Part shown: positions 1 to 49,563 of the stretch, in pieces
How positions within the stretch are numbered: the first letter of the stretch is position 1
Layout: every line of letters begins with the position of its first letter
Virus record (IMG/VR): IMGVR_UViG_3300010403_000010
Location: 1 to 49,563 of that record
From: a virus
DNA: 49,563 nucleotides
Reading direction: 5' to 3' (one strand)
Made by a program: the position numbers and the translations under genes
Notes under the pieces: generated by a model
Database searches by the model: none
The model's input: only the letters and a program-made list of their open reading frames with translations
What the model was told of the DNA's origin: nothing

Positions 1-123
1 CGGATTCCGTGCCAAGCCCCACCCTCCGTAGCGCTTGATGAGGGCATTTTACGACCGTGAGTCTTGCAACGCAATTCCGTTTGTGGGTAAGTTCGCGTTA
101 TGGGAGCCGTTCGCACGCCGCCG
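1..123. repeat. Terminal direct repeat (left copy) showing circularity
   Basis: The first 123 bases are identical to 49441-49563. An exact repeat at both ends of a contig is the usual signature of an assembled circular or circularly permuted genome, so these are one locus seen twice. It contains the divergent start region between the leftward gene starting at 49455 (equivalent to base 15) and the prohead protease gene starting at 100. A true physical terminal repeat is possible but less likely at this length, which resembles an assembly k-mer. Confidence 0.9.
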
Positions 124-1260
124 AAGCTTGTCACGCGATCGCTAGTCGAATCGTCGTCAGGGACCGTCGGCAGCGTGGATCGCGAGAAGCGAATCATCCA
201 CGGCACGAAGATTCTCGGCAAGTTTTCGCAGAACACGCACGGCCTCGAAGGCATCGAGGGAACGGAGTACACCGATGCGGCGCTTGACAAAGCAATCACT
301 CTGTACGAAGGGAAGAAGTCGTACGCCGATCATCCGTCGCGGACGAATCCGAATACCGAGCGTGCTACGCGTGATCTTGTCGGCATTCACCGCAATGTGC
401 GGCGCGAAAAGGATGGCCTCTACAGCGATTTTCATTATCGGTCGTCGCACAACTACCTAGCCGACGACGCGGAGCAGATGCCGGACGCGTTGGGGTTCTC
501 GCACAACTCCGTGGGCAGCGGCCGGATCGCGAATCGCAAGTATATGGTCGAGAGCATCGACAAGGTGCGTTCGATCGACCTGGTCACACAGCCCGCGACG
601 ACGCGCGGCTTGTACGAATCCGAGGAAACCATGGCCACGAAAACAGTCGCCGAAGCCTTGAAGCCGCTCAAGTTGGGCGCCAAGATCGAGAAGCAACTCT
701 TCGAAGACTTCGGCATGGCGTCGGACGCCGCCTTGGCCGCGCCGCCGGCCGCAGGCGAGGATACGCCCGACTACCGCGATCACTTGGGCGAAGCGATCAA
801 GACGGTGCTCGCCGACGACTCGCTCGACATGGCCGCGAAGAAGGCGAAAATCATGGCGATCCTCAAAGCGTCCGACGACACCACGAAATCTGACGCCCCG
901 AAGTCCGATAGCGACAGCGGCGGCGGCGATGATACCAGCAAGGCGGAGAAGACGAGCATGGAATCGCTGCAAGCGGAAATCGCGGAACTCAAACGCGACA
1001 AGGCGATCACAGACCTCTGCGAGAGCGAGTCGTTCAAGCCGTCGAAGAATCAACGCAAGGCGCTCGCGCTGTTCGAAAGCGAAGATGACCGCCTTGAGTT
1101 CATTACGGAAGCCAAGGCCGCCGAGAAGCCTGCGGAGCAGCCGAAGACGGGGCCGCGGTCGCAGTCGTCGCGGACGCTGCAAGAGTCGAAGAAGAACGAC
1201 GACAAGCCGGCGGACAGCAAAGGCTGGTTAACGCGGCTCAAGTCGTCGACATTGAACTAA
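100..1260 (+). CDS. Prohead maturation protease with C-terminal scaffold domain
   Basis: 386 residues. The first ~180 residues look like a phage head maturation protease: an early beta-rich segment (IIHGTKILGKFSQN), a DHPS histidine near residue 78, then GFSHNSVGSGR and the family-typical ending SIDLVTQPATTRG. The rest is acidic/basic, Ala- and Lys-rich and low in complexity (residues ~185-385), as expected of a scaffolding domain removed during maturation. It follows portal and Mu-F-like head genes across the origin of coordinates and precedes the decoration and capsid genes. The start at 100 is the first good ATG; its ribosome site is weak. Catalytic residues are inferred from position only. 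Confidence 0.75.
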   Translation: MGAVRTPPKLVTRSLVESSSGTVGSVDREKRIIHGTKILGKFSQNTHGLEGIEGTEYTDAALDKAITLYEGKKSYADHPSRTNPNTERATRDLVGIHRNVRREKDGLYSDFHYRSSHNYLADDAEQMPDALGFSHNSVGSGRIANRKYMVESIDKVRSIDLVTQPATTRGLYESEETMATKTVAEALKPLKLGAKIEKQLFEDFGMASDAALAAPPAAGEDTPDYRDHLGEAIKTVLADDSLDMAAKKAKIMAILKASDDTTKSDAPKSDSDSGGGDDTSKAEKTSMESLQAEIAELKRDKAITDLCESESFKPSKNQRKALALFESEDDRLEFITEAKAAEKPAEQPKTGPRSQSSRTLQESKKNDDKPADSKGWLTRLKSSTLN

Positions 1261-1327
1261 ATGAATCTTCGCACGCGGCGAAGTCCGTCCGCCGGGTCGC
1301 TCCGGACGTAAATAAATCGACCCGCCT

Positions 1328-1398
1328 GCTGGGTGAGTGCGAGGTGCCGACCGGGGCTGATATCTCTGGGGTGCCAGGTTCGACTCCTGGACCCAGCA
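1328..1398 (+). tRNA. tRNA-Ile (GAU anticodon), reduced D arm
   Basis: A 71-nt cloverleaf: acceptor GCTGGGT pairs perfectly with ACCCAGC plus discriminator A; the T arm is CCAGG-TTCGACT-CCTGG; the anticodon stem-loop is CGGGG-CTGATAT-CTCTG, with U33, anticodon GAU and A37. The D arm is short (15 nt including position 26) and forms only two or three convincing pairs, so the structure is atypical. No CCA is encoded. It lies between the scaffold gene and the decoration gene, and its 3' end directly abuts the translational hairpin at 1399. Confidence 0.72.
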
Positions 1399-1434
1399 TT
1401 CTGCGACTAGAGGGTGATGCCACTAGGAGCAGGA
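1399..1434 (+). promoter_or_regulatory. Leader hairpin copy 1 (before decoration gene)
   Basis: Stem TTCTGC / GCAGGA, tandem G-A mismatches (GA/GA), stem CTAG/CTAG, an A-A mismatch, GG/CC and a GTGATG hexaloop at 1414-1419. The AGGAG ribosome site at 1425-1429 is in the right arm, 9 nt before ATG 1438. In the other four copies the inner stem is CTGG/CCAG; here one G-C pair is replaced by A-T on both arms, a compensatory change that supports a real RNA structure. Confidence 0.85.
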
Positions 1435-1437
1435 ACC

Positions 1438-2196
1438 ATGGGCGCGATTCTGACGAAAATTCCTCCCGGCATGGACATGCGGCAATCCGCCACATGGTGG
1501 AACGACATGTACGCCGTGCCCGGCGAGTTCACGACGCTGGCCGCGGACACCGCCGCCGCGGTCGCCATCGACGCCGGCGTCGAGAACGGCGTCTTGAAGC
1601 TGACGGCGGGCTCGTCCGACAACGGCGAAGCGTCCGCGTACACTGCGTCCGTTTTCAAGTTTGCCGATAGCCGCTCGATCATCGGCGAGGCATTGATCAA
1701 GTACACCGAAGTCGCGACCAACGCTGCCAACGTCGCGTTCGGCTTTTGGTCGGCTCCGGGGGCTGACCTGCTTGTCGATAACGGGGCTGGACCCGCAACG
1801 TCGGCGAGCGGGGCGATGTTCTACAAGCTCGACGGCGCGCTGGTGTGGAAGTGCATCAGTTCAAAGTCGACGACACAGACGATCTCGACCGTCAAGACGT
1901 CTGGGCAACCGACGACGTCGGTTCCGGGCGTGGCTCAGTACGTGCGGCTGCGGGTCGAGTTCAGCGCGGTCGGCGACATGGGCCAGGACCAGGGCGAGGT
2001 CACGTTCTGGATCGACGGCAAGCAAGTTTACGACGCCAATGACACGAGCAAGAACACGCCCATCAAGCACATCGTTACCTACACGAGTGCCGCGGCGATG
2101 GCGTTGGTTCTGTACATCAAGTCGGGTTCGGCCGCGAGCGAAATTCTGCGGGTCGACGACGTCGGGTTTAGCCAGACGCGCACCTACGGCGTCTAG
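1438..2196 (+). CDS. Putative head decoration / capsid-associated protein
   Basis: 252 residues, between the scaffold and capsid genes. The N-terminus carries MRQSATWWNDMY; the rest is Ala/Val/Thr-rich with alternating beta-strand character and a segment (VRLRVEFS...QGEVTFWIDGKQVYD) resembling a concanavalin/LamG-type jelly-roll carbohydrate-binding fold. ATG 1438 follows leader hairpin 1 at proper spacing. An ATG inside the hairpin loop (1417) is in frame but would put the ribosome site inside the protein, so 1438 is preferred. The decoration role is inferred from position and the high-expression leader; a minor fibre is the alternative. Confidence 0.55.
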   Translation: MGAILTKIPPGMDMRQSATWWNDMYAVPGEFTTLAADTAAAVAIDAGVENGVLKLTAGSSDNGEASAYTASVFKFADSRSIIGEALIKYTEVATNAANVAFGFWSAPGADLLVDNGAGPATSASGAMFYKLDGALVWKCISSKSTTQTISTVKTSGQPTTSVPGVAQYVRLRVEFSAVGDMGQDQGEVTFWIDGKQVYDANDTSKNTPIKHIVTYTSAAAMALVLYIKSGSAASEILRVDDVGFSQTRTYGV

Positions 2197-2218
2197 GCGG
2201 CGGGGACACGGGACAAGA

Positions 2219-2253
2219 TTCTGCGACTGGAGGGTGATGCCCCAGGAGCAGAA
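2219..2253 (+). promoter_or_regulatory. Leader hairpin copy 2 (before major capsid gene)
   Basis: Pairs TTCTGC (2219-2224) with GCAGAA (2248-2253), then tandem GA/GA mismatches, CTGG (2227-2230) with CCAG (2242-2245), a bulged A (2231), GG with CC, and loop GTGATG (2234-2239). The AGGAG ribosome site is base-paired. The outer stem is the same as in copy 1. Confidence 0.87.
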
Positions 2254-2256
2254 GCG

Positions 2257-3444
2257 ATGGCCACGAAGAAAATCAACCGCAAGGAACTCGTCCGCCTCTT
2301 CGAGAGCGAAGGCGTCGAGAAGGGTGCGCAGGTCCTTCAAGAAGGGCTCGAAGCCAAGGAACTCCGCCTGGATGACCTCTCGATCCGCGACCTCTTCGAA
2401 GCCGCGGTCGTGGACGGCAACGGCAAGCCGTGCGGTCGCGATCTGCTCTACGAGATGGACCCGAAGCGTGGCAACTGCGATGCCCGCAAGATCGTGATCC
2501 TCGAAGCCAAGGGCGCGGTGGATACGTCGGCGTTCAACAACATCACCGGGCAGTACGTTTTCAACCGCGTGAAGGAATCGTACGACGACCCGGAGTTCAT
2601 CGGCGACGAGCTTTGCACGACGCAAGACACGCACCTGATCGACGGCGAGAAGATCCCCGGCGCCGGCAATCTCGGCGACGTGGCGCAGGTCGTGGCGGAG
2701 CGGGAAGAGTATCCGTACGTCGGCCTCAACGAAGAATGGACGATCACGCCGCCGACGGACAAACGCGGCTTTATCGTGCCGGTGACGCGCGAAATCGTGA
2801 TGCTTGACAAGACGGGCCTCGTCGTCGCCGCGGCCCAGAAGACCGGGCGGGCGATGGGCCTCAACAAAGAGAAGCGAGTGCTCGACGTCGTGTTCGGGAT
2901 CGTGAACACGTACAACCGCAACGGCACGGCGACGAACACGTACCTGACCAGCGGGGCGTACATCAACCAGCAGGCGAACCCGCTCGTCGACTGGACCGAC
3001 ATCGAAAACGTCGAGTTGCTTTTCGACGCGATCACGGACCCGAACACGGGCGAGCCGATCACGGGCTCGATCGACACGATCATCGTGCCCAGCGCTCTGC
3101 GGCGCACCGCCAACCGCATCCTCATGGCCAGCGAGATCGCCCACGTCGACAACCAGGTCGCCGCGTCGACGATCCGCACGTGGAGCAAGAATCCCTACAG
3201 CGGCGAGGTATACCGCGTGATCTCCTCGCCGTACGTGAAGAACCGCACGTCGTCCGCGTCGACGTGGTTTGCGGGGCGGCCGAAACGGGCCTTCCTGTAC
3301 ATGCAAAATTGGGGGATCGAGACGTTGCAGGCGGCGCAGAATTCGGAGGCCGATTTCCTGCAAGACATCGTAAGCCGCTACAAGGTCAGCGAGCGCGGCG
3401 CGGCCCACAGCTACGAGCCGCGGTACATGACGAAGAACACTTAG
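2257..3444 (+). CDS. Major capsid protein (HK97-fold type)
   Basis: 395 residues, the expected size and position for the coat protein: after protease/scaffold and before head-tail joining genes. The first ~90 residues are charged and helical (KKINRKELVRLFESEG...), like a delta domain. The body has capsid-like features: a long beta-hairpin region, GFIVPVTREIVMLDKTGLVVAAAQKTGRAMGL resembling the spine helix, SIDTIIVPSALRRTAN in the A domain, and the C-terminal AFLYMQNWGIETLQAAQ. It starts 3 nt after leader hairpin 2 and is followed by a terminator-like hairpin. The family is assigned from layout and sequence character, not by alignment. Confidence 0.85.
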   Translation: MATKKINRKELVRLFESEGVEKGAQVLQEGLEAKELRLDDLSIRDLFEAAVVDGNGKPCGRDLLYEMDPKRGNCDARKIVILEAKGAVDTSAFNNITGQYVFNRVKESYDDPEFIGDELCTTQDTHLIDGEKIPGAGNLGDVAQVVAEREEYPYVGLNEEWTITPPTDKRGFIVPVTREIVMLDKTGLVVAAAQKTGRAMGLNKEKRVLDVVFGIVNTYNRNGTATNTYLTSGAYINQQANPLVDWTDIENVELLFDAITDPNTGEPITGSIDTIIVPSALRRTANRILMASEIAHVDNQVAASTIRTWSKNPYSGEVYRVISSPYVKNRTSSASTWFAGRPKRAFLYMQNWGIETLQAAQNSEADFLQDIVSRYKVSERGAAHSYEPRYMTKNT

Positions 3445-3466
3445 TAGTCCGAAGCATCACCCTCCC

Positions 3467-3510
3467 GGCCGGCTCGGCGCTCCACCGGCGACGACCGGCC
3501 ACTTTTATTT
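3467..3510 (+). terminator. Terminator-like hairpin after the capsid gene
   Basis: GGCCGG (3467-3472) pairs with CCGGCC (3495-3500) around a GC-rich loop, followed by ACTTTTATTT. It sits 23 nt after the capsid stop. It probably reduces read-through into the less abundant connector genes. Confidence 0.6.
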
Positions 3511-3522
3511 GAGAGGCGATCA

Positions 3523-3972
3523 ATGGCGAAGTCTAAACAGCAAAACCCGTGGGAGGACGCCCGCGAGGTCAGCGGCCCGGTTGGGACGCCGGACTTCACT
3601 GGCGAAACGCCGCCTGCGGACGTCGACCTCCGCGCCGAAGTTGCGCGGCTATCCGGCGAACTGGCCCGCGTGATGAAACTGCTCGGCGAGTCGACTGAGG
3701 GGCACGAGACGCCGGAGACGAAGGCGTACAAGGCGTGGGCGCAACTCAGCGCCAAGGACAAGACGCAACTCGTGCTCGCGAAGGAATTCCCCGATAACGA
3801 GCCGGGCACGCGGCCGTTCGACGTGCGACTCGTCGGCCCGGACGGAAAGCCGACGGAGCACTTCCCGCTGCGGCTGCCGGCGCATTCGGTCGAGGAGGCT
3901 GAAGGGCGCTACCGCAAGATCATGGGCATTAACAAGACCGACGGCAAGATAGTTGCCGTTGCCGCGGCGTAA
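3523..3972 (+). CDS. Unknown structural-region protein
   Basis: 149 residues; ATG 3523 follows GAGAGGCGATCA. The N-terminal 50 residues are polar and Pro-rich. Residues ~28-55 form a short amphipathic helix (VDLRAEVARLSGELARVMKLLG), possibly a coiled coil. The C-terminal half (DVRLVGPDGKPTEHFPLRLPAHSVEEAEGRYRKIMGI) looks compact. It lies directly after the capsid, where head-tail joining or head-stabilising proteins are common. No specific family is recognised. Confidence 0.7.
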   Translation: MAKSKQQNPWEDAREVSGPVGTPDFTGETPPADVDLRAEVARLSGELARVMKLLGESTEGHETPETKAYKAWAQLSAKDKTQLVLAKEFPDNEPGTRPFDVRLVGPDGKPTEHFPLRLPAHSVEEAEGRYRKIMGINKTDGKIVAVAAA

Positions 3973-4030
3973 ACGAAGCAACGTTAGTTCAGTTGTTGCA
4001 AATTATGCAACCACTTTGGAGATCACGACC

Positions 4031-4321
4031 ATGAAACAGAAATACTACGAAGCACTCGAAGCCGGCATGGACCTGGATTGCGACGACGTCGAGCACAAGC
4101 TTTCCGCCGCCACGGCCGTCGCCATCGGCCGCGGAGTCCACCTCAAGGAAGTCGTCCACGCGTATATCGGCGGCAGCGTCGAGAACGCGGGCGGCTACGC
4201 CAAGGGCATCGATGCCGTTAACGCGTTGCAACCACCGCCGCCGCCGGAAGGTGCCAAGGCCGCCTCGCACGCGCACGCCAAGGCGGCCCCGACTCACGCA
4301 ACCGCCGCCCACGCGAAGTAA
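4031..4321 (+). CDS. Small head-region protein with Ala/His-rich tail
   Basis: 96 residues. ATG 4031 is chosen because TTGGAG lies about 12 nt upstream and no homologous-looking sequence precedes it. Residues 1-65 look folded (YYEALEAGMDLDCDDVEHKLSA). The last ~30 residues are Pro, then Ala-His-Lys repeats (AHAKAAPTHATAAHAK), probably disordered. It lies in the capsid-connector block, 3 nt before the next gene. Function unknown. Confidence 0.65.
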   Translation: MKQKYYEALEAGMDLDCDDVEHKLSAATAVAIGRGVHLKEVVHAYIGGSVENAGGYAKGIDAVNALQPPPPPEGAKAASHAHAKAAPTHATAAHAK

Positions 4322-4324
4322 TCC

Positions 4325-4537
4325 ATGGCCACGTACGCCGAAAATCTGATTGCCGTCCGTGACGCCGCCGTCGCGAAGCTGCTGGCGCTTGAGTCGTCGA
4401 TGAAGTTCGATCACTCGATCGACGGCGAGTCGATCCAGTACGGCATCGATGCGCTGCGCAAGCGGATCGACGACTACAACCAGATGATCGCTATGGCGGA
4501 CGGCGGGTTCGAAGTCCGCTCGATTGGGACCACGTGA
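4325..4537 (+). CDS. Small helical head-tail region protein
   Basis: 70 residues, mostly helical (ENLIAVRDAAVAKLLALES; DALRKRIDDYNQMIAMADGG). The start is 3 nt after the preceding stop, and its TGA overlaps the next gene's start by one base, so it is translationally coupled to the connector operon. Small helical proteins of this size often occur next to connectors, but no family is recognised. Confidence 0.65.
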   Translation: MATYAENLIAVRDAAVAKLLALESSMKFDHSIDGESIQYGIDALRKRIDDYNQMIAMADGGFEVRSIGTT

Positions 4538-5247
4538 TGGCCGCCGACCTCGTCAACATCGATCTCGACGACGATTACCTGACGTGGGAGCGGAAGGAGC
4601 CGATCACGTACCACCCTGCCCCGTACTCCGACGACGTCGCGATCACCGTGCCGCTGGCGAAGAGGCGGGCTCCGACGCTGAAAGAGCAGATGACAAGCGG
4701 CGGGGTCTATACCTCCACCGACCTCATCTGGATTATCCCAACGCTCGAAGCGCCGGCGCTCGATCAGGAATTTCCGCCGAAGCCTGCCGACACGATCGAG
4801 GACGGAGACGGGCGGTTATGGACGGTCTTGTCGCAGATGCCGCGTGGGGCGCTCAAGTCGTTCTGGCGGCTCGTGACGCGGGATCTGGCGCTGACGTGCG
4901 AACTGCGGGACGCGATCTCGATCTTGCGTCCCGTGATCACGGTCGGCGATGCGGCGGAGCCGGTGTTCGTGTGGCCGCCCGATGGCGGCAGCTACGTCGC
5001 GGTCGATTTGCCGGCACGCGTGCAGCCGTCGTCGGACGGGATCGGTAAGCGGAACGAGATCGAGACGGCGCAGACGCAGTTCAACGTCATCTATGACGAC
5101 CGCAGGCAAGAGCGGGTCGAGTTGCGGAGCGGCGACCGAATCGTGGTGACGCAGGGCACGCGGGCGGGGCAAGTGCTGCGGTGGGTGTCGCGCAGCAACG
5201 AGGAGCGGATCGACGAGTTGCCGTACTTGGTGTGCGAGAGGGTGTGA
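4537..5247 (+). CDS. Putative head-tail connector protein
   Basis: 236 residues from ATG 4537 (GTG 4534, one codon earlier, is also possible). The sequence is beta-rich with two similar-looking halves and no membrane segments. Position between capsid and the HK97-gp10-like gene matches connector/adaptor proteins. Readable segments include TYHPAPYSDDVAITVPL and RVELRSGDRIVVTQGTRAGQVLRWVSR, the latter resembling head-completion beta barrels. The specific role is inferred from gene order. Confidence 0.6.
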   Translation: MAADLVNIDLDDDYLTWERKEPITYHPAPYSDDVAITVPLAKRRAPTLKEQMTSGGVYTSTDLIWIIPTLEAPALDQEFPPKPADTIEDGDGRLWTVLSQMPRGALKSFWRLVTRDLALTCELRDAISILRPVITVGDAAEPVFVWPPDGGSYVAVDLPARVQPSSDGIGKRNEIETAQTQFNVIYDDRRQERVELRSGDRIVVTQGTRAGQVLRWVSRSNEERIDELPYLVCERV

Positions 5248-5248
5248 C

Positions 5249-5473
5249 GTGACCATTTCAATTGAAGGCGCTGTATGGCTTGTTCTTTTCGTTCTTGGGG
5301 CCGGGGTCATCTTTGGCGCATTGGTTTGGCTCACACGTTACATCGAGCGCGAGTTTCCCGATAGCGCCCCGTTCCCAAGATTCGCCAGAATTGGCTTGGT
5401 CGTCTTGGCCGTTTTGGTGTTTATTGGGATTGTTCTAGACTTCATGGGGCACCCGATCGTGAGGTTCAAGTGA
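5249..5473 (+). CDS. Small two-helix membrane protein
   Basis: 74 residues from GTG 5249, one base after the preceding TGA. Two hydrophobic segments are clear: residues ~6-28 (GAVWLVLFVLGAGVIFGALVW) and ~47-66 (IGLVVLAVLVFIGIVLDFMG), separated by a charged loop. Its last bases overlap the next gene's start (GTGA). A membrane protein inside the connector block is odd; it could be holin-like or act in superinfection exclusion. No family is recognised. Confidence 0.65.
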   Translation: MTISIEGAVWLVLFVLGAGVIFGALVWLTRYIEREFPDSAPFPRFARIGLVVLAVLVFIGIVLDFMGHPIVRFK

Positions 5474-5886
5474 GCGCCGAGCAGCAAATCGACGAAGCCT
5501 ATCAGCGTACGCGGCTCCTGGTCGCGTCGCGGATGCTGCGCGCGGCTCAGTACGTGCAGGCCGAGCACATGAACCGCGTCGGCAAGCCGAACGTTTACCG
5601 CGACAAGAAGTGGATCGACAATTCAAAGCCCGGCGAGTATCCGCGGAAGCGGTCGGGCGATGGACAGAAGGGCGTCGTGTTCGGGCCCGACACGCCGGAG
5701 GGGATCGTCGCCGAGGGCATGATCGTGCGTCTCGGCCAGACGATGCCGTCGAAACACATGCTGCACTTGGAGTTTGGGCGCTATGTCGCTCTCGGCGTGT
5801 GGATCAAGTTTAATCGTCTCGGCTGGCGGCGCACGGCGGCGGACACGATCTCGCGGGTGCGAGCCTTGGTCACGGGACGCGGCTGA
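5470..5886 (+). CDS. HK97 gp10-like neck / tail-component protein
   Basis: 138 residues; GTG 5470 overlaps the previous TGA. It contains the pattern seen in gp10-like proteins: a helical N-terminus, then PGEYPRKRSGDGQKGVVF, a beta region, and a conserved-looking LEFGRYVALGVW stretch. In this position (connector, gp10-like, tail terminator, tail tube) such proteins join head and tail. Assignment is by layout and motif resemblance. Confidence 0.6.
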   Translation: MSAEQQIDEAYQRTRLLVASRMLRAAQYVQAEHMNRVGKPNVYRDKKWIDNSKPGEYPRKRSGDGQKGVVFGPDTPEGIVAEGMIVRLGQTMPSKHMLHLEFGRYVALGVWIKFNRLGWRRTAADTISRVRALVTGRG

Positions 5887-6335
5887 TGCGCGACTACGAA
5901 ACACTAGTGGCGGTCAAGGCGAAGTGGGACGCCGCCGGTCTTTCCGAGGTCGTCATCGGTGGCCTGCTCGAAGTCGACTTCGTCGAGCGCGACAACGTCG
6001 AAGAGCGGCGCCCGAAGCTGCCGTACGCGACGGTGGCGTGCGGGCCGGACGGCAAGCCGAACGAGATCAGCTTCGGCGGCGAGATCGACTATCGCCGCGT
6101 CAGGATCGTTCTCTACGGCGACGCGAAGGCCACGGTGGCATCGGCGGGCCTTTTGATCGATGCGGCGTTCTCAGAGCAAAGCCTGGACATCGCCAACGCC
6201 GACTGGATGCGGACCGAGCCGGTGCCGGGGCAGCGCGGCGGCAAGCTTGAGCGCGGCGATAAGGTCAACGAGGGCGAGACATGGCGGGCGATCTTCGAAT
6301 ACCGAGTTTGGACAAGCCGGCCGAAGAACGTGTGA
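5886..6335 (+). CDS. Putative tail terminator / completion protein
   Basis: 149 residues; ATG 5886 overlaps the preceding TGA. Two-layer alpha/beta pattern: helix (DYETLVAVKAKWDAAG), strand, a beta hairpin (EISFGGEIDYRRVRIVLYGD), helix (VASAGLLIDAAFSE) and a C-terminal strand (WRAIFEYRVWTSRP). This order and its place before the tail tube gene match gpU-like tail terminators. Confidence 0.6.
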   Translation: MRDYETLVAVKAKWDAAGLSEVVIGGLLEVDFVERDNVEERRPKLPYATVACGPDGKPNEISFGGEIDYRRVRIVLYGDAKATVASAGLLIDAAFSEQSLDIANADWMRTEPVPGQRGGKLERGDKVNEGETWRAIFEYRVWTSRPKNV

Positions 6336-6514
6336 TCGTCGAACGGGACAAATGCACGTGGGACGACGAGTCGCGCGACGTCGCCGGTCCCGAGATCGGG
6401 AAGAACGTCGTCTCGGTCAAGTGCCCGGAGTGCCATCGGCAGGTGGGCGTGTTCGTGGGGCAACCGTACCGGCACGTGTGCGGGGCGTTGTTGTTGGCGA
6501 AGAAAGCGGAATGA
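6332..6514 (+). CDS. Small zinc-ribbon-like protein
   Basis: 60 residues from GTG 6332, a 4-nt GTGA overlap with the previous gene, the coupling used repeatedly in this genome. A longer start at 6281 would overlap by 55 nt and is less likely. CPECH and HVCG place four Cys/His residues about 20 residues apart, a minimal metal-binding ribbon. Function unknown. Confidence 0.6.
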   Translation: MIVERDKCTWDDESRDVAGPEIGKNVVSVKCPECHRQVGVFVGQPYRHVCGALLLAKKAE

Positions 6515-6639
6515 AGCGTGCGGGCCGGGCTAATGCCGGCTGCCAGGGGTCACGGGGATGGTTCCTGGCGTCTCGCTATTCCGTGACCTGCGTGTCCTTC
6601 CACGCCGCCGCACGCTGATGACAGTATATGCGGAATCGA
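6515..6639. other. Intergenic stretch with inverted repeat before the tail tube leader
   Basis: No gene is visible. It carries GCCGG-GCTAAT-GCCGGC-like pairing at about 6530-6542, and GGTCACGG paired with CCGTGACC (~6548-6590). A local terminator or leader structure is possible; no clear U-tract follows. Confidence 0.35.
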
Positions 6640-6664
6640 CTCCTGGAGGGTGATGCCCCAGGAG
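6640..6664 (+). promoter_or_regulatory. Leader hairpin copy 3 (before tail tube gene)
   Basis: CTCCTGG (6640-6646) pairs fully with CCAGGAG (6658-6664); A6647 is bulged; GG/CC closes the GTGATG loop. The whole AGGAG ribosome site is in the stem, 6 nt before ATG 6671. Confidence 0.87.
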
Positions 6665-6670
6665 ACAAAC

Positions 6671-7072
6671 ATGCCGTTCAAACCGGGCTACATCAACGGA
6701 ATCGCATGGACGCCGACGGGCGGAAGCCCCACGACGCTTTGCGACTTCCGCCACTCGCACAGCGAGAGCGACGAAGGCCACGAAGTCACGTCGAGTTGCC
6801 ACAACGGCATCCAGGCGTTTATCGCCTCGATCCTTCGCGGCGAAGGCACGGCAAGCTTTCACATCACGACGGCGTCGCAGCCGTGGTCGTTGGGCATCGT
6901 GGCGCAGGCGACGGGCACGTTCTCGTGCATGTACGGCAGTCAGAGCGTCTTCACGATCCCGGCCTTCATCTCCCGCGTCAATTACCAGAACGAGACGGCG
7001 GCGGGGACGGACTACGACGTGACGTGGAAACTTAGCGCCGAGAGCGGCACGTATTCGCGGCCGTCGCCGTAG
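6671..7072 (+). CDS. Major tail (tube) protein
   Basis: 133 residues, beta-rich, with tube-like elements: MPFKPGYINGIAWTP, SRVNYQNETAAGTDYDVTWKLSAESGTY. Position fits: after tail terminator, before the frameshifted tail chaperone and tape measure. ATG 6671 is preferred over the upstream in-frame ATG inside the hairpin loop because the ribosome site lies between them. The leader hairpin is shared with capsid and portal, consistent with tuned expression of a structural protein. Confidence 0.7.
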   Translation: MPFKPGYINGIAWTPTGGSPTTLCDFRHSHSESDEGHEVTSSCHNGIQAFIASILRGEGTASFHITTASQPWSLGIVAQATGTFSCMYGSQSVFTIPAFISRVNYQNETAAGTDYDVTWKLSAESGTYSRPSP

Positions 7073-7293
7073 CGAGATTGAGCGGCAAGACGGGAAGCCC
7101 TTAGAACGAATGCCCGTCGCCCGGCGCGCGTCATGGCAGCAAGGGGGTCCGGCGCCGGATACGTCGCTCAGAAACCGCAGCCTGGAGGCGGCAGGGTCAA
7201 TCCGGTAACTCCATCGAGGGCTAAGAGAAAACGGGCGTTTGTCGCAATCCCGTCCGGTATGCCGCCGAGCGACACAAATCACAGGGGAGATGC
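7073..7293. other. 221-bp intergenic region after the tail tube gene
   Basis: No convincing gene. An open frame from ATG 7133 runs to 7318 (61 codons) but overlaps the next gene and is rich in Gly/Pro/Arg; I do not call it. No terminator with a U-tract is seen. AGGGGAG at the end is the ribosome site for GTG 7294. Confidence 0.4.
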
Positions 7294-7491
7294 GTGGCAA
7301 TTCCTTACGACTTTGTGATCGGCGGGTGCGACACGCTCTCTTACACCGCTTCGTCGTTGCCGGGTCCGACAGGACCGACAGGGCCAGCGCCAAAGCCGCC
7401 GCCGTGGGTTTCGAAAGTCGACCGAGTTATGCGGGCGGCGGCCGCCAAGGGTCGGCGAGAGTTCAACAAAAAGTGCAAGGAGACGCGTTGA
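7294..7491 (+). CDS. Small tail-region protein with GPTGPTGP segment
   Basis: 65 residues from GTG 7294, preceded by CAGGGGAG. Central [17 protein letters not shown] resembles one collagen-like stretch of the fibre at 11019, then a basic C-terminal helix (KVDRVMRAAAAKGRREFNKKCKETR). Its stop overlaps the TTG start of the tail chaperone. Position just before the chaperone suggests a tail-assembly accessory; function unknown. Confidence 0.6.
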   Translation: MAIPYDFVIGGCDTLSYTASSLPGPTGPTGPAPKPPPWVSKVDRVMRAAAAKGRREFNKKCKETR

Positions 7492-8054
7492 GTTACAGCT
7501 ATTGCATTGGTCGCGACTGCACGGAGTTTGCCGTCGGCAAAGAGTGGACGTTCTCGCGCTGGCAGCGGGCCGTCTGGATCGACTTGGCCGCCGAAGCGAA
7601 GCGTCTTATGCCCAACCCGATCTCCGTGGCGCTCGCCGCGATCGAGGAGGCGACGCTTTCCGACGCTCGCGTGCTCGCCGGTTTGATGGCGCAGGACGCA
7701 GAGGAAGTGAAGAAGGCAGCGGAAGAGAAACGACCGCCGAACTTGATGGCGAACGTGTACCAACCGATCTCTGCGAGGCTGACGGAACTTGCCTACGCAT
7801 CGGCTCGGCGCTACACGTCGCCGGGATCGCCGGAGTTGATGGAGTTCCTTGAGTCGCACGAAGGAGGCAGTTTTCTTTTCTGCCTGCTGCTCAAGCCGAA
7901 GCATCCGGGGATCACGATCGACGAAGCGTACGACGTCTACTGGGACCTTGGCGTAAACAACGGGGCCGACGGGCGAAAGACGTTCCGCGACATCATCAAC
8001 ACGTGCAACGGCAAATCGGCGGTGCCGGCAAAAAACGGGGAGTCCCCGGCCTGA
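7488..8054 (+). CDS. Tail assembly chaperone (gpG-like, zero frame)
   Basis: 188 residues from TTG 7488 (TTGA overlap with the previous gene). Mostly helical, with DLAAEAKRLMPNPISVALAAIEE and ITIDEAYDVYWDLGVNNGADGRKTF, like lambda gpG-type proteins that hold the tape measure during assembly. Near its 3' end an A-AAA-AAC slippery heptamer allows a -1 shift into a second frame. Position between tail tube and tape measure is the canonical one. Confidence 0.78.
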   Translation: MSYSYCIGRDCTEFAVGKEWTFSRWQRAVWIDLAAEAKRLMPNPISVALAAIEEATLSDARVLAGLMAQDAEEVKKAAEEKRPPNLMANVYQPISARLTELAYASARRYTSPGSPELMEFLESHEGGSFLFCLLLKPKHPGITIDEAYDVYWDLGVNNGADGRKTFRDIINTCNGKSAVPAKNGESPA

Positions 8055-8299
8055 GAAACTCGCCGGACGGCGACGAGGGCCGGGGGCCGACGAACTGGGC
8101 GTTCATCGATCAGAAACTCATGGAGGCGTTTAGCTACACGCTCCCGCAGCTTTGGGAACTGACATTGCCGGAGATCGCGACGCACATGGAGAAACTGACG
8201 CCGACGGTCGCGGAGCCGGAGTGGTTCGTGAAGGCGTGGCGCGGGGCCAAGAGCGACCGCGAGAAACTTGAGGCGATGGCGGTCATGATGGAGATGTAA
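7488..8299 (+). CDS. Tail assembly chaperone frameshift product (gpGT-like)
   Basis: About 270 residues: 183 from the zero frame, then 87 read in the -1 frame from 8036. The extension (RGVPGLRNSPDGDEG... NWAFIDQKLMEAFSYTL... VMMEM) lacks a good start of its own in the overlap and abuts the tape measure gene (TAA 8297-8299, GTG 8300). In lambda-like phages the longer product recruits the tape measure and tube protein; the same role is inferred here. Confidence 0.78.
8030..8068 (+). promoter_or_regulatory. Programmed -1 ribosomal frameshift site
   Basis: The heptamer A-AAA-AAC (8030-8036) is in register with the zero-frame codons GCA AAA AAC. Nine bases downstream, CCGGC (8046-8050) pairs with GCCGG (8062-8066), extended by GTCC/GGAC, giving a possible stimulatory hairpin with the zero-frame TGA in its loop. 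The -1 frame stays open to 8299. Heptamer, hairpin and gene position together are the hallmarks of tail chaperone frameshifting. Confidence 0.85.
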
Positions 8300-9535
8300 G
8301 TGGCCGACGACAAAATCCAGTGGCAGCTTGAGATCGACGGCAAGGGTGCTCTCGACACGCTCGACAAGGTGAAGTCGTCGGCGAAGGAGATCGACCTTTC
8401 GACGAAGACGCTGCGTTCGCTCGACATGATGGTGCGGAGTCTGCTCGAAACCCACCGCATGGCGTCGCAAGTGGCGGACGCGGTCAAAATGGAGCGCCGC
8501 GAGCGGCAAGACAACTTGCGGATAGCGGAGCGTCAGAAGCAAGTCGAGCGCGATCGCGCCGAGTCGGCGGCCAAGGCGGCGAAGACGGAACGCGAGAACG
8601 CGCTCAGCGGCCTGCGTAACGTCGCGATCGGCTCGGGACTCGGCGCGTTGGCGATGGTCAAGGGGATGGCGGGCAGCGGCTTCTCGGACACGCTGCAAGG
8701 GCAGCAGGCCCAGGTGTACGGGCAATTGCTCAATCGGCAGGTGGCGTCGATCTTCGCGCCGTTGCTCGAAGAGAAGACGAAGTACGTGGCGCAGATGACG
8801 CAGTGGCTGCAGGGGCTTGACGCGCCGCAGCGGGAATCGATTCGACAGATGACCGTGTTCGCGACGAGCCTGGGGGCGCTCGGCTACGTTGTGCCGAAGA
8901 TCACGAAGGGGATCGCGGCGGCGTTAGAGATCGGCATAGGCGGAACGGGAGCGCAGAGCGCGGCAACGATGGTCGGCACTGGCGCTGTGGCCGGCAGAGC
9001 GGCGGGGGCCGCGGCTGCGACGCGAACGGACCTCATGGCAATGGCCGGCCCGATCGGTTTGGGCATTGCCGGTATTCTGGCGGCGGCTTCGGCGACGGAG
9101 CGTGGGCGACAGTCGCTTATTGAGCTTGGCAAGTCTGCGGAAAGCTTGGCGGAAAAAGCCGCACCGGCAGCGACAGGGGCCATTAACTTCATCACCGACA
9201 ATTTCGAGGGATTGAGCGACATACTCAAAGGCGAATTCAAGTGGTACAACTTCCTTCCATTCGGCACTGGAAGGCAGGTCGCGCAGTTATTTGGCATGAA
9301 CGTAAACGAGAGGGACGCGACCAAAGATGGCGGACTCTCGCCCGTTCCAAAGGGGCTCGAAGACATCGGCCGCGACTACGAACGGATCTTCGAGGCGGCG
9401 ACGAAGATCGATTTGCAGCAGAGGCAAGTGAATCTGCTCGAACAGATCGCGACCAACACGGGCAGACCGCTGGTGCAAATGCCACCGCCAGGTTTGCAAG
9501 GTGCGGTCGGACTGAATAACTTAATCGGCTTTTAG
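8300..9535 (+). CDS. Tape measure protein (short)
   Basis: 411 residues from GTG 8300. N-terminal coiled coil (~20-110, many Glu/Arg/Lys heptads), a hydrophobic glycine/alanine-rich centre (~95-115 and ~200-270, with ALAMVKGMAGSGF and MAGPIGLGIAGILAAASA) and a helical end. This mix is typical of tape measure proteins, which set tail length and enter the host envelope. At 411 residues it is short; with ~0.15 nm per residue the tail would be roughly 60 nm (inference). It follows the chaperone directly. Confidence 0.75.
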   Translation: MADDKIQWQLEIDGKGALDTLDKVKSSAKEIDLSTKTLRSLDMMVRSLLETHRMASQVADAVKMERRERQDNLRIAERQKQVERDRAESAAKAAKTERENALSGLRNVAIGSGLGALAMVKGMAGSGFSDTLQGQQAQVYGQLLNRQVASIFAPLLEEKTKYVAQMTQWLQGLDAPQRESIRQMTVFATSLGALGYVVPKITKGIAAALEIGIGGTGAQSAATMVGTGAVAGRAAGAAAATRTDLMAMAGPIGLGIAGILAAASATERGRQSLIELGKSAESLAEKAAPAATGAINFITDNFEGLSDILKGEFKWYNFLPFGTGRQVAQLFGMNVNERDATKDGGLSPVPKGLEDIGRDYERIFEAATKIDLQQRQVNLLEQIATNTGRPLVQMPPPGLQGAVGLNNLIGF

Positions 9536-9714
9536 AAGAGCCTAAGCGACGTCCAGATCGGTCCGCGAAGAATGCCGCCGATCACTCCTTCAATCGCGCT
9601 ATCGACAACGTCGCGGGTGTCGTCAGGAAGAGAGTTCTTGAGCAGAAGGAATGCGGGCGACACGATAGCGGCCGCGAACAGGACGATGGCGAGTTTTCGG
9701 GGGTTGATGCTCAT
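9532..9714 (-). CDS. Possible small membrane protein on the opposite strand
   Basis: 60 residues from ATG 9714 (MSINPRKL...). One clear hydrophobic helix (KLAIVLFAAAIVSPAFLLL, ~9-27) is followed by a polar tail with a small-residue helix (DSAIEGVIGGILRGP). It fills the otherwise empty interval between tape measure and the next gene, overlaps the tape measure stop by 4 nt, and runs against its neighbours. No strong ribosome site is visible, so expression is uncertain. Confidence 0.4.
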   Translation of the reverse strand: MSINPRKLAIVLFAAAIVSPAFLLLKNSLPDDTRDVVDSAIEGVIGGILRGPIWTSLRLF

Positions 9715-9751
9715 GCAGGACATGATCGCACAGATACGGTGAAAACGCAAT

Positions 9752-9776
9752 CCTCTGGAGGGTGATGCCCCAGGGG
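9752..9776 (+). promoter_or_regulatory. Leader hairpin copy 4 (before tail-tip gene)
   Basis: CCTCTGG (9752-9758) pairs with CCAGGGG (9770-9776), including one T-G wobble and one C-G pair where copy 3 has T-A. Bulged A9759, GG/CC and loop GTGATG are conserved. The start GTG 9784 lies 7 nt downstream. Confidence 0.85.
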
Positions 9777-9783
9777 AAAGAAT

Positions 9784-11022
9784 GTGGGGCTCACGCTCAG
9801 CGATCCCGACTTCGTAACGACTCGCGGTCCACGCATTAGCACGTCGACCGGTTCGGTTATCCATTACACGATGTCAGCGGACATCAACGAGCACTTCCCC
9901 ACCGACGGCTCGCCGCGCACGTTCTACGGCATTTGCCGCGTCAAGGCCGAAGACAAATTCAACTTCATCAAAGCGATCCTGCCCGACGTCATCGAAGACA
10001 CTTCGAACCCGATGTATGGCTCCATCATGCGGATGGACCCGTACTACGACGCGGCGTCCGCGCCGGCAACGCTGGTCAAGTTCGCTCGCAATCCTCTCTT
10101 GCGATTCAATCCGCAGCGGCATCCGATCCACCGGAGGGCGTACGCGGTCGACGCTGTGGTGCTGCGTGGCAACGGCTTCCCGGCGCAGTCGTCCAGCGGC
10201 GAATTGACGTTTCGGACCAAGCAATTTGTGCCACTGACGGACATCCTGACATCGGTTGAAGGGTACGTCGACATCGGCGTGACGTGGAAAGACTTGCCCT
10301 ACGAAGTCGAGATCATCGACTCGGCAACACCGGACGCCAACTTCGCCAACACGATCGCGAACAGTTTCGCCGATTCGGAGATCGTGCGCTACTGCGTCTT
10401 TCGTCCGCAGCCGAAGGGCCAGAACGCTCAGATCGCGGGCGGCAAGGCGTACTTGATCGACGACGACGGAACGATCTTGCTAAGCGGCGGCAACCCTGTT
10501 CTTTCGCCGCTTGAATCGACCGTTTACTACAACCCGGCGACGACGTTCTCGATCACGCTCAAGATGGTGCCGCGCGTGCCCTACGCCGCGGAGGCACTTC
10601 GCGGCATGTGCAACGACGCGAATAATATCCGGCTGCCGGAAGAGATTTTGAAGTACAAGCCGGACACGGGAACGCTGCGATTTCTCGGCTACGAAGTAAG
10701 CGATCCGTACTACACGTGCAGCGGCGTCAAGGTTTTCGATATCACCTACTCGATCGGCTATCGCCCAGGCGGCAATCGGACGCCGAATCGCGGCTGGAAC
10801 TCGACGTGGTGCGGGTCGAAGCGAGACGTACGGCGATTCGTATTCGGCGAGTACACCGGCGGCGTCATCAAGACGATTGACGGCAACACGATCGCGCTTC
10901 CGGTCACGAACAATTCCCAAGTCCCGCCACAAGAGGCACGGCGCACGACGGCGCAGGCGTGCATCGCGCCGTTCGCGGATTTACAGCATCTCTTTCGCTT
11001 CGAAGGAGTCGCTGTCCCGTGA
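9784..11022 (+). CDS. Tail-tip / baseplate-like protein
   Basis: 412 residues from GTG 9784. An ATG two bases earlier is in another frame. Beta-rich throughout, with long strand-loop patterns ([41 protein letters not shown]) and a C-terminal half containing several Cys. It lies between tape measure and the collagen-like fibre, where distal tail and tip proteins are coded. It carries the structural leader hairpin, so substantial expression is likely. No family is recognised. Confidence 0.6.
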
Positions 11023-13811
11023 ACGAGCGCGACGTACAACCGATCCGGCCGGGCGGTCAGCTATCAGCCGGCGAATTCAACCGGGCAATGTCCCGACTGG
11101 ACAACCTCGCCGACTTCTCCGGTAACGACATCGGTTCGTCGGACGAGCTTGGCCAACTTCTGCTTAACACGACGACGCCGCACAAGACCAATATCCGCAT
11201 CATCAGCGGCACGAATCCCTACGTGTGGGAAGAGGTATACCAGGAGCCGGACAACGCGACATGGCTGCCTACTAACGCACGCTCCGGCACGCTGACCGAG
11301 TTGCCGGCGATCGAGCGTAATGGCGAAGATGACGTCGAGCCGGGCACGGTGTGGGAGGGGACATACGAGCCGGGGCCGAGCGGCGCAGGCCGCTGGATGT
11401 TCAACGCGTGCTGTGGTGGCGTTGGTCCGACCGGGCCGACGGGCCCCGGCGGCGGCGATACCGGGCCGGCCGGTCCGGCAGGCGCAACCGGGCCGACAGG
11501 CGCTACAGGCGCGACAGGACCGACGGGCGCTGGCGTCACGGGGCCGACAGGCGCGACGTCAACAGTCCCAGGTCCGACAGGCGCGACAGGTCCGAGTATC
11601 ACCGGCCCGACCGGTGCGGATTCTACCATACCCGGACCGACAGGTCCGACAGGCGCTTCGATCACCGGTCCGACCGGACCGACAGGCGCGACGTCCACGG
11701 TCCCCGGCCCAACAGGCGCGACAGGACCGAGCATCACGGGTCCAACTGGGCCGGCATCTACTGTACCTGGGCCGACAGGCGCGACTGGGCCTGCATCGAC
11801 AGTCCCAGGTCCGACAGGCGCGACGGGCGCGACCGGCGCGGCCTCTACCGTGCCCGGTCCAACAGGCCCAGCAGGCGCGAGCGTCACAGGTCCGACAGGA
11901 GCAGCTTCGACCGTGCCCGGCCCGACAGGCGCAACCGGGGCCACGGTCGCGGGGCCGACGGGCACGTTCGGCGGGCCGGGAACGTACTGGACGTTGACGA
12001 ACATCGCGGGTGGGACGCCGGCGGCGAATCAGTTCACGCTGAACTCCGCGACCGCGACGTCGGTGGCGACGATCAAGGCGCACATCACGGACGCGGTCGG
12101 CGCGGACGAAACGGCGTATCTCACGTCGATCGCGGCGGGGGACATTATCCGCCTCGCGCCGATCGACGGCACGGTGACGCCGTTCATGCTTGGGACGGTG
12201 AATACGATCACGTCGGCCGCGAGCGTGTTTACGGTTGCCGTGACGAACCTTGGCGGCAGCGGGACGTTCGCGACGTCGACGAACTACGGGCTATGGATGG
12301 CAAAGAAGGGGACCGACTCCACAGCGGTCGGTCCAACAGGCCCGGCCGGAGCGTCGGTCACAGGTCCGACAGGCGCGGCATCAACTGTACCGGGACCGAC
12401 CGGCCCGACAGGCGCGGTTTCTACCGTGCCTGGGCCAACAGGCGCGACGGGTGCATCAGTCACGGGCGCGACGGGTGCGACCGGTCCGGCAGGCGCGAGC
12501 GTCACAGGTCCGACCGGGGCGGCTTCTACCGTGCCTGGTCCGACCGGCGCGACTGGGGCGGCCTCTACTGTCCCAGGTCCAACAGGCCCGGCCGGAGCGT
12601 CGGTCACGGGTCCGACAGGCGCGGCGTCTACTGTGCCCGGTCCGACGGGTAGCTATGGCGGTGTGCAGACGCATTGGACGTTCAACGACTTTGGGGGCGG
12701 CACGCCAAACTCGGGCGAGTTCACGATCGAGGGAACGGGTCTGACGTCTGCGACGCGCATCCGTTTTAGCGAGAACGACGCCCACGGGGCGAGCCAGAAC
12801 GCATTCTTTACCGCGCTCTCAGGCAGCGGGGACCGGCTAAGGATCGGAGCCATAGACGGCGGCTCCACGCCGTACCTGATCGCGGCGACGGTTGCGTTAA
12901 ACCATGTCGGCAGCGTGTGGGTCGTCGACATCACCGCACAGGCCGGCGCGGGAGGGCTCGTTAACGCAGTCAATTACGGCGTGGCGTTTTCGCTGCGCGG
13001 ATCGGCCGGCAACGACGGTCCGACCGGCCCGACCGGCGCGTCTTCCACAGTTCCCGGCCCGACAGGGCCAGCGTCAACCGCGCCCGGACCGACCGGTCCA
13101 ACAGGCGCGGCCTCTACCGTCCCAGGTCCGACAGGCGCGACGGGCAGCGGTCCGACCGGACCGACTGGGGCGGCGTCAACTGTACCGGGTCCGACGGGAC
13201 CGGCCGGCGCGTCAGTCACAGGTCCGACTGGGGCGGCTTCGACTGTCCCAGGTCCGACCGGACCGACAGGCGCGGCGTCAACCGTGGCGGGTCCGACAGG
13301 CAGCTATGGCGGCGTACAAACGCACTGGACGCTTGCGGGGCAGACGGGTGGCTCGCCAAGCTCCGGCCAATTCACGACGGACAACACGACTCTCGGGTCG
13401 GTGACGCGGCTGCGGATCGCAGACAACGACGCGAACGGGGCGAATAACAGCAGCTTCTTTACGGCGCTGAGTGGGTCTGGCGATTTGCTGCGGATCGGTG
13501 CAATCGATGGAGGAGCGACGCCGTCCATGATCGCCGAGACGGTCGCGCTGAGTCACGTTACGGGCGTGTGGATCGTTGACGTCGTTGTGCGGTCGAGTTC
13601 GGGGTCATTGACGAATGGCGTGGCGTACGGGATCGCATTTGCGCTGTCGGGCTTGAATGGCGAGCCTGGGCCGACGGGTCCGGCTGCGGAAGACGTTACG
13701 TTTACGATGTACAAGCCAGACTATACAGATCCTTGCAATCCGGTTTTGAAGTCGCGCACGATGCGACTTGTGTCGGGATCTTGGGCCACTAGCGATAGCG
13801 ACTACGCATGA
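11019..13811 (+). CDS. Collagen-like tail fibre with three interspersed globular domains
   Basis: 930 residues from GTG 11019 (GTGA overlap). Residues ~1-130 form a non-repetitive attachment domain. Gly-X-Y repeats dominated by [22 protein letters not shown] follow in three blocks (~135-312, ~437-545, ~668-764). Between and after them are three related ~115-residue beta-rich domains, copies 2 and 3 being most alike (YGGVQTHWT..., [19 protein letters not shown]). The C-terminus adds a short [17 protein letters not shown] tail. Collagen-like repeats in phage fibres form trimeric stalks; the globular repeats likely bind receptor or stabilise trimers. Gly-Pro-Thr repeats are also O-glycosylation substrates in some bacterial collagen-like proteins. 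Confidence 0.85.
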
Positions 13812-14284
13812 GCACGCCCATCCCGCTTTGCGATTGTCCGTGCTGCACCGAAACGACGATGCTCTGGGTTGGCACGTTCTTCGGCGACTCAAGTTGCAAC
13901 GGCTCATTCGTCTCCGACAACCTAGTTTACTCAACGACAGCCGTGGGCGGAGTGTCGCCCGGATGGAGGTGGAGCATATCGCCCGGCAAAATCGATACGT
14001 GCAACATCGCGATAGGGCCGCCGCCGCCGAAGTTCTATTTGCGCGAGATCGTTCTATGGTGCGCAGGTGGCGTCTGGAACATGGAGATCGTGGTCGTTTT
14101 CAACAACGGCGGCAGCGACGTGCAAGACAGTTTCTCGACGATTGGCGGCTCGCTCGATGCGGTGACGCTGAATAATCCGGTGAGCCCGCGGACGTTTTAT
14201 ACGCGAACGCACGGCGACGGCTTGATCGTGAACGGGGCAGTTTCAAGCGGCCATTACCGTATCGACTTTCGGGCGCACACATGA
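13808..14284 (+). CDS. Tail fibre-region protein
   Basis: 158 residues; ATGA overlap with the collagen-like gene. Opens with [13 protein letters not shown], a cluster of four Cys that may bind metal or form disulfides, followed by a beta-rich body ([25 protein letters not shown]). Coupling to the fibre suggests an accessory tip or a fibre-bound domain. No family is recognised. Confidence 0.6.
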
Positions 14285-14463
14285 GCGACGCGGAAAAGTT
14301 CGCGGAAGTCATCGCGAAGTCTACGGGCCAAGACGCGGCGTGGGCGGTTCGCGTTGCGGAGCAGCTTAGCGGATTGTGGCAAGGCGCAGACGGCGAGGAC
14401 GCGAGTAAACAGCGTAATTGCTGCGGCGGCGCGCATGTCGACTATTCGCCGCCGGCGTCGTGA
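14281..14463 (+). CDS. Small fibre-operon protein
   Basis: 60 residues; ATGA overlap with the previous gene. Helical first half (DAEKFAEVIAKSTGQDAAWAVRVAEQ) and a C-terminal NCCGG. No membrane segment. Function unknown; possibly a fibre assembly helper given its coupling. Confidence 0.55.
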   Translation: MSDAEKFAEVIAKSTGQDAAWAVRVAEQLSGLWQGADGEDASKQRNCCGGAHVDYSPPAS

Positions 14464-14465
14464 GG

Positions 14466-14497
14466 CTTGCGTGCGGAAGCGGTTTTTGACCACGATG
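14466..14497 (+). repeat. Upstream repeat element, copy A
   Basis: A 32-base segment almost identical to 29371-29402, sharing the core GCGGTTTTTGACCA followed by one variable base and GATG. Both copies lie upstream of a gene with a strong ribosome site (starts 14521 and 29420). It contains TTGACC, but no -10 element is spaced correctly. It may be a shared promoter fragment, processing site or recombination scar. Confidence 0.6.
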
Positions 14498-14520
14498 GAT
14501 TAACACAAAGGAGCTTTCCC

Positions 14521-15135
14521 ATGGTTGCGTCGTGGAATTTCTTTTTAATCGGTCGCAAGAAGCTGTGGGACGGCTCGATCGATCTCGACTCGGACACGCT
14601 CAAGATCGCGCTGACGACGTCAAGTTATTCGCCGAACAAGGATACGCACGACTTCTTCGACGACGTGACCAACGAAGTCACGGGAACCGGCTACAGCGCC
14701 GGCGGGGCCACGTTGACCACGAAGACGCTCACGGCGACGGCCGCGAATTCGTGGGGCGTCGTGTGGGCCGCGAGTACGGCCTACGTGGTCGGCGACGTGG
14801 TCAAGCCGCTGGTGAGCAACGGGCACCTCTACCGCTGCGTCGTGGCGGGCACGTCGGGCGGTTCCGCGCCGTCGTGGACGACGGTGCATGGGCAGGTCAC
14901 GGTCGACAACACGGCGACGTGGGTGGAGATCGGCACGAACATCGTCACGTTCGATTGCGACGATCCGTCGTGGGCCGCGTCAACGATCACGGCGCGGTAC
15001 GGCGTCGTTTACAAGTCGACTGGCACCGCATCGACGTCGGCGCTGATCGGCTACCTAGACTTCGGCGGGGACATCAGCAGCACGGCGGCGGCATTCACGC
15101 TGACGGTCAGTTCGAGCGGTCTGTTTTACTGTTGA
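14521..15135 (+). CDS. Tail fibre protein with carbohydrate-binding-like insert
   Basis: 204 residues; ATG 14521 with AAAGGAG upstream. Residues ~1-65 look like a fibre attachment domain (FFLIGRKKLWDGSIDLDSDTLKIAL). A central module (~83-130: STAYVVGDVVKPLVSNGHLYRC...GSAPSW) matches the pattern of small CBM5/12-like modules common in phage fibres, with aromatic residues suited to sugar stacking. The C-terminus is again beta-rich. Likely a receptor-binding or minor fibre subunit. Confidence 0.65.
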   Translation: MVASWNFFLIGRKKLWDGSIDLDSDTLKIALTTSSYSPNKDTHDFFDDVTNEVTGTGYSAGGATLTTKTLTATAANSWGVVWAASTAYVVGDVVKPLVSNGHLYRCVVAGTSGGSAPSWTTVHGQVTVDNTATWVEIGTNIVTFDCDDPSWAASTITARYGVVYKSTGTASTSALIGYLDFGGDISSTAAAFTLTVSSSGLFYC

Positions 15136-15145
15136 CGGGTGATTC

Positions 15146-15988
15146 TTGTCCGACACGATCACACCTTGCCAGATCGGCGACGTCTGGGCCGACGCTCCGA
15201 GTTCGCTCGTGGGTCCCGGCCAGCGATTCCCGCTCGTCTCCGGCGACGTGTGGTGCGACGCGCTGGCGTCGGCCGTGGCTGGCGCCGCGAGCGTGGCGGC
15301 GAAACTCGGCGACACGTGGGCGGACGGCGTCAGCCTGACGCCGCACGCGGGCCTCGCGGTCGCGGCTCGTGTGGGCGACGTCTGGGCGGACGCGTTGCCC
15401 CAGACAGTAACAGCGGCCGTCTCGCAAAGACTCCCCCTGGGTGACACCAATGCCGACTCCTTCGCAGTCTCAATCACCGTTGCCGCGCAAGTGGCGGCGA
15501 AACTGGGCGATGTTTGGGCGGACGGCCCCAATGCGGTCCCGTCGGCTGCCGCCCGCGCCACTACGCAAATCGGCGACAGCGGAGCAGACGGATTCGTCCA
15601 CGCCCCAAAAGGCGCGGTCGGCTTAGTAACCCAGATGGGCGACGTGTGGGCGGACGCTCGTTCGTCGGTGTCCACAGGAGCCGCTTTGGTGCTCGCGGGC
15701 GGCGCCACGGCGATCCTGGGCGACGCATGGGCCGACGGCGTCGGCGGCGTAGTACACGGGACTGTTGGGCTGGCGCTGCACTTGGGCGATATGTGGGCGG
15801 ACGGTGTCCACTCGGCGGCGATCGGGCGAGGGGCGGACGTCGGGTTCGTCTTGCTCGTCGGAGCGTACAGCGAAGTGATTGATATTTCGTCGGACGTCAA
15901 GTTCGTGGTGGGGCCGGCGAATTGCGGGCCGGCGGAGACGGAGTGCGACTGCGTTTTGATCATCGACATTGACGGGGGCTCATTCTGA
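15146..15988 (+). CDS. Protein of tandem 22-residue GD-W-AD repeats
   Basis: 280 residues from TTG 15146. About ten tandem units of ~22 residues, each beginning GD(V/T)WADG or a variant (IGDVWADA, SGDVWCDA, LGDTWADG, VGDVWADA, LGDTNADS, LGDVWADG, IGDSGADG, MGDVWADA, LGDAWADG, LGDMWADG), followed by a variable Ala/Val-rich stretch ending in an AA(K/R/Q)-like step. The C-terminal ~50 residues differ (SDVKFVVGPANCGPAETECDCVLIIDIDGG). Regular spacing suggests a solenoid or fibrous rod. It is coupled to the next gene by ATGA. I know of no named family with this repeat. Confidence 0.7.
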   Translation: MSDTITPCQIGDVWADAPSSLVGPGQRFPLVSGDVWCDALASAVAGAASVAAKLGDTWADGVSLTPHAGLAVAARVGDVWADALPQTVTAAVSQRLPLGDTNADSFAVSITVAAQVAAKLGDVWADGPNAVPSAAARATTQIGDSGADGFVHAPKGAVGLVTQMGDVWADARSSVSTGAALVLAGGATAILGDAWADGVGGVVHGTVGLALHLGDMWADGVHSAAIGRGADVGFVLLVGAYSEVIDISSDVKFVVGPANCGPAETECDCVLIIDIDGGSF

Positions 15989-16326
15989 TGAGCTGCGGCA
16001 GCGGCAAGAACACGATCACGTGGTGGCGCGGGCAGCGCAAGACGCTCCGCCTGCAAATCTGCGCGCCGCCGGCGGAGGGCATCGGCGGCTGGACGTTTGC
16101 CTTCTACCTCTACGATTCGCTGCTTGCCGACGCCGAGCTTGTGCTGACGAAGACGACCGGCTTCACGATCACGGAGACGGGCGGCGCGGACACGCCGGCG
16201 GTCGTCGAGTTGCTCCTGCAGCCTGCGGACGTGGCGACGCTCGATCCGGGCACGTACCACCACAAATGGGTGCGGGCGGACAATGGGATCGTGATCGACT
16301 ACGGGCCCTTTATCCTCAATCCATGA
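15988..16326 (+). CDS. Small beta-sandwich tail protein
   Basis: 112 residues; ATG 15988 overlaps the preceding stop. The pattern ITWWRGQRKTLRLQ, GWTFAFYLYD, KTTGFTITETGG, VVELLLQPADVATLDPGTYHHKWVRADNG resembles the Ig-like N-terminal fold often encoded next to phage fibres (BppU-like upper baseplate domains). It likely adapts a fibre to the tail tip. Assignment is by pattern, without an alignment. Confidence 0.6.
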   Translation: MSCGSGKNTITWWRGQRKTLRLQICAPPAEGIGGWTFAFYLYDSLLADAELVLTKTTGFTITETGGADTPAVVELLLQPADVATLDPGTYHHKWVRADNGIVIDYGPFILNP

Positions 16327-16335
16327 AAGGGCGAC

Positions 16336-18015
16336 ATGACCGCGTCAGAACTCGCCCGATTCCTGGGCAACGCGATATTCGGGACGATCCGCTTCCGCCG
16401 CGGAGCCGCGGCAGCATTGCCGACGCTCAAGGATGGCGAGCCGGCATGGACGAGCGACACGCATCTCCTTTACGTCGGCAGCGTGAGCAGCGGCAACATT
16501 CTCGTTACCGGCAGCGGTGGCGGGGGCGGCGCTCCCGCGGGCACTGGCTACGTCCACGTAACGAACGGCGTCTATGACACGCCGTCGGACATCATCAACG
16601 CGACGACGGTGACGACGAACGCGAACTTGACGGGGCCAATCATCAGCGTCGGCAATGCGACGAGCGTCGCCCAGCAGACGGGCACGGGCACGATCTTCGC
16701 GATGCAGGCAAGCCCGACGTTCACCACGCAGATCGTGACGCCAAAGGTCGTCGGCGGCCCGTCGACATCTTCGACATTGACCTTTCAGACGACGACGGCG
16801 GCGGGCGCGACGGGCGCCGACATGATCTTCAAGGTCGGCAACAACGGCGCGACCGAGGGGATGCGGATCAAGAACGACGGCACGGTGAACGCGACGTCGT
16901 TTATCGGGGCGCTCACCGGCAACGCCTCCACGGCCACGACGGCTTCGGCAGTGGCCGTGGGCGGCATCACCGGACTTGGAACTGGCGTCGGAACGGCCCT
17001 CGCGATTAACGTCGGCTTGGCAGGAGCTTTCGTCACGTTCAACGGTGCGCTGGGCACGCCATCCAGCGGCACGGTGACGAATCTAACCGGCACGGCTTCG
17101 ATCAACATCAACGGCACGGTTGGAGCGACGACGCCGGCCGCGGGCACGTTCACTTCATTGCAAGCGACCGGCAACATGACCGTCGACGGCGATTTACTCG
17201 TCAGCGGCAATACGGTCACATTCGACACGGCAACGATCACGGTCGAAGACCCGCTTATCAAGCTCGCGAAGGCCAACGCGGCGGACGCAGTGGACGTCGG
17301 GCTCTACGGGCTCTACACGTCCTCCGGCTCCAAGTATTCCGGTCTGTTTCGTGACGCGACAGACGGCAAGTGGAAGCTGTTTACCGCACTCCAGGAAGAG
17401 CCGACGACGACAGTCAACACGGGCGGGACAGGATACACGGTCGGAACGATCGTAGCATCGCTCGAAGGAAGTCTAGCTAATGCCACAGGACTGCCTGTTG
17501 CGGGCGGCGGCACGGGAAACGCTACAGCGACAGCCTACGCGCCGCAGTTTGGCGGCACGACATCGACGAATCCGCACCAATCCGGTACCGCCGGAACCGC
17601 TGGCCAAGTTCTCAAGTCTGGAGGCGCGGCCGCCGTGGGCGCTTACGCCGACGACGTGGCCTCGTTCGGCATTACGATCGACGGTGGCGGCGCGGCGATC
17701 ACGACAGGCGTGAAGGGCTACGTCAATATCCCCTACGCTTGCACGATCACGAGCGCGACGCTTACCGGCGATCAGACAGGCTCGATCGTCATCGACGTGT
17801 GGAAACTGGCCTTCTCGACGTCCGCTCTGCCGACCGTCTCCAACACGATCACGGCGAGCGCAAAACCGACATTGTCGTCCGCCAAGGGTTCTCAGGACAC
17901 GACGCTTACCGGCTGGACGACGAGCGTCTCGGCGGGAGACACGGTCGGGTTTAACGTCGATTCGTGCACGACGACCACGAAGGCGACACTCGTACTCAAA
18001 GTCAAGAAGTCGTAA
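16336..18015 (+). CDS. Long tail fibre protein
   Basis: 559 residues; ATG 16336 with AAAGGG upstream. N-terminal ~50 residues form a fibre attachment segment (RFRRGAAAALPTLKDGEPAWTSDTHLLYVGS), a motif seen at the start of many phage fibres. Then come Gly/Thr/Ala-rich repeats, GNASTATTASAVAVGGITG- and PVAGGGTGNATAT-type sequences common in fibre shafts, and a beta-rich C-terminal domain (ITIDGGGAAITTGVKGYVNIPYACTI). Likely receptor-binding fibre. Confidence 0.75.
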   Translation: MTASELARFLGNAIFGTIRFRRGAAAALPTLKDGEPAWTSDTHLLYVGSVSSGNILVTGSGGGGGAPAGTGYVHVTNGVYDTPSDIINATTVTTNANLTGPIISVGNATSVAQQTGTGTIFAMQASPTFTTQIVTPKVVGGPSTSSTLTFQTTTAAGATGADMIFKVGNNGATEGMRIKNDGTVNATSFIGALTGNASTATTASAVAVGGITGLGTGVGTALAINVGLAGAFVTFNGALGTPSSGTVTNLTGTASININGTVGATTPAAGTFTSLQATGNMTVDGDLLVSGNTVTFDTATITVEDPLIKLAKANAADAVDVGLYGLYTSSGSKYSGLFRDATDGKWKLFTALQEEPTTTVNTGGTGYTVGTIVASLEGSLANATGLPVAGGGTGNATATAYAPQFGGTTSTNPHQSGTAGTAGQVLKSGGAAAVGAYADDVASFGITIDGGGAAITTGVKGYVNIPYACTITSATLTGDQTGSIVIDVWKLAFSTSALPTVSNTITASAKPTLSSAKGSQDTTLTGWTTSVSAGDTVGFNVDSCTTTTKATLVLKVKKS

Positions 18016-18026
18016 GGAGTACACCC

Positions 18027-18359
18027 ATGCCCAATGCGACAAACCAACAAGTGCAAACCTTCGTTAACGAGCGTTTCCGCCCGTTCGCGGAGGCGGCGAG
18101 GGCGTTGTACCTCCAAGCCAAAGACAACCGCGCCGCCATCGACGACGTCTATTCGGCGTGTGCCCAACAAACCCCGACATGGACCGACGTGCGCAACGAC
18201 GGGCCGCCGCATTTACTCGTTCCTCAAGACGTGCTCTCGTGGAACGCCTTCATGGCGAACATCATCATGGCAATCGAGGGCACGGCGGACGGAAACACGC
18301 TGAGTCAAATTAGCGGCAATTGGGCGACGGTGCAAAAAGCCTGCGTTCGCGGAGTCTAA
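18027..18359 (+). CDS. Small helical fibre-region protein
   Basis: 110 residues; ATG 18027 with TAAGGAG upstream. Predominantly helical (QVQTFVNERFRPFAEAARALYLQAKDN; NAFMANIIMAIEG) with a Trp-containing loop. It lies between two fibre genes; a structural or chaperone role is plausible. The same kind of small helical protein recurs in planctomycete-associated phage-like contigs, but I cannot name a family. Confidence 0.6.
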   Translation: MPNATNQQVQTFVNERFRPFAEAARALYLQAKDNRAAIDDVYSACAQQTPTWTDVRNDGPPHLLVPQDVLSWNAFMANIIMAIEGTADGNTLSQISGNWATVQKACVRGV

Positions 18360-18363
18360 CACA

Positions 18364-19758
18364 GTGGCGTATACGAACTTTTGCTGCCGTAGCGGCGGCA
18401 ACAACCTGAATGCCGGCACGCGCAAGGGCGACACTACGGAACCCGGCACGGCCCCCTCGTTCGCTTACAACGGCACGTTCGCTACCGACACGTTTACGGT
18501 CACGTCGGGCGCTCAGGGCGGCTCAACGACGAACCCTCAGGCCGATGGCGTCGTCGCCGGCGACTTCGTGCATGTCTCGAACGGGGCAGTCGGGAGAATC
18601 GCGAGAGTCGCCAGCGTCACGACGACGACGATTGTGCTTGACACGACGGCGACAGTTGGGAGCGGGACTGGGGCGACGTTGGCCAACGTTGGCGGGGCGT
18701 GGGCGGGACCGAGCGGCGCGACCGGCTTTCCGATTGGAACTTTGACAAATGCCGTCACTAACACGTCGGGCAACAACGTAAGAATCAACCTCAAAAACAA
18801 CCAGACGTATTCGATTTCGGCGTTCTTGTCGAGCAATCAGGCTGCTGTGTCAGTCCAAGGCTACTCCAGTTCATACGGCGATTTTGGCAAGGCGACAATC
18901 GACGCGAGCACCAACGCCATTAGCCTTTACTCCCAGACGGGGGCCGGGACGCTGTTGGCTGACGCGATCCTGCAAAACAACGGGGCGAGCGGTATCAACG
19001 CAGGGATTGCAGTGACCGCCGGCGCATTGACGAGAGTCGTCGTAAACACCGTTCGTGGCGCTGGTATTTCCGTGACCGGCACGGTGCGCATCGAAGAGTG
19101 TGAAACCTATGCGTGTAACTCTGCGAACTCTGCATCATCCGGAGGCGTCCTTGTTTCCGGTTCGGGAATAGCTCGTATCAGTCGCTGCACAATCCATGAC
19201 AATGTTGGCAGCAACAGCAACGGACTGGTTCTGACCGGCGCGGGTCCCGTATTCGTTAAAAACACGATCTTCGACAGCAATGAAAACGATGGTGTTTTGA
19301 TCACGGCGACGAGTGTTGCCACCTTTGAAGATTGCGATTTCTACAACAACGGTCGAGACGGCATCGAATCAACGGCGACTCAGGCCCAGCTTTATAGCGA
19401 GAACTCCAACTTCATCAAGAACGGTCGTTACGGAGCGGAGCAAGCTGCCTCGACGGTGCGCAATTGGTTCATCGTGAATGCTGGCTACGGCGCGGGGACG
19501 GCGGCCAATGCGAGCGGCACGACGTCAGGGGCAAACATTCAGGAAACCGGAGCCGTAACCTACGCCTCCAACGTAACCCCGTGGGTCGATCCCGCCAACG
19601 GCGATTTCCGCATCAATCTCGCGGCGGCGAAGGGGGCCGGACGCGGCACGTTTACCGAGACGGCGGCGAGCTACACGGGAACGGTCGGCTATCCCGATAT
19701 CGGGGCGGCTCAGCACATAGACCCGGCGAGCGGCGGGAGTTTTGCCTGGGTCGGCTAA
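18364..19758 (+). CDS. Right-handed beta-helix tail spike/fibre protein
   Basis: 464 residues from GTG 18364. After an N-terminal segment (YTNFCCRSGGNNLNAGT), residues ~150-400 show repeating short strands with N-ladder features (LKNNQTYSISAF, IEECETYACNSANSASSGGVLVS, ISRCTIHDNVGSNSNGLVL, VKNTIFDSNENDGVLI, FEDCDFYNNGRDGIES), typical of parallel beta-helix pectate-lyase-like folds. Phage spikes of this fold bind or cut surface polysaccharides. No catalytic residues can be assigned by eye. Confidence 0.72.
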   Translation: MAYTNFCCRSGGNNLNAGTRKGDTTEPGTAPSFAYNGTFATDTFTVTSGAQGGSTTNPQADGVVAGDFVHVSNGAVGRIARVASVTTTTIVLDTTATVGSGTGATLANVGGAWAGPSGATGFPIGTLTNAVTNTSGNNVRINLKNNQTYSISAFLSSNQAAVSVQGYSSSYGDFGKATIDASTNAISLYSQTGAGTLLADAILQNNGASGINAGIAVTAGALTRVVVNTVRGAGISVTGTVRIEECETYACNSANSASSGGVLVSGSGIARISRCTIHDNVGSNSNGLVLTGAGPVFVKNTIFDSNENDGVLITATSVATFEDCDFYNNGRDGIESTATQAQLYSENSNFIKNGRYGAEQAASTVRNWFIVNAGYGAGTAANASGTTSGANIQETGAVTYASNVTPWVDPANGDFRINLAAAKGAGRGTFTETAASYTGTVGYPDIGAAQHIDPASGGSFAWVG

Positions 19759-19770
19759 ACAGGAGGATGT

Positions 19771-21564
19771 ATGCGTCTTTGTCTGAATATGATCGTTCGC
19801 CAGGAAGCGAAAACCATCGAGCGGTGCCTGCGCTCGATCACCCCGCATATCGCGTGCTGGGCGATCACGGACACGGGGTCGTCGGACGACACGCCGCGCA
19901 TCATCGAACGCGTCATGGCGGAGCTGGGCATCCCCGGCCGGCTGACGTTCCGGCCGTTCGACAATTTCTGCAACGCCCGCAACGCGGCCTACGCCGAAGT
20001 GCGGAACGTGGACGCGGCGTTCGACTACGTGCTCTTGTCCGACGCCGACATGGTGCTCACGGCGACCGATCCCGACTGGCACAAGAAACTGTCGGCGAAG
20101 GTGCATTCGATGCCGGTGCGCTACGCCGACGGCAAGCTCGAATATTCGTTGACGCGGATCGTTCACTGCAATGCGCCGCTCGCGTTCCGCGGCGTGACGC
20201 ACGAGTACCCGGACACGACGCCGCACTTCCCGGTACTGATCGACGGGGCGTGGTTCGTCGATCATTTGGACGGCGGCTGCCGCGGCGAGAAGACGGAGCG
20301 GGATATCCGGCTTTTGACGAAGGGACTCACGGACGAGCCGGGCAACGTGCGATATATGTTCTACCTCGCGCAGTCGTACTACTTCGGCGGTCAGCGAGAG
20401 AAGGCGATCGAGTGGTACACGAGGCGGATCGAGGCGGGGCCGCACGGCATCCCCGAGGAGCAGTTCATTTCGGGCTACCGTATTGCGCAGTGCTTGCAGG
20501 CGATGGAGCGGTGGGCGGACTTCGTCTACGCGTGCTGGGATTTGCATCAGAAGTTTCCGCACCGTGCCGAGCCGTTCAATCTGCTCTCGCTCCACTACTT
20601 GCAGCGGCAGCAAAACCGTCTCGCGTATCTGGTCGCGAGTGAGGGCGCCCGCATCCCGCAGCCCAGGGCCGACGCGCTGTTCGTCGAGCCGGAAGTCTAC
20701 AAGTGGCGGCTTCGCGACACGATGGCGGTCGCGGCGTTCTACCTGGGACGGCGCGAGGAGGCGCTAGTCCTCAATCGGCAAATCCTCCCCAGCGTGCCCC
20801 CACCGGACCACTCTCGCATCGAAGCCAACATCAAGCTTTGCGAGCCGCAGATCAGTAATCCAGTGGGGCGGGTGAAGGAGTTCGATCTCAAGCGGTGTCT
20901 GGTCGTCATGACGATCGGCGACCGCGAGCCGGCGATCCTCAAGATCCGCGACTACGCGTGCGGGTTCGAGACGGTCGTGATCGACCACAGCGAGGACGCC
21001 CAAAACCGCAAGATCGGGGCGTTCTCCTGGAAGGGCCATAAGTGGCACAATATCGCCAAACTATTCACGTCCGAGGTCGTCAAGGCCGCGGACTTCGATT
21101 ACGTGTGGTTCCCTGACGACGACGTCGACATTAGCGGCCGGGACGCCGAACGACTCTTCCAGTGGGCGCACAACTACAACCTGCAACTCTGTCAGCCAAG
21201 CTTGTCGGCGGACTCGGCCTGCACCAATTGGCCGATCACCAAGCACGTGCCGGGCAGCGAAGTGCGCCGCACGAACTTCGTGGAGATCATGGCGCCACTG
21301 TTCCGGATGGACGCACTCGCGAAGTGCCTGAGCACGTTCACGGAAAACAACTGCGGTTGGGGGCTCGACCTCATCTGGCCGCGGATACTCGGCGACCGCG
21401 ATATCGGCGTCATCGACGCTGTGCAGGTGAAGCACACGCAGATGTGGTCGTCGCCGGCGTGGACGCTGCCGAGCGGCAAGACGCCGCACCAGGAGATGCA
21501 CGAGACGCTCAAGCGGCACAACATGGACTTCGAGGCGGCGCGGGCGGCGGTCGGCGTCGTATAG
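19771..21564 (+). CDS. Two-domain glycosyltransferase (GT2 + DUF707-like)
   Basis: 597 residues; ATG 19771 with AGGAGG upstream. Residues ~1-220 are a family-2 glycosyltransferase: MIVRQEAKTI, DTGSSDDT (34-41) and the SDADM (90-94) DXD-type nucleotide-sugar/metal site. A middle helical segment (~200-300) resembles TPR. The C-terminal ~230 residues show WFPDDDVDIS (~446), LCQPSLS, HVPGSEVRRTNFVEIMAPLF and NNCGWGLDLIWP, the pattern of DUF707 glycosyltransferase-like proteins. It follows the fibre genes; candidate acceptors are fibre proteins or the host surface (inference). Confidence 0.8.
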   Translation: MRLCLNMIVRQEAKTIERCLRSITPHIACWAITDTGSSDDTPRIIERVMAELGIPGRLTFRPFDNFCNARNAAYAEVRNVDAAFDYVLLSDADMVLTATDPDWHKKLSAKVHSMPVRYADGKLEYSLTRIVHCNAPLAFRGVTHEYPDTTPHFPVLIDGAWFVDHLDGGCRGEKTERDIRLLTKGLTDEPGNVRYMFYLAQSYYFGGQREKAIEWYTRRIEAGPHGIPEEQFISGYRIAQCLQAMERWADFVYACWDLHQKFPHRAEPFNLLSLHYLQRQQNRLAYLVASEGARIPQPRADALFVEPEVYKWRLRDTMAVAAFYLGRREEALVLNRQILPSVPPPDHSRIEANIKLCEPQISNPVGRVKEFDLKRCLVVMTIGDREPAILKIRDYACGFETVVIDHSEDAQNRKIGAFSWKGHKWHNIAKLFTSEVVKAADFDYVWFPDDDVDISGRDAERLFQWAHNYNLQLCQPSLSADSACTNWPITKHVPGSEVRRTNFVEIMAPLFRMDALAKCLSTFTENNCGWGLDLIWPRILGDRDIGVIDAVQVKHTQMWSSPAWTLPSGKTPHQEMHETLKRHNMDFEAARAAVGVV

Positions 21565-21604
21565 ACGCCACAACGCAAAAACCACGGGCTGAGGTATGGA
21601 TGGC

Positions 21605-22078
21605 ATGAGCGATACATTCTGGGTGTCGTTCTTTACGCTGGCAACGCTGGTCGCCAAGAGCATGCTTGACGAGTGGCGTGCGCGGCGGCAGGCGGCTCAA
21701 AATTTCAAGATCGCGTCGGAACTGCACGAGAACACGATCAGGACAATCCAGGGTAATGCGGAGGTGTCCAAGCAGATCGACAGCGCGACGCGCGAGACAA
21801 CGGAACACGCGGTCGAGGCGAAGAAGGCTGCCAGTTCCGCCGCGGAGAAGGCGGGCAAGATCGAGGAAAAGGCAGACAGCATCGAGAAGAAGACCGACAA
21901 GATCGAGGAGAGATTAAACGGCGGCGACGCGGGACTTGGCGCCCGCATTACGAAGAACGAGACGCGGCTGGACAATCTGGAGAAGGGGCAAGACGCCATC
22001 ACGAGGTCGGTCGATCAACTGGTCATCAGCTTCGCCGCCTTCGCCAAGAGGTTCGACAAGAGTCATCCAGAGGTTTGA
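21605..22078 (+). CDS. Membrane-anchored coiled-coil protein
   Basis: 157 residues from ATG 21605 (GAGG ten bases upstream; ATG 21596 is too close to it). Residues ~3-20 are hydrophobic (FWVSFFTLATLVAKSML), followed by ~130 residues of heptad-rich coiled coil (AEKAGKIEEKADSIEKKTDKIEERL). An N-terminal anchor plus coiled coil before secreted proteins recalls spanin- or XhlA-like lysis accessories, but no family signature is clear. Confidence 0.6.
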   Translation: MSDTFWVSFFTLATLVAKSMLDEWRARRQAAQNFKIASELHENTIRTIQGNAEVSKQIDSATRETTEHAVEAKKAASSAAEKAGKIEEKADSIEKKTDKIEERLNGGDAGLGARITKNETRLDNLEKGQDAITRSVDQLVISFAAFAKRFDKSHPEV

Positions 22079-22080
22079 CA

Positions 22081-22818
22081 ATGGTCCGCATTCTGTCGTC
22101 TTTGTTCGTCCTCTTGCTGGCGTCTGTGGCCAGTGGCCAGTCCGTCACACTTCCCGAGACGACGACCGGCGTCCCTGGTCAGTGGATCGTCTTGGCTCCT
22201 CTCAAGGTCGACGGCGGCGTGGTCAAGTGGCGATTCGATCCGGCACTGCAAGAGGTCAATCTTGGTCAATTGCTGCCCGACGACATGGTGGCCAAGCTCA
22301 AAGGCAAGGTGGTCACGACCGCGGCTCCTGGGAGATACAAGTATGAAGCTTGGAACGCAAAAGGGGACGTGGCTTCGGACATCGCCGTGGGATGGGTGGT
22401 TATTCTCGGACCAACACCGCCGCCAGTTCCGCCGACGCCGCCCGTGCCTCCACCGCCGCCCGTGCCGCCTTCACCCGCGCCCTTTCCGCTTCCAGGTTTT
22501 CGGGCTCTTGTCGTCTACGAAGAGGTTGGGGGAGTTGCTCTTTTGAGCAAGGCGCAAACAAACGAATTACTCGGCGAAGAACTGAGCAAATACCTCAACG
22601 CCAAGTGCGTGAAAGGCCCGGACGGTAAGCAGGCCGAGTTTAGGATTTGGAAGAAGGACGTGGCTCTGGTCGGGGCCGAGAAACACTGGAGGGACGCAAT
22701 GGCCAACGTCAAAGGCCCGTTTCCGCGGCTGATCGCGTCCGATGGCGTGAACTGGTTCGACGAGCCGCTTCCCGAAGGCGGCGCGATCCTGACACGCATT
22801 CGAAAGCTTGGAGGTTGA
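22081..22818 (+). CDS. Secreted protein with proline-rich linker
   Basis: 245 residues; ATG 22081, two bases after the preceding TGA. The first ~20 residues are a classic signal peptide (MVRILSSLFVLLLASVASGQ). A ~95-residue beta-rich domain follows, then a proline-rich linker (~112-143, PTPPPVPPTPPVPPPPP-type) and a ~100-residue alpha/beta domain (ALVVYEEVGGVALLSKAQTNELL; VALVGAEKHWRDAM). It immediately precedes the papain-like protease gene, so an exported partner or a cell-envelope-acting protein is likely. No enzymatic motif is seen. Confidence 0.65.
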   Translation: MVRILSSLFVLLLASVASGQSVTLPETTTGVPGQWIVLAPLKVDGGVVKWRFDPALQEVNLGQLLPDDMVAKLKGKVVTTAAPGRYKYEAWNAKGDVASDIAVGWVVILGPTPPPVPPTPPVPPPPPVPPSPAPFPLPGFRALVVYEEVGGVALLSKAQTNELLGEELSKYLNAKCVKGPDGKQAEFRIWKKDVALVGAEKHWRDAMANVKGPFPRLIASDGVNWFDEPLPEGGAILTRIRKLGG

Positions 22819-22819
22819 G

Positions 22820-23623
22820 ATGGCGGAACTCATCTTTGACGACGGCACGGCCAACCTGCACCCCGATCTCGACGGCGGCATGAAGGGGCTCGTACCCCGT
22901 GATCCCGTCACGCAACAACCAGGCATGTACGCCGCGATCCCGCCAGCCAATATCACGCTCATTCCGCGTGGCGAGTGGTCCGACCGCATCAAGGACGGCG
23001 AGCGCACGAAGTCATTTCTGTCGCACATCGTTCGGCGCGGCGACGGCGGCAACCGTATCCCGTCGCTCGACCAGAATGGCCAGGGCTATTGCTGGGCCTA
23101 TGGCAGCACAAGTGCCTTGCTTGCGTTGCGAGCCAAGGCCAATCAGCCCTACGTCCGTCTGTCGGCTCACGCAGTCGCTTGCAAGATCAAGAATTTCCGA
23201 GACGAGGGCGGCTGGGGCGCTCTGTCGATGGACTTTATGCTCAAGAACGGCGTTCCCTCAACGGATACGTGGCCCGAGAAGTCGATGAGTCGCGCCAACG
23301 ATCGGCCAGAAACCTGGAAGGAAGCCGAGCTTTACAAACCAGTCGATCCGTTCATGGATTTGGCCAGTCCCGTCTACAATCGCGATTTGAGTTTCGACCA
23401 GATGATGACGCTGCTATTGCAGAGAATCCCGGTCGTCATCGATCTGGATTGGTGGGGGCACTGCGTTGTTGCTCTCGATCCTGTTGAACCGTCGCCTGGC
23501 AAATTCGGTCCGCGCATTTGGAATTCATGGGGAGATGGATGGTCGGACGGCGGTATGGCAGTGCTTCTTGATGCGAAAGGCCGACCGTCGAACGCTGTCG
23601 CTCCAACATCCGCCATCGCCTAG
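22820..23623 (+). CDS. Papain-like (C1 family) cysteine protease
   Basis: 267 residues; ATG 22820 with GGAGG upstream. The catalytic pattern is readable: Gln85 and Cys91 in QNGQGYCWAYGST, His214 in WWGHCVVALD, and Asn235 in RIWNSWGDGW, spaced as in C1A peptidases (oxyanion Gln six residues before Cys; NSWG asparagine). No signal peptide is evident; ~80 N-terminal residues could be a short propeptide. It lies among exported proteins in the presumed lysis region, so it may act on the host envelope or on proteinaceous surface layers. Virion maturation is the alternative. Confidence 0.82.
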   Translation: MAELIFDDGTANLHPDLDGGMKGLVPRDPVTQQPGMYAAIPPANITLIPRGEWSDRIKDGERTKSFLSHIVRRGDGGNRIPSLDQNGQGYCWAYGSTSALLALRAKANQPYVRLSAHAVACKIKNFRDEGGWGALSMDFMLKNGVPSTDTWPEKSMSRANDRPETWKEAELYKPVDPFMDLASPVYNRDLSFDQMMTLLLQRIPVVIDLDWWGHCVVALDPVEPSPGKFGPRIWNSWGDGWSDGGMAVLLDAKGRPSNAVAPTSAIA

Positions 23624-23632
23624 GAGGTCGCC

Positions 23633-24187
23633 GTGTTCAGTCTCGTGCTCACGTTCGCTCTTGCCGTTCCGCCGCAGTCGACGCTTCATGCGACTCCGCA
23701 ATCGACTATTACCCAGACGTTCCCGTGCGCTCTCTGCGATGTCTGCCAATGCAAAGCGTGCAACTGCCCGGAACTTGAAGCGCGGCTCGCCAAGCCGCCG
23801 CCGTTGCCGAAGCCGCCAGTCGTCAAGCAAACCGTGACGACGCGAACGGTTCTCGATCACGGCTACTTCACGGGGCACACGCACAGTTGTCCGAACCCCA
23901 ATTGCCCGTTCCGCAAGACCTACGGCGAGCCGTTCACCTGGAGCCATCAGATGAACGCTGGCCACAATTGCCCGCACTGCGGGGCGGCGCAGTACGTGGC
24001 GTCCAATCGGCCGACGACGATCTTGCGGGAGATCCCGGTCGCGAACGCCACGCCCGCCAAGACGGCGGCGCAAACGATAACGCTAGCGACGCTGCAAACG
24101 TCCGCCGCTTCGAGCAGTGCGTGCGCTAATGGACAGTGCTCAACGGCCGCGGCGCCAGCGCGCGTCGGTCTATTTCGAAGGAGATAA
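23633..24187 (+). CDS. Secreted cysteine-rich protein
   Basis: 184 residues from GTG 23633 with TAGGAGG upstream. A short signal-like N-terminus (MFSLVLTFALAVPPQ) precedes three Cys clusters: CALCDVCQCKACNCP (~32-45), CPNPNCPF (~86) and CPHCG (~113), suggestive of zinc sites or disulfides. Ala/Thr-rich tail. It follows the protease gene directly. Export and metal binding are inferred from sequence; function unknown. Confidence 0.6.
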   Translation: MFSLVLTFALAVPPQSTLHATPQSTITQTFPCALCDVCQCKACNCPELEARLAKPPPLPKPPVVKQTVTTRTVLDHGYFTGHTHSCPNPNCPFRKTYGEPFTWSHQMNAGHNCPHCGAAQYVASNRPTTILREIPVANATPAKTAAQTITLATLQTSAASSSACANGQCSTAAAPARVGLFRRR

Positions 24188-24212
24188 GATCATTTAACTT
24201 TAAGGAGTTTTT

Positions 24213-24566
24213 ATGCACGTTGAACGTAGAACCGAGTTCGTCGACGTCCTCCCGCTGGAGGACCTCAAGACATTGCTGTCGCTTGTCAAGGGGCAGTCCG
24301 TCACCGCCAAGGACGTTGGCCTCGCGGTCGAAAACGTGGCGTCGTACGCCATGGGCCAGTTCCTCCCAGGCAACCCCGTAATGTTCTCCCCACCGCAGAT
24401 GGAAGCGGCGGCCGTATGCTCCGTCGAGGAGTGCGAGGCGTCTCTGGAGGCAGTCATCGCTTCCGGCGATCCCAATAAGGGGATGCAGGCTGCTCCGGTC
24501 GGCAGGATCGACTGGAAGAATATCATCACGACAGTATTGCCGTTCATCCTGAAACTCTTGGTCTGA
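24213..24566 (+). CDS. Unknown protein with hydrophobic C-terminal helix
   Basis: 117 residues; ATG 24213 with TTTAAGGAG upstream, one of the strongest ribosome sites here. N-terminal two-thirds are helical and polar (VLPLEDLKTLLSLVKGQSV). The end, WKNIITTVLPFILKLLV, is an amphipathic/hydrophobic helix that could insert in membrane. It lies between the secreted protein and a small membrane protein; holin-like or membrane-targeted roles are possible. No family is recognised. Confidence 0.6.
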   Translation: MHVERRTEFVDVLPLEDLKTLLSLVKGQSVTAKDVGLAVENVASYAMGQFLPGNPVMFSPPQMEAAAVCSVEECEASLEAVIASGDPNKGMQAAPVGRIDWKNIITTVLPFILKLLV

Positions 24567-24706
24567 TGAGATTCGCGGCCCCACGCGCTTTGGCTGGGCC
24601 TAGGGCGCGACTGTGGCGGACGATGGAGGCCGCTTGGGGCCGCGATGTTCTTCCGTCAGCGGGAACGGGGCACGGAAGCCCCTCTTTCGCTTCCAGGAGC
24701 GTCCCC

Positions 24707-24895
24707 ATGCGTCTCACCGACTGGATTACCCTCCCGCTCGTCCTCGCCCTTGGCGCGTCGCTGGCGTTCATCGTGGCCGCCGGCATGGTCTACGGGCTGT
24801 TCTTCGGCCAGTCGCGCATCTGCCCGCTCTGCGGCGGCGCGGTCGACGCGAAACGGCGTTACCGAATTTACCGAATTACGCCGTCGCGGAATTGA
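24707..24895 (+). CDS. Small membrane protein with CPLCGG motif
   Basis: 62 residues from ATG 24707 (CAGGAG upstream; a start at 24566 overlapping the previous stop would add 47 unlikely residues). One hydrophobic helix (~7-35, ITLPLVLALGASLAFIVAAGMVYGLFFG), then CPLCGGAVDAKRR and a basic tail. The N-out/C-in topology would place the Cys pair in the cytoplasm. A holin-like or lysis accessory role is possible from location. Confidence 0.55.
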   Translation: MRLTDWITLPLVLALGASLAFIVAAGMVYGLFFGQSRICPLCGGAVDAKRRYRIYRITPSRN

Positions 24896-25179
24896 AAAGC
24901 CGCGTAAATCGCTGGGAATGCGAGTCACGGCGATCGCATGTCAGTCATCCGGGTGGGTGAGTTGCAAGGCGTTTCCGTTCCGGTAGTTGCGACGATTTCT
25001 CGACGCTATAGCCGCTGCCTTATAAGCCCCAGCGGCGCGTATCGGCGCACTTTGTAAAACGACGCTACGCCAAAGACTTACGTCAAATCTCGTTGACCGA
25101 ATAAAAATACGTTTGACGCACTTTCGCGGCGCGGTACGCTGTTTGGCGTGGCGTCGATCTTTTGTCGCGAGGGTGGGTG
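24896..25179. other. Intergenic control region before the integrase operon; attP candidate
   Basis: No gene seen. GCCGCTG (25011-25017) pairs with CAGCGGC (25030-25036). CGTCAAA (25081-25087) is an inverted match to TTTGACG (25112-25118). A weak promoter may use TTGACG (25113-25118) and TACGCT (25135-25140), 16 nt apart. The region is less GC-rich than its flanks. The attachment site could lie here or downstream of the integrase; the sequence alone does not decide. Confidence 0.4.
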
Positions 25180-25596
25180 ATGGATATCAAGGTGGACATC
25201 AATCCGGAGGACGTTAATCGCTTCGTCGTCGAGGCGATCCTTAAAAGCACGCTTGGAGAGGAAGTCAAAAGGGTCGTCGAGAGAAAGATCGGCGAGCTTT
25301 CGAACTCATGGAACAATCCCCTAGATGGCGTGGTTCGGCAGCACATCGAGCGTTGCATATCGAGTCTGTTGCAAGACACGTATCGGGAGACGATCCGGAC
25401 AAAAGTTGCCGCCGCGATGGCCGGAAAGTTGACCGACGAGTGGGTCGAGAAGATGACGATGGCGGCGTTTCTGTTGCAAGACACGTATCGGGAGACGATC
25501 CGGACAAAAGTTGCCGCCGCGATGGCCGGAAAGTTGACCGACGAGTGGGTCGAGAAGATGACGATGGCGGCGTTTCATACGGTTGAAAGAGGATGA
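25180..25596 (+). CDS. Unknown helical protein with an exact internal duplication
   Basis: 138 residues; ATG 25180 preceded by GAGGGTGG. Helical, amphipathic (VNRFVVEAILKSTLGEEVKRVVERK). A 35-residue block, from LLQDTYRETIRTK to EKMTMAAF, occurs twice in a row, encoded by an exact 105-bp tandem repeat. Its last codons overlap the integrase start (ATGA). Position suggests an integration/excision accessory, but it has no recognisable HTH. The single-copy form would be ~103 residues. Confidence 0.65.
   Translation: MDIKVDINPEDVNRFVVEAILKSTLGEEVKRVVERKIGELSNSWNNPLDGVVRQHIERCISSLLQDTYRETIRTKVAAAMAGKLTDEWVEKMTMAAFLLQDTYRETIRTKVAAAMAGKLTDEWVEKMTMAAFHTVERG
25366..25575 (+). repeat. Exact tandem duplication, 2 x 105 bp
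   Basis: 25366-25470 is repeated base for base at 25471-25575. The unit is 35 codons, so the frame is kept. Complete identity implies a very recent event, or an assembly error; read depth or a spanning read would decide. Confidence 0.92.
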
Positions 25597-26729
25597 AAAA
25601 GAAATCCCGCGTAGGCCGCCGCCGCAAGGGCGAAGCTCCCGTGATGCGCCACCACAAAGCCAGCGGCCGCGCCTACGTTTACTACGACCGCAAGCCGCAT
25701 TACCTCGGCCCGTGGAACTCCCCAGAGGCCCGCCGCGCGTACGCGACGTGGATCAAGGCTTGGGAAGCCGCCAACGTCCCCAGGGCGGAATTCAAACGCG
25801 GCGTCGTGGTCACCGTGGGCGACCTCGTGGCGGCGCACAACGAGTACGCCGATCGCCACTACCGGCGCCGCGACGGCACGAAGACGGACGAGGTCCGCGC
25901 GATGCGCCGCTGCTCGAGAGAACTCGTGGAGCGTCACATTGACGACGACGTCGAGGCGATCGAGGGGCGAGATCTGCGGGCGATCGTCGAGATTTGGATC
26001 GCGGCCGGCATCTCGAGGAAATCGGTTAACAAGATGCTCGGCAAGCTCAAACGAATCTTCCGGTGGGGCGCTGGCCGCAACTTGGTCACGGAGGCCACGG
26101 CCGCCCGCCTGTGGCTCGTCAAGGGCATCTCCGCCGGCGAAGGGGGCCGCGAGACCGACGAAGTCGCTCCCGTGCCCCTACGCACGCTGGCACGCACGCT
26201 CAAAGCCATGCCCGTGGATCTGGCGGCGATGGCGCGGGTGCAGTACTATTGCGGATGCCGGCCCGGCGAAGTTTGCGCCATGGCGCCGGGCGAGATCGTC
26301 CGCGGCGGCTCGTTCCGCGTCGAGGGCCGCACGGTCAAGATCCCGCCGGGGTTGTGGGTCTTCCTCCCCGGCCAGCACAAGACCGCCAAGCGTGGCAAAC
26401 TGGTTTACTACACGCTCGGACCGCGGGCCCAGGCCGTGCTGGCACCGTGGCTCGCGAAGGCCGGCGCCGGCTACGTCTTCCCCGGCCCCAAGACCGAGCA
26501 CGTCCGCGAGGACTTCTATTCGCGGAAGTGCGCCGAACACTCCGCGGCGCTCGGTGGCGAAAGCTGGTCGCCGGGGCGGCTCAGGCATAACTTTCTAACG
26601 CGGTGGGACTCGCTCGCGGGGATCGAACTTGGCTCCGCGGCCGTGCGTCACTCGACGCTGGCGACGACCGCGATTTACGTGCAGCGGGATTTGGGGCGAG
26701 TGGGGCCCGTGGCGGCGAAGATAGGGTGA
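25593..26729 (+). CDS. int: Tyrosine recombinase / phage integrase
   Basis: 378 residues; ATG 25593 with AAAGAGG upstream. The C-terminal catalytic domain carries the box I arginine in YYCGCRPGEVCAM (~220-230), box II SPGRLRHNFLTRW (~325-337), RHSTLATTAIY and the nucleophile Tyr362. The usual first His of box II (HxxR) is replaced by Gly here (GRLRH). N-terminal ~170 residues are basic and helical, like core-binding domains. It catalyses integration/excision at att sites; the phage is probably temperate. The tRNA at 27634 is a candidate neighbour of att. Confidence 0.85.
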   Translation: MKKKSRVGRRRKGEAPVMRHHKASGRAYVYYDRKPHYLGPWNSPEARRAYATWIKAWEAANVPRAEFKRGVVVTVGDLVAAHNEYADRHYRRRDGTKTDEVRAMRRCSRELVERHIDDDVEAIEGRDLRAIVEIWIAAGISRKSVNKMLGKLKRIFRWGAGRNLVTEATAARLWLVKGISAGEGGRETDEVAPVPLRTLARTLKAMPVDLAAMARVQYYCGCRPGEVCAMAPGEIVRGGSFRVEGRTVKIPPGLWVFLPGQHKTAKRGKLVYYTLGPRAQAVLAPWLAKAGAGYVFPGPKTEHVREDFYSRKCAEHSAALGGESWSPGRLRHNFLTRWDSLAGIELGSAAVRHSTLATTAIYVQRDLGRVGPVAAKIG

Positions 26730-26734
26730 TCCAG

Positions 26735-26968
26735 ATGAAAGTCACATTGAAGCTTCGCGACTTCCAGGGACAGAAAGTCGTTTACTACGACTGCCAGACG
26801 CCGGGATGCGGTCAAGAACATTGGGTCGTTCTTATTCGCGAATCGCTTTGCAAACTTCCCGGCGTCGAGGAGAAGCTTAAGCAGTTTGTCGACTTCGTCC
26901 TCGAAGCGGACCAAAAAGAGCATCCATGCCTTTGGGGCCAATGCGGCCACTATAAGCAAAACACCTAG
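26735..26968 (+). CDS. Small protein downstream of integrase, Cys pairs
   Basis: 77 residues from ATG 26735 (GTG 26726, with a GTGA overlap, adds three residues). YYDCQTPGCGQEHW and HPCLWGQCGHY place Cys/His pairs at both ends of a helical core, suggesting one metal site. Convergent with the leftward winged-helix gene (4-nt overlap of the stops). Could be an excisionase-like or regulatory partner; unproven. Confidence 0.6.
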   Translation: MKVTLKLRDFQGQKVVYYDCQTPGCGQEHWVVLIRESLCKLPGVEEKLKQFVDFVLEADQKEHPCLWGQCGHYKQNT

Positions 26969-27357
26969 ACAGCCACCCACTCCTGAGCATCCACGAACTC
27001 GCGCCCAAACTCCGTGAGCGCGTACCGCCCGTTCTCGCCACGCTCCACGAGCCCGTGCGCCTGCAATTCGCTGATCCCGCCCGGCGCTCGGTAGATGTTG
27101 CTTTCGACGGCACGCAACTGCGTCGCCGACTTCGGCCCGGCGCGGCACGCTTGCATGATGCGAAGCTGGGCCGGGCTTGGCGTGAACTCGTCGCGCATCG
27201 CCACTTCCGCCGCGGACGGCGGGAAGATCGGCAATGACACGGATTGGCCCGACGACACCGTGATCGATATCTGCGTCGGCACCACGCCCGGCGGCAGTCC
27301 CAGGCGGCGTAGGACCGTCACGGCAAACGTCCATGTGTCGATGGTTGCTGGTGGCAT
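26965..27357 (-). CDS. Winged-helix regulator-like protein
   Basis: 130 residues from ATG 27357. Residues ~55-125 form a winged-helix pattern: FTPSPAQLRIMQACRAGPKSATQL, recognition-helix-like SNIYRAPGGISELQAHGLVERG, wing ENGRYALTEFGREF. The N-terminal half is beta-rich. It is leftward in the lysogeny region with the RHH gene, so it may be a repressor or immunity regulator. A second ATG at residue ~54 (MRDEF) would leave just the DNA-binding domain. Confidence 0.65.
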   Translation of the reverse strand: MPPATIDTWTFAVTVLRRLGLPPGVVPTQISITVSSGQSVSLPIFPPSAAEVAMRDEFTPSPAQLRIMQACRAGPKSATQLRAVESNIYRAPGGISELQAHGLVERGENGRYALTEFGREFVDAQEWVAV

Positions 27358-27633
27358 GGGGGCGCTCGAAAGCCGATTGTAGCCGCGTCGACTTGCGATT
27401 TCTACACGCCTCGTGCAATTCTCATCGTCTCACAGGTTTCAAGTAAGTCAATACTGCCGTTGACTCGCGTACACTAAATGGGTCGCAACGGATTGCGGCA
27501 AAAGAATTTGCGTGGTTACGAATTCGTTAATCGAGAACGGGAGCGCCGTAGCGTACGTGCGAAGCGTACGTCAGCTGAGCTATTCCCTTCGCGGTGGGCG
27601 CGTGGTATCATGACGACGTTTACCGCGGACGAT
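27358..27633. other. Leader region of the leftward regulator
   Basis: No convincing gene on either strand. Leftward promoter-like TTGACT lies near 27446-27451 (minus strand), with GAGAAT-like bases at suitable distance. Two direct GCGTACGT repeats occur at about 27551-27573. The + strand reading frame from 27478 runs antisense through the tRNA and is not called. Confidence 0.35.
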
Positions 27634-27706
27634 TGCTCCCGGTGGGATTCGAACCCACAACCGTGCCCTTGCGAAGAGCCTGCTCGATCCGTCGAGCTGC
27701 GGGAGC
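27634..27706 (-). tRNA. tRNA with CGC anticodon (Ala by codon)
   Basis: A canonical 73-nt cloverleaf: acceptor GCTCCCG/CGGGAGC with A73, D stem GCTC/GAGC with a GG-containing loop, anticodon loop TTCGCAA (CGC, U33, A37), variable loop CGGTT, T arm GTGGG-TTCGAAT-CCCAC. No CCA is encoded. The anticodon reads GCG (Ala), but position 3-70 is T-A rather than the G-U pair that alanyl-tRNA synthetase normally requires, so charging identity is uncertain. Confidence 0.9.
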
Positions 27707-27712
27707 ATCCTT

Positions 27713-27742
27713 GGGGCCAGTCGGTTGCAGCTGACTGGCCCC
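27713..27742. terminator. Strong 10-bp hairpin beside the tRNA
   Basis: GGGGCCAGTC (27713-27722) pairs perfectly with GACTGGCCCC (27733-27742). On the + strand it is followed by GCTTCTTTCC; on the - strand it lies 6 nt upstream of the tRNA 5' end. It may terminate rightward read-through from the integrase side or insulate the tRNA. Confidence 0.6.
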
Positions 27743-27918
27743 GCTTCTTTCCATTCCGTAGCCGCACCCTAACCGATCACGCCATCGCAACGCCAGCTGG
27801 CGCGCAGCGGCGAACCCACGTTGACCACGGAAAACGCTGGGGAAAACGGCGCGACGTGCGCCACGAAAAGTGCGGGCGTGAAAGCGACGGGTCTTAGGGA
27901 TTTGTCAGCTGGACCGCG
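27743..27918. other. Non-coding stretch between tRNA hairpin and small membrane gene
   Basis: 176 bases with no supported gene. On the leftward strand this is the space between the small membrane gene and the tRNA. I see no further clear structure. Confidence 0.3.
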
Positions 27919-28095
27919 TCAACTGGCGATCAGCTTCCAGGCCGCCGCGACCGGGCCGAAGACGCAGAAGTCGACGACGGCGACGACGCCGCCCGGCAGC
28001 ATCGCGCGCAGGCCGTCGCTCAGGGCGGCGACCGCGATCGCGGGAAGACAGATGGCGCAAGCGATGAGTCTGGCGTTGTACTTTTGCGGCGTCAT
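27919..28095 (-). CDS. Small membrane protein in the lysogeny operon
   Basis: 58 residues from ATG 28095, overlapping the RHH gene's stop by 4 nt (ATGA). Two hydrophobic segments: ~9-24 (RLIACAICLPAIAVAAL) and ~32-55 (MLPGGVVAVVDFCVFGPVAAAWKLI). The motif CCCCACTGGATAACCCC lies two bases before the ATG in place of a Shine-Dalgarno. Candidate for superinfection exclusion or holin-like protein; no family is recognised. Confidence 0.6.
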   Translation of the reverse strand: MTPQKYNARLIACAICLPAIAVAALSDGLRAMLPGGVVAVVDFCVFGPVAAAWKLIAS

Positions 28096-28349
28096 TTGGG
28101 GTTATCCAGTGGGGGCTCGTTAGGCTTCTCGGCGTCTGGCGAATAGCCGAACGCGACCTTGAGGCGGCGCGCAATCTCCGTCTTTAGGTGACGGCCTTCG
28201 CGGTGCGCCGACAAGTCCGCCATCTTCTTCACCCAATCCGGAATGGACACGTTCAAAGAGACTTCCTTTTCCTTTGCGGGATTCTTTGGCCTTCCCCGCC
28301 CACGGCCTTTTGATTTCGCCATGGGGGAAAGTGTAATCGTGGCGGACAT
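28092..28349 (-). CDS. Ribbon-helix-helix-like DNA-binding protein
   Basis: 85 residues from ATG 28349 with GGAGG upstream. Basic N-terminus with GRGRGRPKNP (AT-hook-like), then SLNVSIPDWVKKMADLSAHREGRHLKTEIARRLKVAFG, a strand followed by two helices as in Arc/MetJ-type repressors. It is transcribed away from the early promoter at 28439 and is a good candidate to bind the inverted repeats there. Confidence 0.7.
   Translation of the reverse strand: MSATITLSPMAKSKGRGRGRPKNPAKEKEVSLNVSIPDWVKKMADLSAHREGRHLKTEIARRLKVAFGYSPDAEKPNEPPLDNPK
28098..28114 (-). promoter_or_regulatory. Start-proximal motif, copy 1 (leftward)
   Basis: On the - strand CCCCACTGGATAACCCC, two bases before ATG 28095. It differs by one base from the exact copies at 30070 and 30806. 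It lies in the 3' end of the RHH gene. Confidence 0.7.
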
Positions 28350-28394
28350 GATCTACAACCTCCAATAGCATTGTAACACCAACGCCGTAGCCTT

Positions 28395-28449
28395 AAATAG
28401 CTATTTTGACAATTCTTCAATTTTCGTCGATTTTCGTGTTGACGAAAAT
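28395..28449. promoter_or_regulatory. Operator-like palindromes in the divergent control region
   Basis: AAATAGCTATTT (28395-28406) is a perfect 12-bp palindrome. ATTTTCGTC (28420-28428) and ATTTTCGT (28430-28437) are direct half-sites, and both are inverted to GACGAAAAT (28441-28449), which overlaps the -35 of the rightward promoter. Three half-sites in this arrangement are typical of a phage switch operator. Confidence 0.75.
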
Positions 28450-28468
28450 AGGTCGCGTCGTTTATACT
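28439..28468 (+). promoter_or_regulatory. Strong rightward early promoter
   Basis: TTGACG (28439-28444) and TATACT (28463-28468), 18 bp apart, closely match sigma-70-type boxes. The first gene downstream starts at 28521. The -35 box lies inside the inverted repeat ATTTTCGT-GTTG-ACGAAAAT. Confidence 0.78.
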
Positions 28469-28520
28469 GGTATCAGACGTGAGACGAACACTCACGCGAC
28501 ACCGAAACGGAGCCTTCGCA

Positions 28521-28625
28521 ATGGAAACGATCATCAGCAACGCGGCCATGATTTGCGTCTTCGTGACGATGGTTTACGGCCTGATGGTTCTGGTCTGCAA
28601 GATCAGCGAAGAAACCAAGAAGTAA
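28521..28625 (+). CDS. 34-residue single-helix membrane protein
   Basis: First gene after the early promoter; ATG 28521 with CGGAG upstream. Residues ~8-27 (AAMICVFVTMVYGLMVLVC) form one hydrophobic helix, followed by a charged tail (KISEETKK). Small membrane proteins at the start of early operons often inhibit host functions or other phages; no specific family. Confidence 0.6.
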   Translation: METIISNAAMICVFVTMVYGLMVLVCKISEETKK

Positions 28626-28645
28626 CCTCACCCGGATCACCAGCC

Positions 28646-28849
28646 ATGTTCACCGTCCTCACAAGTTCCATCGACATCCCGCTCGCCTCCGGCCGCGTGG
28701 TCTGTGTGGACGTGACGCGTTACGGAGAGATCGAGGCGATTGACGGCCCGGTGACGGCGGCGGAAGAGGCGGAGATCGTGGCGTGGCTGCGTCGGCCGTA
28801 CCGCGATGACGTCGGTGCGTGGCTCGACGCGTGGGAGGATTGGTCATGA
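28646..28849 (+). CDS. Small early protein
   Basis: 67 residues from ATG 28646. Beta-rich start (TVLTSSIDIPLASGRVVCVDVTRYGEIEAIDG), then a helix (TAAEEAEIVAWLRRPY) and an acidic, Trp-rich end (DDVGAWLDAWEDWS). ATGA overlap with the next gene. No family recognised. Confidence 0.6.
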   Translation: MFTVLTSSIDIPLASGRVVCVDVTRYGEIEAIDGPVTAAEEAEIVAWLRRPYRDDVGAWLDAWEDWS

Positions 28850-29037
28850 ACGCAGCAGCAATGAGAATCGAGATCGAGATCGATCAGTGCGACGACGAGC
28901 AGACGTGGGTCTGGTCGTTGCATTCCTGCGGCAACCAGCTTTGCTACGGGTATTCCGGCAGCAAGGCCGAAGCCTGCGAGGACGCCAGGGCCGCTCGGCG
29001 TCACGAATACGCTTGGCGCAACGGAGACGAGTCGTGA
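28846..29037 (+). CDS. Small acidic early protein
   Basis: 63 residues; ATG 28846 overlaps the previous stop. MRIEIEIDQCDDEQTWVWSLHS and two further Cys suggest a small beta domain followed by a helix (SKAEACEDARAARRHEYAWR). No function recognised. Confidence 0.6.
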   Translation: MNAAAMRIEIEIDQCDDEQTWVWSLHSCGNQLCYGYSGSKAEACEDARAARRHEYAWRNGDES

Positions 29038-29136
29038 AGCACATGCAGGAGCCGGCCGCTAACACTCCAGGCTGGACCTGTTTACGAACCGTGTGGCTCC
29101 CGAGCGGTGTGCGATTCGGGGCACTTTGGAGATTCG

Positions 29137-29322
29137 ATGCTCATGAAAGAGTTACGCCGCTGGCCCGACGTCCACGAACGCTGCTTCCGGCGGCTGATCC
29201 GCGCCCTCGACAAGCTCGCCGACCGCCGTGGTCGCGACCCGCATGATCTGGCGTGGCGGGCGATGCGGATCGGCCAATCGTGGCAGCGTTGGCGCGAGCG
29301 CAAAGCGGCGGAAGCCAAGTAA
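29137..29322 (+). CDS. Small basic helical early protein
   Basis: 61 residues; ATG 29137 with TTTGGAG six bases upstream (GTG 29107 is possible). Helix-rich and basic: ERCFRRLIRALDKLADRRGRDPHDLAWRAMRIGQSWQRWRERKAA. Possibly nucleic-acid binding. No family recognised. Confidence 0.55.
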   Translation: MLMKELRRWPDVHERCFRRLIRALDKLADRRGRDPHDLAWRAMRIGQSWQRWRERKAAEAK

Positions 29323-29370
29323 TTTACAGCGTCGCCGCACATCCTCGGCGGGGCGCCGCGAGCCGTGACT

Positions 29371-29402
29371 CTTGCGGGCGAACGCGGTTTTTGACCAGGA
29401 TG
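29371..29402 (+). repeat. Upstream repeat element, copy B
   Basis: Near-identical to 14466-14497, sharing GCGGTTTTTGACCA and the flanking bases. It precedes the gene at 29420 by 18 nt, much as copy A precedes 14521 by 24 nt. Confidence 0.6.
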
Positions 29403-29419
29403 CAGCTAGGAGGACCGTG

Positions 29420-29560
29420 ATGCAGACGCCGAACCACTATCCCGAACTCGTCGACCGCGGCTGCGCCGTGGCGCTTGCGGGGCCGATTCCGACGCTTGAC
29501 GAGCTTCTCGCGGCGGAAGCGGTCGCGGAAAATTGCGACGAAAACGATGATTCCGGGTGA
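29420..29560 (+). CDS. 46-residue acidic early protein
   Basis: ATG 29420 with an excellent TAGGAGGACC ribosome site (GTG 29417 also possible). Pro-containing N-terminus (QTPNHYPELVDRGCAVALAG), then an acidic helix (TLDELLAAEAVAENCDENDDSG). Ends in a terminator-like hairpin region. Possibly a DNA mimic or inhibitor; that is only a guess from acidity. Confidence 0.5.
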   Translation: MQTPNHYPELVDRGCAVALAGPIPTLDELLAAEAVAENCDENDDSG

Positions 29561-29584
29561 TCGCGCGACTCGGGAAAGGCTTCC

Positions 29585-29625
29585 GTAGGTGTCAGAAGGG
29601 TTCACCTAGATGACACCTACTTTTC
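29585..29625 (+). terminator. Hairpin terminator with alternative pairing
   Basis: GTAGGTGTC (29585-29593) pairs perfectly with GACACCTAC (29612-29620), followed by TTTTCC. Inside, AGGTG can instead pair with CACCT (29603-29607), giving a mutually exclusive hairpin, as in attenuators. Confidence 0.65.
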
Positions 29626-29766
29626 CGCATTATTTACGCGGTTTGCAAGACGCTAAGAACTTCGTCTGAGGACGACTTTTGATACTGTCACTTGGAAAAA
29701 TGAACCTGATTTCTGAATCGACTTTTCGTCAGACTGCTCTGAGTGATTTGCGAGGAGGTTGATGCG

Positions 29767-30069
29767 ATGACCGTTGACGAACTGACTAAGGCCAAGAGTC
29801 GAATTGCGGACGCGGAAAAGCTGTACGACCGACTCAAGGTCGTGGAAGAAATGGTCGACGCGTTGGAACGTCCAAACGTGATGGTCGCGATACACGTACT
29901 CGCGCCCTACACGAACGACTACCGCACCGAGAATCGTGGCGCTTTGACGACCGCCCGCGACGACCACAACGAATGCCTCACGAGCGACGTTGGCCTACTC
30001 AAGAATATGGCGACGATCGCGGTTAAGGGAGAACTCGCCCGGCTCAAGAAACAGATCGCCGATTGCTGA
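29767..30069 (+). CDS. Helical early protein
   Basis: 100 residues; ATG 29767 with GAGGAGG upstream. Helical and likely coiled-coil (DELTKAKSRIADAEKLYDRLKVVEEMVDALE; LKNMATIAVKGELARLKKQIADC). First gene after the 29585 terminator. No family recognised. Confidence 0.6.
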   Translation: MTVDELTKAKSRIADAEKLYDRLKVVEEMVDALERPNVMVAIHVLAPYTNDYRTENRGALTTARDDHNECLTSDVGLLKNMATIAVKGELARLKKQIADC

Positions 30070-30086
30070 CCCCACTGGATTACCCC
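30070..30086 (+). promoter_or_regulatory. Start-proximal motif, copy 2
   Basis: CCCCACTGGATTACCCC lies directly after the TGA of the 29767 gene, 20 nt before ATG 30107; a separate AAAGGAA ribosome site lies between them. Exact match to copy 3. Confidence 0.75.
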
Positions 30087-30106
30087 AAACGAAAGGAACT
30101 CTCAAA

Positions 30107-30379
30107 ATGGCCAAATTGAAAGAGCGTCCCGTCATCGTCACCACCGAGCATCGAGGCGTGTTCTTCGGCTACGCCACGGACACAACCGGCCCATCAATCG
30201 ACCTGAAACGCGCTCGCATGGCGATTTACTTTGGCACGACGCGCGGCCTCATGGAACTCGCCGAGACGGGGCCGACGGAAATAAGCCGTATTTCCGCGAG
30301 AGCCGACATTGAGGTTCGCAAAATCACGGCAGTAATTGAAGTCGCGCCCGCAGCGGTAGCCAATTGGGAGGCTAAGTAA
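30107..30379 (+). CDS. DUF6948-like early protein
   Basis: 90 residues; ATG 30107 with GAAAGGAAC upstream. RPVIVTTEHRGVFFGYATDTTG, RMAIYFGTTRGLMELAETGPTE and ITAVIEVAPAAVANWE form the three-part pattern I associate with DUF6948, a small phage domain of unknown function. Motif copy 2 lies upstream. The assignment is from memory and unverified. Confidence 0.6.
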   Translation: MAKLKERPVIVTTEHRGVFFGYATDTTGPSIDLKRARMAIYFGTTRGLMELAETGPTEISRISARADIEVRKITAVIEVAPAAVANWEAK

Positions 30380-30383
30380 CGCC

Positions 30384-30797
<414 letters not shown>

Positions 30798-30805
30798 ACA
30801 CCACG

Positions 30806-30822
30806 CCCCACTGGATTACCCC
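30806..30822 (+). promoter_or_regulatory. Start-proximal motif, copy 3
   Basis: CCCCACTGGATTACCCC immediately precedes ATG 30823 with no space and no Shine-Dalgarno, exact to copy 2. Confidence 0.75.
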
Positions 30823-31038
30823 ATGCCCGCCACCACCGCCCGCACGACGACCACGCCGCTGACTCGCGTCTTTGCGCCCCGCGCCAAACGCTACGCGTGC
30901 CCGCGCTGTGGGGCGCGGTTCGTGTTCGAAGTTCTCGATCAGTGCCGCATCCCGACGCACGATCACCCGACGCACGAAAAGCTTTGCGCCGGCGGCGGGG
31001 AACTGCCGGTGTCGCCGTGGAAGGAGACGCTGTCATGA
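30823..31038 (+). CDS. Small zinc-finger-like early protein
   Basis: 71 residues from ATG 30823. After a Thr-rich N-terminus, YACPRCGARFVFEV and HDHPTHEKLCAGGG supply two Cys pairs and His residues, a likely zinc-binding module. It overlaps the next start by ATGA. No function recognised. Confidence 0.6.
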   Translation: MPATTARTTTTPLTRVFAPRAKRYACPRCGARFVFEVLDQCRIPTHDHPTHEKLCAGGGELPVSPWKETLS

Positions 31039-31508
31039 GTGGAAAACCGATACTCGTTGGCGAGAGCAACCCGTACGGCACGGACCAGCAGTTCGCGCTC
31101 TACCCGTCTCCCGATGGTTGCTCCGGCCATAGGCTCTGCTGCCTAATCTTGGGGATGCGCCGGCAAGCGTACATGAACGTTTTCGAGCGCGTCAACCTCG
31201 TCGACGGCAAGTGGTCTATGAAGCCCGCTCGCGAGCGGGCCGAAAAACTCATCAACGGGCTCTGCGGTTTCAGCGAGGAACAACCGCTCATCCTGCTCGG
31301 GAGCAAGGTCGCGTCGGCGTTCAGCGTCACGTTCAGGCCGTTCGAGCAACTCGGCGAAGACATATTGATGCTGCCACATCCGAGCGGCCTCTGCCGCTTG
31401 TGGGGCGAGCCGGGTGCGTACGCCAGGGCTCGCGAGGCGGTGCTGCGGCTCGCGCCGGAACTGGCCGACGTCATCGGCAAGACGGAGGGCAAGCCATGCC
31501 GCGCGTAA
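31035..31508 (+). CDS. Uracil-DNA glycosylase-like protein
   Basis: 157 residues; ATG 31035 overlaps the previous stop. KPILVGESNPYGTDQQFALYP resembles motif 1 of UDG family 4/6-like folds (GE-x-P-x), and LPHPSGLCRLW resembles the HPS motif. The centre is alpha/beta (QPLILLGSKVASAFSVTF). Such phage proteins may excise damaged bases or bind modified DNA; activity is unproven because the catalytic Asp/Glu is unclear. Confidence 0.65.
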   Translation: MSGKPILVGESNPYGTDQQFALYPSPDGCSGHRLCCLILGMRRQAYMNVFERVNLVDGKWSMKPARERAEKLINGLCGFSEEQPLILLGSKVASAFSVTFRPFEQLGEDILMLPHPSGLCRLWGEPGAYARAREAVLRLAPELADVIGKTEGKPCRA

Positions 31509-31792
31509 TCGAGATCGAAGGCCGCATGACCGAACTCCTCACGCGGGCCGAAGCCGGCGAGTCGATGGGCGTAGCGCCGCGGACGATCTGGCTGTGGGCG
31601 ACGCGCGGCGTCCACGGCCGCAAGCTCGGTCACGTGATGCTCGGCGGTGTCAAGTGCTACCGCAAGTCGGACCTCGCGGCGTTCATCGCGGTCACGCCGA
31701 ACACGGAGCCGGTAGAGACGCCGCTCGTCATCGTGTCGCGGACGTCGCCGGAGACGAGGAAGCGACTGCGGGACGCGGGGTACAAGGTTTAA
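31496..31792 (+). CDS. DUF1580-like / excisionase-like HTH protein
   Basis: 98 residues; ATG 31496 overlaps the UDG-like gene by 13 nt. EAGESMGVAPRTIWLWATRGVHGRKLGHVMLGGVKCYRKSDLAAFI is a MerR/excisionase-type winged helix in which W-x-W-x-x-RG and GG-x-x-Y recall DUF1580, a domain common in Planctomycetota. It likely binds DNA; it may control excision or early transcription. It is one of the clues to the host. Confidence 0.65.
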   Translation: MPRVIEIEGRMTELLTRAEAGESMGVAPRTIWLWATRGVHGRKLGHVMLGGVKCYRKSDLAAFIAVTPNTEPVETPLVIVSRTSPETRKRLRDAGYKV

Positions 31793-31817
31793 CTTATTTC
31801 ACGCAAGGAGACGATCG

Positions 31818-32303
31818 ATGCTTCATCAGATCAAAAATAGGTGGACCGGAGCGGTTTTGTTTGAACTTGAATGTGGCTCGTTAAAAATCTGTCTTGAGGC
31901 TGGCGTGAAGGCTAAGGCCAACCTCAGCTACGCCAACCTCAGCGCCGCCAACCTCCGCGCCGCCAACCTCAGCGCCGCCGACCTCAGCGCCGCCAACCTC
32001 AGCGACGCCAACCTCAGCGCCGCCAAGAACATGAAACTCCCAACGGGTGAGACGTGGGCGGATTACTTATCGCAGACCGTGCCGGCGCTGTTGACCGCGG
32101 GAGGCCGTCCGTTGAGCGAAGTCGCCACCGCTGAGCATTGGAATTGCCACGACTGGGGCAATTGCCCAATGGCGGCGGCGTTCGGCGTCTCCAGGATCGA
32201 CGACGTGCCAATCCTCTACCGCCCACGCGCTGAGCAGTTCGTGCGATTGTTCGACGCAAACCAAATCAAGCTTAAAGACATTTTGCCGAAGTCGACGTCG
32301 TAA
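31818..32303 (+). CDS. Pentapeptide-repeat protein
   Basis: 161 residues; ATG 31818 with CAAGGAG upstream. Residues ~34-68 are seven or eight A(N/D)L-S-x pentapeptides (KANLSYANLSAANLRAA...), a short right-handed quadrilateral helix. The rest (WADYLSQTVPALLTAGGRP; EHWNCHDWGNCPMAAAFG) looks like a separate folded domain with HW-x-C / DW-x-C. Pentapeptide proteins can mimic DNA and block gyrase or nucleases; here the repeat is short, so the role is open. Confidence 0.75.
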   Translation: MLHQIKNRWTGAVLFELECGSLKICLEAGVKAKANLSYANLSAANLRAANLSAADLSAANLSDANLSAAKNMKLPTGETWADYLSQTVPALLTAGGRPLSEVATAEHWNCHDWGNCPMAAAFGVSRIDDVPILYRPRAEQFVRLFDANQIKLKDILPKSTS

Positions 32304-32376
32304 CCACACGCCCCACACGGAGGGTGCGCGGCGTTGGACGTCGCGAGGGGCACGGATCACTCAACGAGGAGTTCTC

Positions 32377-32661
32377 ATGGTCGTGAAACATCCAAGCTTG
32401 CCGCTTACGTCCGAGAGCGTGGCGGATGCGCCGGCGAAGATCGATGGCTCGCCGTTGCAAACCGCGCCGACGAAGACGAAGGCGCCGCCATCCGAGCTTC
32501 TCGTGATGGGGCGGATTGAGCGGCTCGTCGAGCAACTTCCAGAACAAGCCCGCGGACGAGTAATCCGGTGGGTGTTCGAGAAGTGGTGCGATGGCAAGGA
32601 CGTCGAACTCGCGAAGCGTTTGCACGATGCTGGATTCAAGCGACTGGGAGAGATGCAATGA
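32377..32661 (+). CDS. Small protein before the ATPase gene
   Basis: 94 residues; ATG 32377 with ACGAGGAG upstream. Unstructured Pro/Lys-rich first 40 residues, then a helical domain (MGRIERLVEQLPEQARGRVIRWVFEKWCDG). Its stop overlaps the ATPase start (ATGA), so it may be a partner of the ATPase. No family recognised. Confidence 0.6.
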   Translation: MVVKHPSLPLTSESVADAPAKIDGSPLQTAPTKTKAPPSELLVMGRIERLVEQLPEQARGRVIRWVFEKWCDGKDVELAKRLHDAGFKRLGEMQ

Positions 32662-33932
32662 AAGCGTGGCGTTTACGTGCAGAAAACTTCATGCGGCTCG
32701 TCTTCGTCGACACGCCGCTCGGGCGCGGCGTTCAGAAGATCGTCGGCAAAAACGGCCAAGGCAAATCAGCGATCCTCAACGCGCTGCGCTGGGGGTTCGG
32801 CGGCGCGAAGAACGCGCCCGACGAGATCGTGCGGCACGGCCAAGAATCGGCGGAAGTGCTGATCGAAACCGACGACTTCATCCTGCGCCGCCGTGCCACA
32901 GTGGACGGCGGCAAAGGCGGCGACGTGACGCTTGAATCGAAGGACGGCAAGACCGTCTACAAGCGTCCCCAGGAGATGCTCAACAAATTGTTCGGCGGCG
33001 GCGTGGTCGCGTTCGACCCGGTCGGCTTTTCGCGCATGAAGCCGCGAGACCAGGCGGACTTGCTCCGTCAAGTCACGGGCCTCGACACGACGGATATCGA
33101 CGCGGAGCGCAAGGCGACGTTCGACGAGCGCACGATCATCAATCGCGAAGTTGCGCAGCTCAAGGCGAAGCTGGCTGACATGGACGAGCCGGCGCCCATA
33201 CCGGAGCCGCCGGCGGAGCAGGACGTCAGCGCGTTCGTGGCGGAGATCGAGGCGGCGGCGAAAACGCAGGCGAAGAACGACAACGCCCGGCGAATGTTAA
33301 GGGACATCGAGCGCCAATGCGACGAGAAAAAGGCAGCGATAGAGCGACTGCAAAAAGAACTGGAAGAGTTGTCTGTAAACGCTTCTGCTGGCCGCGTCTT
33401 CGTCGCTTCCCTCGTTGATCCCGACGTCACCGCCATCAAGACCCGTCTCGAAGACGCCAAGACGCAGAACGCCCGCATTCGCGGTCAGCGGCAACTCAAG
33501 GCCACCGCCGACCGCCGAGCCAACGAATACGCGACGCTCAAGCAATCTCTGGCCGACGCGGAGCGAAAATCGAACCTCCACACCACCCACCTGGGCAACC
33601 TCGACACGGCGAAGCGCGAACTGCTCGACAAGACGCCGATGCCGGTGCCGGGGCTTGGGATCGACGGCGACGTGGTGACGCTCGACGGCGTGCCGTTTTC
33701 GCAAGCCGCGTCAAGCCAGAAGATCCGCGTCGGGCTGGCGATCGGGGCGGCGCTCAATCCGGGGATCGAGACGCTGCTGGTCGAGGAGGGGAGTTTTCTC
33801 GACGAGGATCAACTGCACTTCGTCGAGGAGTGGGCGGAAGAGAATGGGATTCAAATCATCATGGAGATCGTCGGCGACGTGGCCGACGGCATCACGATTG
33901 AGGCGGGGCGAGTGAAGGAGATCGCTAAGTGA
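32658..33932 (+). CDS. SMC/RecF-like AAA ATPase
   Basis: 424 residues; ATG 32658 overlaps the preceding stop. N-terminal Walker A GKNGQGKSA (~30-38) in a RecF/Rad50-like setting (LRAENFMRLVFVDTPLGRG...), a central coiled coil (~190-320) and a C-terminal lobe with SSQKIRVGLAIG (signature-like) and TLLVEEGSFLDEDQL (Walker B/D-loop). Phage proteins of this type act in DNA recombination or end processing. GTGA links it to the Mom-like gene, with the tRNA-Gly lying in the junction. Confidence 0.8.
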   Translation: MKAWRLRAENFMRLVFVDTPLGRGVQKIVGKNGQGKSAILNALRWGFGGAKNAPDEIVRHGQESAEVLIETDDFILRRRATVDGGKGGDVTLESKDGKTVYKRPQEMLNKLFGGGVVAFDPVGFSRMKPRDQADLLRQVTGLDTTDIDAERKATFDERTIINREVAQLKAKLADMDEPAPIPEPPAEQDVSAFVAEIEAAAKTQAKNDNARRMLRDIERQCDEKKAAIERLQKELEELSVNASAGRVFVASLVDPDVTAIKTRLEDAKTQNARIRGQRQLKATADRRANEYATLKQSLADAERKSNLHTTHLGNLDTAKRELLDKTPMPVPGLGIDGDVVTLDGVPFSQAASSQKIRVGLAIGAALNPGIETLLVEEGSFLDEDQLHFVEEWAEENGIQIIMEIVGDVADGITIEAGRVKEIAK

Positions 33933-34528
33933 ATCGCGCCGATGGTGTAACACGGGTAGCACAGTCGCTTTTCCAGGCGAACGGAGGCGGTTCAACTCCG
34001 ACCTCGGCGCTTCAACTTTGGTTCTCGAAGATCGAAAAGCAAACGGCGCGAACGCTCAATCGTCTCTGGCATTCGCGTTATCCAGAAACGAGCCGCAGCG
34101 CAGTCCGCGTTTGTTACGGTGCGGATTTCGATGGCTTTTACTACGCCGTCGCGATGTGGACTAACCCGTCGTCGCCGAAACTTCCGCAGTTGGCGTGGCT
34201 CATGTTGAGCCGTTGGGCCATCGCGCCAGACGCGCCGAAGAACACGGGCACACGAATGGAGTCATGGATGGTCCGCGACGTGAGGCGACGGTTCCCCGAA
34301 GTAACCACACTGGTTAGCTACAGCGACGCCGACACGCACGACGGCGCGATCTACAAAGCGTGCAATTGGATTGAGGGTGAGACGACGACACGAAAGGCCA
34401 GCAGCCGGAACTGGCACAACCGCGAACGCGCGCGGCAGCAATTAAACCGAGTGGCCGAACGGGTCACGCGGTGGACCAAAACCATACGAACTTGCGCCGA
34501 CCCAACAAACCAAGTAGCTGCACGCTAA
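33929..34528 (+). CDS. Mom-like DNA-modification (GNAT-fold) protein
   Basis: 199 residues from GTG 33929 (GTGA overlap with the ATPase). From residue ~45 on: LNRLWHSRYPE, FYYAVAMWTNPSSP, LMLSRWAIAPDAPKNTGTRMESWMVRDVRRRFPEVTTLVSYSDAD..GAIYKACNW, close to the Mom/XF1762-like family, whose phage Mu member modifies adenine to escape restriction. The first ~27 codons coincide with the tRNA-Gly, and no other in-frame start occurs before the conserved domain, so translation must begin at this GTG or at a non-standard codon. Confidence 0.7.
   Translation: MNRADGVTRVAQSLFQANGGGSTPTSALQLWFSKIEKQTARTLNRLWHSRYPETSRSAVRVCYGADFDGFYYAVAMWTNPSSPKLPQLAWLMLSRWAIAPDAPKNTGTRMESWMVRDVRRRFPEVTTLVSYSDADTHDGAIYKACNWIEGETTTRKASSRNWHNRERARQQLNRVAERVTRWTKTIRTCADPTNQVAAR
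33936..34011 (+). tRNA. tRNA-Gly (UCC), atypical, inside a coding gene
   Basis: Acceptor GCGCCGA/TCGGCGC is perfect; D stem GTGT/GCAC with GGG in its loop; T loop TTCAACT. G1-C72, C2-G71, G3-C70, U73 and C35-C36 are all glycine identity elements. Two oddities: the anticodon loop has 8 bases (TTTTCCAG, stem TCGC/GCGA), and the T stem has one bulged A (34001). No CCA is encoded. It overlaps the first codons of the Mom-like gene. It may be functional or a degenerate tRNA. Confidence 0.72.
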
Positions 34529-34586
34529 CGCACGCGGCCAAAGGGGCGAAAGAGGAAGGCGCATCAAACAACTAGGGAGCTAAGCG

Positions 34587-35420
34587 ATGGCGATCATCAA
34601 GATTCAGGTCAACGCCCCGATCACGGGGATTCCGACATCGGCCGAACGCGTCCAGGGCGAATACGGCCCGCAGGTCAAGCTGCGCGGCAACTTCAACGGC
34701 GACGCGCAAGGCACGGTTTACATCAACGAGACGTGCGAGGGGCAAATGCGCACGCTCGGCGTACTGGCTGACGGGCCCAACGGAGGGCTCGTCATCAGTC
34801 GGGCCGTGCCGATCACGGTGCTGCGCACGGAGGAGAACGGCAAGAAGCGCACCAACCTGTCGCTTGCTTCGGGCGGCACGCCATCGCCCGTTAACCACGC
34901 TCCAACGAACGGCCACGCGGCGCCGGCGCATCCGGCAAACAACGCCGCCGAGCGTCCCGGCGAGACGTTCAAGCGTCTCAAGATCACCATGGCCGCGTGC
35001 CTGAAAGCGTCCCGCGAGGCGTGGATTGCGTCGCTCCCGGCCGGCGAGATCCCACCCATCGACGGCATCGCCTCGACCGCGCACACGTTGTTTATCGCCG
35101 CCGACCGCCGCAACTGCTTAAGCCCGTTGCCGAAGCCGCCGGCGGAGCCAGCGACCGATTCGCAGAAGCACGAGATCGATTCGGTGAGCGAATGCTTGGC
35201 GACGCGGCACGTGTGGACGCGGGAGCGTCTCCAGGCGGAGATCCTCGGCGCGACGCAGGCGACGGAGTTGGCGAAGCTTACGGAGCCGCAAGCGAAGACG
35301 GCGATCGACTTCTTGCAGCGCAAGCTTCACGAACTGGACGAGGCGGCAGCGGTCGCGGCGGCGGCGCAGCAGCAGCGTGCGGCGGCGACGGCTTCGCCCG
35401 ACGAAGAGATTCCGTGGTGA
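34587..35420 (+). CDS. Single-stranded DNA-binding-like protein
   Basis: 277 residues; ATG 34587 with AGGGAGC upstream. Residues ~1-90 are beta-rich and OB-like (IIKIQVNAPITGIP...YGPQVKLRGNFNG). A Pro/Ala/His-rich linker and a helical C-terminal domain follow, and the protein ends PDEEIPW, an acidic aromatic tip like the DDDIPF tail of SSB that binds replication partners. It lies among replication genes. The OB fold is inferred. Confidence 0.65.
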   Translation: MAIIKIQVNAPITGIPTSAERVQGEYGPQVKLRGNFNGDAQGTVYINETCEGQMRTLGVLADGPNGGLVISRAVPITVLRTEENGKKRTNLSLASGGTPSPVNHAPTNGHAAPAHPANNAAERPGETFKRLKITMAACLKASREAWIASLPAGEIPPIDGIASTAHTLFIAADRRNCLSPLPKPPAEPATDSQKHEIDSVSECLATRHVWTRERLQAEILGATQATELAKLTEPQAKTAIDFLQRKLHELDEAAAVAAAAQQQRAAATASPDEEIPW

Positions 35421-35469
35421 GCGGCGGCAAGTAATCCGGTTGTGACAAGGACTTAAGGAGATCAGTCAC

Positions 35470-36492
35470 GTGGCGAAGTTAGAAATCCATCCGTATGCGG
35501 AGATATTCCCAATCCACGGCGGCGAGTCGCTTGACGAACTAGCCAACGACATCAAGGCGAACGGCCAGTTATCGCCAATCGCTCTCTACGCCGACAAGGT
35601 CCTCGATGGCCGGCGGCGGCTGGCGGCGTGCGAGAAGGCCGGCGTCGCGCCTAGTTTCCGGCAATACCTGGGACGCGACCCGCTCGGCTTCGTGCTCTCC
35701 CAGAACTTACACCGACGCCACTTAGACGAGAGCGAGCGGGCCATGGTGGCGGCGAGAGTGGCAAATCTGAAAGTAGGCAAACCTGCCGATATTGCGCCAA
35801 ATGGCGCAATATCCCAAGAGCGCGCAGCTGAAATGCTCAATGTGTCCCGGCGAAACGTGCAGCGAGCGACCAAGGTCCAGGCGGACGCGACGCCCGAAGT
35901 GATTGCCGCGGTCGATAAAGGCCAAGCCGCTGTGTCTGACGCCGCCGCGATCGCAGACAAGCTGCCGGCGGTGCAGAAGGCCGCCGTCAAGGCGAAGATC
36001 AACGGCAAGGCCAAGACGCTCAAGGAGGGGGCGGCGCAAGCCGAAGCGGCTGAGGATAAAGGCGAAGTCGACGACGCCCCATGGGTAGACGATTGGGGCA
36101 TACCGATCACCGCCTCCGCGGCCGAAGCGTTCAAGGCGCAGGACGCGTTCGACGAGTTGATCGCCTATCTTCGTGCCGGCCAAAAGATGTTCAAGGCGTT
36201 GGCGACGTTGCCGGGAGCAATTTACCTGTCGAACTTTTGGCAGGAAGGCCGCGACGGCGGCTTCACGCATCCGGGCCTTCAGGCCGTGATTCACAATCTG
36301 CAAGACGCGAAGCCACGGTACACCGTCTGCCCTTACGCCTATTCGCAAGTCAAGGGTTACGTCCACGACAAGAAATGCAACACGTGCCACGGGCTCGGCT
36401 GGATGGCGACGATCGGCAAATCGTTCATGCCGCCCGAGGGGCTAATAAACGCCGCGAAAAAGGCCAATGGCGTGGAAGTTTTGGGGTTCTAA
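35470..36492 (+). CDS. ParB-like protein with C-terminal zinc-like motif
   Basis: 340 residues from GTG 35470. N-terminal ParB/Srx domain: LANDIKANGQLSPIALYADKVLDGRRRLAACEKAG, then LSQNLHRRHLDESERAMVAARV. A helix-turn-helix (AISQERAAEMLNVSRRNVQRATKV, ~115-140) follows. The C-terminal half contains CNTCHGLG and CPYAYSQVKGYVHDKKCNTC, a likely metal site. In phages, ParB-domain proteins serve as nucleases, transcription factors or partition proteins. Adjacent to the helicase (its stop overlaps ATG 36492). Confidence 0.78.
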   Translation: MAKLEIHPYAEIFPIHGGESLDELANDIKANGQLSPIALYADKVLDGRRRLAACEKAGVAPSFRQYLGRDPLGFVLSQNLHRRHLDESERAMVAARVANLKVGKPADIAPNGAISQERAAEMLNVSRRNVQRATKVQADATPEVIAAVDKGQAAVSDAAAIADKLPAVQKAAVKAKINGKAKTLKEGAAQAEAAEDKGEVDDAPWVDDWGIPITASAAEAFKAQDAFDELIAYLRAGQKMFKALATLPGAIYLSNFWQEGRDGGFTHPGLQAVIHNLQDAKPRYTVCPYAYSQVKGYVHDKKCNTCHGLGWMATIGKSFMPPEGLINAAKKANGVEVLGF

Positions 36493-38141
36493 TGTTCAAC
36501 CTGCGCTACTACCAAACTGAGGCCCGCGAAGCGGTTTACCGCGAGTGGGACCGCGTGCAATCGACGGCCGTCGTTGCCGCGACCGCGACGGGCAAGACGG
36601 AACTGTATTTGTCGATCGCCGCCGACCCGATCCTTGGCCGCGTGCTGGTCATCGCCCACCGCGATTACCTGCTGGCGCAGCCGGAGCGGCGACTGGTTGG
36701 CGCCGGCTTCGACAGGTGCGATATCGCGGTCGAGAAGGCGACGCAGCGGAGCGAGGATAAGCTTACGAAAGCCAAGGTAGTCTTCGCCAGCGTGCAATCA
36801 CTCTCTAAGCCGAAGCGGCTGGCGACGTTCGATCCGTACGCGTTCGACGCCGTGATCGTCGACGAGGGCCACCGCGCCGTCGCCAGGACCTACCGCACGA
36901 TTCTCGCCCACTTCAAGCAAAACGCCAAGCTCCGCGTCCTCGTGCTGACGGCGACGCCGAAGCGGAAAGACGGGATCGCGCTGGGCACGGTTTGCGACTC
37001 GGTCGCGTACAGCTACGGGCCGCAAACGGCGATCGAGGAGGGCTGGATCGTGCCCTTGCGGTTCTTTCGCCGCGAAGTGGCCGGTCTCGATTTCTCGACG
37101 GTGAAGCTCAAGGCTGGCGATCTCGACGCCGACCAGGTCGAGCGGCTCATGCTCGAAGAACGTCCGCTCCACGAAGTCTGCGCATCGCTCGCCGAAGACC
37201 GCGGGCCTACGGTGATCTTTTGCCCCGGCGTGGCCATCGCCCGCGCCTACTCGACGATCATGAATCAGCGCTACCGGAATGAGCGAGCAACTGTGCTGTG
37301 GCAGGACAGCACGGACGAGGAACGAGAAACGGCGGGCAAGAAACTCCAGAACGGCGACCTGGATTACCTCTTCAATTGCGACCTCGTCACCGAAGGCTAC
37401 GACGTCCCCGAACTCGTCCGCGTCGTGTGGGCCGCGCCGACCGCGTCGCTGGTGCGATTCACGCAAGGAACGGGCCGCGTCTTTCGGACGCATGGCAGTC
37501 TGCGGCACGTGCTCAAGGGTGGACGCGATGACGCGGAGGCCCGCAAGCTAGCGATCCAGCAGTCGCCGAAGCCGCTCGGCATGGTCGTCACGTACTACCC
37601 GCAGAACTGCCGGCATCAGCTATGCGAGCCGACCGACATTTTGGGCGGCGAAGAGTTACCCGGTGAGCAGCGGAAATACGCCAAGCAAATTCAGGAGCAG
37701 ACCGCGGCGCAGGACGGCGGCTCCGCGCCCGAAGAGGACGTCGCCACCGCGGCAGCCGTCGTCGAGATACGCAAGCTGATCGAGGAGCGACGCAAGAAGA
37801 TTAAGGCCGCCGCCGTCATCACCGACCACGAGTACGACGCTTTCGGCGCCACACCGAACCGTTCTGCCGCTAAGGGGACCAGGGACGAGCGCAAGACGGT
37901 CAAGGAAGTCTCAAACGATTGGCCGGCGACGAAGCCGGCTCAGGACAACATGGTCCGCTGGTTCAAACGGCAAGGCGTCGACACAGACGTCGCCGAGTCG
38001 CTCACCGCGTGGCGGGCGTTCACGTGCAGGCGACTCGTCGAAGACTACGGCCTGCGGATGGAGACGGCGCTATCGATGGGTAAGGGGCAGGCGCTGGCCG
38101 TCTTGGCGAAATACGAGGGCAAAGTCCATGCAACCGCTTGA
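36492..38141 (+). CDS. SF2 DNA/RNA helicase
   Basis: 549 residues; ATG 36492. Superfamily 2 motifs in order: Q-like LRYYQTEAREAV, Walker A ATATGKTE, Ia VIAHRDYLLAQ, II VDEGH, III LTATPKRKDG, then the second RecA lobe with TVIFCPGVAIA, DYLFNCDLVTEGYDVPEL and VI QGTGRVFR. The C-terminal ~170 residues add helices, including a segment (DNMVRWFKRQGVDTDVAESL) also seen in phage helicase tails. Likely replicative or recombination helicase of the phage. Confidence 0.88.
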   Translation: MFNLRYYQTEAREAVYREWDRVQSTAVVAATATGKTELYLSIAADPILGRVLVIAHRDYLLAQPERRLVGAGFDRCDIAVEKATQRSEDKLTKAKVVFASVQSLSKPKRLATFDPYAFDAVIVDEGHRAVARTYRTILAHFKQNAKLRVLVLTATPKRKDGIALGTVCDSVAYSYGPQTAIEEGWIVPLRFFRREVAGLDFSTVKLKAGDLDADQVERLMLEERPLHEVCASLAEDRGPTVIFCPGVAIARAYSTIMNQRYRNERATVLWQDSTDEERETAGKKLQNGDLDYLFNCDLVTEGYDVPELVRVVWAAPTASLVRFTQGTGRVFRTHGSLRHVLKGGRDDAEARKLAIQQSPKPLGMVVTYYPQNCRHQLCEPTDILGGEELPGEQRKYAKQIQEQTAAQDGGSAPEEDVATAAAVVEIRKLIEERRKKIKAAAVITDHEYDAFGATPNRSAAKGTRDERKTVKEVSNDWPATKPAQDNMVRWFKRQGVDTDVAESLTAWRAFTCRRLVEDYGLRMETALSMGKGQALAVLAKYEGKVHATA

Positions 38142-38358
38142 CGCTTTCCTCGCGGCAACCGCGGACCGCATCCCGACGGTGCAGGAGATGCTCGACTTGT
38201 GCGCGGCGCTCAATATCCGCATTTCGATGCGCGACGGGCAGCCCGTGACGGTGACGAAGCCCGAGACGCGGGCCGAAGCGGAGTTGCTCACGAAACTGTT
38301 TCGCCGCGAGCCGTTTCGGTCGCAGGCGATCGCGGCGGCGAAACTGGAGACGAAATAA
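38128..38358 (+). CDS. Small replication-region protein
   Basis: 76 residues; ATG 38128 overlaps the helicase end by 14 nt. Helical with one beta hairpin (IRISMRDGQPVTVTKPETRAEAELL). Its TAA overlaps the CsrA start. No family recognised. Confidence 0.6.
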   Translation: MQPLDAFLAATADRIPTVQEMLDLCAALNIRISMRDGQPVTVTKPETRAEAELLTKLFRREPFRSQAIAAAKLETK

Positions 38359-38561
38359 TGTGTGGATTAGTGCTAACGAGGGGCGTGGGCGAGAAGATCA
38401 TGATCGGCGACAAGATCGTCATCACGGTCACGCGGATCGAGAACCGCAAGGTGCGGATCGGCGTCGAGGCCCCGCGCGACATGGAGATATTCCGCAAAGA
38501 ACGTGGCATGGAGGTCGAGGATGGCGTTCAGCCTATTCGCAAAACCGGAGGCCGCACGTGA
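38358..38561 (+). CDS. csrA: CsrA-family RNA-binding regulator
   Basis: 67 residues; ATG 38358 overlaps the preceding stop. LVLTRGVGEKIMIGDKIVITVTRIENRKVRIGVEAPRDMEIFRKE follows CsrA strand by strand: the LTR at the first strand, VRIGVEAP, and the Arg of FRKE at the RNA-binding position. CsrA dimers bind GGA in hairpin loops over ribosome sites to block or promote translation. Encoded inside the replication operon of a phage with repeated GGA-containing leaders, so phage mRNA or host mRNA may be targets (inference). Confidence 0.85.
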   Translation: MCGLVLTRGVGEKIMIGDKIVITVTRIENRKVRIGVEAPRDMEIFRKERGMEVEDGVQPIRKTGGRT

Positions 38562-38823
38562 TCTTCAACCAGCACAAAGTGCCGCCGCGCTCGAATGCCG
38601 CTGGCCGACCGGGCACGTCTCGGTTCACTCTTTTCCCGCCAACGGCTGGCCAACAGGTGCCCGCGAATGGCGGATCGTCGGCGCGGTGGAGTGGCAGCCT
38701 ATTCCAGCAGCCGAGCGTGCGCGCGACCACGAGCGCCGCATGCGCCGGTTGCGTGCCGAGTGGCCTCTCATCGCTTCGCCAGTGGATCGTATGGCGCTGG
38801 GTCCAACGCAAGAGCGGCGATAA
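38521..38823 (+). CDS. Overlapping small protein between csrA and primase
   Basis: 100 residues; ATG 38521 with GGAGGTCGAGG upstream. It overlaps csrA by 41 nt and the primase by 71 nt. The composition is protein-like, with ANGWPTGAREWRIVGAVEWQPIPAAERARDHERRMRRLRAEW. Likely a real gene rather than an upstream extension of the primase; no function recognised. Confidence 0.55.
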   Translation: MAFSLFAKPEAARDLQPAQSAAALECRWPTGHVSVHSFPANGWPTGAREWRIVGAVEWQPIPAAERARDHERRMRRLRAEWPLIASPVDRMALGPTQERR

Positions 38824-39574
38824 CAAAGTCTCGGTCAAGCTACCGATCTCGGCGTCGACGCTCCGCGCCGCGTCGTCGACGGACCCGGCGACGTGGTCGA
38901 CGCTGCGGCTCGCGCAAGCGGCGCTACAGACGCGGGTATTCGCAGGGGTTGGCTTCGTGTTCTCCCAGGGCGGCAATCTCTTCGGCATCGACCTGGATAA
39001 CTGCATCGCCGTCGACGGCGTGGTCGCGCCGTGGGCCGCGGAGATACTCGCAGCGTTCCCGACGTACGCGGAAATCTCGCCGTCGGGCCGTGGGATCAAG
39101 CTATACGGCATCGGTGAGCACCAGGCGAAAGGCGTCTCGGCGTTCATGGGTCCCGCGGCGCCGGGCGAGAAGCGGCCACGGGTCGAGGTCTACGGGTGGG
39201 GCCGCTACTTCGCGTTCACGGGCCGGCGGCTGGCATCCGCGCCCGCCGACGTCGCCGACTGCCGCGAACCGCTGGCGGCGCTCGTCAAACGGCTGGCCGT
39301 GACGCCGCCGCCGCCGATGCCCGTCAGATCGTCCAGGACGCCCGCGACGCGACGCGCGGCTCTTTATTTGGACCGCGTGCCGCCGACGAAGTGCGGGACG
39401 GCGTCGTGTCACAACCGGACGTTCTTCTGCGCGTGCCGGCTCGTGGGGTTCTTTCGGCTTCACCCCGGTGAAGCGATGCCGCTGCTCGCGGACTGGGCGT
39501 CGCGGGGGGAGCATCGGTGGTCCTACAGAGAGTTGGAGCACAAACTGAGTGATGCGACACGAAAGGGAGGGTAA
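38753..39574 (+). CDS. Primase / prim-pol-like protein
   Basis: 273 residues from GTG 38753, matching the family start (MP..LSSLRQWIVWRW). GVGFVFSQGGNLFGIDLDNCI and FPTYAEISPSGRGIKLY are the hallmark strands of the AEP-type primase/polymerase N-terminal domain, with Asp in GIDLD as metal ligand. GWGRYFAFTGRRL follows. The C-terminal ~80 residues hold several Cys/His. No helicase domain is attached; the adjacent SF2 helicase may supply it. In-frame codons extend upstream to a GTG at 38558, but that region is better explained by the overlapping gene 38521. Confidence 0.75.
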   Translation: MPSGLSSLRQWIVWRWVQRKSGDNKVSVKLPISASTLRAASSTDPATWSTLRLAQAALQTRVFAGVGFVFSQGGNLFGIDLDNCIAVDGVVAPWAAEILAAFPTYAEISPSGRGIKLYGIGEHQAKGVSAFMGPAAPGEKRPRVEVYGWGRYFAFTGRRLASAPADVADCREPLAALVKRLAVTPPPPMPVRSSRTPATRRAALYLDRVPPTKCGTASCHNRTFFCACRLVGFFRLHPGEAMPLLADWASRGEHRWSYRELEHKLSDATRKGG

Positions 39575-39578
39575 TCCG

Positions 39579-40691
39579 GTGCGTTTAACCTGTGGTCGAG
39601 AAATCTTACTGGAGGCCTTGCAAGCGGTCGTGGCGGCGATGCCGTCGAACGCCGTGAGGCCAGTCTTGCAAAACTTCAAACTGTCCGCGGCGGGCGACGT
39701 GCTCGCCGTGCAGGCGACCGACACCGAAGTCGGCGTGACGCTCAACATCCGCCTTGGCGCCGGCATCGACGAGGAGGGCGCATGTCTCTTGCCGCAGCGT
39801 CTCGCGGGCGTGCTCAAGGAGGCGACGGACGACGATGTCACGATCGACGCCGATCTCTCCGGCTGCTCCGTCACCGGCAAGCGGCTGCGGCTCGAACTGC
39901 CGGCCAGCGATCCCGCGGCGTACCCGGATTGGGGGCGATACGACGACGGCCCGCATCACGAGATTGACGGCGCCTTGCTCAAGGATCTGATCGACAAGAC
40001 CAAGTTCGCTGTCTCGAAGACGTTCGATTCACGCTACGCGGCGCAAACCGGTGTTCTCTGGAAGATGGACGACAAGGCGTTCTCTCTGATGGCTAGCGCC
40101 GGCGCGTACGCGGCTATTGCCGACGGTACGGCCAACCAAGTCGGAGACCATAAGACCGGCCTTGAATCCGTCGCGTCGCTCAAGTTCACGGTGATGGCTA
40201 CGGCGCTCGCGGAGGGCCCGTGCAAGGTCGCGTTCCGCTCGAACGTGTGTTGGCTGATCACGGAGCGGGGGTCGGTCTGCGGCACGCTGCTCGCCGGGAA
40301 ATTCCCCGACGTGCGCCGCATCCTGCCGAAGTCTCCGGGCGCCACGGCAACCGTCAATATCGACGACCTCCACTCGGCAGTGCGGCAGACGATGGCCAGC
40401 GCCAAGCAGGACGACGTTGACACGCAGCGGGTGTCGTTCGAATTCGGGGCCGAGACCGCGACGCTGCGGGCGGCCGGCGAGTCGGGCAAGTGCATCGTCA
40501 CGATCCCGGCGACGCCTACGGGTTCGAAGCCGTTTTCTATACTGCTCAATCCGAAGAACATTGACGGCATCTTGAAGGCGGTCGACGTCGAAGGCGACAT
40601 CGCGGTCGAATTCGCGGACAATCCCGAACGCGTCATCATTCGCGGCACGAACTCGATCTATCTGGCGGCCGGATTGGCAGGTGGAAAATGA
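39579..40691 (+). CDS. dnaN: DNA polymerase III beta sliding clamp
   Basis: 370 residues from GTG 39579 (GGGAGGG eight bases upstream). Three similar ~120-residue domains, with LQAVVAAMPSNAVRPVLQNFKL, ATDTEVGVTLNI, LPQRLAGVLKEA, LELPASDPAAYPDWG and FSILLNPKNIDGILKAVD recalling bacterial clamps. Clamps tether the replicase to DNA. No polymerase gene is visible, so the clamp likely recruits host Pol III or redirects it. Confidence 0.88.
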   Translation: MRLTCGREILLEALQAVVAAMPSNAVRPVLQNFKLSAAGDVLAVQATDTEVGVTLNIRLGAGIDEEGACLLPQRLAGVLKEATDDDVTIDADLSGCSVTGKRLRLELPASDPAAYPDWGRYDDGPHHEIDGALLKDLIDKTKFAVSKTFDSRYAAQTGVLWKMDDKAFSLMASAGAYAAIADGTANQVGDHKTGLESVASLKFTVMATALAEGPCKVAFRSNVCWLITERGSVCGTLLAGKFPDVRRILPKSPGATATVNIDDLHSAVRQTMASAKQDDVDTQRVSFEFGAETATLRAAGESGKCIVTIPATPTGSKPFSILLNPKNIDGILKAVDVEGDIAVEFADNPERVIIRGTNSIYLAAGLAGGK

Positions 40692-40864
40692 ACGAGCAGA
40701 AGCAAAGCGAGTTGGAGCGGTGGGTGTGCTGCGAGAAGTGCGGCAAGCCGCTGGTGCGGACGTCGGAGATGTTTTTCACGTGTACGACGACCACTAAGGA
40801 CGGGCCGTGCCGCGGGCTGATCCACGAAAGACGAGTGCTAACAGCGCAAAAGAGGGTCGCATGA
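40688..40864 (+). CDS. Small zinc-ribbon-like protein
   Basis: 58 residues; ATG 40688 overlaps the clamp stop. VCCEKCGKPLVRTSE...FFTCTTTTKDGPCRG has Cys pairs in a ribbon arrangement. Its stop overlaps the nuclease start. Possibly binds DNA or the clamp; no family recognised. Confidence 0.6.
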   Translation: MNEQKQSELERWVCCEKCGKPLVRTSEMFFTCTTTTKDGPCRGLIHERRVLTAQKRVA

Positions 40865-41187
40865 TCCGCGTGGCCAAACTCACCGAAGCCGCTTTTCAGC
40901 GCCAAGTGATCCAGCTTGCGAAGCTGCGTTGCTGGAGATGCGCGCACTTCCGCCCAGCGCTGACGAAGGACGGCCGCTGGCGCACCGCGGTGCAGGCCGA
41001 CGGCGCCGGCTTCCCCGACTTGATCCTCCTCCGCGGCGCACGCTGCATCGCCGCCGAGCTCAAGGTCGGCAAGAACAAGCCCACGCCCGAGCAGCACGAG
41101 TGGCTCGCGGCGTTTCACTTGGCGGCCGTCGAAAACTACATTTGGCGTCCCGAAAATTGGGATCAGATCATGGAGGTCCTACGATGA
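40861..41187 (+). CDS. VRR-NUC nuclease (PD-(D/E)xK)
   Basis: 108 residues; ATG 40861 overlaps the previous stop. FQRQVIQLAKLRCWRCAHFRP, ADGAGFPDLILLRGARCIAAELKVGKNKPTPEQHEWL and a final amphipathic strand match the small VRR-NUC proteins of phages. Asp in GFPD and Glu/Lys in AELK form the metal site. Likely structure-specific nuclease in recombination or resolution. Confidence 0.82.
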   Translation: MIRVAKLTEAAFQRQVIQLAKLRCWRCAHFRPALTKDGRWRTAVQADGAGFPDLILLRGARCIAAELKVGKNKPTPEQHEWLAAFHLAAVENYIWRPENWDQIMEVLR

Positions 41188-41423
41188 ACGCAACCGGCCC
41201 GCCGCGCATCGAGACCACGATCGTCGTCACGCCCGAAGGCTCAAGCATGACGACGCTCACGCGCGGCTACACGGTCGAGGACTACGACGCGTGCGTCTTG
41301 GCGTCGCTGACGCACGCCGTCATGAACGCGGCCCGTGATTCGCCGCTGGGATTCGAGAAGTTCCTGGAGCGACTCTGCGAGCAGGCGACCGTGATCGCGA
41401 GCTTGACGCGGCGGGCGACGTGA
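41184..41423 (+). CDS. Small protein ending the replication operon
   Basis: 79 residues; ATG 41184 overlaps the nuclease stop. Beta-rich start (IETTIVVTPEGSSMTTLTRG), then helices (YDACVLASLTHAVMNAARD; FLERLCEQATVIASL). Its TGA sits in the left arm of the 41419 hairpin. No family recognised. Confidence 0.6.
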   Translation: MNATGPPRIETTIVVTPEGSSMTTLTRGYTVEDYDACVLASLTHAVMNAARDSPLGFEKFLERLCEQATVIASLTRRAT

Positions 41424-41448
41424 CCGCCAGACTAAGATGGCGGTCACG
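41419..41448. terminator. 10-bp perfect inverted repeat at the end of the replication operon
   Basis: CGTGACCGCC (41419-41428) pairs with GGCGGTCACG (41439-41448), loop of 10. The stop codon of the preceding gene lies in the left arm. No U-tract follows, so it may be a processing or 3'-end-protecting hairpin rather than an intrinsic terminator. Confidence 0.7.
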
Positions 41449-42508
41449 AATTCCGCGACGTGGGGCTTGCGGAGCGGCGAGCGACTTTGGTAGAGTCGGG
41501 GTAGGGAAGAAATGACCTTCCGCCCCAAGGCAAAGGAACGGAAGGTCGAAAACGTGTGGACGAGCACATTCTAGCCGCAACCGCGGCGACTCGTCCACGT
41601 CAAATTTCCGGCGGCGGAGTCCGACGTGGAAAAAAGACGCCTTCAAGCCGCCGGCCCAATAATTCGCGACACAAAAATAATGGCCCCTTACCACGGAGAT
41701 TCGTCCATTGACGAATCGTGGCGGGAGCAAGACTAGCCGCCATCGATGCGGCACGCGGGACGCCGGGGAACCCCACGCTAAAGAAACCCAGGTTAGACGG
41801 CAGCCGTTTGCCGCTCGGAAGACCCGACGTCCAGGAGCCGTAAAAGTCGACTCGTCGCCTTGGCCCATAATCGTCTGGCGATATTTCGCAGTCGCTTTCG
41901 TCAACTAACGCAAGCGACTTTCGCCAATCGATGAACCCCCAACGCAACAGGCGTTTCGATGCGGACTCCAAAGGCCGAACTCTTCCGACCGTCACGGGAC
42001 CGGGTTCTCCTGCTGGACTACCTTATCCAGCGTGGCTCTTTCCGCTCCCGTCGACGTACGCGGCGATTGGACCGTCGCAACGCAGGTAACGCCTGCCGAA
42101 TACGCAACCGTTGCGCGCCCTCCCGTCGCTTTTACGGCCCATATATAATAGGGCGGCGAAGTGGCCGCAACATGCAAGTGGTCCGCTTGTCCAAGCGACA
42201 GCGCGGCAAGCGACCGAACAGACAGTGCGTGTAAAGCACAGTCAACCAACGTGACCGCGGCGCTACGTCAGGGTAATCCACGTGGTTGTTATTAGAATTG
42301 CTGTTTCACCGTCTGAGGGGCGCACCGCCAACCGCGCAACGTCAGCGCAACCGCGACGGAACAGACAGAAGACGGCGCGCCAAAGGTTAATACAGTAGGG
42401 CACGGTGCATGCACGGCGTGGGTGTACGGCATACCACGTAGGCGGTGGGCGTGGGGCTTGCGTACGGGGCACGTGGGCGGGTATCGTGGGGCGTGAGGGG
42501 GTAGACCA
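41424..42508. other. 1.1-kb non-coding region rich in inverted repeats
   Basis: No reading frame here looks like a real gene. Perfect or near-perfect inverted repeats follow one another: GACCTTCCG/CGGAAGGTC (41514-41547), GTGGACGAG/CTCGTCCAC (41556-41598), CCAC...GATTCGTC/GACGAATC...GTGG (41691-41721), AGTCGCTT/AAGCGACT (41890-41919), GCTGGA/TCCAGC (42012-42031), CAACCAACGTG/CACGTGGTTG (42243-42288). An AT-rich TATATAATA patch (42142-42150) is flanked by GCCC/GGGC. It separates the replication and packaging operons and could hold an origin, packaging site or structured RNAs. The motif TGGATTACCC also occurs leftward near 42271-42281. Confidence 0.7.
42475..42501 (+). promoter_or_regulatory. 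G-quadruplex-forming motif over the ribosome site
   Basis: GGG-C-GGG-TATCGT-GGGG-CGTGA-GGGGG: four G-runs with loops of 1, 6 and 5 bases, within the usual limits for a stable quadruplex. The last run serves as the purine-rich ribosome site for ATG 42509. More G-runs lie just upstream (42448-42467). Confidence 0.6.
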
Positions 42509-42622
42509 ATGGCTAAGGTGAAGTCGGTGTCGTTCAACTTCGGGGCCAACAAGGCGAAGCCGAAGAAACCACGGCCCAAGCAAGGCGTTCGCGTCCACAA
42601 AGGCGTGGCGTACGGTTCATGA
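42509..42622 (+). CDS. 37-residue basic protein
   Basis: ATG 42509; MAKVKSVSFNFGANKAKPKKPRPKQ is strongly basic and short. Overlaps the PLD-like start (ATGA); NFG also appears at the start of that protein (MNFGGMMRPVSFGAG), suggesting the two may share a leader or derive from a split. Could bind DNA. No family recognised. Confidence 0.6.
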   Translation: MAKVKSVSFNFGANKAKPKKPRPKQGVRVHKGVAYGS

Positions 42623-43236
42623 ACTTCGGCGGCATGATGCGTCCCGTGTCGTTCGGGGCCGGCAGTCGCAAGTCTGCCGACGAACGCGATGGCGTGCCGA
42701 AGCCTATGGCGCGAGCAGTATCCAATCGTCACCTTGCGGCGATACGCGAGGCGTCCGAAGTGCTCGCGGTTCTGCCGTCTCAGGGCGAAAGCCTTCACGC
42801 GATCATGACCGGGCGTTATGATCTCACCGACCTCTTGGACGCGATGTTCGGGAAGCTTGGCCGCGTCGCCGAGATGCGGATTGCGACGCTGTCGTTCAAC
42901 CAGAACAACGTCAGGCAAATCGGCGGATGGATCGGCGGCAAGACGCCGCTTGTCGGACGCGTCACTGTGCTTTGCTCGCTCTTCTTTCAGGACCACAATC
43001 CCGAAACGTACGAGGCGCTTCGCCAATCGCTTCGCAAGGGCGACCGGCTGGCGGCGACAAGGAACCATTGCAAGGTCGTCACGTTGCGATTCGAGAGCGG
43101 CGAACGCATGGCGATGGAGGGGTCGGCGAACCTGCGGACGAACGGAAACCGAGAGCAATTCGCGCTGTACAATGACGCCGTTTTGCACGATTGGCATGCA
43201 GCGTGGATCGACGACCAGGTGGGGCATGGCAAATAA
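42619..43236 (+). CDS. Phospholipase D-superfamily-like protein
   Basis: 205 residues; ATG 42619 overlaps the previous stop. The C-terminal part carries one HKD-type motif: NHCKVVTLRFESGERMAMEGSANLRTN, with H-x-K and GSANL spaced as in PLD nucleases such as Nuc. A single motif implies dimeric action. It lies just before the terminase genes, so it could be a packaging-associated nuclease or a defence/anti-defence nuclease. The N-terminal ~100 residues are helical. Confidence 0.65.
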   Translation: MNFGGMMRPVSFGAGSRKSADERDGVPKPMARAVSNRHLAAIREASEVLAVLPSQGESLHAIMTGRYDLTDLLDAMFGKLGRVAEMRIATLSFNQNNVRQIGGWIGGKTPLVGRVTVLCSLFFQDHNPETYEALRQSLRKGDRLAATRNHCKVVTLRFESGERMAMEGSANLRTNGNREQFALYNDAVLHDWHAAWIDDQVGHGK

Positions 43237-43729
43237 GTCAACCAAGGTTGAAATCCTTCGCCGCGTCGAGCAAGTGATGAAGATTATCCTGTTCGGCGGA
43301 GAGTTCTCAGACATTCGCCAATACTCGTCAGAAAAGGACGAAAATACAAAGCGTCCGCGATGGGGCGTGTGCGATCGCACACTGCACACGTACCAGCAGC
43401 AAGCGTACGAACTGATCGAGCAGCAAGTCGAGAAGCGGCGGGACCGTATCTTCGCCCGCCACGTACAGCAGCGGCGGCAAATGCTGGCGCTCGCGATGGA
43501 GGCGGGCGACCTCTCGACTGCGTTGCAAATCGTGAAGGACGAAGCGGCACTTCACGGTATCTATCCGAAGACGAACGTGGCCGTCACGCTCGAATCGGTG
43601 ACGATGGAAGTCGTTGAGGAGATCGTCGACAAGAGGGGGCCGGACACACCGGGAATTTTCAAGCGGCATGACACGAACGGTTCAACGGCAAATCGGGCTG
43701 TCGAAAGCCCAGCAGGCGTTCCGCAATAG
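43226..43729 (+). CDS. Putative small terminase subunit
   Basis: 167 residues; ATG 43226 overlaps the PLD-like gene by 11 nt. Helical, with VEILRRVEQVMKIILFGGEFSDIRQYSSEKDE, a possible HTH, then a coiled-coil segment (YELIEQQVEKRRDRIFARHVQQRRQML). It overlaps the large terminase by 62 nt. Small terminases recognise pac/cos DNA; identity here rests on size, helical/HTH character and position. Confidence 0.65.
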   Translation: MANKSTKVEILRRVEQVMKIILFGGEFSDIRQYSSEKDENTKRPRWGVCDRTLHTYQQQAYELIEQQVEKRRDRIFARHVQQRRQMLALAMEAGDLSTALQIVKDEAALHGIYPKTNVAVTLESVTMEVVEEIVDKRGPDTPGIFKRHDTNGSTANRAVESPAGVPQ

Positions 43730-44987
43730 CAAGGCGCTCTACCGCGGCTTCGTGGGCGGTCGCGGGGCCGGCAAGACCTGCGTCGGCGCATACGACCTTA
43801 TCCGCCGGGCAAGACCGAATCGCACATACCTAGTCGGGTCGCCCACCTACACCATCCTGGATGACACAACGCTGCCGACATTCCGCGCGGTTGCGGAAGA
43901 CCTCGGCGTATTCAAGTGCATCAAGAAAACGCCACGTCCGAACATCGAGATCCGCACCGGCAAGACCACGGTCGCGACCGTGCGATTCCGCTCGATGGAA
44001 GATCCCGATACGGCCCGCGGACCCAACCTGAGCGGTGCGTGGCTCGACGAAGCGTCGGGCATGGTTCGCGGAGCCTTCGACATCGTCATCGGCTCCCTAC
44101 GCGAAGCTGGCGAGCAGGGTTGGCTATCCGCCACGTTTACGCCGCAAGGGCTGTCGCACTGGACGTACGAGATGTTTGGGACCAATCGTCCCAATACGGA
44201 AATCTTTCACTCCGCGACACGCGACAACCCGTACAACCACGAGTCGTTCGCCGCCACGCTCGCGCAGACGTACACGGGAGCGTTCGCGGAGCAGGAACTC
44301 GAAGGTAAGTTCGTCGACGAAGACGAGTCGTTCGCCGTTCTGCCGGCGACGTGGGTGCGTGCCGCGATGGAGCGGTGGCAGGAGGGCCCGCCGCCCGCGA
44401 CGCCGCTGTCGTCGCTCGGCGTCGACGTCGCGTACGGTGGCGCTGACCGCACCGTGATCGCGCGGCGCTACCGGCACTGGTTCGCGCCGCTGCTCAAGTA
44501 CAGCGGCTCACAAACGCCCAGCGGCGCCGCTGCGGCGTACTTCGTGCGGCAGTCGATGGGGCAAGAGCCGACGGCGCTCATCAACGTCGACGGCATCGGC
44601 TATGGGGCTGCGTGCTGCGAGGCGCTGACGCAGATGCACCCGCGATTGCAGGTGATGCCCGTCAACTTCGGCGCGGGCTGCGATTGCCGAGATCGTACAC
44701 AACTGTTTACTTTCTTGAACATCCGCGCATTCGCCTACTGGTCGCTGCGCGAGGCGCTCGACCCGACGTCGGGGATGGCGCTGGCGTTGCCGCCCGATCG
44801 CGAACTCGAAGCGGAGTTGACGGCGGCGCGGTGGACGGCGGTCGGCGGAGTGGTTAGGATTGAGCGGAAGGAAGACATCAAGAAGCGCATCGGGCGTTCT
44901 CCCGACTGCGCCGACGCCGTGGCGCTGGCGGTGCTGCTGCCTGGATTCGGGGGCGAGCCGCTGGCGCCGATCAGACTCAGCGCGTGA
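43668..44987 (+). CDS. Terminase large subunit
   Basis: 439 residues; ATG 43668. N-terminal ATPase: Walker A GGRGAGKT (~30-37), SPTYTILDDTTLP, Walker B LSGAWLDEAS (~120-129), ATFTPQG coupling motif. C-terminal RNase-H-like nuclease: LGVDVAYGGADRTVI, INVDGIGYGAACC and DCADAVALAVL provide the Asp ligands. It translocates and cuts DNA at the portal. It ends 2 nt before the fifth leader hairpin. Confidence 0.93.
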   Translation: MTRTVQRQIGLSKAQQAFRNSKALYRGFVGGRGAGKTCVGAYDLIRRARPNRTYLVGSPTYTILDDTTLPTFRAVAEDLGVFKCIKKTPRPNIEIRTGKTTVATVRFRSMEDPDTARGPNLSGAWLDEASGMVRGAFDIVIGSLREAGEQGWLSATFTPQGLSHWTYEMFGTNRPNTEIFHSATRDNPYNHESFAATLAQTYTGAFAEQELEGKFVDEDESFAVLPATWVRAAMERWQEGPPPATPLSSLGVDVAYGGADRTVIARRYRHWFAPLLKYSGSQTPSGAAAAYFVRQSMGQEPTALINVDGIGYGAACCEALTQMHPRLQVMPVNFGAGCDCRDRTQLFTFLNIRAFAYWSLREALDPTSGMALALPPDRELEAELTAARWTAVGGVVRIERKEDIKKRIGRSPDCADAVALAVLLPGFGGEPLAPIRLSA

Positions 44988-44989
44988 CG

Positions 44990-45014
44990 TTCCTGGAGGG
45001 TGATGCCCCAGGAG
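44990..45014 (+). promoter_or_regulatory. Leader hairpin copy 5 (before portal gene)
   Basis: TTCCTGG (44990-44996) pairs with CCAGGAG (45008-45014), bulged A44997, GG/CC, loop GTGATG (45000-45005). The AGGAG ribosome site is in the stem, 6 nt before ATG 45021. It begins right after the terminase stop. Confidence 0.87.
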
Positions 45015-45020
45015 CGACCG

Positions 45021-47681
45021 ATGACCGCGATCAACGGAACGAAGCCCTCGCCGACGCGCGACGAGATCAAGGCCCGCCGCCGCCGCGTCCGCGAACAGCT
45101 TGAACTGCAAAAGATCGAGCAACTCGAATCGATCCTGTGGGACGGCTTCGGCGGCTCCGATCTGTGGTTCGCGATGCGCGAGCGCTACGGCGGCGGCGCG
45201 AGCGGCACGGAGTGGGTGCCGATCTCGAACACGTCGGACCGCAAGAAGGGCCAGAACTGGCCGCTGTGGCGCACCGAGGTCGAACTCGGCGAGCTGCGGC
45301 AGAAGTCGCGCATCGTGTGCCAGTCCAACGACGCCGCGATCTGCTTACTCGGCAACCTGCAGAATCACATCGTGGGCAAAGGATTCACGTACAAGTGCCA
45401 ACCGAAGAAGGGGCTCGACCAGTCGCCCGAGGCCGGCGTCCAGGCCGGCGCCGGCGTCGACCAAATCGTGAACGCGACGCAGGCGTTCGTCGACAAGTTC
45501 CTTGCGGTCAATCGCTGGACGGCGACGATCAACCCGTCGCTGCTGACGTCGCCCGGCGTGGGCAGTCGCGAGCGCGAGACGGTGCGGCGCACGTACCGCG
45601 ACGGCGAGACGTTCCTGCGGCTATTCCAGGCCGACGGCGGTATGACGTACGTGCGCTTCGTCGAGCCGGAGCAGGTGACGCAGAACGGCGGCGCGAACCT
45701 CCAGGAGAGCGAAGGGTGGAGCTTCGGTATCCAGCACGCCATGGAGCCGTTCGAGGACGAGGAACGTCGCGTCGCGTACCACGTGCAGTACAAGTCGTTC
45801 GATTCGGGCGAGGGCGCGCAGGGCGAGATCGTGCCGGCCGCGGAGATGGTTCACGTCAAGCTTCCCGACGAGGACGCTGCGATCAAGCGCGGCACGCCGG
45901 CGTTCAGCTTCGACACGCTCGACGCGTTCGTGCGTGGCTCGAAGGGCCAGCGCAATCTGAGCATCGCGGCGAGCATCCAGGCGGCGACGGCGGAAATGTG
46001 GAAGCACCAGGTGGGGACGGTGCAGCAGATCACGTCGATCGCGCAGGGGCTGAGTCAGCGGCAATACGACGACCCGATCAGCGGCAAGACGAAGTACGTC
46101 GACAAGATCGATCCGGGCTCGATCCGCCGCATTCCCGCCGGCATGGAGCCGGTGCCGATGAACTTCGCCACGGGCTCGAAGCAGGAGTTTATTGCCGTGT
46201 GGCAGGGCGATTACCGTGCCGGCTCGCGGGCGTTTCAGGCGCCCGAGTATTTCACCGGCGACGCGAGCAACGCGAACTACTCGTCGACGAAGGAGGCGGG
46301 CACGCCGTGGGTGATCGCGTCGGAAGTGATTCAGACGCACTTCGGCGCGGTGTTCGCGTTCGTCGTGTGGAAGGCGATTGCGTACGCGATCCAGTGCGGA
46401 CTGCTGCCGCCGCAAGCACTGCAAGTCGTCGAGTTGCAAGTGGAGCCGACGGCGGTGCCGCCGACCGATCCCTTGCAAGCGGCGCAGGAGAACCAGATTT
46501 ACGTGTCCACGAAGATCAAGAGCCGCAAGACGGCGCAGATGGAGCTGGGCCTCGATCCCGACCACGAGGACGCGAACATCGAGGAGGACGAGCAGCGGTT
46601 CGGGATGGGCGCGGGCGGCAATCCGCTGGCGGCGATGATGGGCGGCGATGATGGCGGCGGAGCCCCCGGTGGCGCACGGGCCCCGAGTTTTCCGGGTGGA
46701 AATCAATTGGCGGAGTCGTTCGACGAGGGCGATCATCCGCGGGCCAGCGACGGGCGGTTCGGTAGCAAGGCGGGCGACCACGCTCACGCGCAGTCGCGAA
46801 GCGCGAAGACGTCAGAGCAACACGCCGCCGCTTCGGAGGCGCACGCCGACGCGGCAATGCACCATCGGACAGCGTCCCGCAACACGACGGGCGACGAGCA
46901 AAAGCGGCATTTGCAAACGGCGGCGGAGCATGAGCGGTTCTTTCGTTACCACGCTGATCGTGCGGCTAACGTCGACGCTCCGAAGAAAGTGGAGACGTGG
47001 GCCAGTTACGTCTCCAAGATCCCCGCGAAGGTGTATTCGGCCGTGAAGGAGAAGGTGCAGTCGCGGCACGCGGCACTCAAGGAGCGATACGGCGACGGTA
47101 TGGCGATGGCGATCATGGGCGCCGGCATTGCCGGCTTGCCGATTCCCGTGCCGGGCTCGTCGCTGATCACGGCCGCCCCGGTGATTGTCGCGGCCGAACT
47201 GGTGCGGGCGTTCAAGGGTGCACTTGCCCAGGACACGAAGTTCGGATCGATCCAGGAGAGCGACGAGCCGCAACTGACGCCCGACGAGATCGAGCAACTC
47301 GGCAAGCAGTTCATCGCGGAACTGCTCAAGGATTGCGGCGTCGACGTGACCGAGTCGTTGCTCGAAAGCTTTACCGGCATCGACGCCAACGGGCACAAGT
47401 GGGTGAACGGCAAGCAAGTGCCGATTGACGCCACGACGACCGACGACCACGCGGACACGCTCAAGGCGCTGCACGCGGCGTCGATCACGCCGCAGCACGA
47501 TCCGCAGCACGTGAAAGACGTGGTCGCGAAGATGGCGGCCACGCTGCCGACGTTGCAACTCAAAGAGGTCGCGAAGAAGTTCGGGATCAACAACACCGGG
47601 GCTTCGAAGGTGGCGATCGCGGACGCGATCCACCGCAAGATCGTGGATCGGCGGGAGATGTTTCAGCGGACGCAGCGATGA
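45021..47681 (+). CDS. Portal protein (lambda-like) with long C-terminal extension
   Basis: 886 residues from ATG 45021 (the in-frame ATG in the hairpin loop is rejected because the ribosome site follows it). Residues ~1-540 look like a lambda gpB-type portal: RVREQLELQKIEQLESIL, RTYRDGETFLRLFQADGG, VHVKLPDEDAAIKRGTPAFSF, DYRAGSRAFQAPEYFTGDASNANYSSTKEAGTPW. At ~568 the motif GDHPRASDGRFGS opens a ~320-residue extension with helical, Ala/His-rich and glycine-rich hydrophobic segments (MAIMGAGIAGLPIPVPGSSLI) and a SAP-like end (LKEVAKKFGINNTGASKVAIADAI). The extension exceeds normal portal length and may be a fused head protein. Confidence 0.85.
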   Translation: MTAINGTKPSPTRDEIKARRRRVREQLELQKIEQLESILWDGFGGSDLWFAMRERYGGGASGTEWVPISNTSDRKKGQNWPLWRTEVELGELRQKSRIVCQSNDAAICLLGNLQNHIVGKGFTYKCQPKKGLDQSPEAGVQAGAGVDQIVNATQAFVDKFLAVNRWTATINPSLLTSPGVGSRERETVRRTYRDGETFLRLFQADGGMTYVRFVEPEQVTQNGGANLQESEGWSFGIQHAMEPFEDEERRVAYHVQYKSFDSGEGAQGEIVPAAEMVHVKLPDEDAAIKRGTPAFSFDTLDAFVRGSKGQRNLSIAASIQAATAEMWKHQVGTVQQITSIAQGLSQRQYDDPISGKTKYVDKIDPGSIRRIPAGMEPVPMNFATGSKQEFIAVWQGDYRAGSRAFQAPEYFTGDASNANYSSTKEAGTPWVIASEVIQTHFGAVFAFVVWKAIAYAIQCGLLPPQALQVVELQVEPTAVPPTDPLQAAQENQIYVSTKIKSRKTAQMELGLDPDHEDANIEEDEQRFGMGAGGNPLAAMMGGDDGGGAPGGARAPSFPGGNQLAESFDEGDHPRASDGRFGSKAGDHAHAQSRSAKTSEQHAAASEAHADAAMHHRTASRNTTGDEQKRHLQTAAEHERFFRYHADRAANVDAPKKVETWASYVSKIPAKVYSAVKEKVQSRHAALKERYGDGMAMAIMGAGIAGLPIPVPGSSLITAAPVIVAAELVRAFKGALAQDTKFGSIQESDEPQLTPDEIEQLGKQFIAELLKDCGVDVTESLLESFTGIDANGHKWVNGKQVPIDATTTDDHADTLKALHAASITPQHDPQHVKDVVAKMAATLPTLQLKEVAKKFGINNTGASKVAIADAIHRKIVDRREMFQRTQR

Positions 47682-49000
47682 ACCGCCTCCTCACGTCCCG
47701 CCTGACCGCCCACAGCGAAGCCCGCCAGATCGAGGCGAGCAACCTCGCAGACGCCGCCGCTCTTGCCGTTGACGCCGTCGTTGCCCGCCAGTGGCGGCGC
47801 ATCCTCAACACGCTCGGTACGCCGATCATCGCCACCGCTCAGCGGCACGCGTTCCGCGAACTCCTCGCCGTGCTGCCGGCCGCGAAGGCGTCAGTAGCCG
47901 ACTCGCTGCGGAAGATCGCCCGGTGGGGACATACCACGGCCAGGGCGAGTCTCAAGACAACCCTCCCACTGGGCTACCTTCGCGCTGCCGCCATCACGAA
48001 TACCGCCGAGTCGCTCATGGAGGACACGGGCCCCGGCGAGAAGCCCGGCATCCTCGAACTCATCCTGCGCACGATTGGCGGCGACGACGAGAGCGTCGAA
48101 TCGCGCATCCGATCGCTATTAAGTCCGTCGCTGAACGTCAACCAGCAAAAGGCCGTATACCTCGATTATTTGTTCCCGCCGCCGTCGCCCGCGGTCGTTG
48201 ACGAGATCGTGTATGCGCCCGTCAACGGCGCCACGTGGGAGCAGCGGCTCGAAGGCGCAACGCGGACGAGTGCGACGCCGGCGCAGCTTGCGAGCGTCGT
48301 GGCTCAGGGTGTGGCCCAGGGCAAGAGCCAGCGTGAGATCGCGAAGGATCTGCTGCCGGTCGTCGACGGCGTGCGGTCGTCGGCGCGGCGGATTGCGCGG
48401 ACCGAGTCGCTTCGTGTGGCGGGGGCAATCCAGGAGCGGGCGTGGGACGGTCTCGGCGACATGATGATCGGCTTGCAGATTCGGGCGACGCTCGACGATC
48501 GGACGCGGCCGGAGCATCGGCTGCGCAACGGCACGATCTATTACCGCGAGCCGAAGGCCGGGCAGGAGAGCATGGACTATATGCCGCACCCGCCGCTCGA
48601 AGCCGACGGCACGATGGCGTGGAACTGCCGTTGCTTCACGACGCCCGTCTTGGCTCCGCCCGACTACCTCGACGAGGCCGCGAAGAAGCTATTCGCCGAG
48701 ACGCCGGCATTCCGCAACGATCCGGCGACGTACGCAGAGTGGTTCGCGAGTGCGGACGAGAAGTCGCGGCGGCTTGCGGTGGGCACGCGGCGCTACGAGG
48801 CGGCGCGGGCGGTGACAGGGGAGGCGAAGCCGTCGTACGCAGTATTCGTTGATCCGACGCAGCCGGACGCGATCCTGAGCGTGACGCATATCCAGTCGGA
48901 GACGGCGGGGGAGAGGGCGCACCGCGTGGCTGTCGTGGGGCGGCTCGTGGACGAGAGGCGGGAGTTAATCAAGAGGGTGGAAAGGCTTGGACTTGCTTAG
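47678..49000 (+). CDS. Head morphogenesis protein (Mu F / SPP1 gp7-like)
   Basis: 440 residues; ATG 47678 overlaps the portal stop. The C-terminal half has the family core: ARRIARTESLRVAGAIQERAW, LDDRTRPEHRLRNGTIYY and MPHPPLEADGTMAWNCRCFT. These proteins bind the portal and act in head assembly or genome ejection. Convergent with the leftward gene at 48997. Confidence 0.85.
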   Translation: MNRLLTSRLTAHSEARQIEASNLADAAALAVDAVVARQWRRILNTLGTPIIATAQRHAFRELLAVLPAAKASVADSLRKIARWGHTTARASLKTTLPLGYLRAAAITNTAESLMEDTGPGEKPGILELILRTIGGDDESVESRIRSLLSPSLNVNQQKAVYLDYLFPPPSPAVVDEIVYAPVNGATWEQRLEGATRTSATPAQLASVVAQGVAQGKSQREIAKDLLPVVDGVRSSARRIARTESLRVAGAIQERAWDGLGDMMIGLQIRATLDDRTRPEHRLRNGTIYYREPKAGQESMDYMPHPPLEADGTMAWNCRCFTTPVLAPPDYLDEAAKKLFAETPAFRNDPATYAEWFASADEKSRRLAVGTRRYEAARAVTGEAKPSYAVFVDPTQPDAILSVTHIQSETAGERAHRVAVVGRLVDERRELIKRVERLGLA

Positions 49001-49455
49001 CGTTCATCCTCGCAGTCGATCAAATCGCGGCTATCCAGCAACACCCGCTTCGGCTTCCGCTCTTTCTTCGGCGCGGCCCACTTCGCACGCAATCGTGAGC
49101 CGTTAATGTCGATCACGTCGTCCGCGTGCCACAGATCTTGCTTCGCCGCCGCACGCCGTCTCCGCAGTTCTACGAGTTCTTCCCACGTGGTCACGGTCGC
49201 GGGCTTCGGCGAGCTTCGGCGTGGCTTGTAGAGTTTCGGCTTGATGCACTCAAGGCACTTTTTGTGGAACTCGATCGGAAATTTTGCGGCCAACTTTTTG
49301 CGCCGCTTGGAGTCGTGAGCGTGATCGAGGCCGGCGACCTTGACGAAGTTGCTCGCGTGCCACTTTTCCGCATACCGGCTTGACGCGGCGCGTACTTTGT
49401 TGGCGATCGAGTGCGCGATTGCGACGTGCTTTTTTAAGCTCGGATTCCGTGCCAA
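48997..49455 (-). CDS. Basic protein of unknown function, leftward
   Basis: 152 residues; start TTG 49455 with GGAGG upstream; it crosses the origin of coordinates in the circle. Rich in Lys/Arg (KKHVAIAHSIANKVRAASSRYAEKW; SKRRKKLAAKF; PKLYKPRRSSPK). HKKCLECIKPK supplies a Cys pair, and HASNF...LDHAHD gives several His, so a metal site or HNH-like remnant is possible but unproven. It stands alone on this strand in the head module, a typical place for a moron or homing-type insert. Confidence 0.65.
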   Translation of the reverse strand: MARNPSLKKHVAIAHSIANKVRAASSRYAEKWHASNFVKVAGLDHAHDSKRRKKLAAKFPIEFHKKCLECIKPKLYKPRRSSPKPATVTTWEELVELRRRRAAAKQDLWHADDVIDINGSRLRAKWAAPKKERKPKRVLLDSRDLIDCEDER

Positions 49456-49563
49456 GCCCCACCCTCCGTAGCGCTTGATGAGGGCATTTTACGACCGTGA
49501 GTCTTGCAACGCAATTCCGTTTGTGGGTAAGTTCGCGTTATGGGAGCCGTTCGCACGCCGCCG
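49441..49563. repeat. Terminal direct repeat (right copy)
   Basis: Identical to bases 1-123. It includes the start of the leftward gene (49455) and, at 49540, a second view of the protease start, truncated by the window end. Weak divergent promoter candidates lie between them (TTGCAA at 49504-49509; TAAGTT at 49528-49533). Confidence 0.9.

Follow-up and report, generated by a model that had tools for sequence, protein, structure and literature searches.

The nearest known kind of element to the one described here is the start-associated sequence (SAS) of actinobacteriophages. SAS and ESAS are repeats in Cluster K mycobacteriophages and Cluster EF Microbacterium phages, and their function is unknown (PMC3203893, PMC7302621). 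SAS are short (13 bp), present in many conserved copies per tailed-phage genome, found in one orientation, rare elsewhere, and they precede genes with larger upstream gaps. In Cluster K, SAS lie 3-7 bp before start codons, include the Shine-Dalgarno (SD) sequence AGGAG, and are associated exclusively with non-structural genes. SAS were judged to be non-palindromic, and the authors reported little support for an RNA hairpin in the ESAS repeats (PMC3203893, PMC7302621).

Three other systems act at translation starts. The coat operator of ssRNA phages of the MS2 group is a short start-site hairpin in which a stem purine is unpaired and the loop has an adenine (PMC3561173). In the Com/mom system of phage Mu, structure in the mRNA keeps a late gene untranslated, and binding of a zinc-finger protein to a hairpin relieves this block; the Com motif, CC(N)2-3GAG, lies in a loop (PMC6483171). 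T4 RegA is one protein that acts at the translation start of about 30 mRNAs, repressing early and middle genes through sites that are A+U-rich and unstructured (PMC3014915).

We analyzed a window of 49,563 nucleotides, the whole of IMG/VR virus record IMGVR_UViG_3300010403_000010. The window has a 123-nt terminal repeat (1-123 = 49441-49563) and, judged from its sequence, is a complete-looking circular virus genome. Some loci related to the capsid of this phage are in Planctomycetota MAGs, and a planctomycete is therefore the likely host.

Five hairpins and the genes behind them

We found five related hairpins, all on the coding strand and each 3-7 nt 5' of a start codon. The hairpins, the genes that follow them, and one neighboring gene are as follows.

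1399..1434, + strand: hairpin copy 1, before the lectin-like decoration gene; UUCUGC-GA-CUAG-A-GG-GUGAUG-CC-A-CUAG-GA-GCAGGA, with the SD AGGAG in its 3' side
1438..2196, + strand: gene behind copy 1; ConA/lectin-like jelly roll, putative decoration protein (predicted fold, position)
2219..2253, + strand: hairpin copy 2, before the major capsid gene; outer UUCUGC/GCAGAA, tandem G-A, CUGG/CCAG, and an apex of bulged A, GG/CC and loop GUGAUG
2257..3444, + strand: gene behind copy 2; major capsid protein (PF25209, E=2e-18)
6332..6514, + strand: gene for a small CxxC...HxC protein with zinc-finger-like spacing, just 5' of the copy 3 leader
6640..6664, + strand: hairpin copy 3, before the putative tail tube gene; CUCCUGG/CCAGGAG, bulged A, GG/CC, loop GUGAUG
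6671..7072, + strand: gene behind copy 3; putative tail tube protein (position)
9751..9777 (also as 9752-9776), + strand: hairpin copy 4, before the putative distal tail gene (GTG start); UCCUCUGG/CCAGGGGA, with bulged A, GG/CC and loop GUGAUG at the apex
9784..11022, + strand: gene behind copy 4; putative distal tail protein, directly following a tape-measure-like gene (8300-9535)
44988..45016 (also as 44990-45014), + strand: hairpin copy 5, before the portal gene; CGUUCCUGG/CCAGGAGCG, with bulged A, GG/CC and loop GUGAUG at the apex
45021..47681, + strand: gene behind copy 5; portal protein (PF05136, E=2e-15; phrog_21, E=8e-30)

All five hairpins fit the pattern CTRG-A-GG-GTGATG-CC-(A)-CYAG, and the apex is invariant: an A bulge (A-A in copy 1), a GG/CC clamp and a GUGAUG hexaloop. 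An earlier, sequence-only reading of this DNA had placed the five copies at these coordinates, ending 3-7 bases before the starts, and had described the apex in every copy, lower stems of CTAG/CTAG or CTGG/CCAG, and tandem G-A pairs with CTGC/GCAG in copies 1 and 2. We found the same sequences and pairings throughout, and gaps of 3, 3, 6, 7 and 6 nt between hairpin end and start codon for copies 1-5. That reading had also argued, from the varying frame of the loop ATG, that the element is not a leader peptide. The GTG and ATG of the loop share the frame of the gene in three copies (1, 3 and 5) but not in the other two (2 and 4), so conservation acts at the level of RNA rather than for a peptide, and a leader peptide is ruled out.

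The gene labels of the sequence-only reading fared unevenly. Family models confirm the capsid and portal proteins, and relatives support the capsid start at 2257. The decoration label fits both position and fold: the model of the product of 1438-2196 is a ConA/legume-lectin-like jelly roll (pLDDT 74), the gene is flanked by a head gene (100-1260) and the capsid gene, and its orthologues occupy this position in relatives. The prediction of a lectin-like protein that decorates the head is thus reasonable. The labels "tail tube" and "tail tip" come from gene order around the tape-measure-like gene and nothing further; the single-sequence structure model of the 6671-7072 product was uninformative (pLDDT 45), and the 9784-11022 protein had no family match.

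Several other features of the genome were recorded. ARAGORN called a 67-nt tRNA-Ile at 1332-1398, the last base of which directly abuts hairpin copy 1. ARAGORN alone made this call, the Rfam tRNA model gave no match, and the sequence may be a tRNA-like hairpin rather than a tRNA. The 220-nt gap 3' of the putative tube gene (7073-7293) is no more stable than shuffles and has no Rfam match. A long collagen-like GPT-repeat gene (10959-13811) lies upstream of a gene (16336-18015) whose protein contains Mtd_N, the N-terminal domain of the major tropism determinant. A glycosyltransferase family 2 + DUF707 protein (19771-21564) adjoins a beta-helix protein (18364-19758), with a papain-like protease (22808-23623) nearby. 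An exact 105-nt tandem duplication (25365-25574) is immediately 5' of a tyrosine integrase gene (25593-26729). The phage also encodes a DNA polymerase III beta clamp (39549-40691; PF00712, PF02767) and a Mom-family protein (33929-34528; PF25680, E=2.6e-11). Mom is a DNA modification protein, exemplified by that of phage Mu. ARAGORN called an odd "tRNA-???" within the Mom-family gene (33936-34011), which is probably spurious.

Folding, covariation and distribution

The hairpin is the predicted minimum-energy fold of the isolated leader in copies 1, 2, 3 and 5, with folding z-scores of -1.7, -3.8 (-3.84 before rounding), -2.7 and -2.8, respectively. For copy 4, pairing with downstream GTGGGGC competes with the hairpin in a 51-nt piece, and the hairpin forms in a longer context. 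The stability of the stems is about -16 to -20 kcal/mol. Beyond the hairpins, the leaders gave no sign of a larger structured RNA. They matched no Rfam family, and folding energies were not, or only marginally, below those of shuffled sequences.

The stem sequence changes while the pairing persists. In an alignment of the five copies, 82.9% of cells were paired, and both sides changed in 5 of 14 pairs, a number equalled in 4/500 shuffles. The covariation score was 0.35, compared to 0.145 in shuffles, and none of 500 shuffles reached 0.35; the signal derives from five paralogous copies of one genome, two of which have the same outer flank. Most of the covariation signal was lost when the 3' side was shifted by 1-3 columns. 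As a separate control, the 5' flank was swapped for 12-mers drawn from the same genome. Random flanks paired equally well with p = 0.013, 0.005, 0.027, 0.024 and 0.040 for copies 1-5. The combined Fisher p was 1.5e-5 for all five copies, and 1.1e-4 without copy 1, which was dropped because its outer flank is the same as that of copy 2.

The apex is less variable than the stem. A constant apex on a stem that re-pairs is what sequence-specific binding sites carried by a structural scaffold usually look like. Our results support the notion that an RNA structure with the SD in its 3' arm is under selection at several structural genes.

Within the window, the core, GAGGGTGATGCC, occurs in five exact copies, all on the + strand and precisely at the five hairpins. 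When up to 3 mismatches were allowed, the 22-mer CTGGAGGGTGATGCCCCAGGAG had 4 matches, compared to 0 in 100 dinucleotide shuffles. Each of the four has at most 1 mismatch to the 22-nt consensus, and copy 1 is a diverged fifth. As the sequence-only reading had proposed, a covariance model was built from the five copies. It recovered exactly these five sites in this genome at 46-55 bits (runner-up, 8.9 bits), these being the same sites on which the model (R1) was trained.

We found no convincing copy elsewhere. Capsid relatives that are 36-57% identical and have a common head-gene order lack the element, both by sequence and by covariance-model match. Their orthologous capsid, decoration and portal leaders, with starts assigned by a simple rule, have no similar hairpin. 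Against 22 related loci, the covariance model had a sole match, a chance palindrome within an ORF of L005/L007. IMG/VR scans for the exact motif (one complete, one among the matches listed) gave single matches, mostly stemless, and pattern scans of 392 Planctomycetota genomes and phage records gave scattered single matches only. IMG/VR queries with the portal, gene-9784 and tail-tube proteins found no relatives. Rfam has no family for the element, with no match for copies 1, 2 and 5. At the other loci fetched, 8 of 167 occurrences of GAGGGTGATGCC had a lower stem of at least 4 pairs, compared to 5/5 here, and no such locus carries two copies; pairing of GAGGGTGATGCC elsewhere is chance pairing. 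By these searches of sequence databases, the hairpin family is known from a single genome.

The sequence-only reading had inferred a conserved 5' regulatory RNA and had named its absence upstream of structural genes in relatives as a refuting result. A selected RNA structure that contains the SD and precedes structural genes is supported; conservation across phages was not found. The refuting result thus partly came about, and the relatives are too distant for it to refute the proposal.

Predicted closure of ribosome sites and competing explanations

The proposal that the hairpins hide AGGAG agrees with the predicted structures. The SD is within the stem, in the 3' arm, in all five copies (AGGAG; AGGGG in copy 4). 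The median opening energy was 16.3 kcal/mol at the five motif starts and 8.6 kcal/mol at 45 other starts (p=1.5e-4), an approximate comparison for a set of 50 hand-chosen gene starts. The ribosome sites of the five genes are thus predicted to be closed by default. Ribosomes that terminate on the terminase gene could open portal copy 5, the stem of which starts immediately 3' of the stop codon of that gene. Copies 1-4 are at least 22 nt from the stop codon of the preceding gene.

Given the SD in the stem, the covarying fold and the opening energy, the elements are most likely RNA operators that close ribosome sites and have a tip for a shared factor. We put the probability at roughly 0.6 that they are SD-closing translational operators in structural-gene leaders with an apex likely read by one trans factor. 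The five elements would be paralogous, cis-acting operators in mRNA leaders, with the SD in the 3' side of the stem so that the ribosome site would be shut by default. A trans-acting factor, probably a phage RNA-binding protein that is made or freed late, would recognize the apex of all five hairpins and set access to the SD. Sharing this factor would couple synthesis of the capsid, decoration, portal and tail proteins. We infer both the shared factor and the coordination of the five genes.

The switch could work in either direction. An activator might open the stem, as Com does in Mu, or a repressor might lock it, as at the ssRNA coat operators. We lean slightly toward activation because genes behind stems of about -16 to -20 kcal/mol would hardly be translated unaided. 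Shutting the ribosome sites of abundant virion proteins would be paradoxical unless something opens them. The small CxxC protein encoded at 6332-6514 is a speculative candidate for a factor that binds the hairpins; it matched no known RNA-binding family and no Com family in Pfam, PHROGs and PDB sequence searches. More tentatively, and with the odds against it, a single phage RNA-binding protein, possibly a virion protein, might set all five genes together as a translational regulon of virion assembly.

The best of the alternatives is that each hairpin is a strong, self-contained ribosome site that works without a trans factor. The 30S subunit would dock on the 5' arm and loop, where GGA-G-GGUGAU is complementary, apart from a bulge, to the 16S rRNA tail AUCACCUCC, and would then unzip the hairpin and free the downstream SD (a standby site or enhanced SD element). 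The 5' arm and loop pair with the tail at -12.9 kcal/mol, compared to -6.6 for the SD proper, and the strength of this pairing is within the top 0.27% of windows. Docking would also account for the use of the element by virion genes and for why no regulator was identified. However, 11% of random hexaloops pair as strongly when joined to the fixed arm CUGGAGG, so docking leaves the invariant loop unexplained. Far stronger complements are available (e.g., loop UGAUCA, -20.1), and copy 1 has a G to A change in the docking strand (-10.7) with a partner change that preserves the hairpin. We consider 16S docking unlikely.

Two further explanations are each quite improbable. The hairpins might protect or process mRNA, as 5'-end stabilizers or endonuclease sites, and overlap the SD incidentally. 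They are stable and lie in intergenic-gap leaders, and a nuclease or a protector might recognize the invariant internal A with GG/CC. Such a role needs no SD occlusion, yet all five copies occlude the SD 3-7 nt from the start, and a scan of four copies found no promoter-like sites adjoining them. Alternatively, the core is an imperfect inverted repeat, and structural genes are often co-regulated at transcription, as would be expected if the elements were DNA operators or promoters, imperfect dyads bound by a phage transcription regulator and placed at starts by coincidence. A dyad does not readily explain why the orientation never varies, and the one-sided A breaks it in 4/5 copies. The elements include the SD and are too near the start codon for a promoter, and the G-U pairs and tandem G-A mismatches of the stems suit RNA.

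Least probable is a recent spread of start-associated repeats, in which good ribosome sites were duplicated and the fold has no regulatory role: a 22-nt core identical in three copies, a single lineage and the start-associated repeats of other phages fit this notion, but the copies diverge outside the core and still pair, and copy 1 has a G-C to A-U double change within the stem.

Comparison with known systems

The reading of the hairpins as SD-closing operators has partial parallels in Mu. This phage, too, has a Mom-family protein, and it has a small CxxC protein. However, CC(N)2-3GAG is confined to the stem in copies 2, 3 and 5 and is absent from copies 1 and 4, and the Mom gene of this phage has no such hairpin. 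In Rfam family RF03012 (Mu-gpT-DE), the 3' side of the consensus hairpin likewise leads into a CAGGAG SD and AUG. Only copy 3 matched this family, at 17.3 bits (E=3.8) against a gathering score of 49, and membership is ruled out by a best score so far below that value.

The likeness to the ssRNA coat operators was put forward by the sequence-only reading as an analogy only, and we agree. The MS2 operator has a 2-bp clamp above the bulge. The elements here share the 2-bp clamp, the bulged A in the stem (A-A in copy 1) and an adenine in the loop, GUGAUG. In contrast to the MS2-type tetraloop at the replicase start, the loop here has 6 nt, and there are five copies at five genes of a DNA phage with the SD inside the stem. 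None of the phage proteins examined was recognized as a coat-type RNA-binding protein. The T4 RegA regulon resembles the proposed system in that one phage protein acts at many translation starts. It differs in that RegA sites are unstructured and in early and middle genes, whereas here there are hairpins at structural genes.

To our knowledge, comparable translational control is known mainly from ssRNA phages, where it acts on a single gene, and from T4 early genes, where the sites are unstructured. If one factor does read all five hairpins, this would be a virion-gene translational regulon in a DNA phage and would also provide a new RNA-protein pair for tethering tools. A virion-assembly regulon, if true, would correspond, across several genes, to the coat operator of ssRNA phages.

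The closest likeness is to SAS: five copies, all on the + strand, 3-7 nt before starts and with the SD included. The SAS consensus sequences GGGATAGGAGCCC (Cluster K) and GGGAAAGGACCCC (Cluster EF) have no excess over shuffles in this genome with up to 3 mismatches. The element of this phage differs from SAS in that it is on the structural module and is a covarying, SD-hiding hairpin. What is new here is that a start-associated element has structure, masks the SD and lies before virion genes. SAS-type repeats of several actinobacteriophages were reported without a mechanism. In this phage the layout is combined with a clear RNA fold that covers the ribosome site, which opens the mechanism to testing by leader-reporter fusions.
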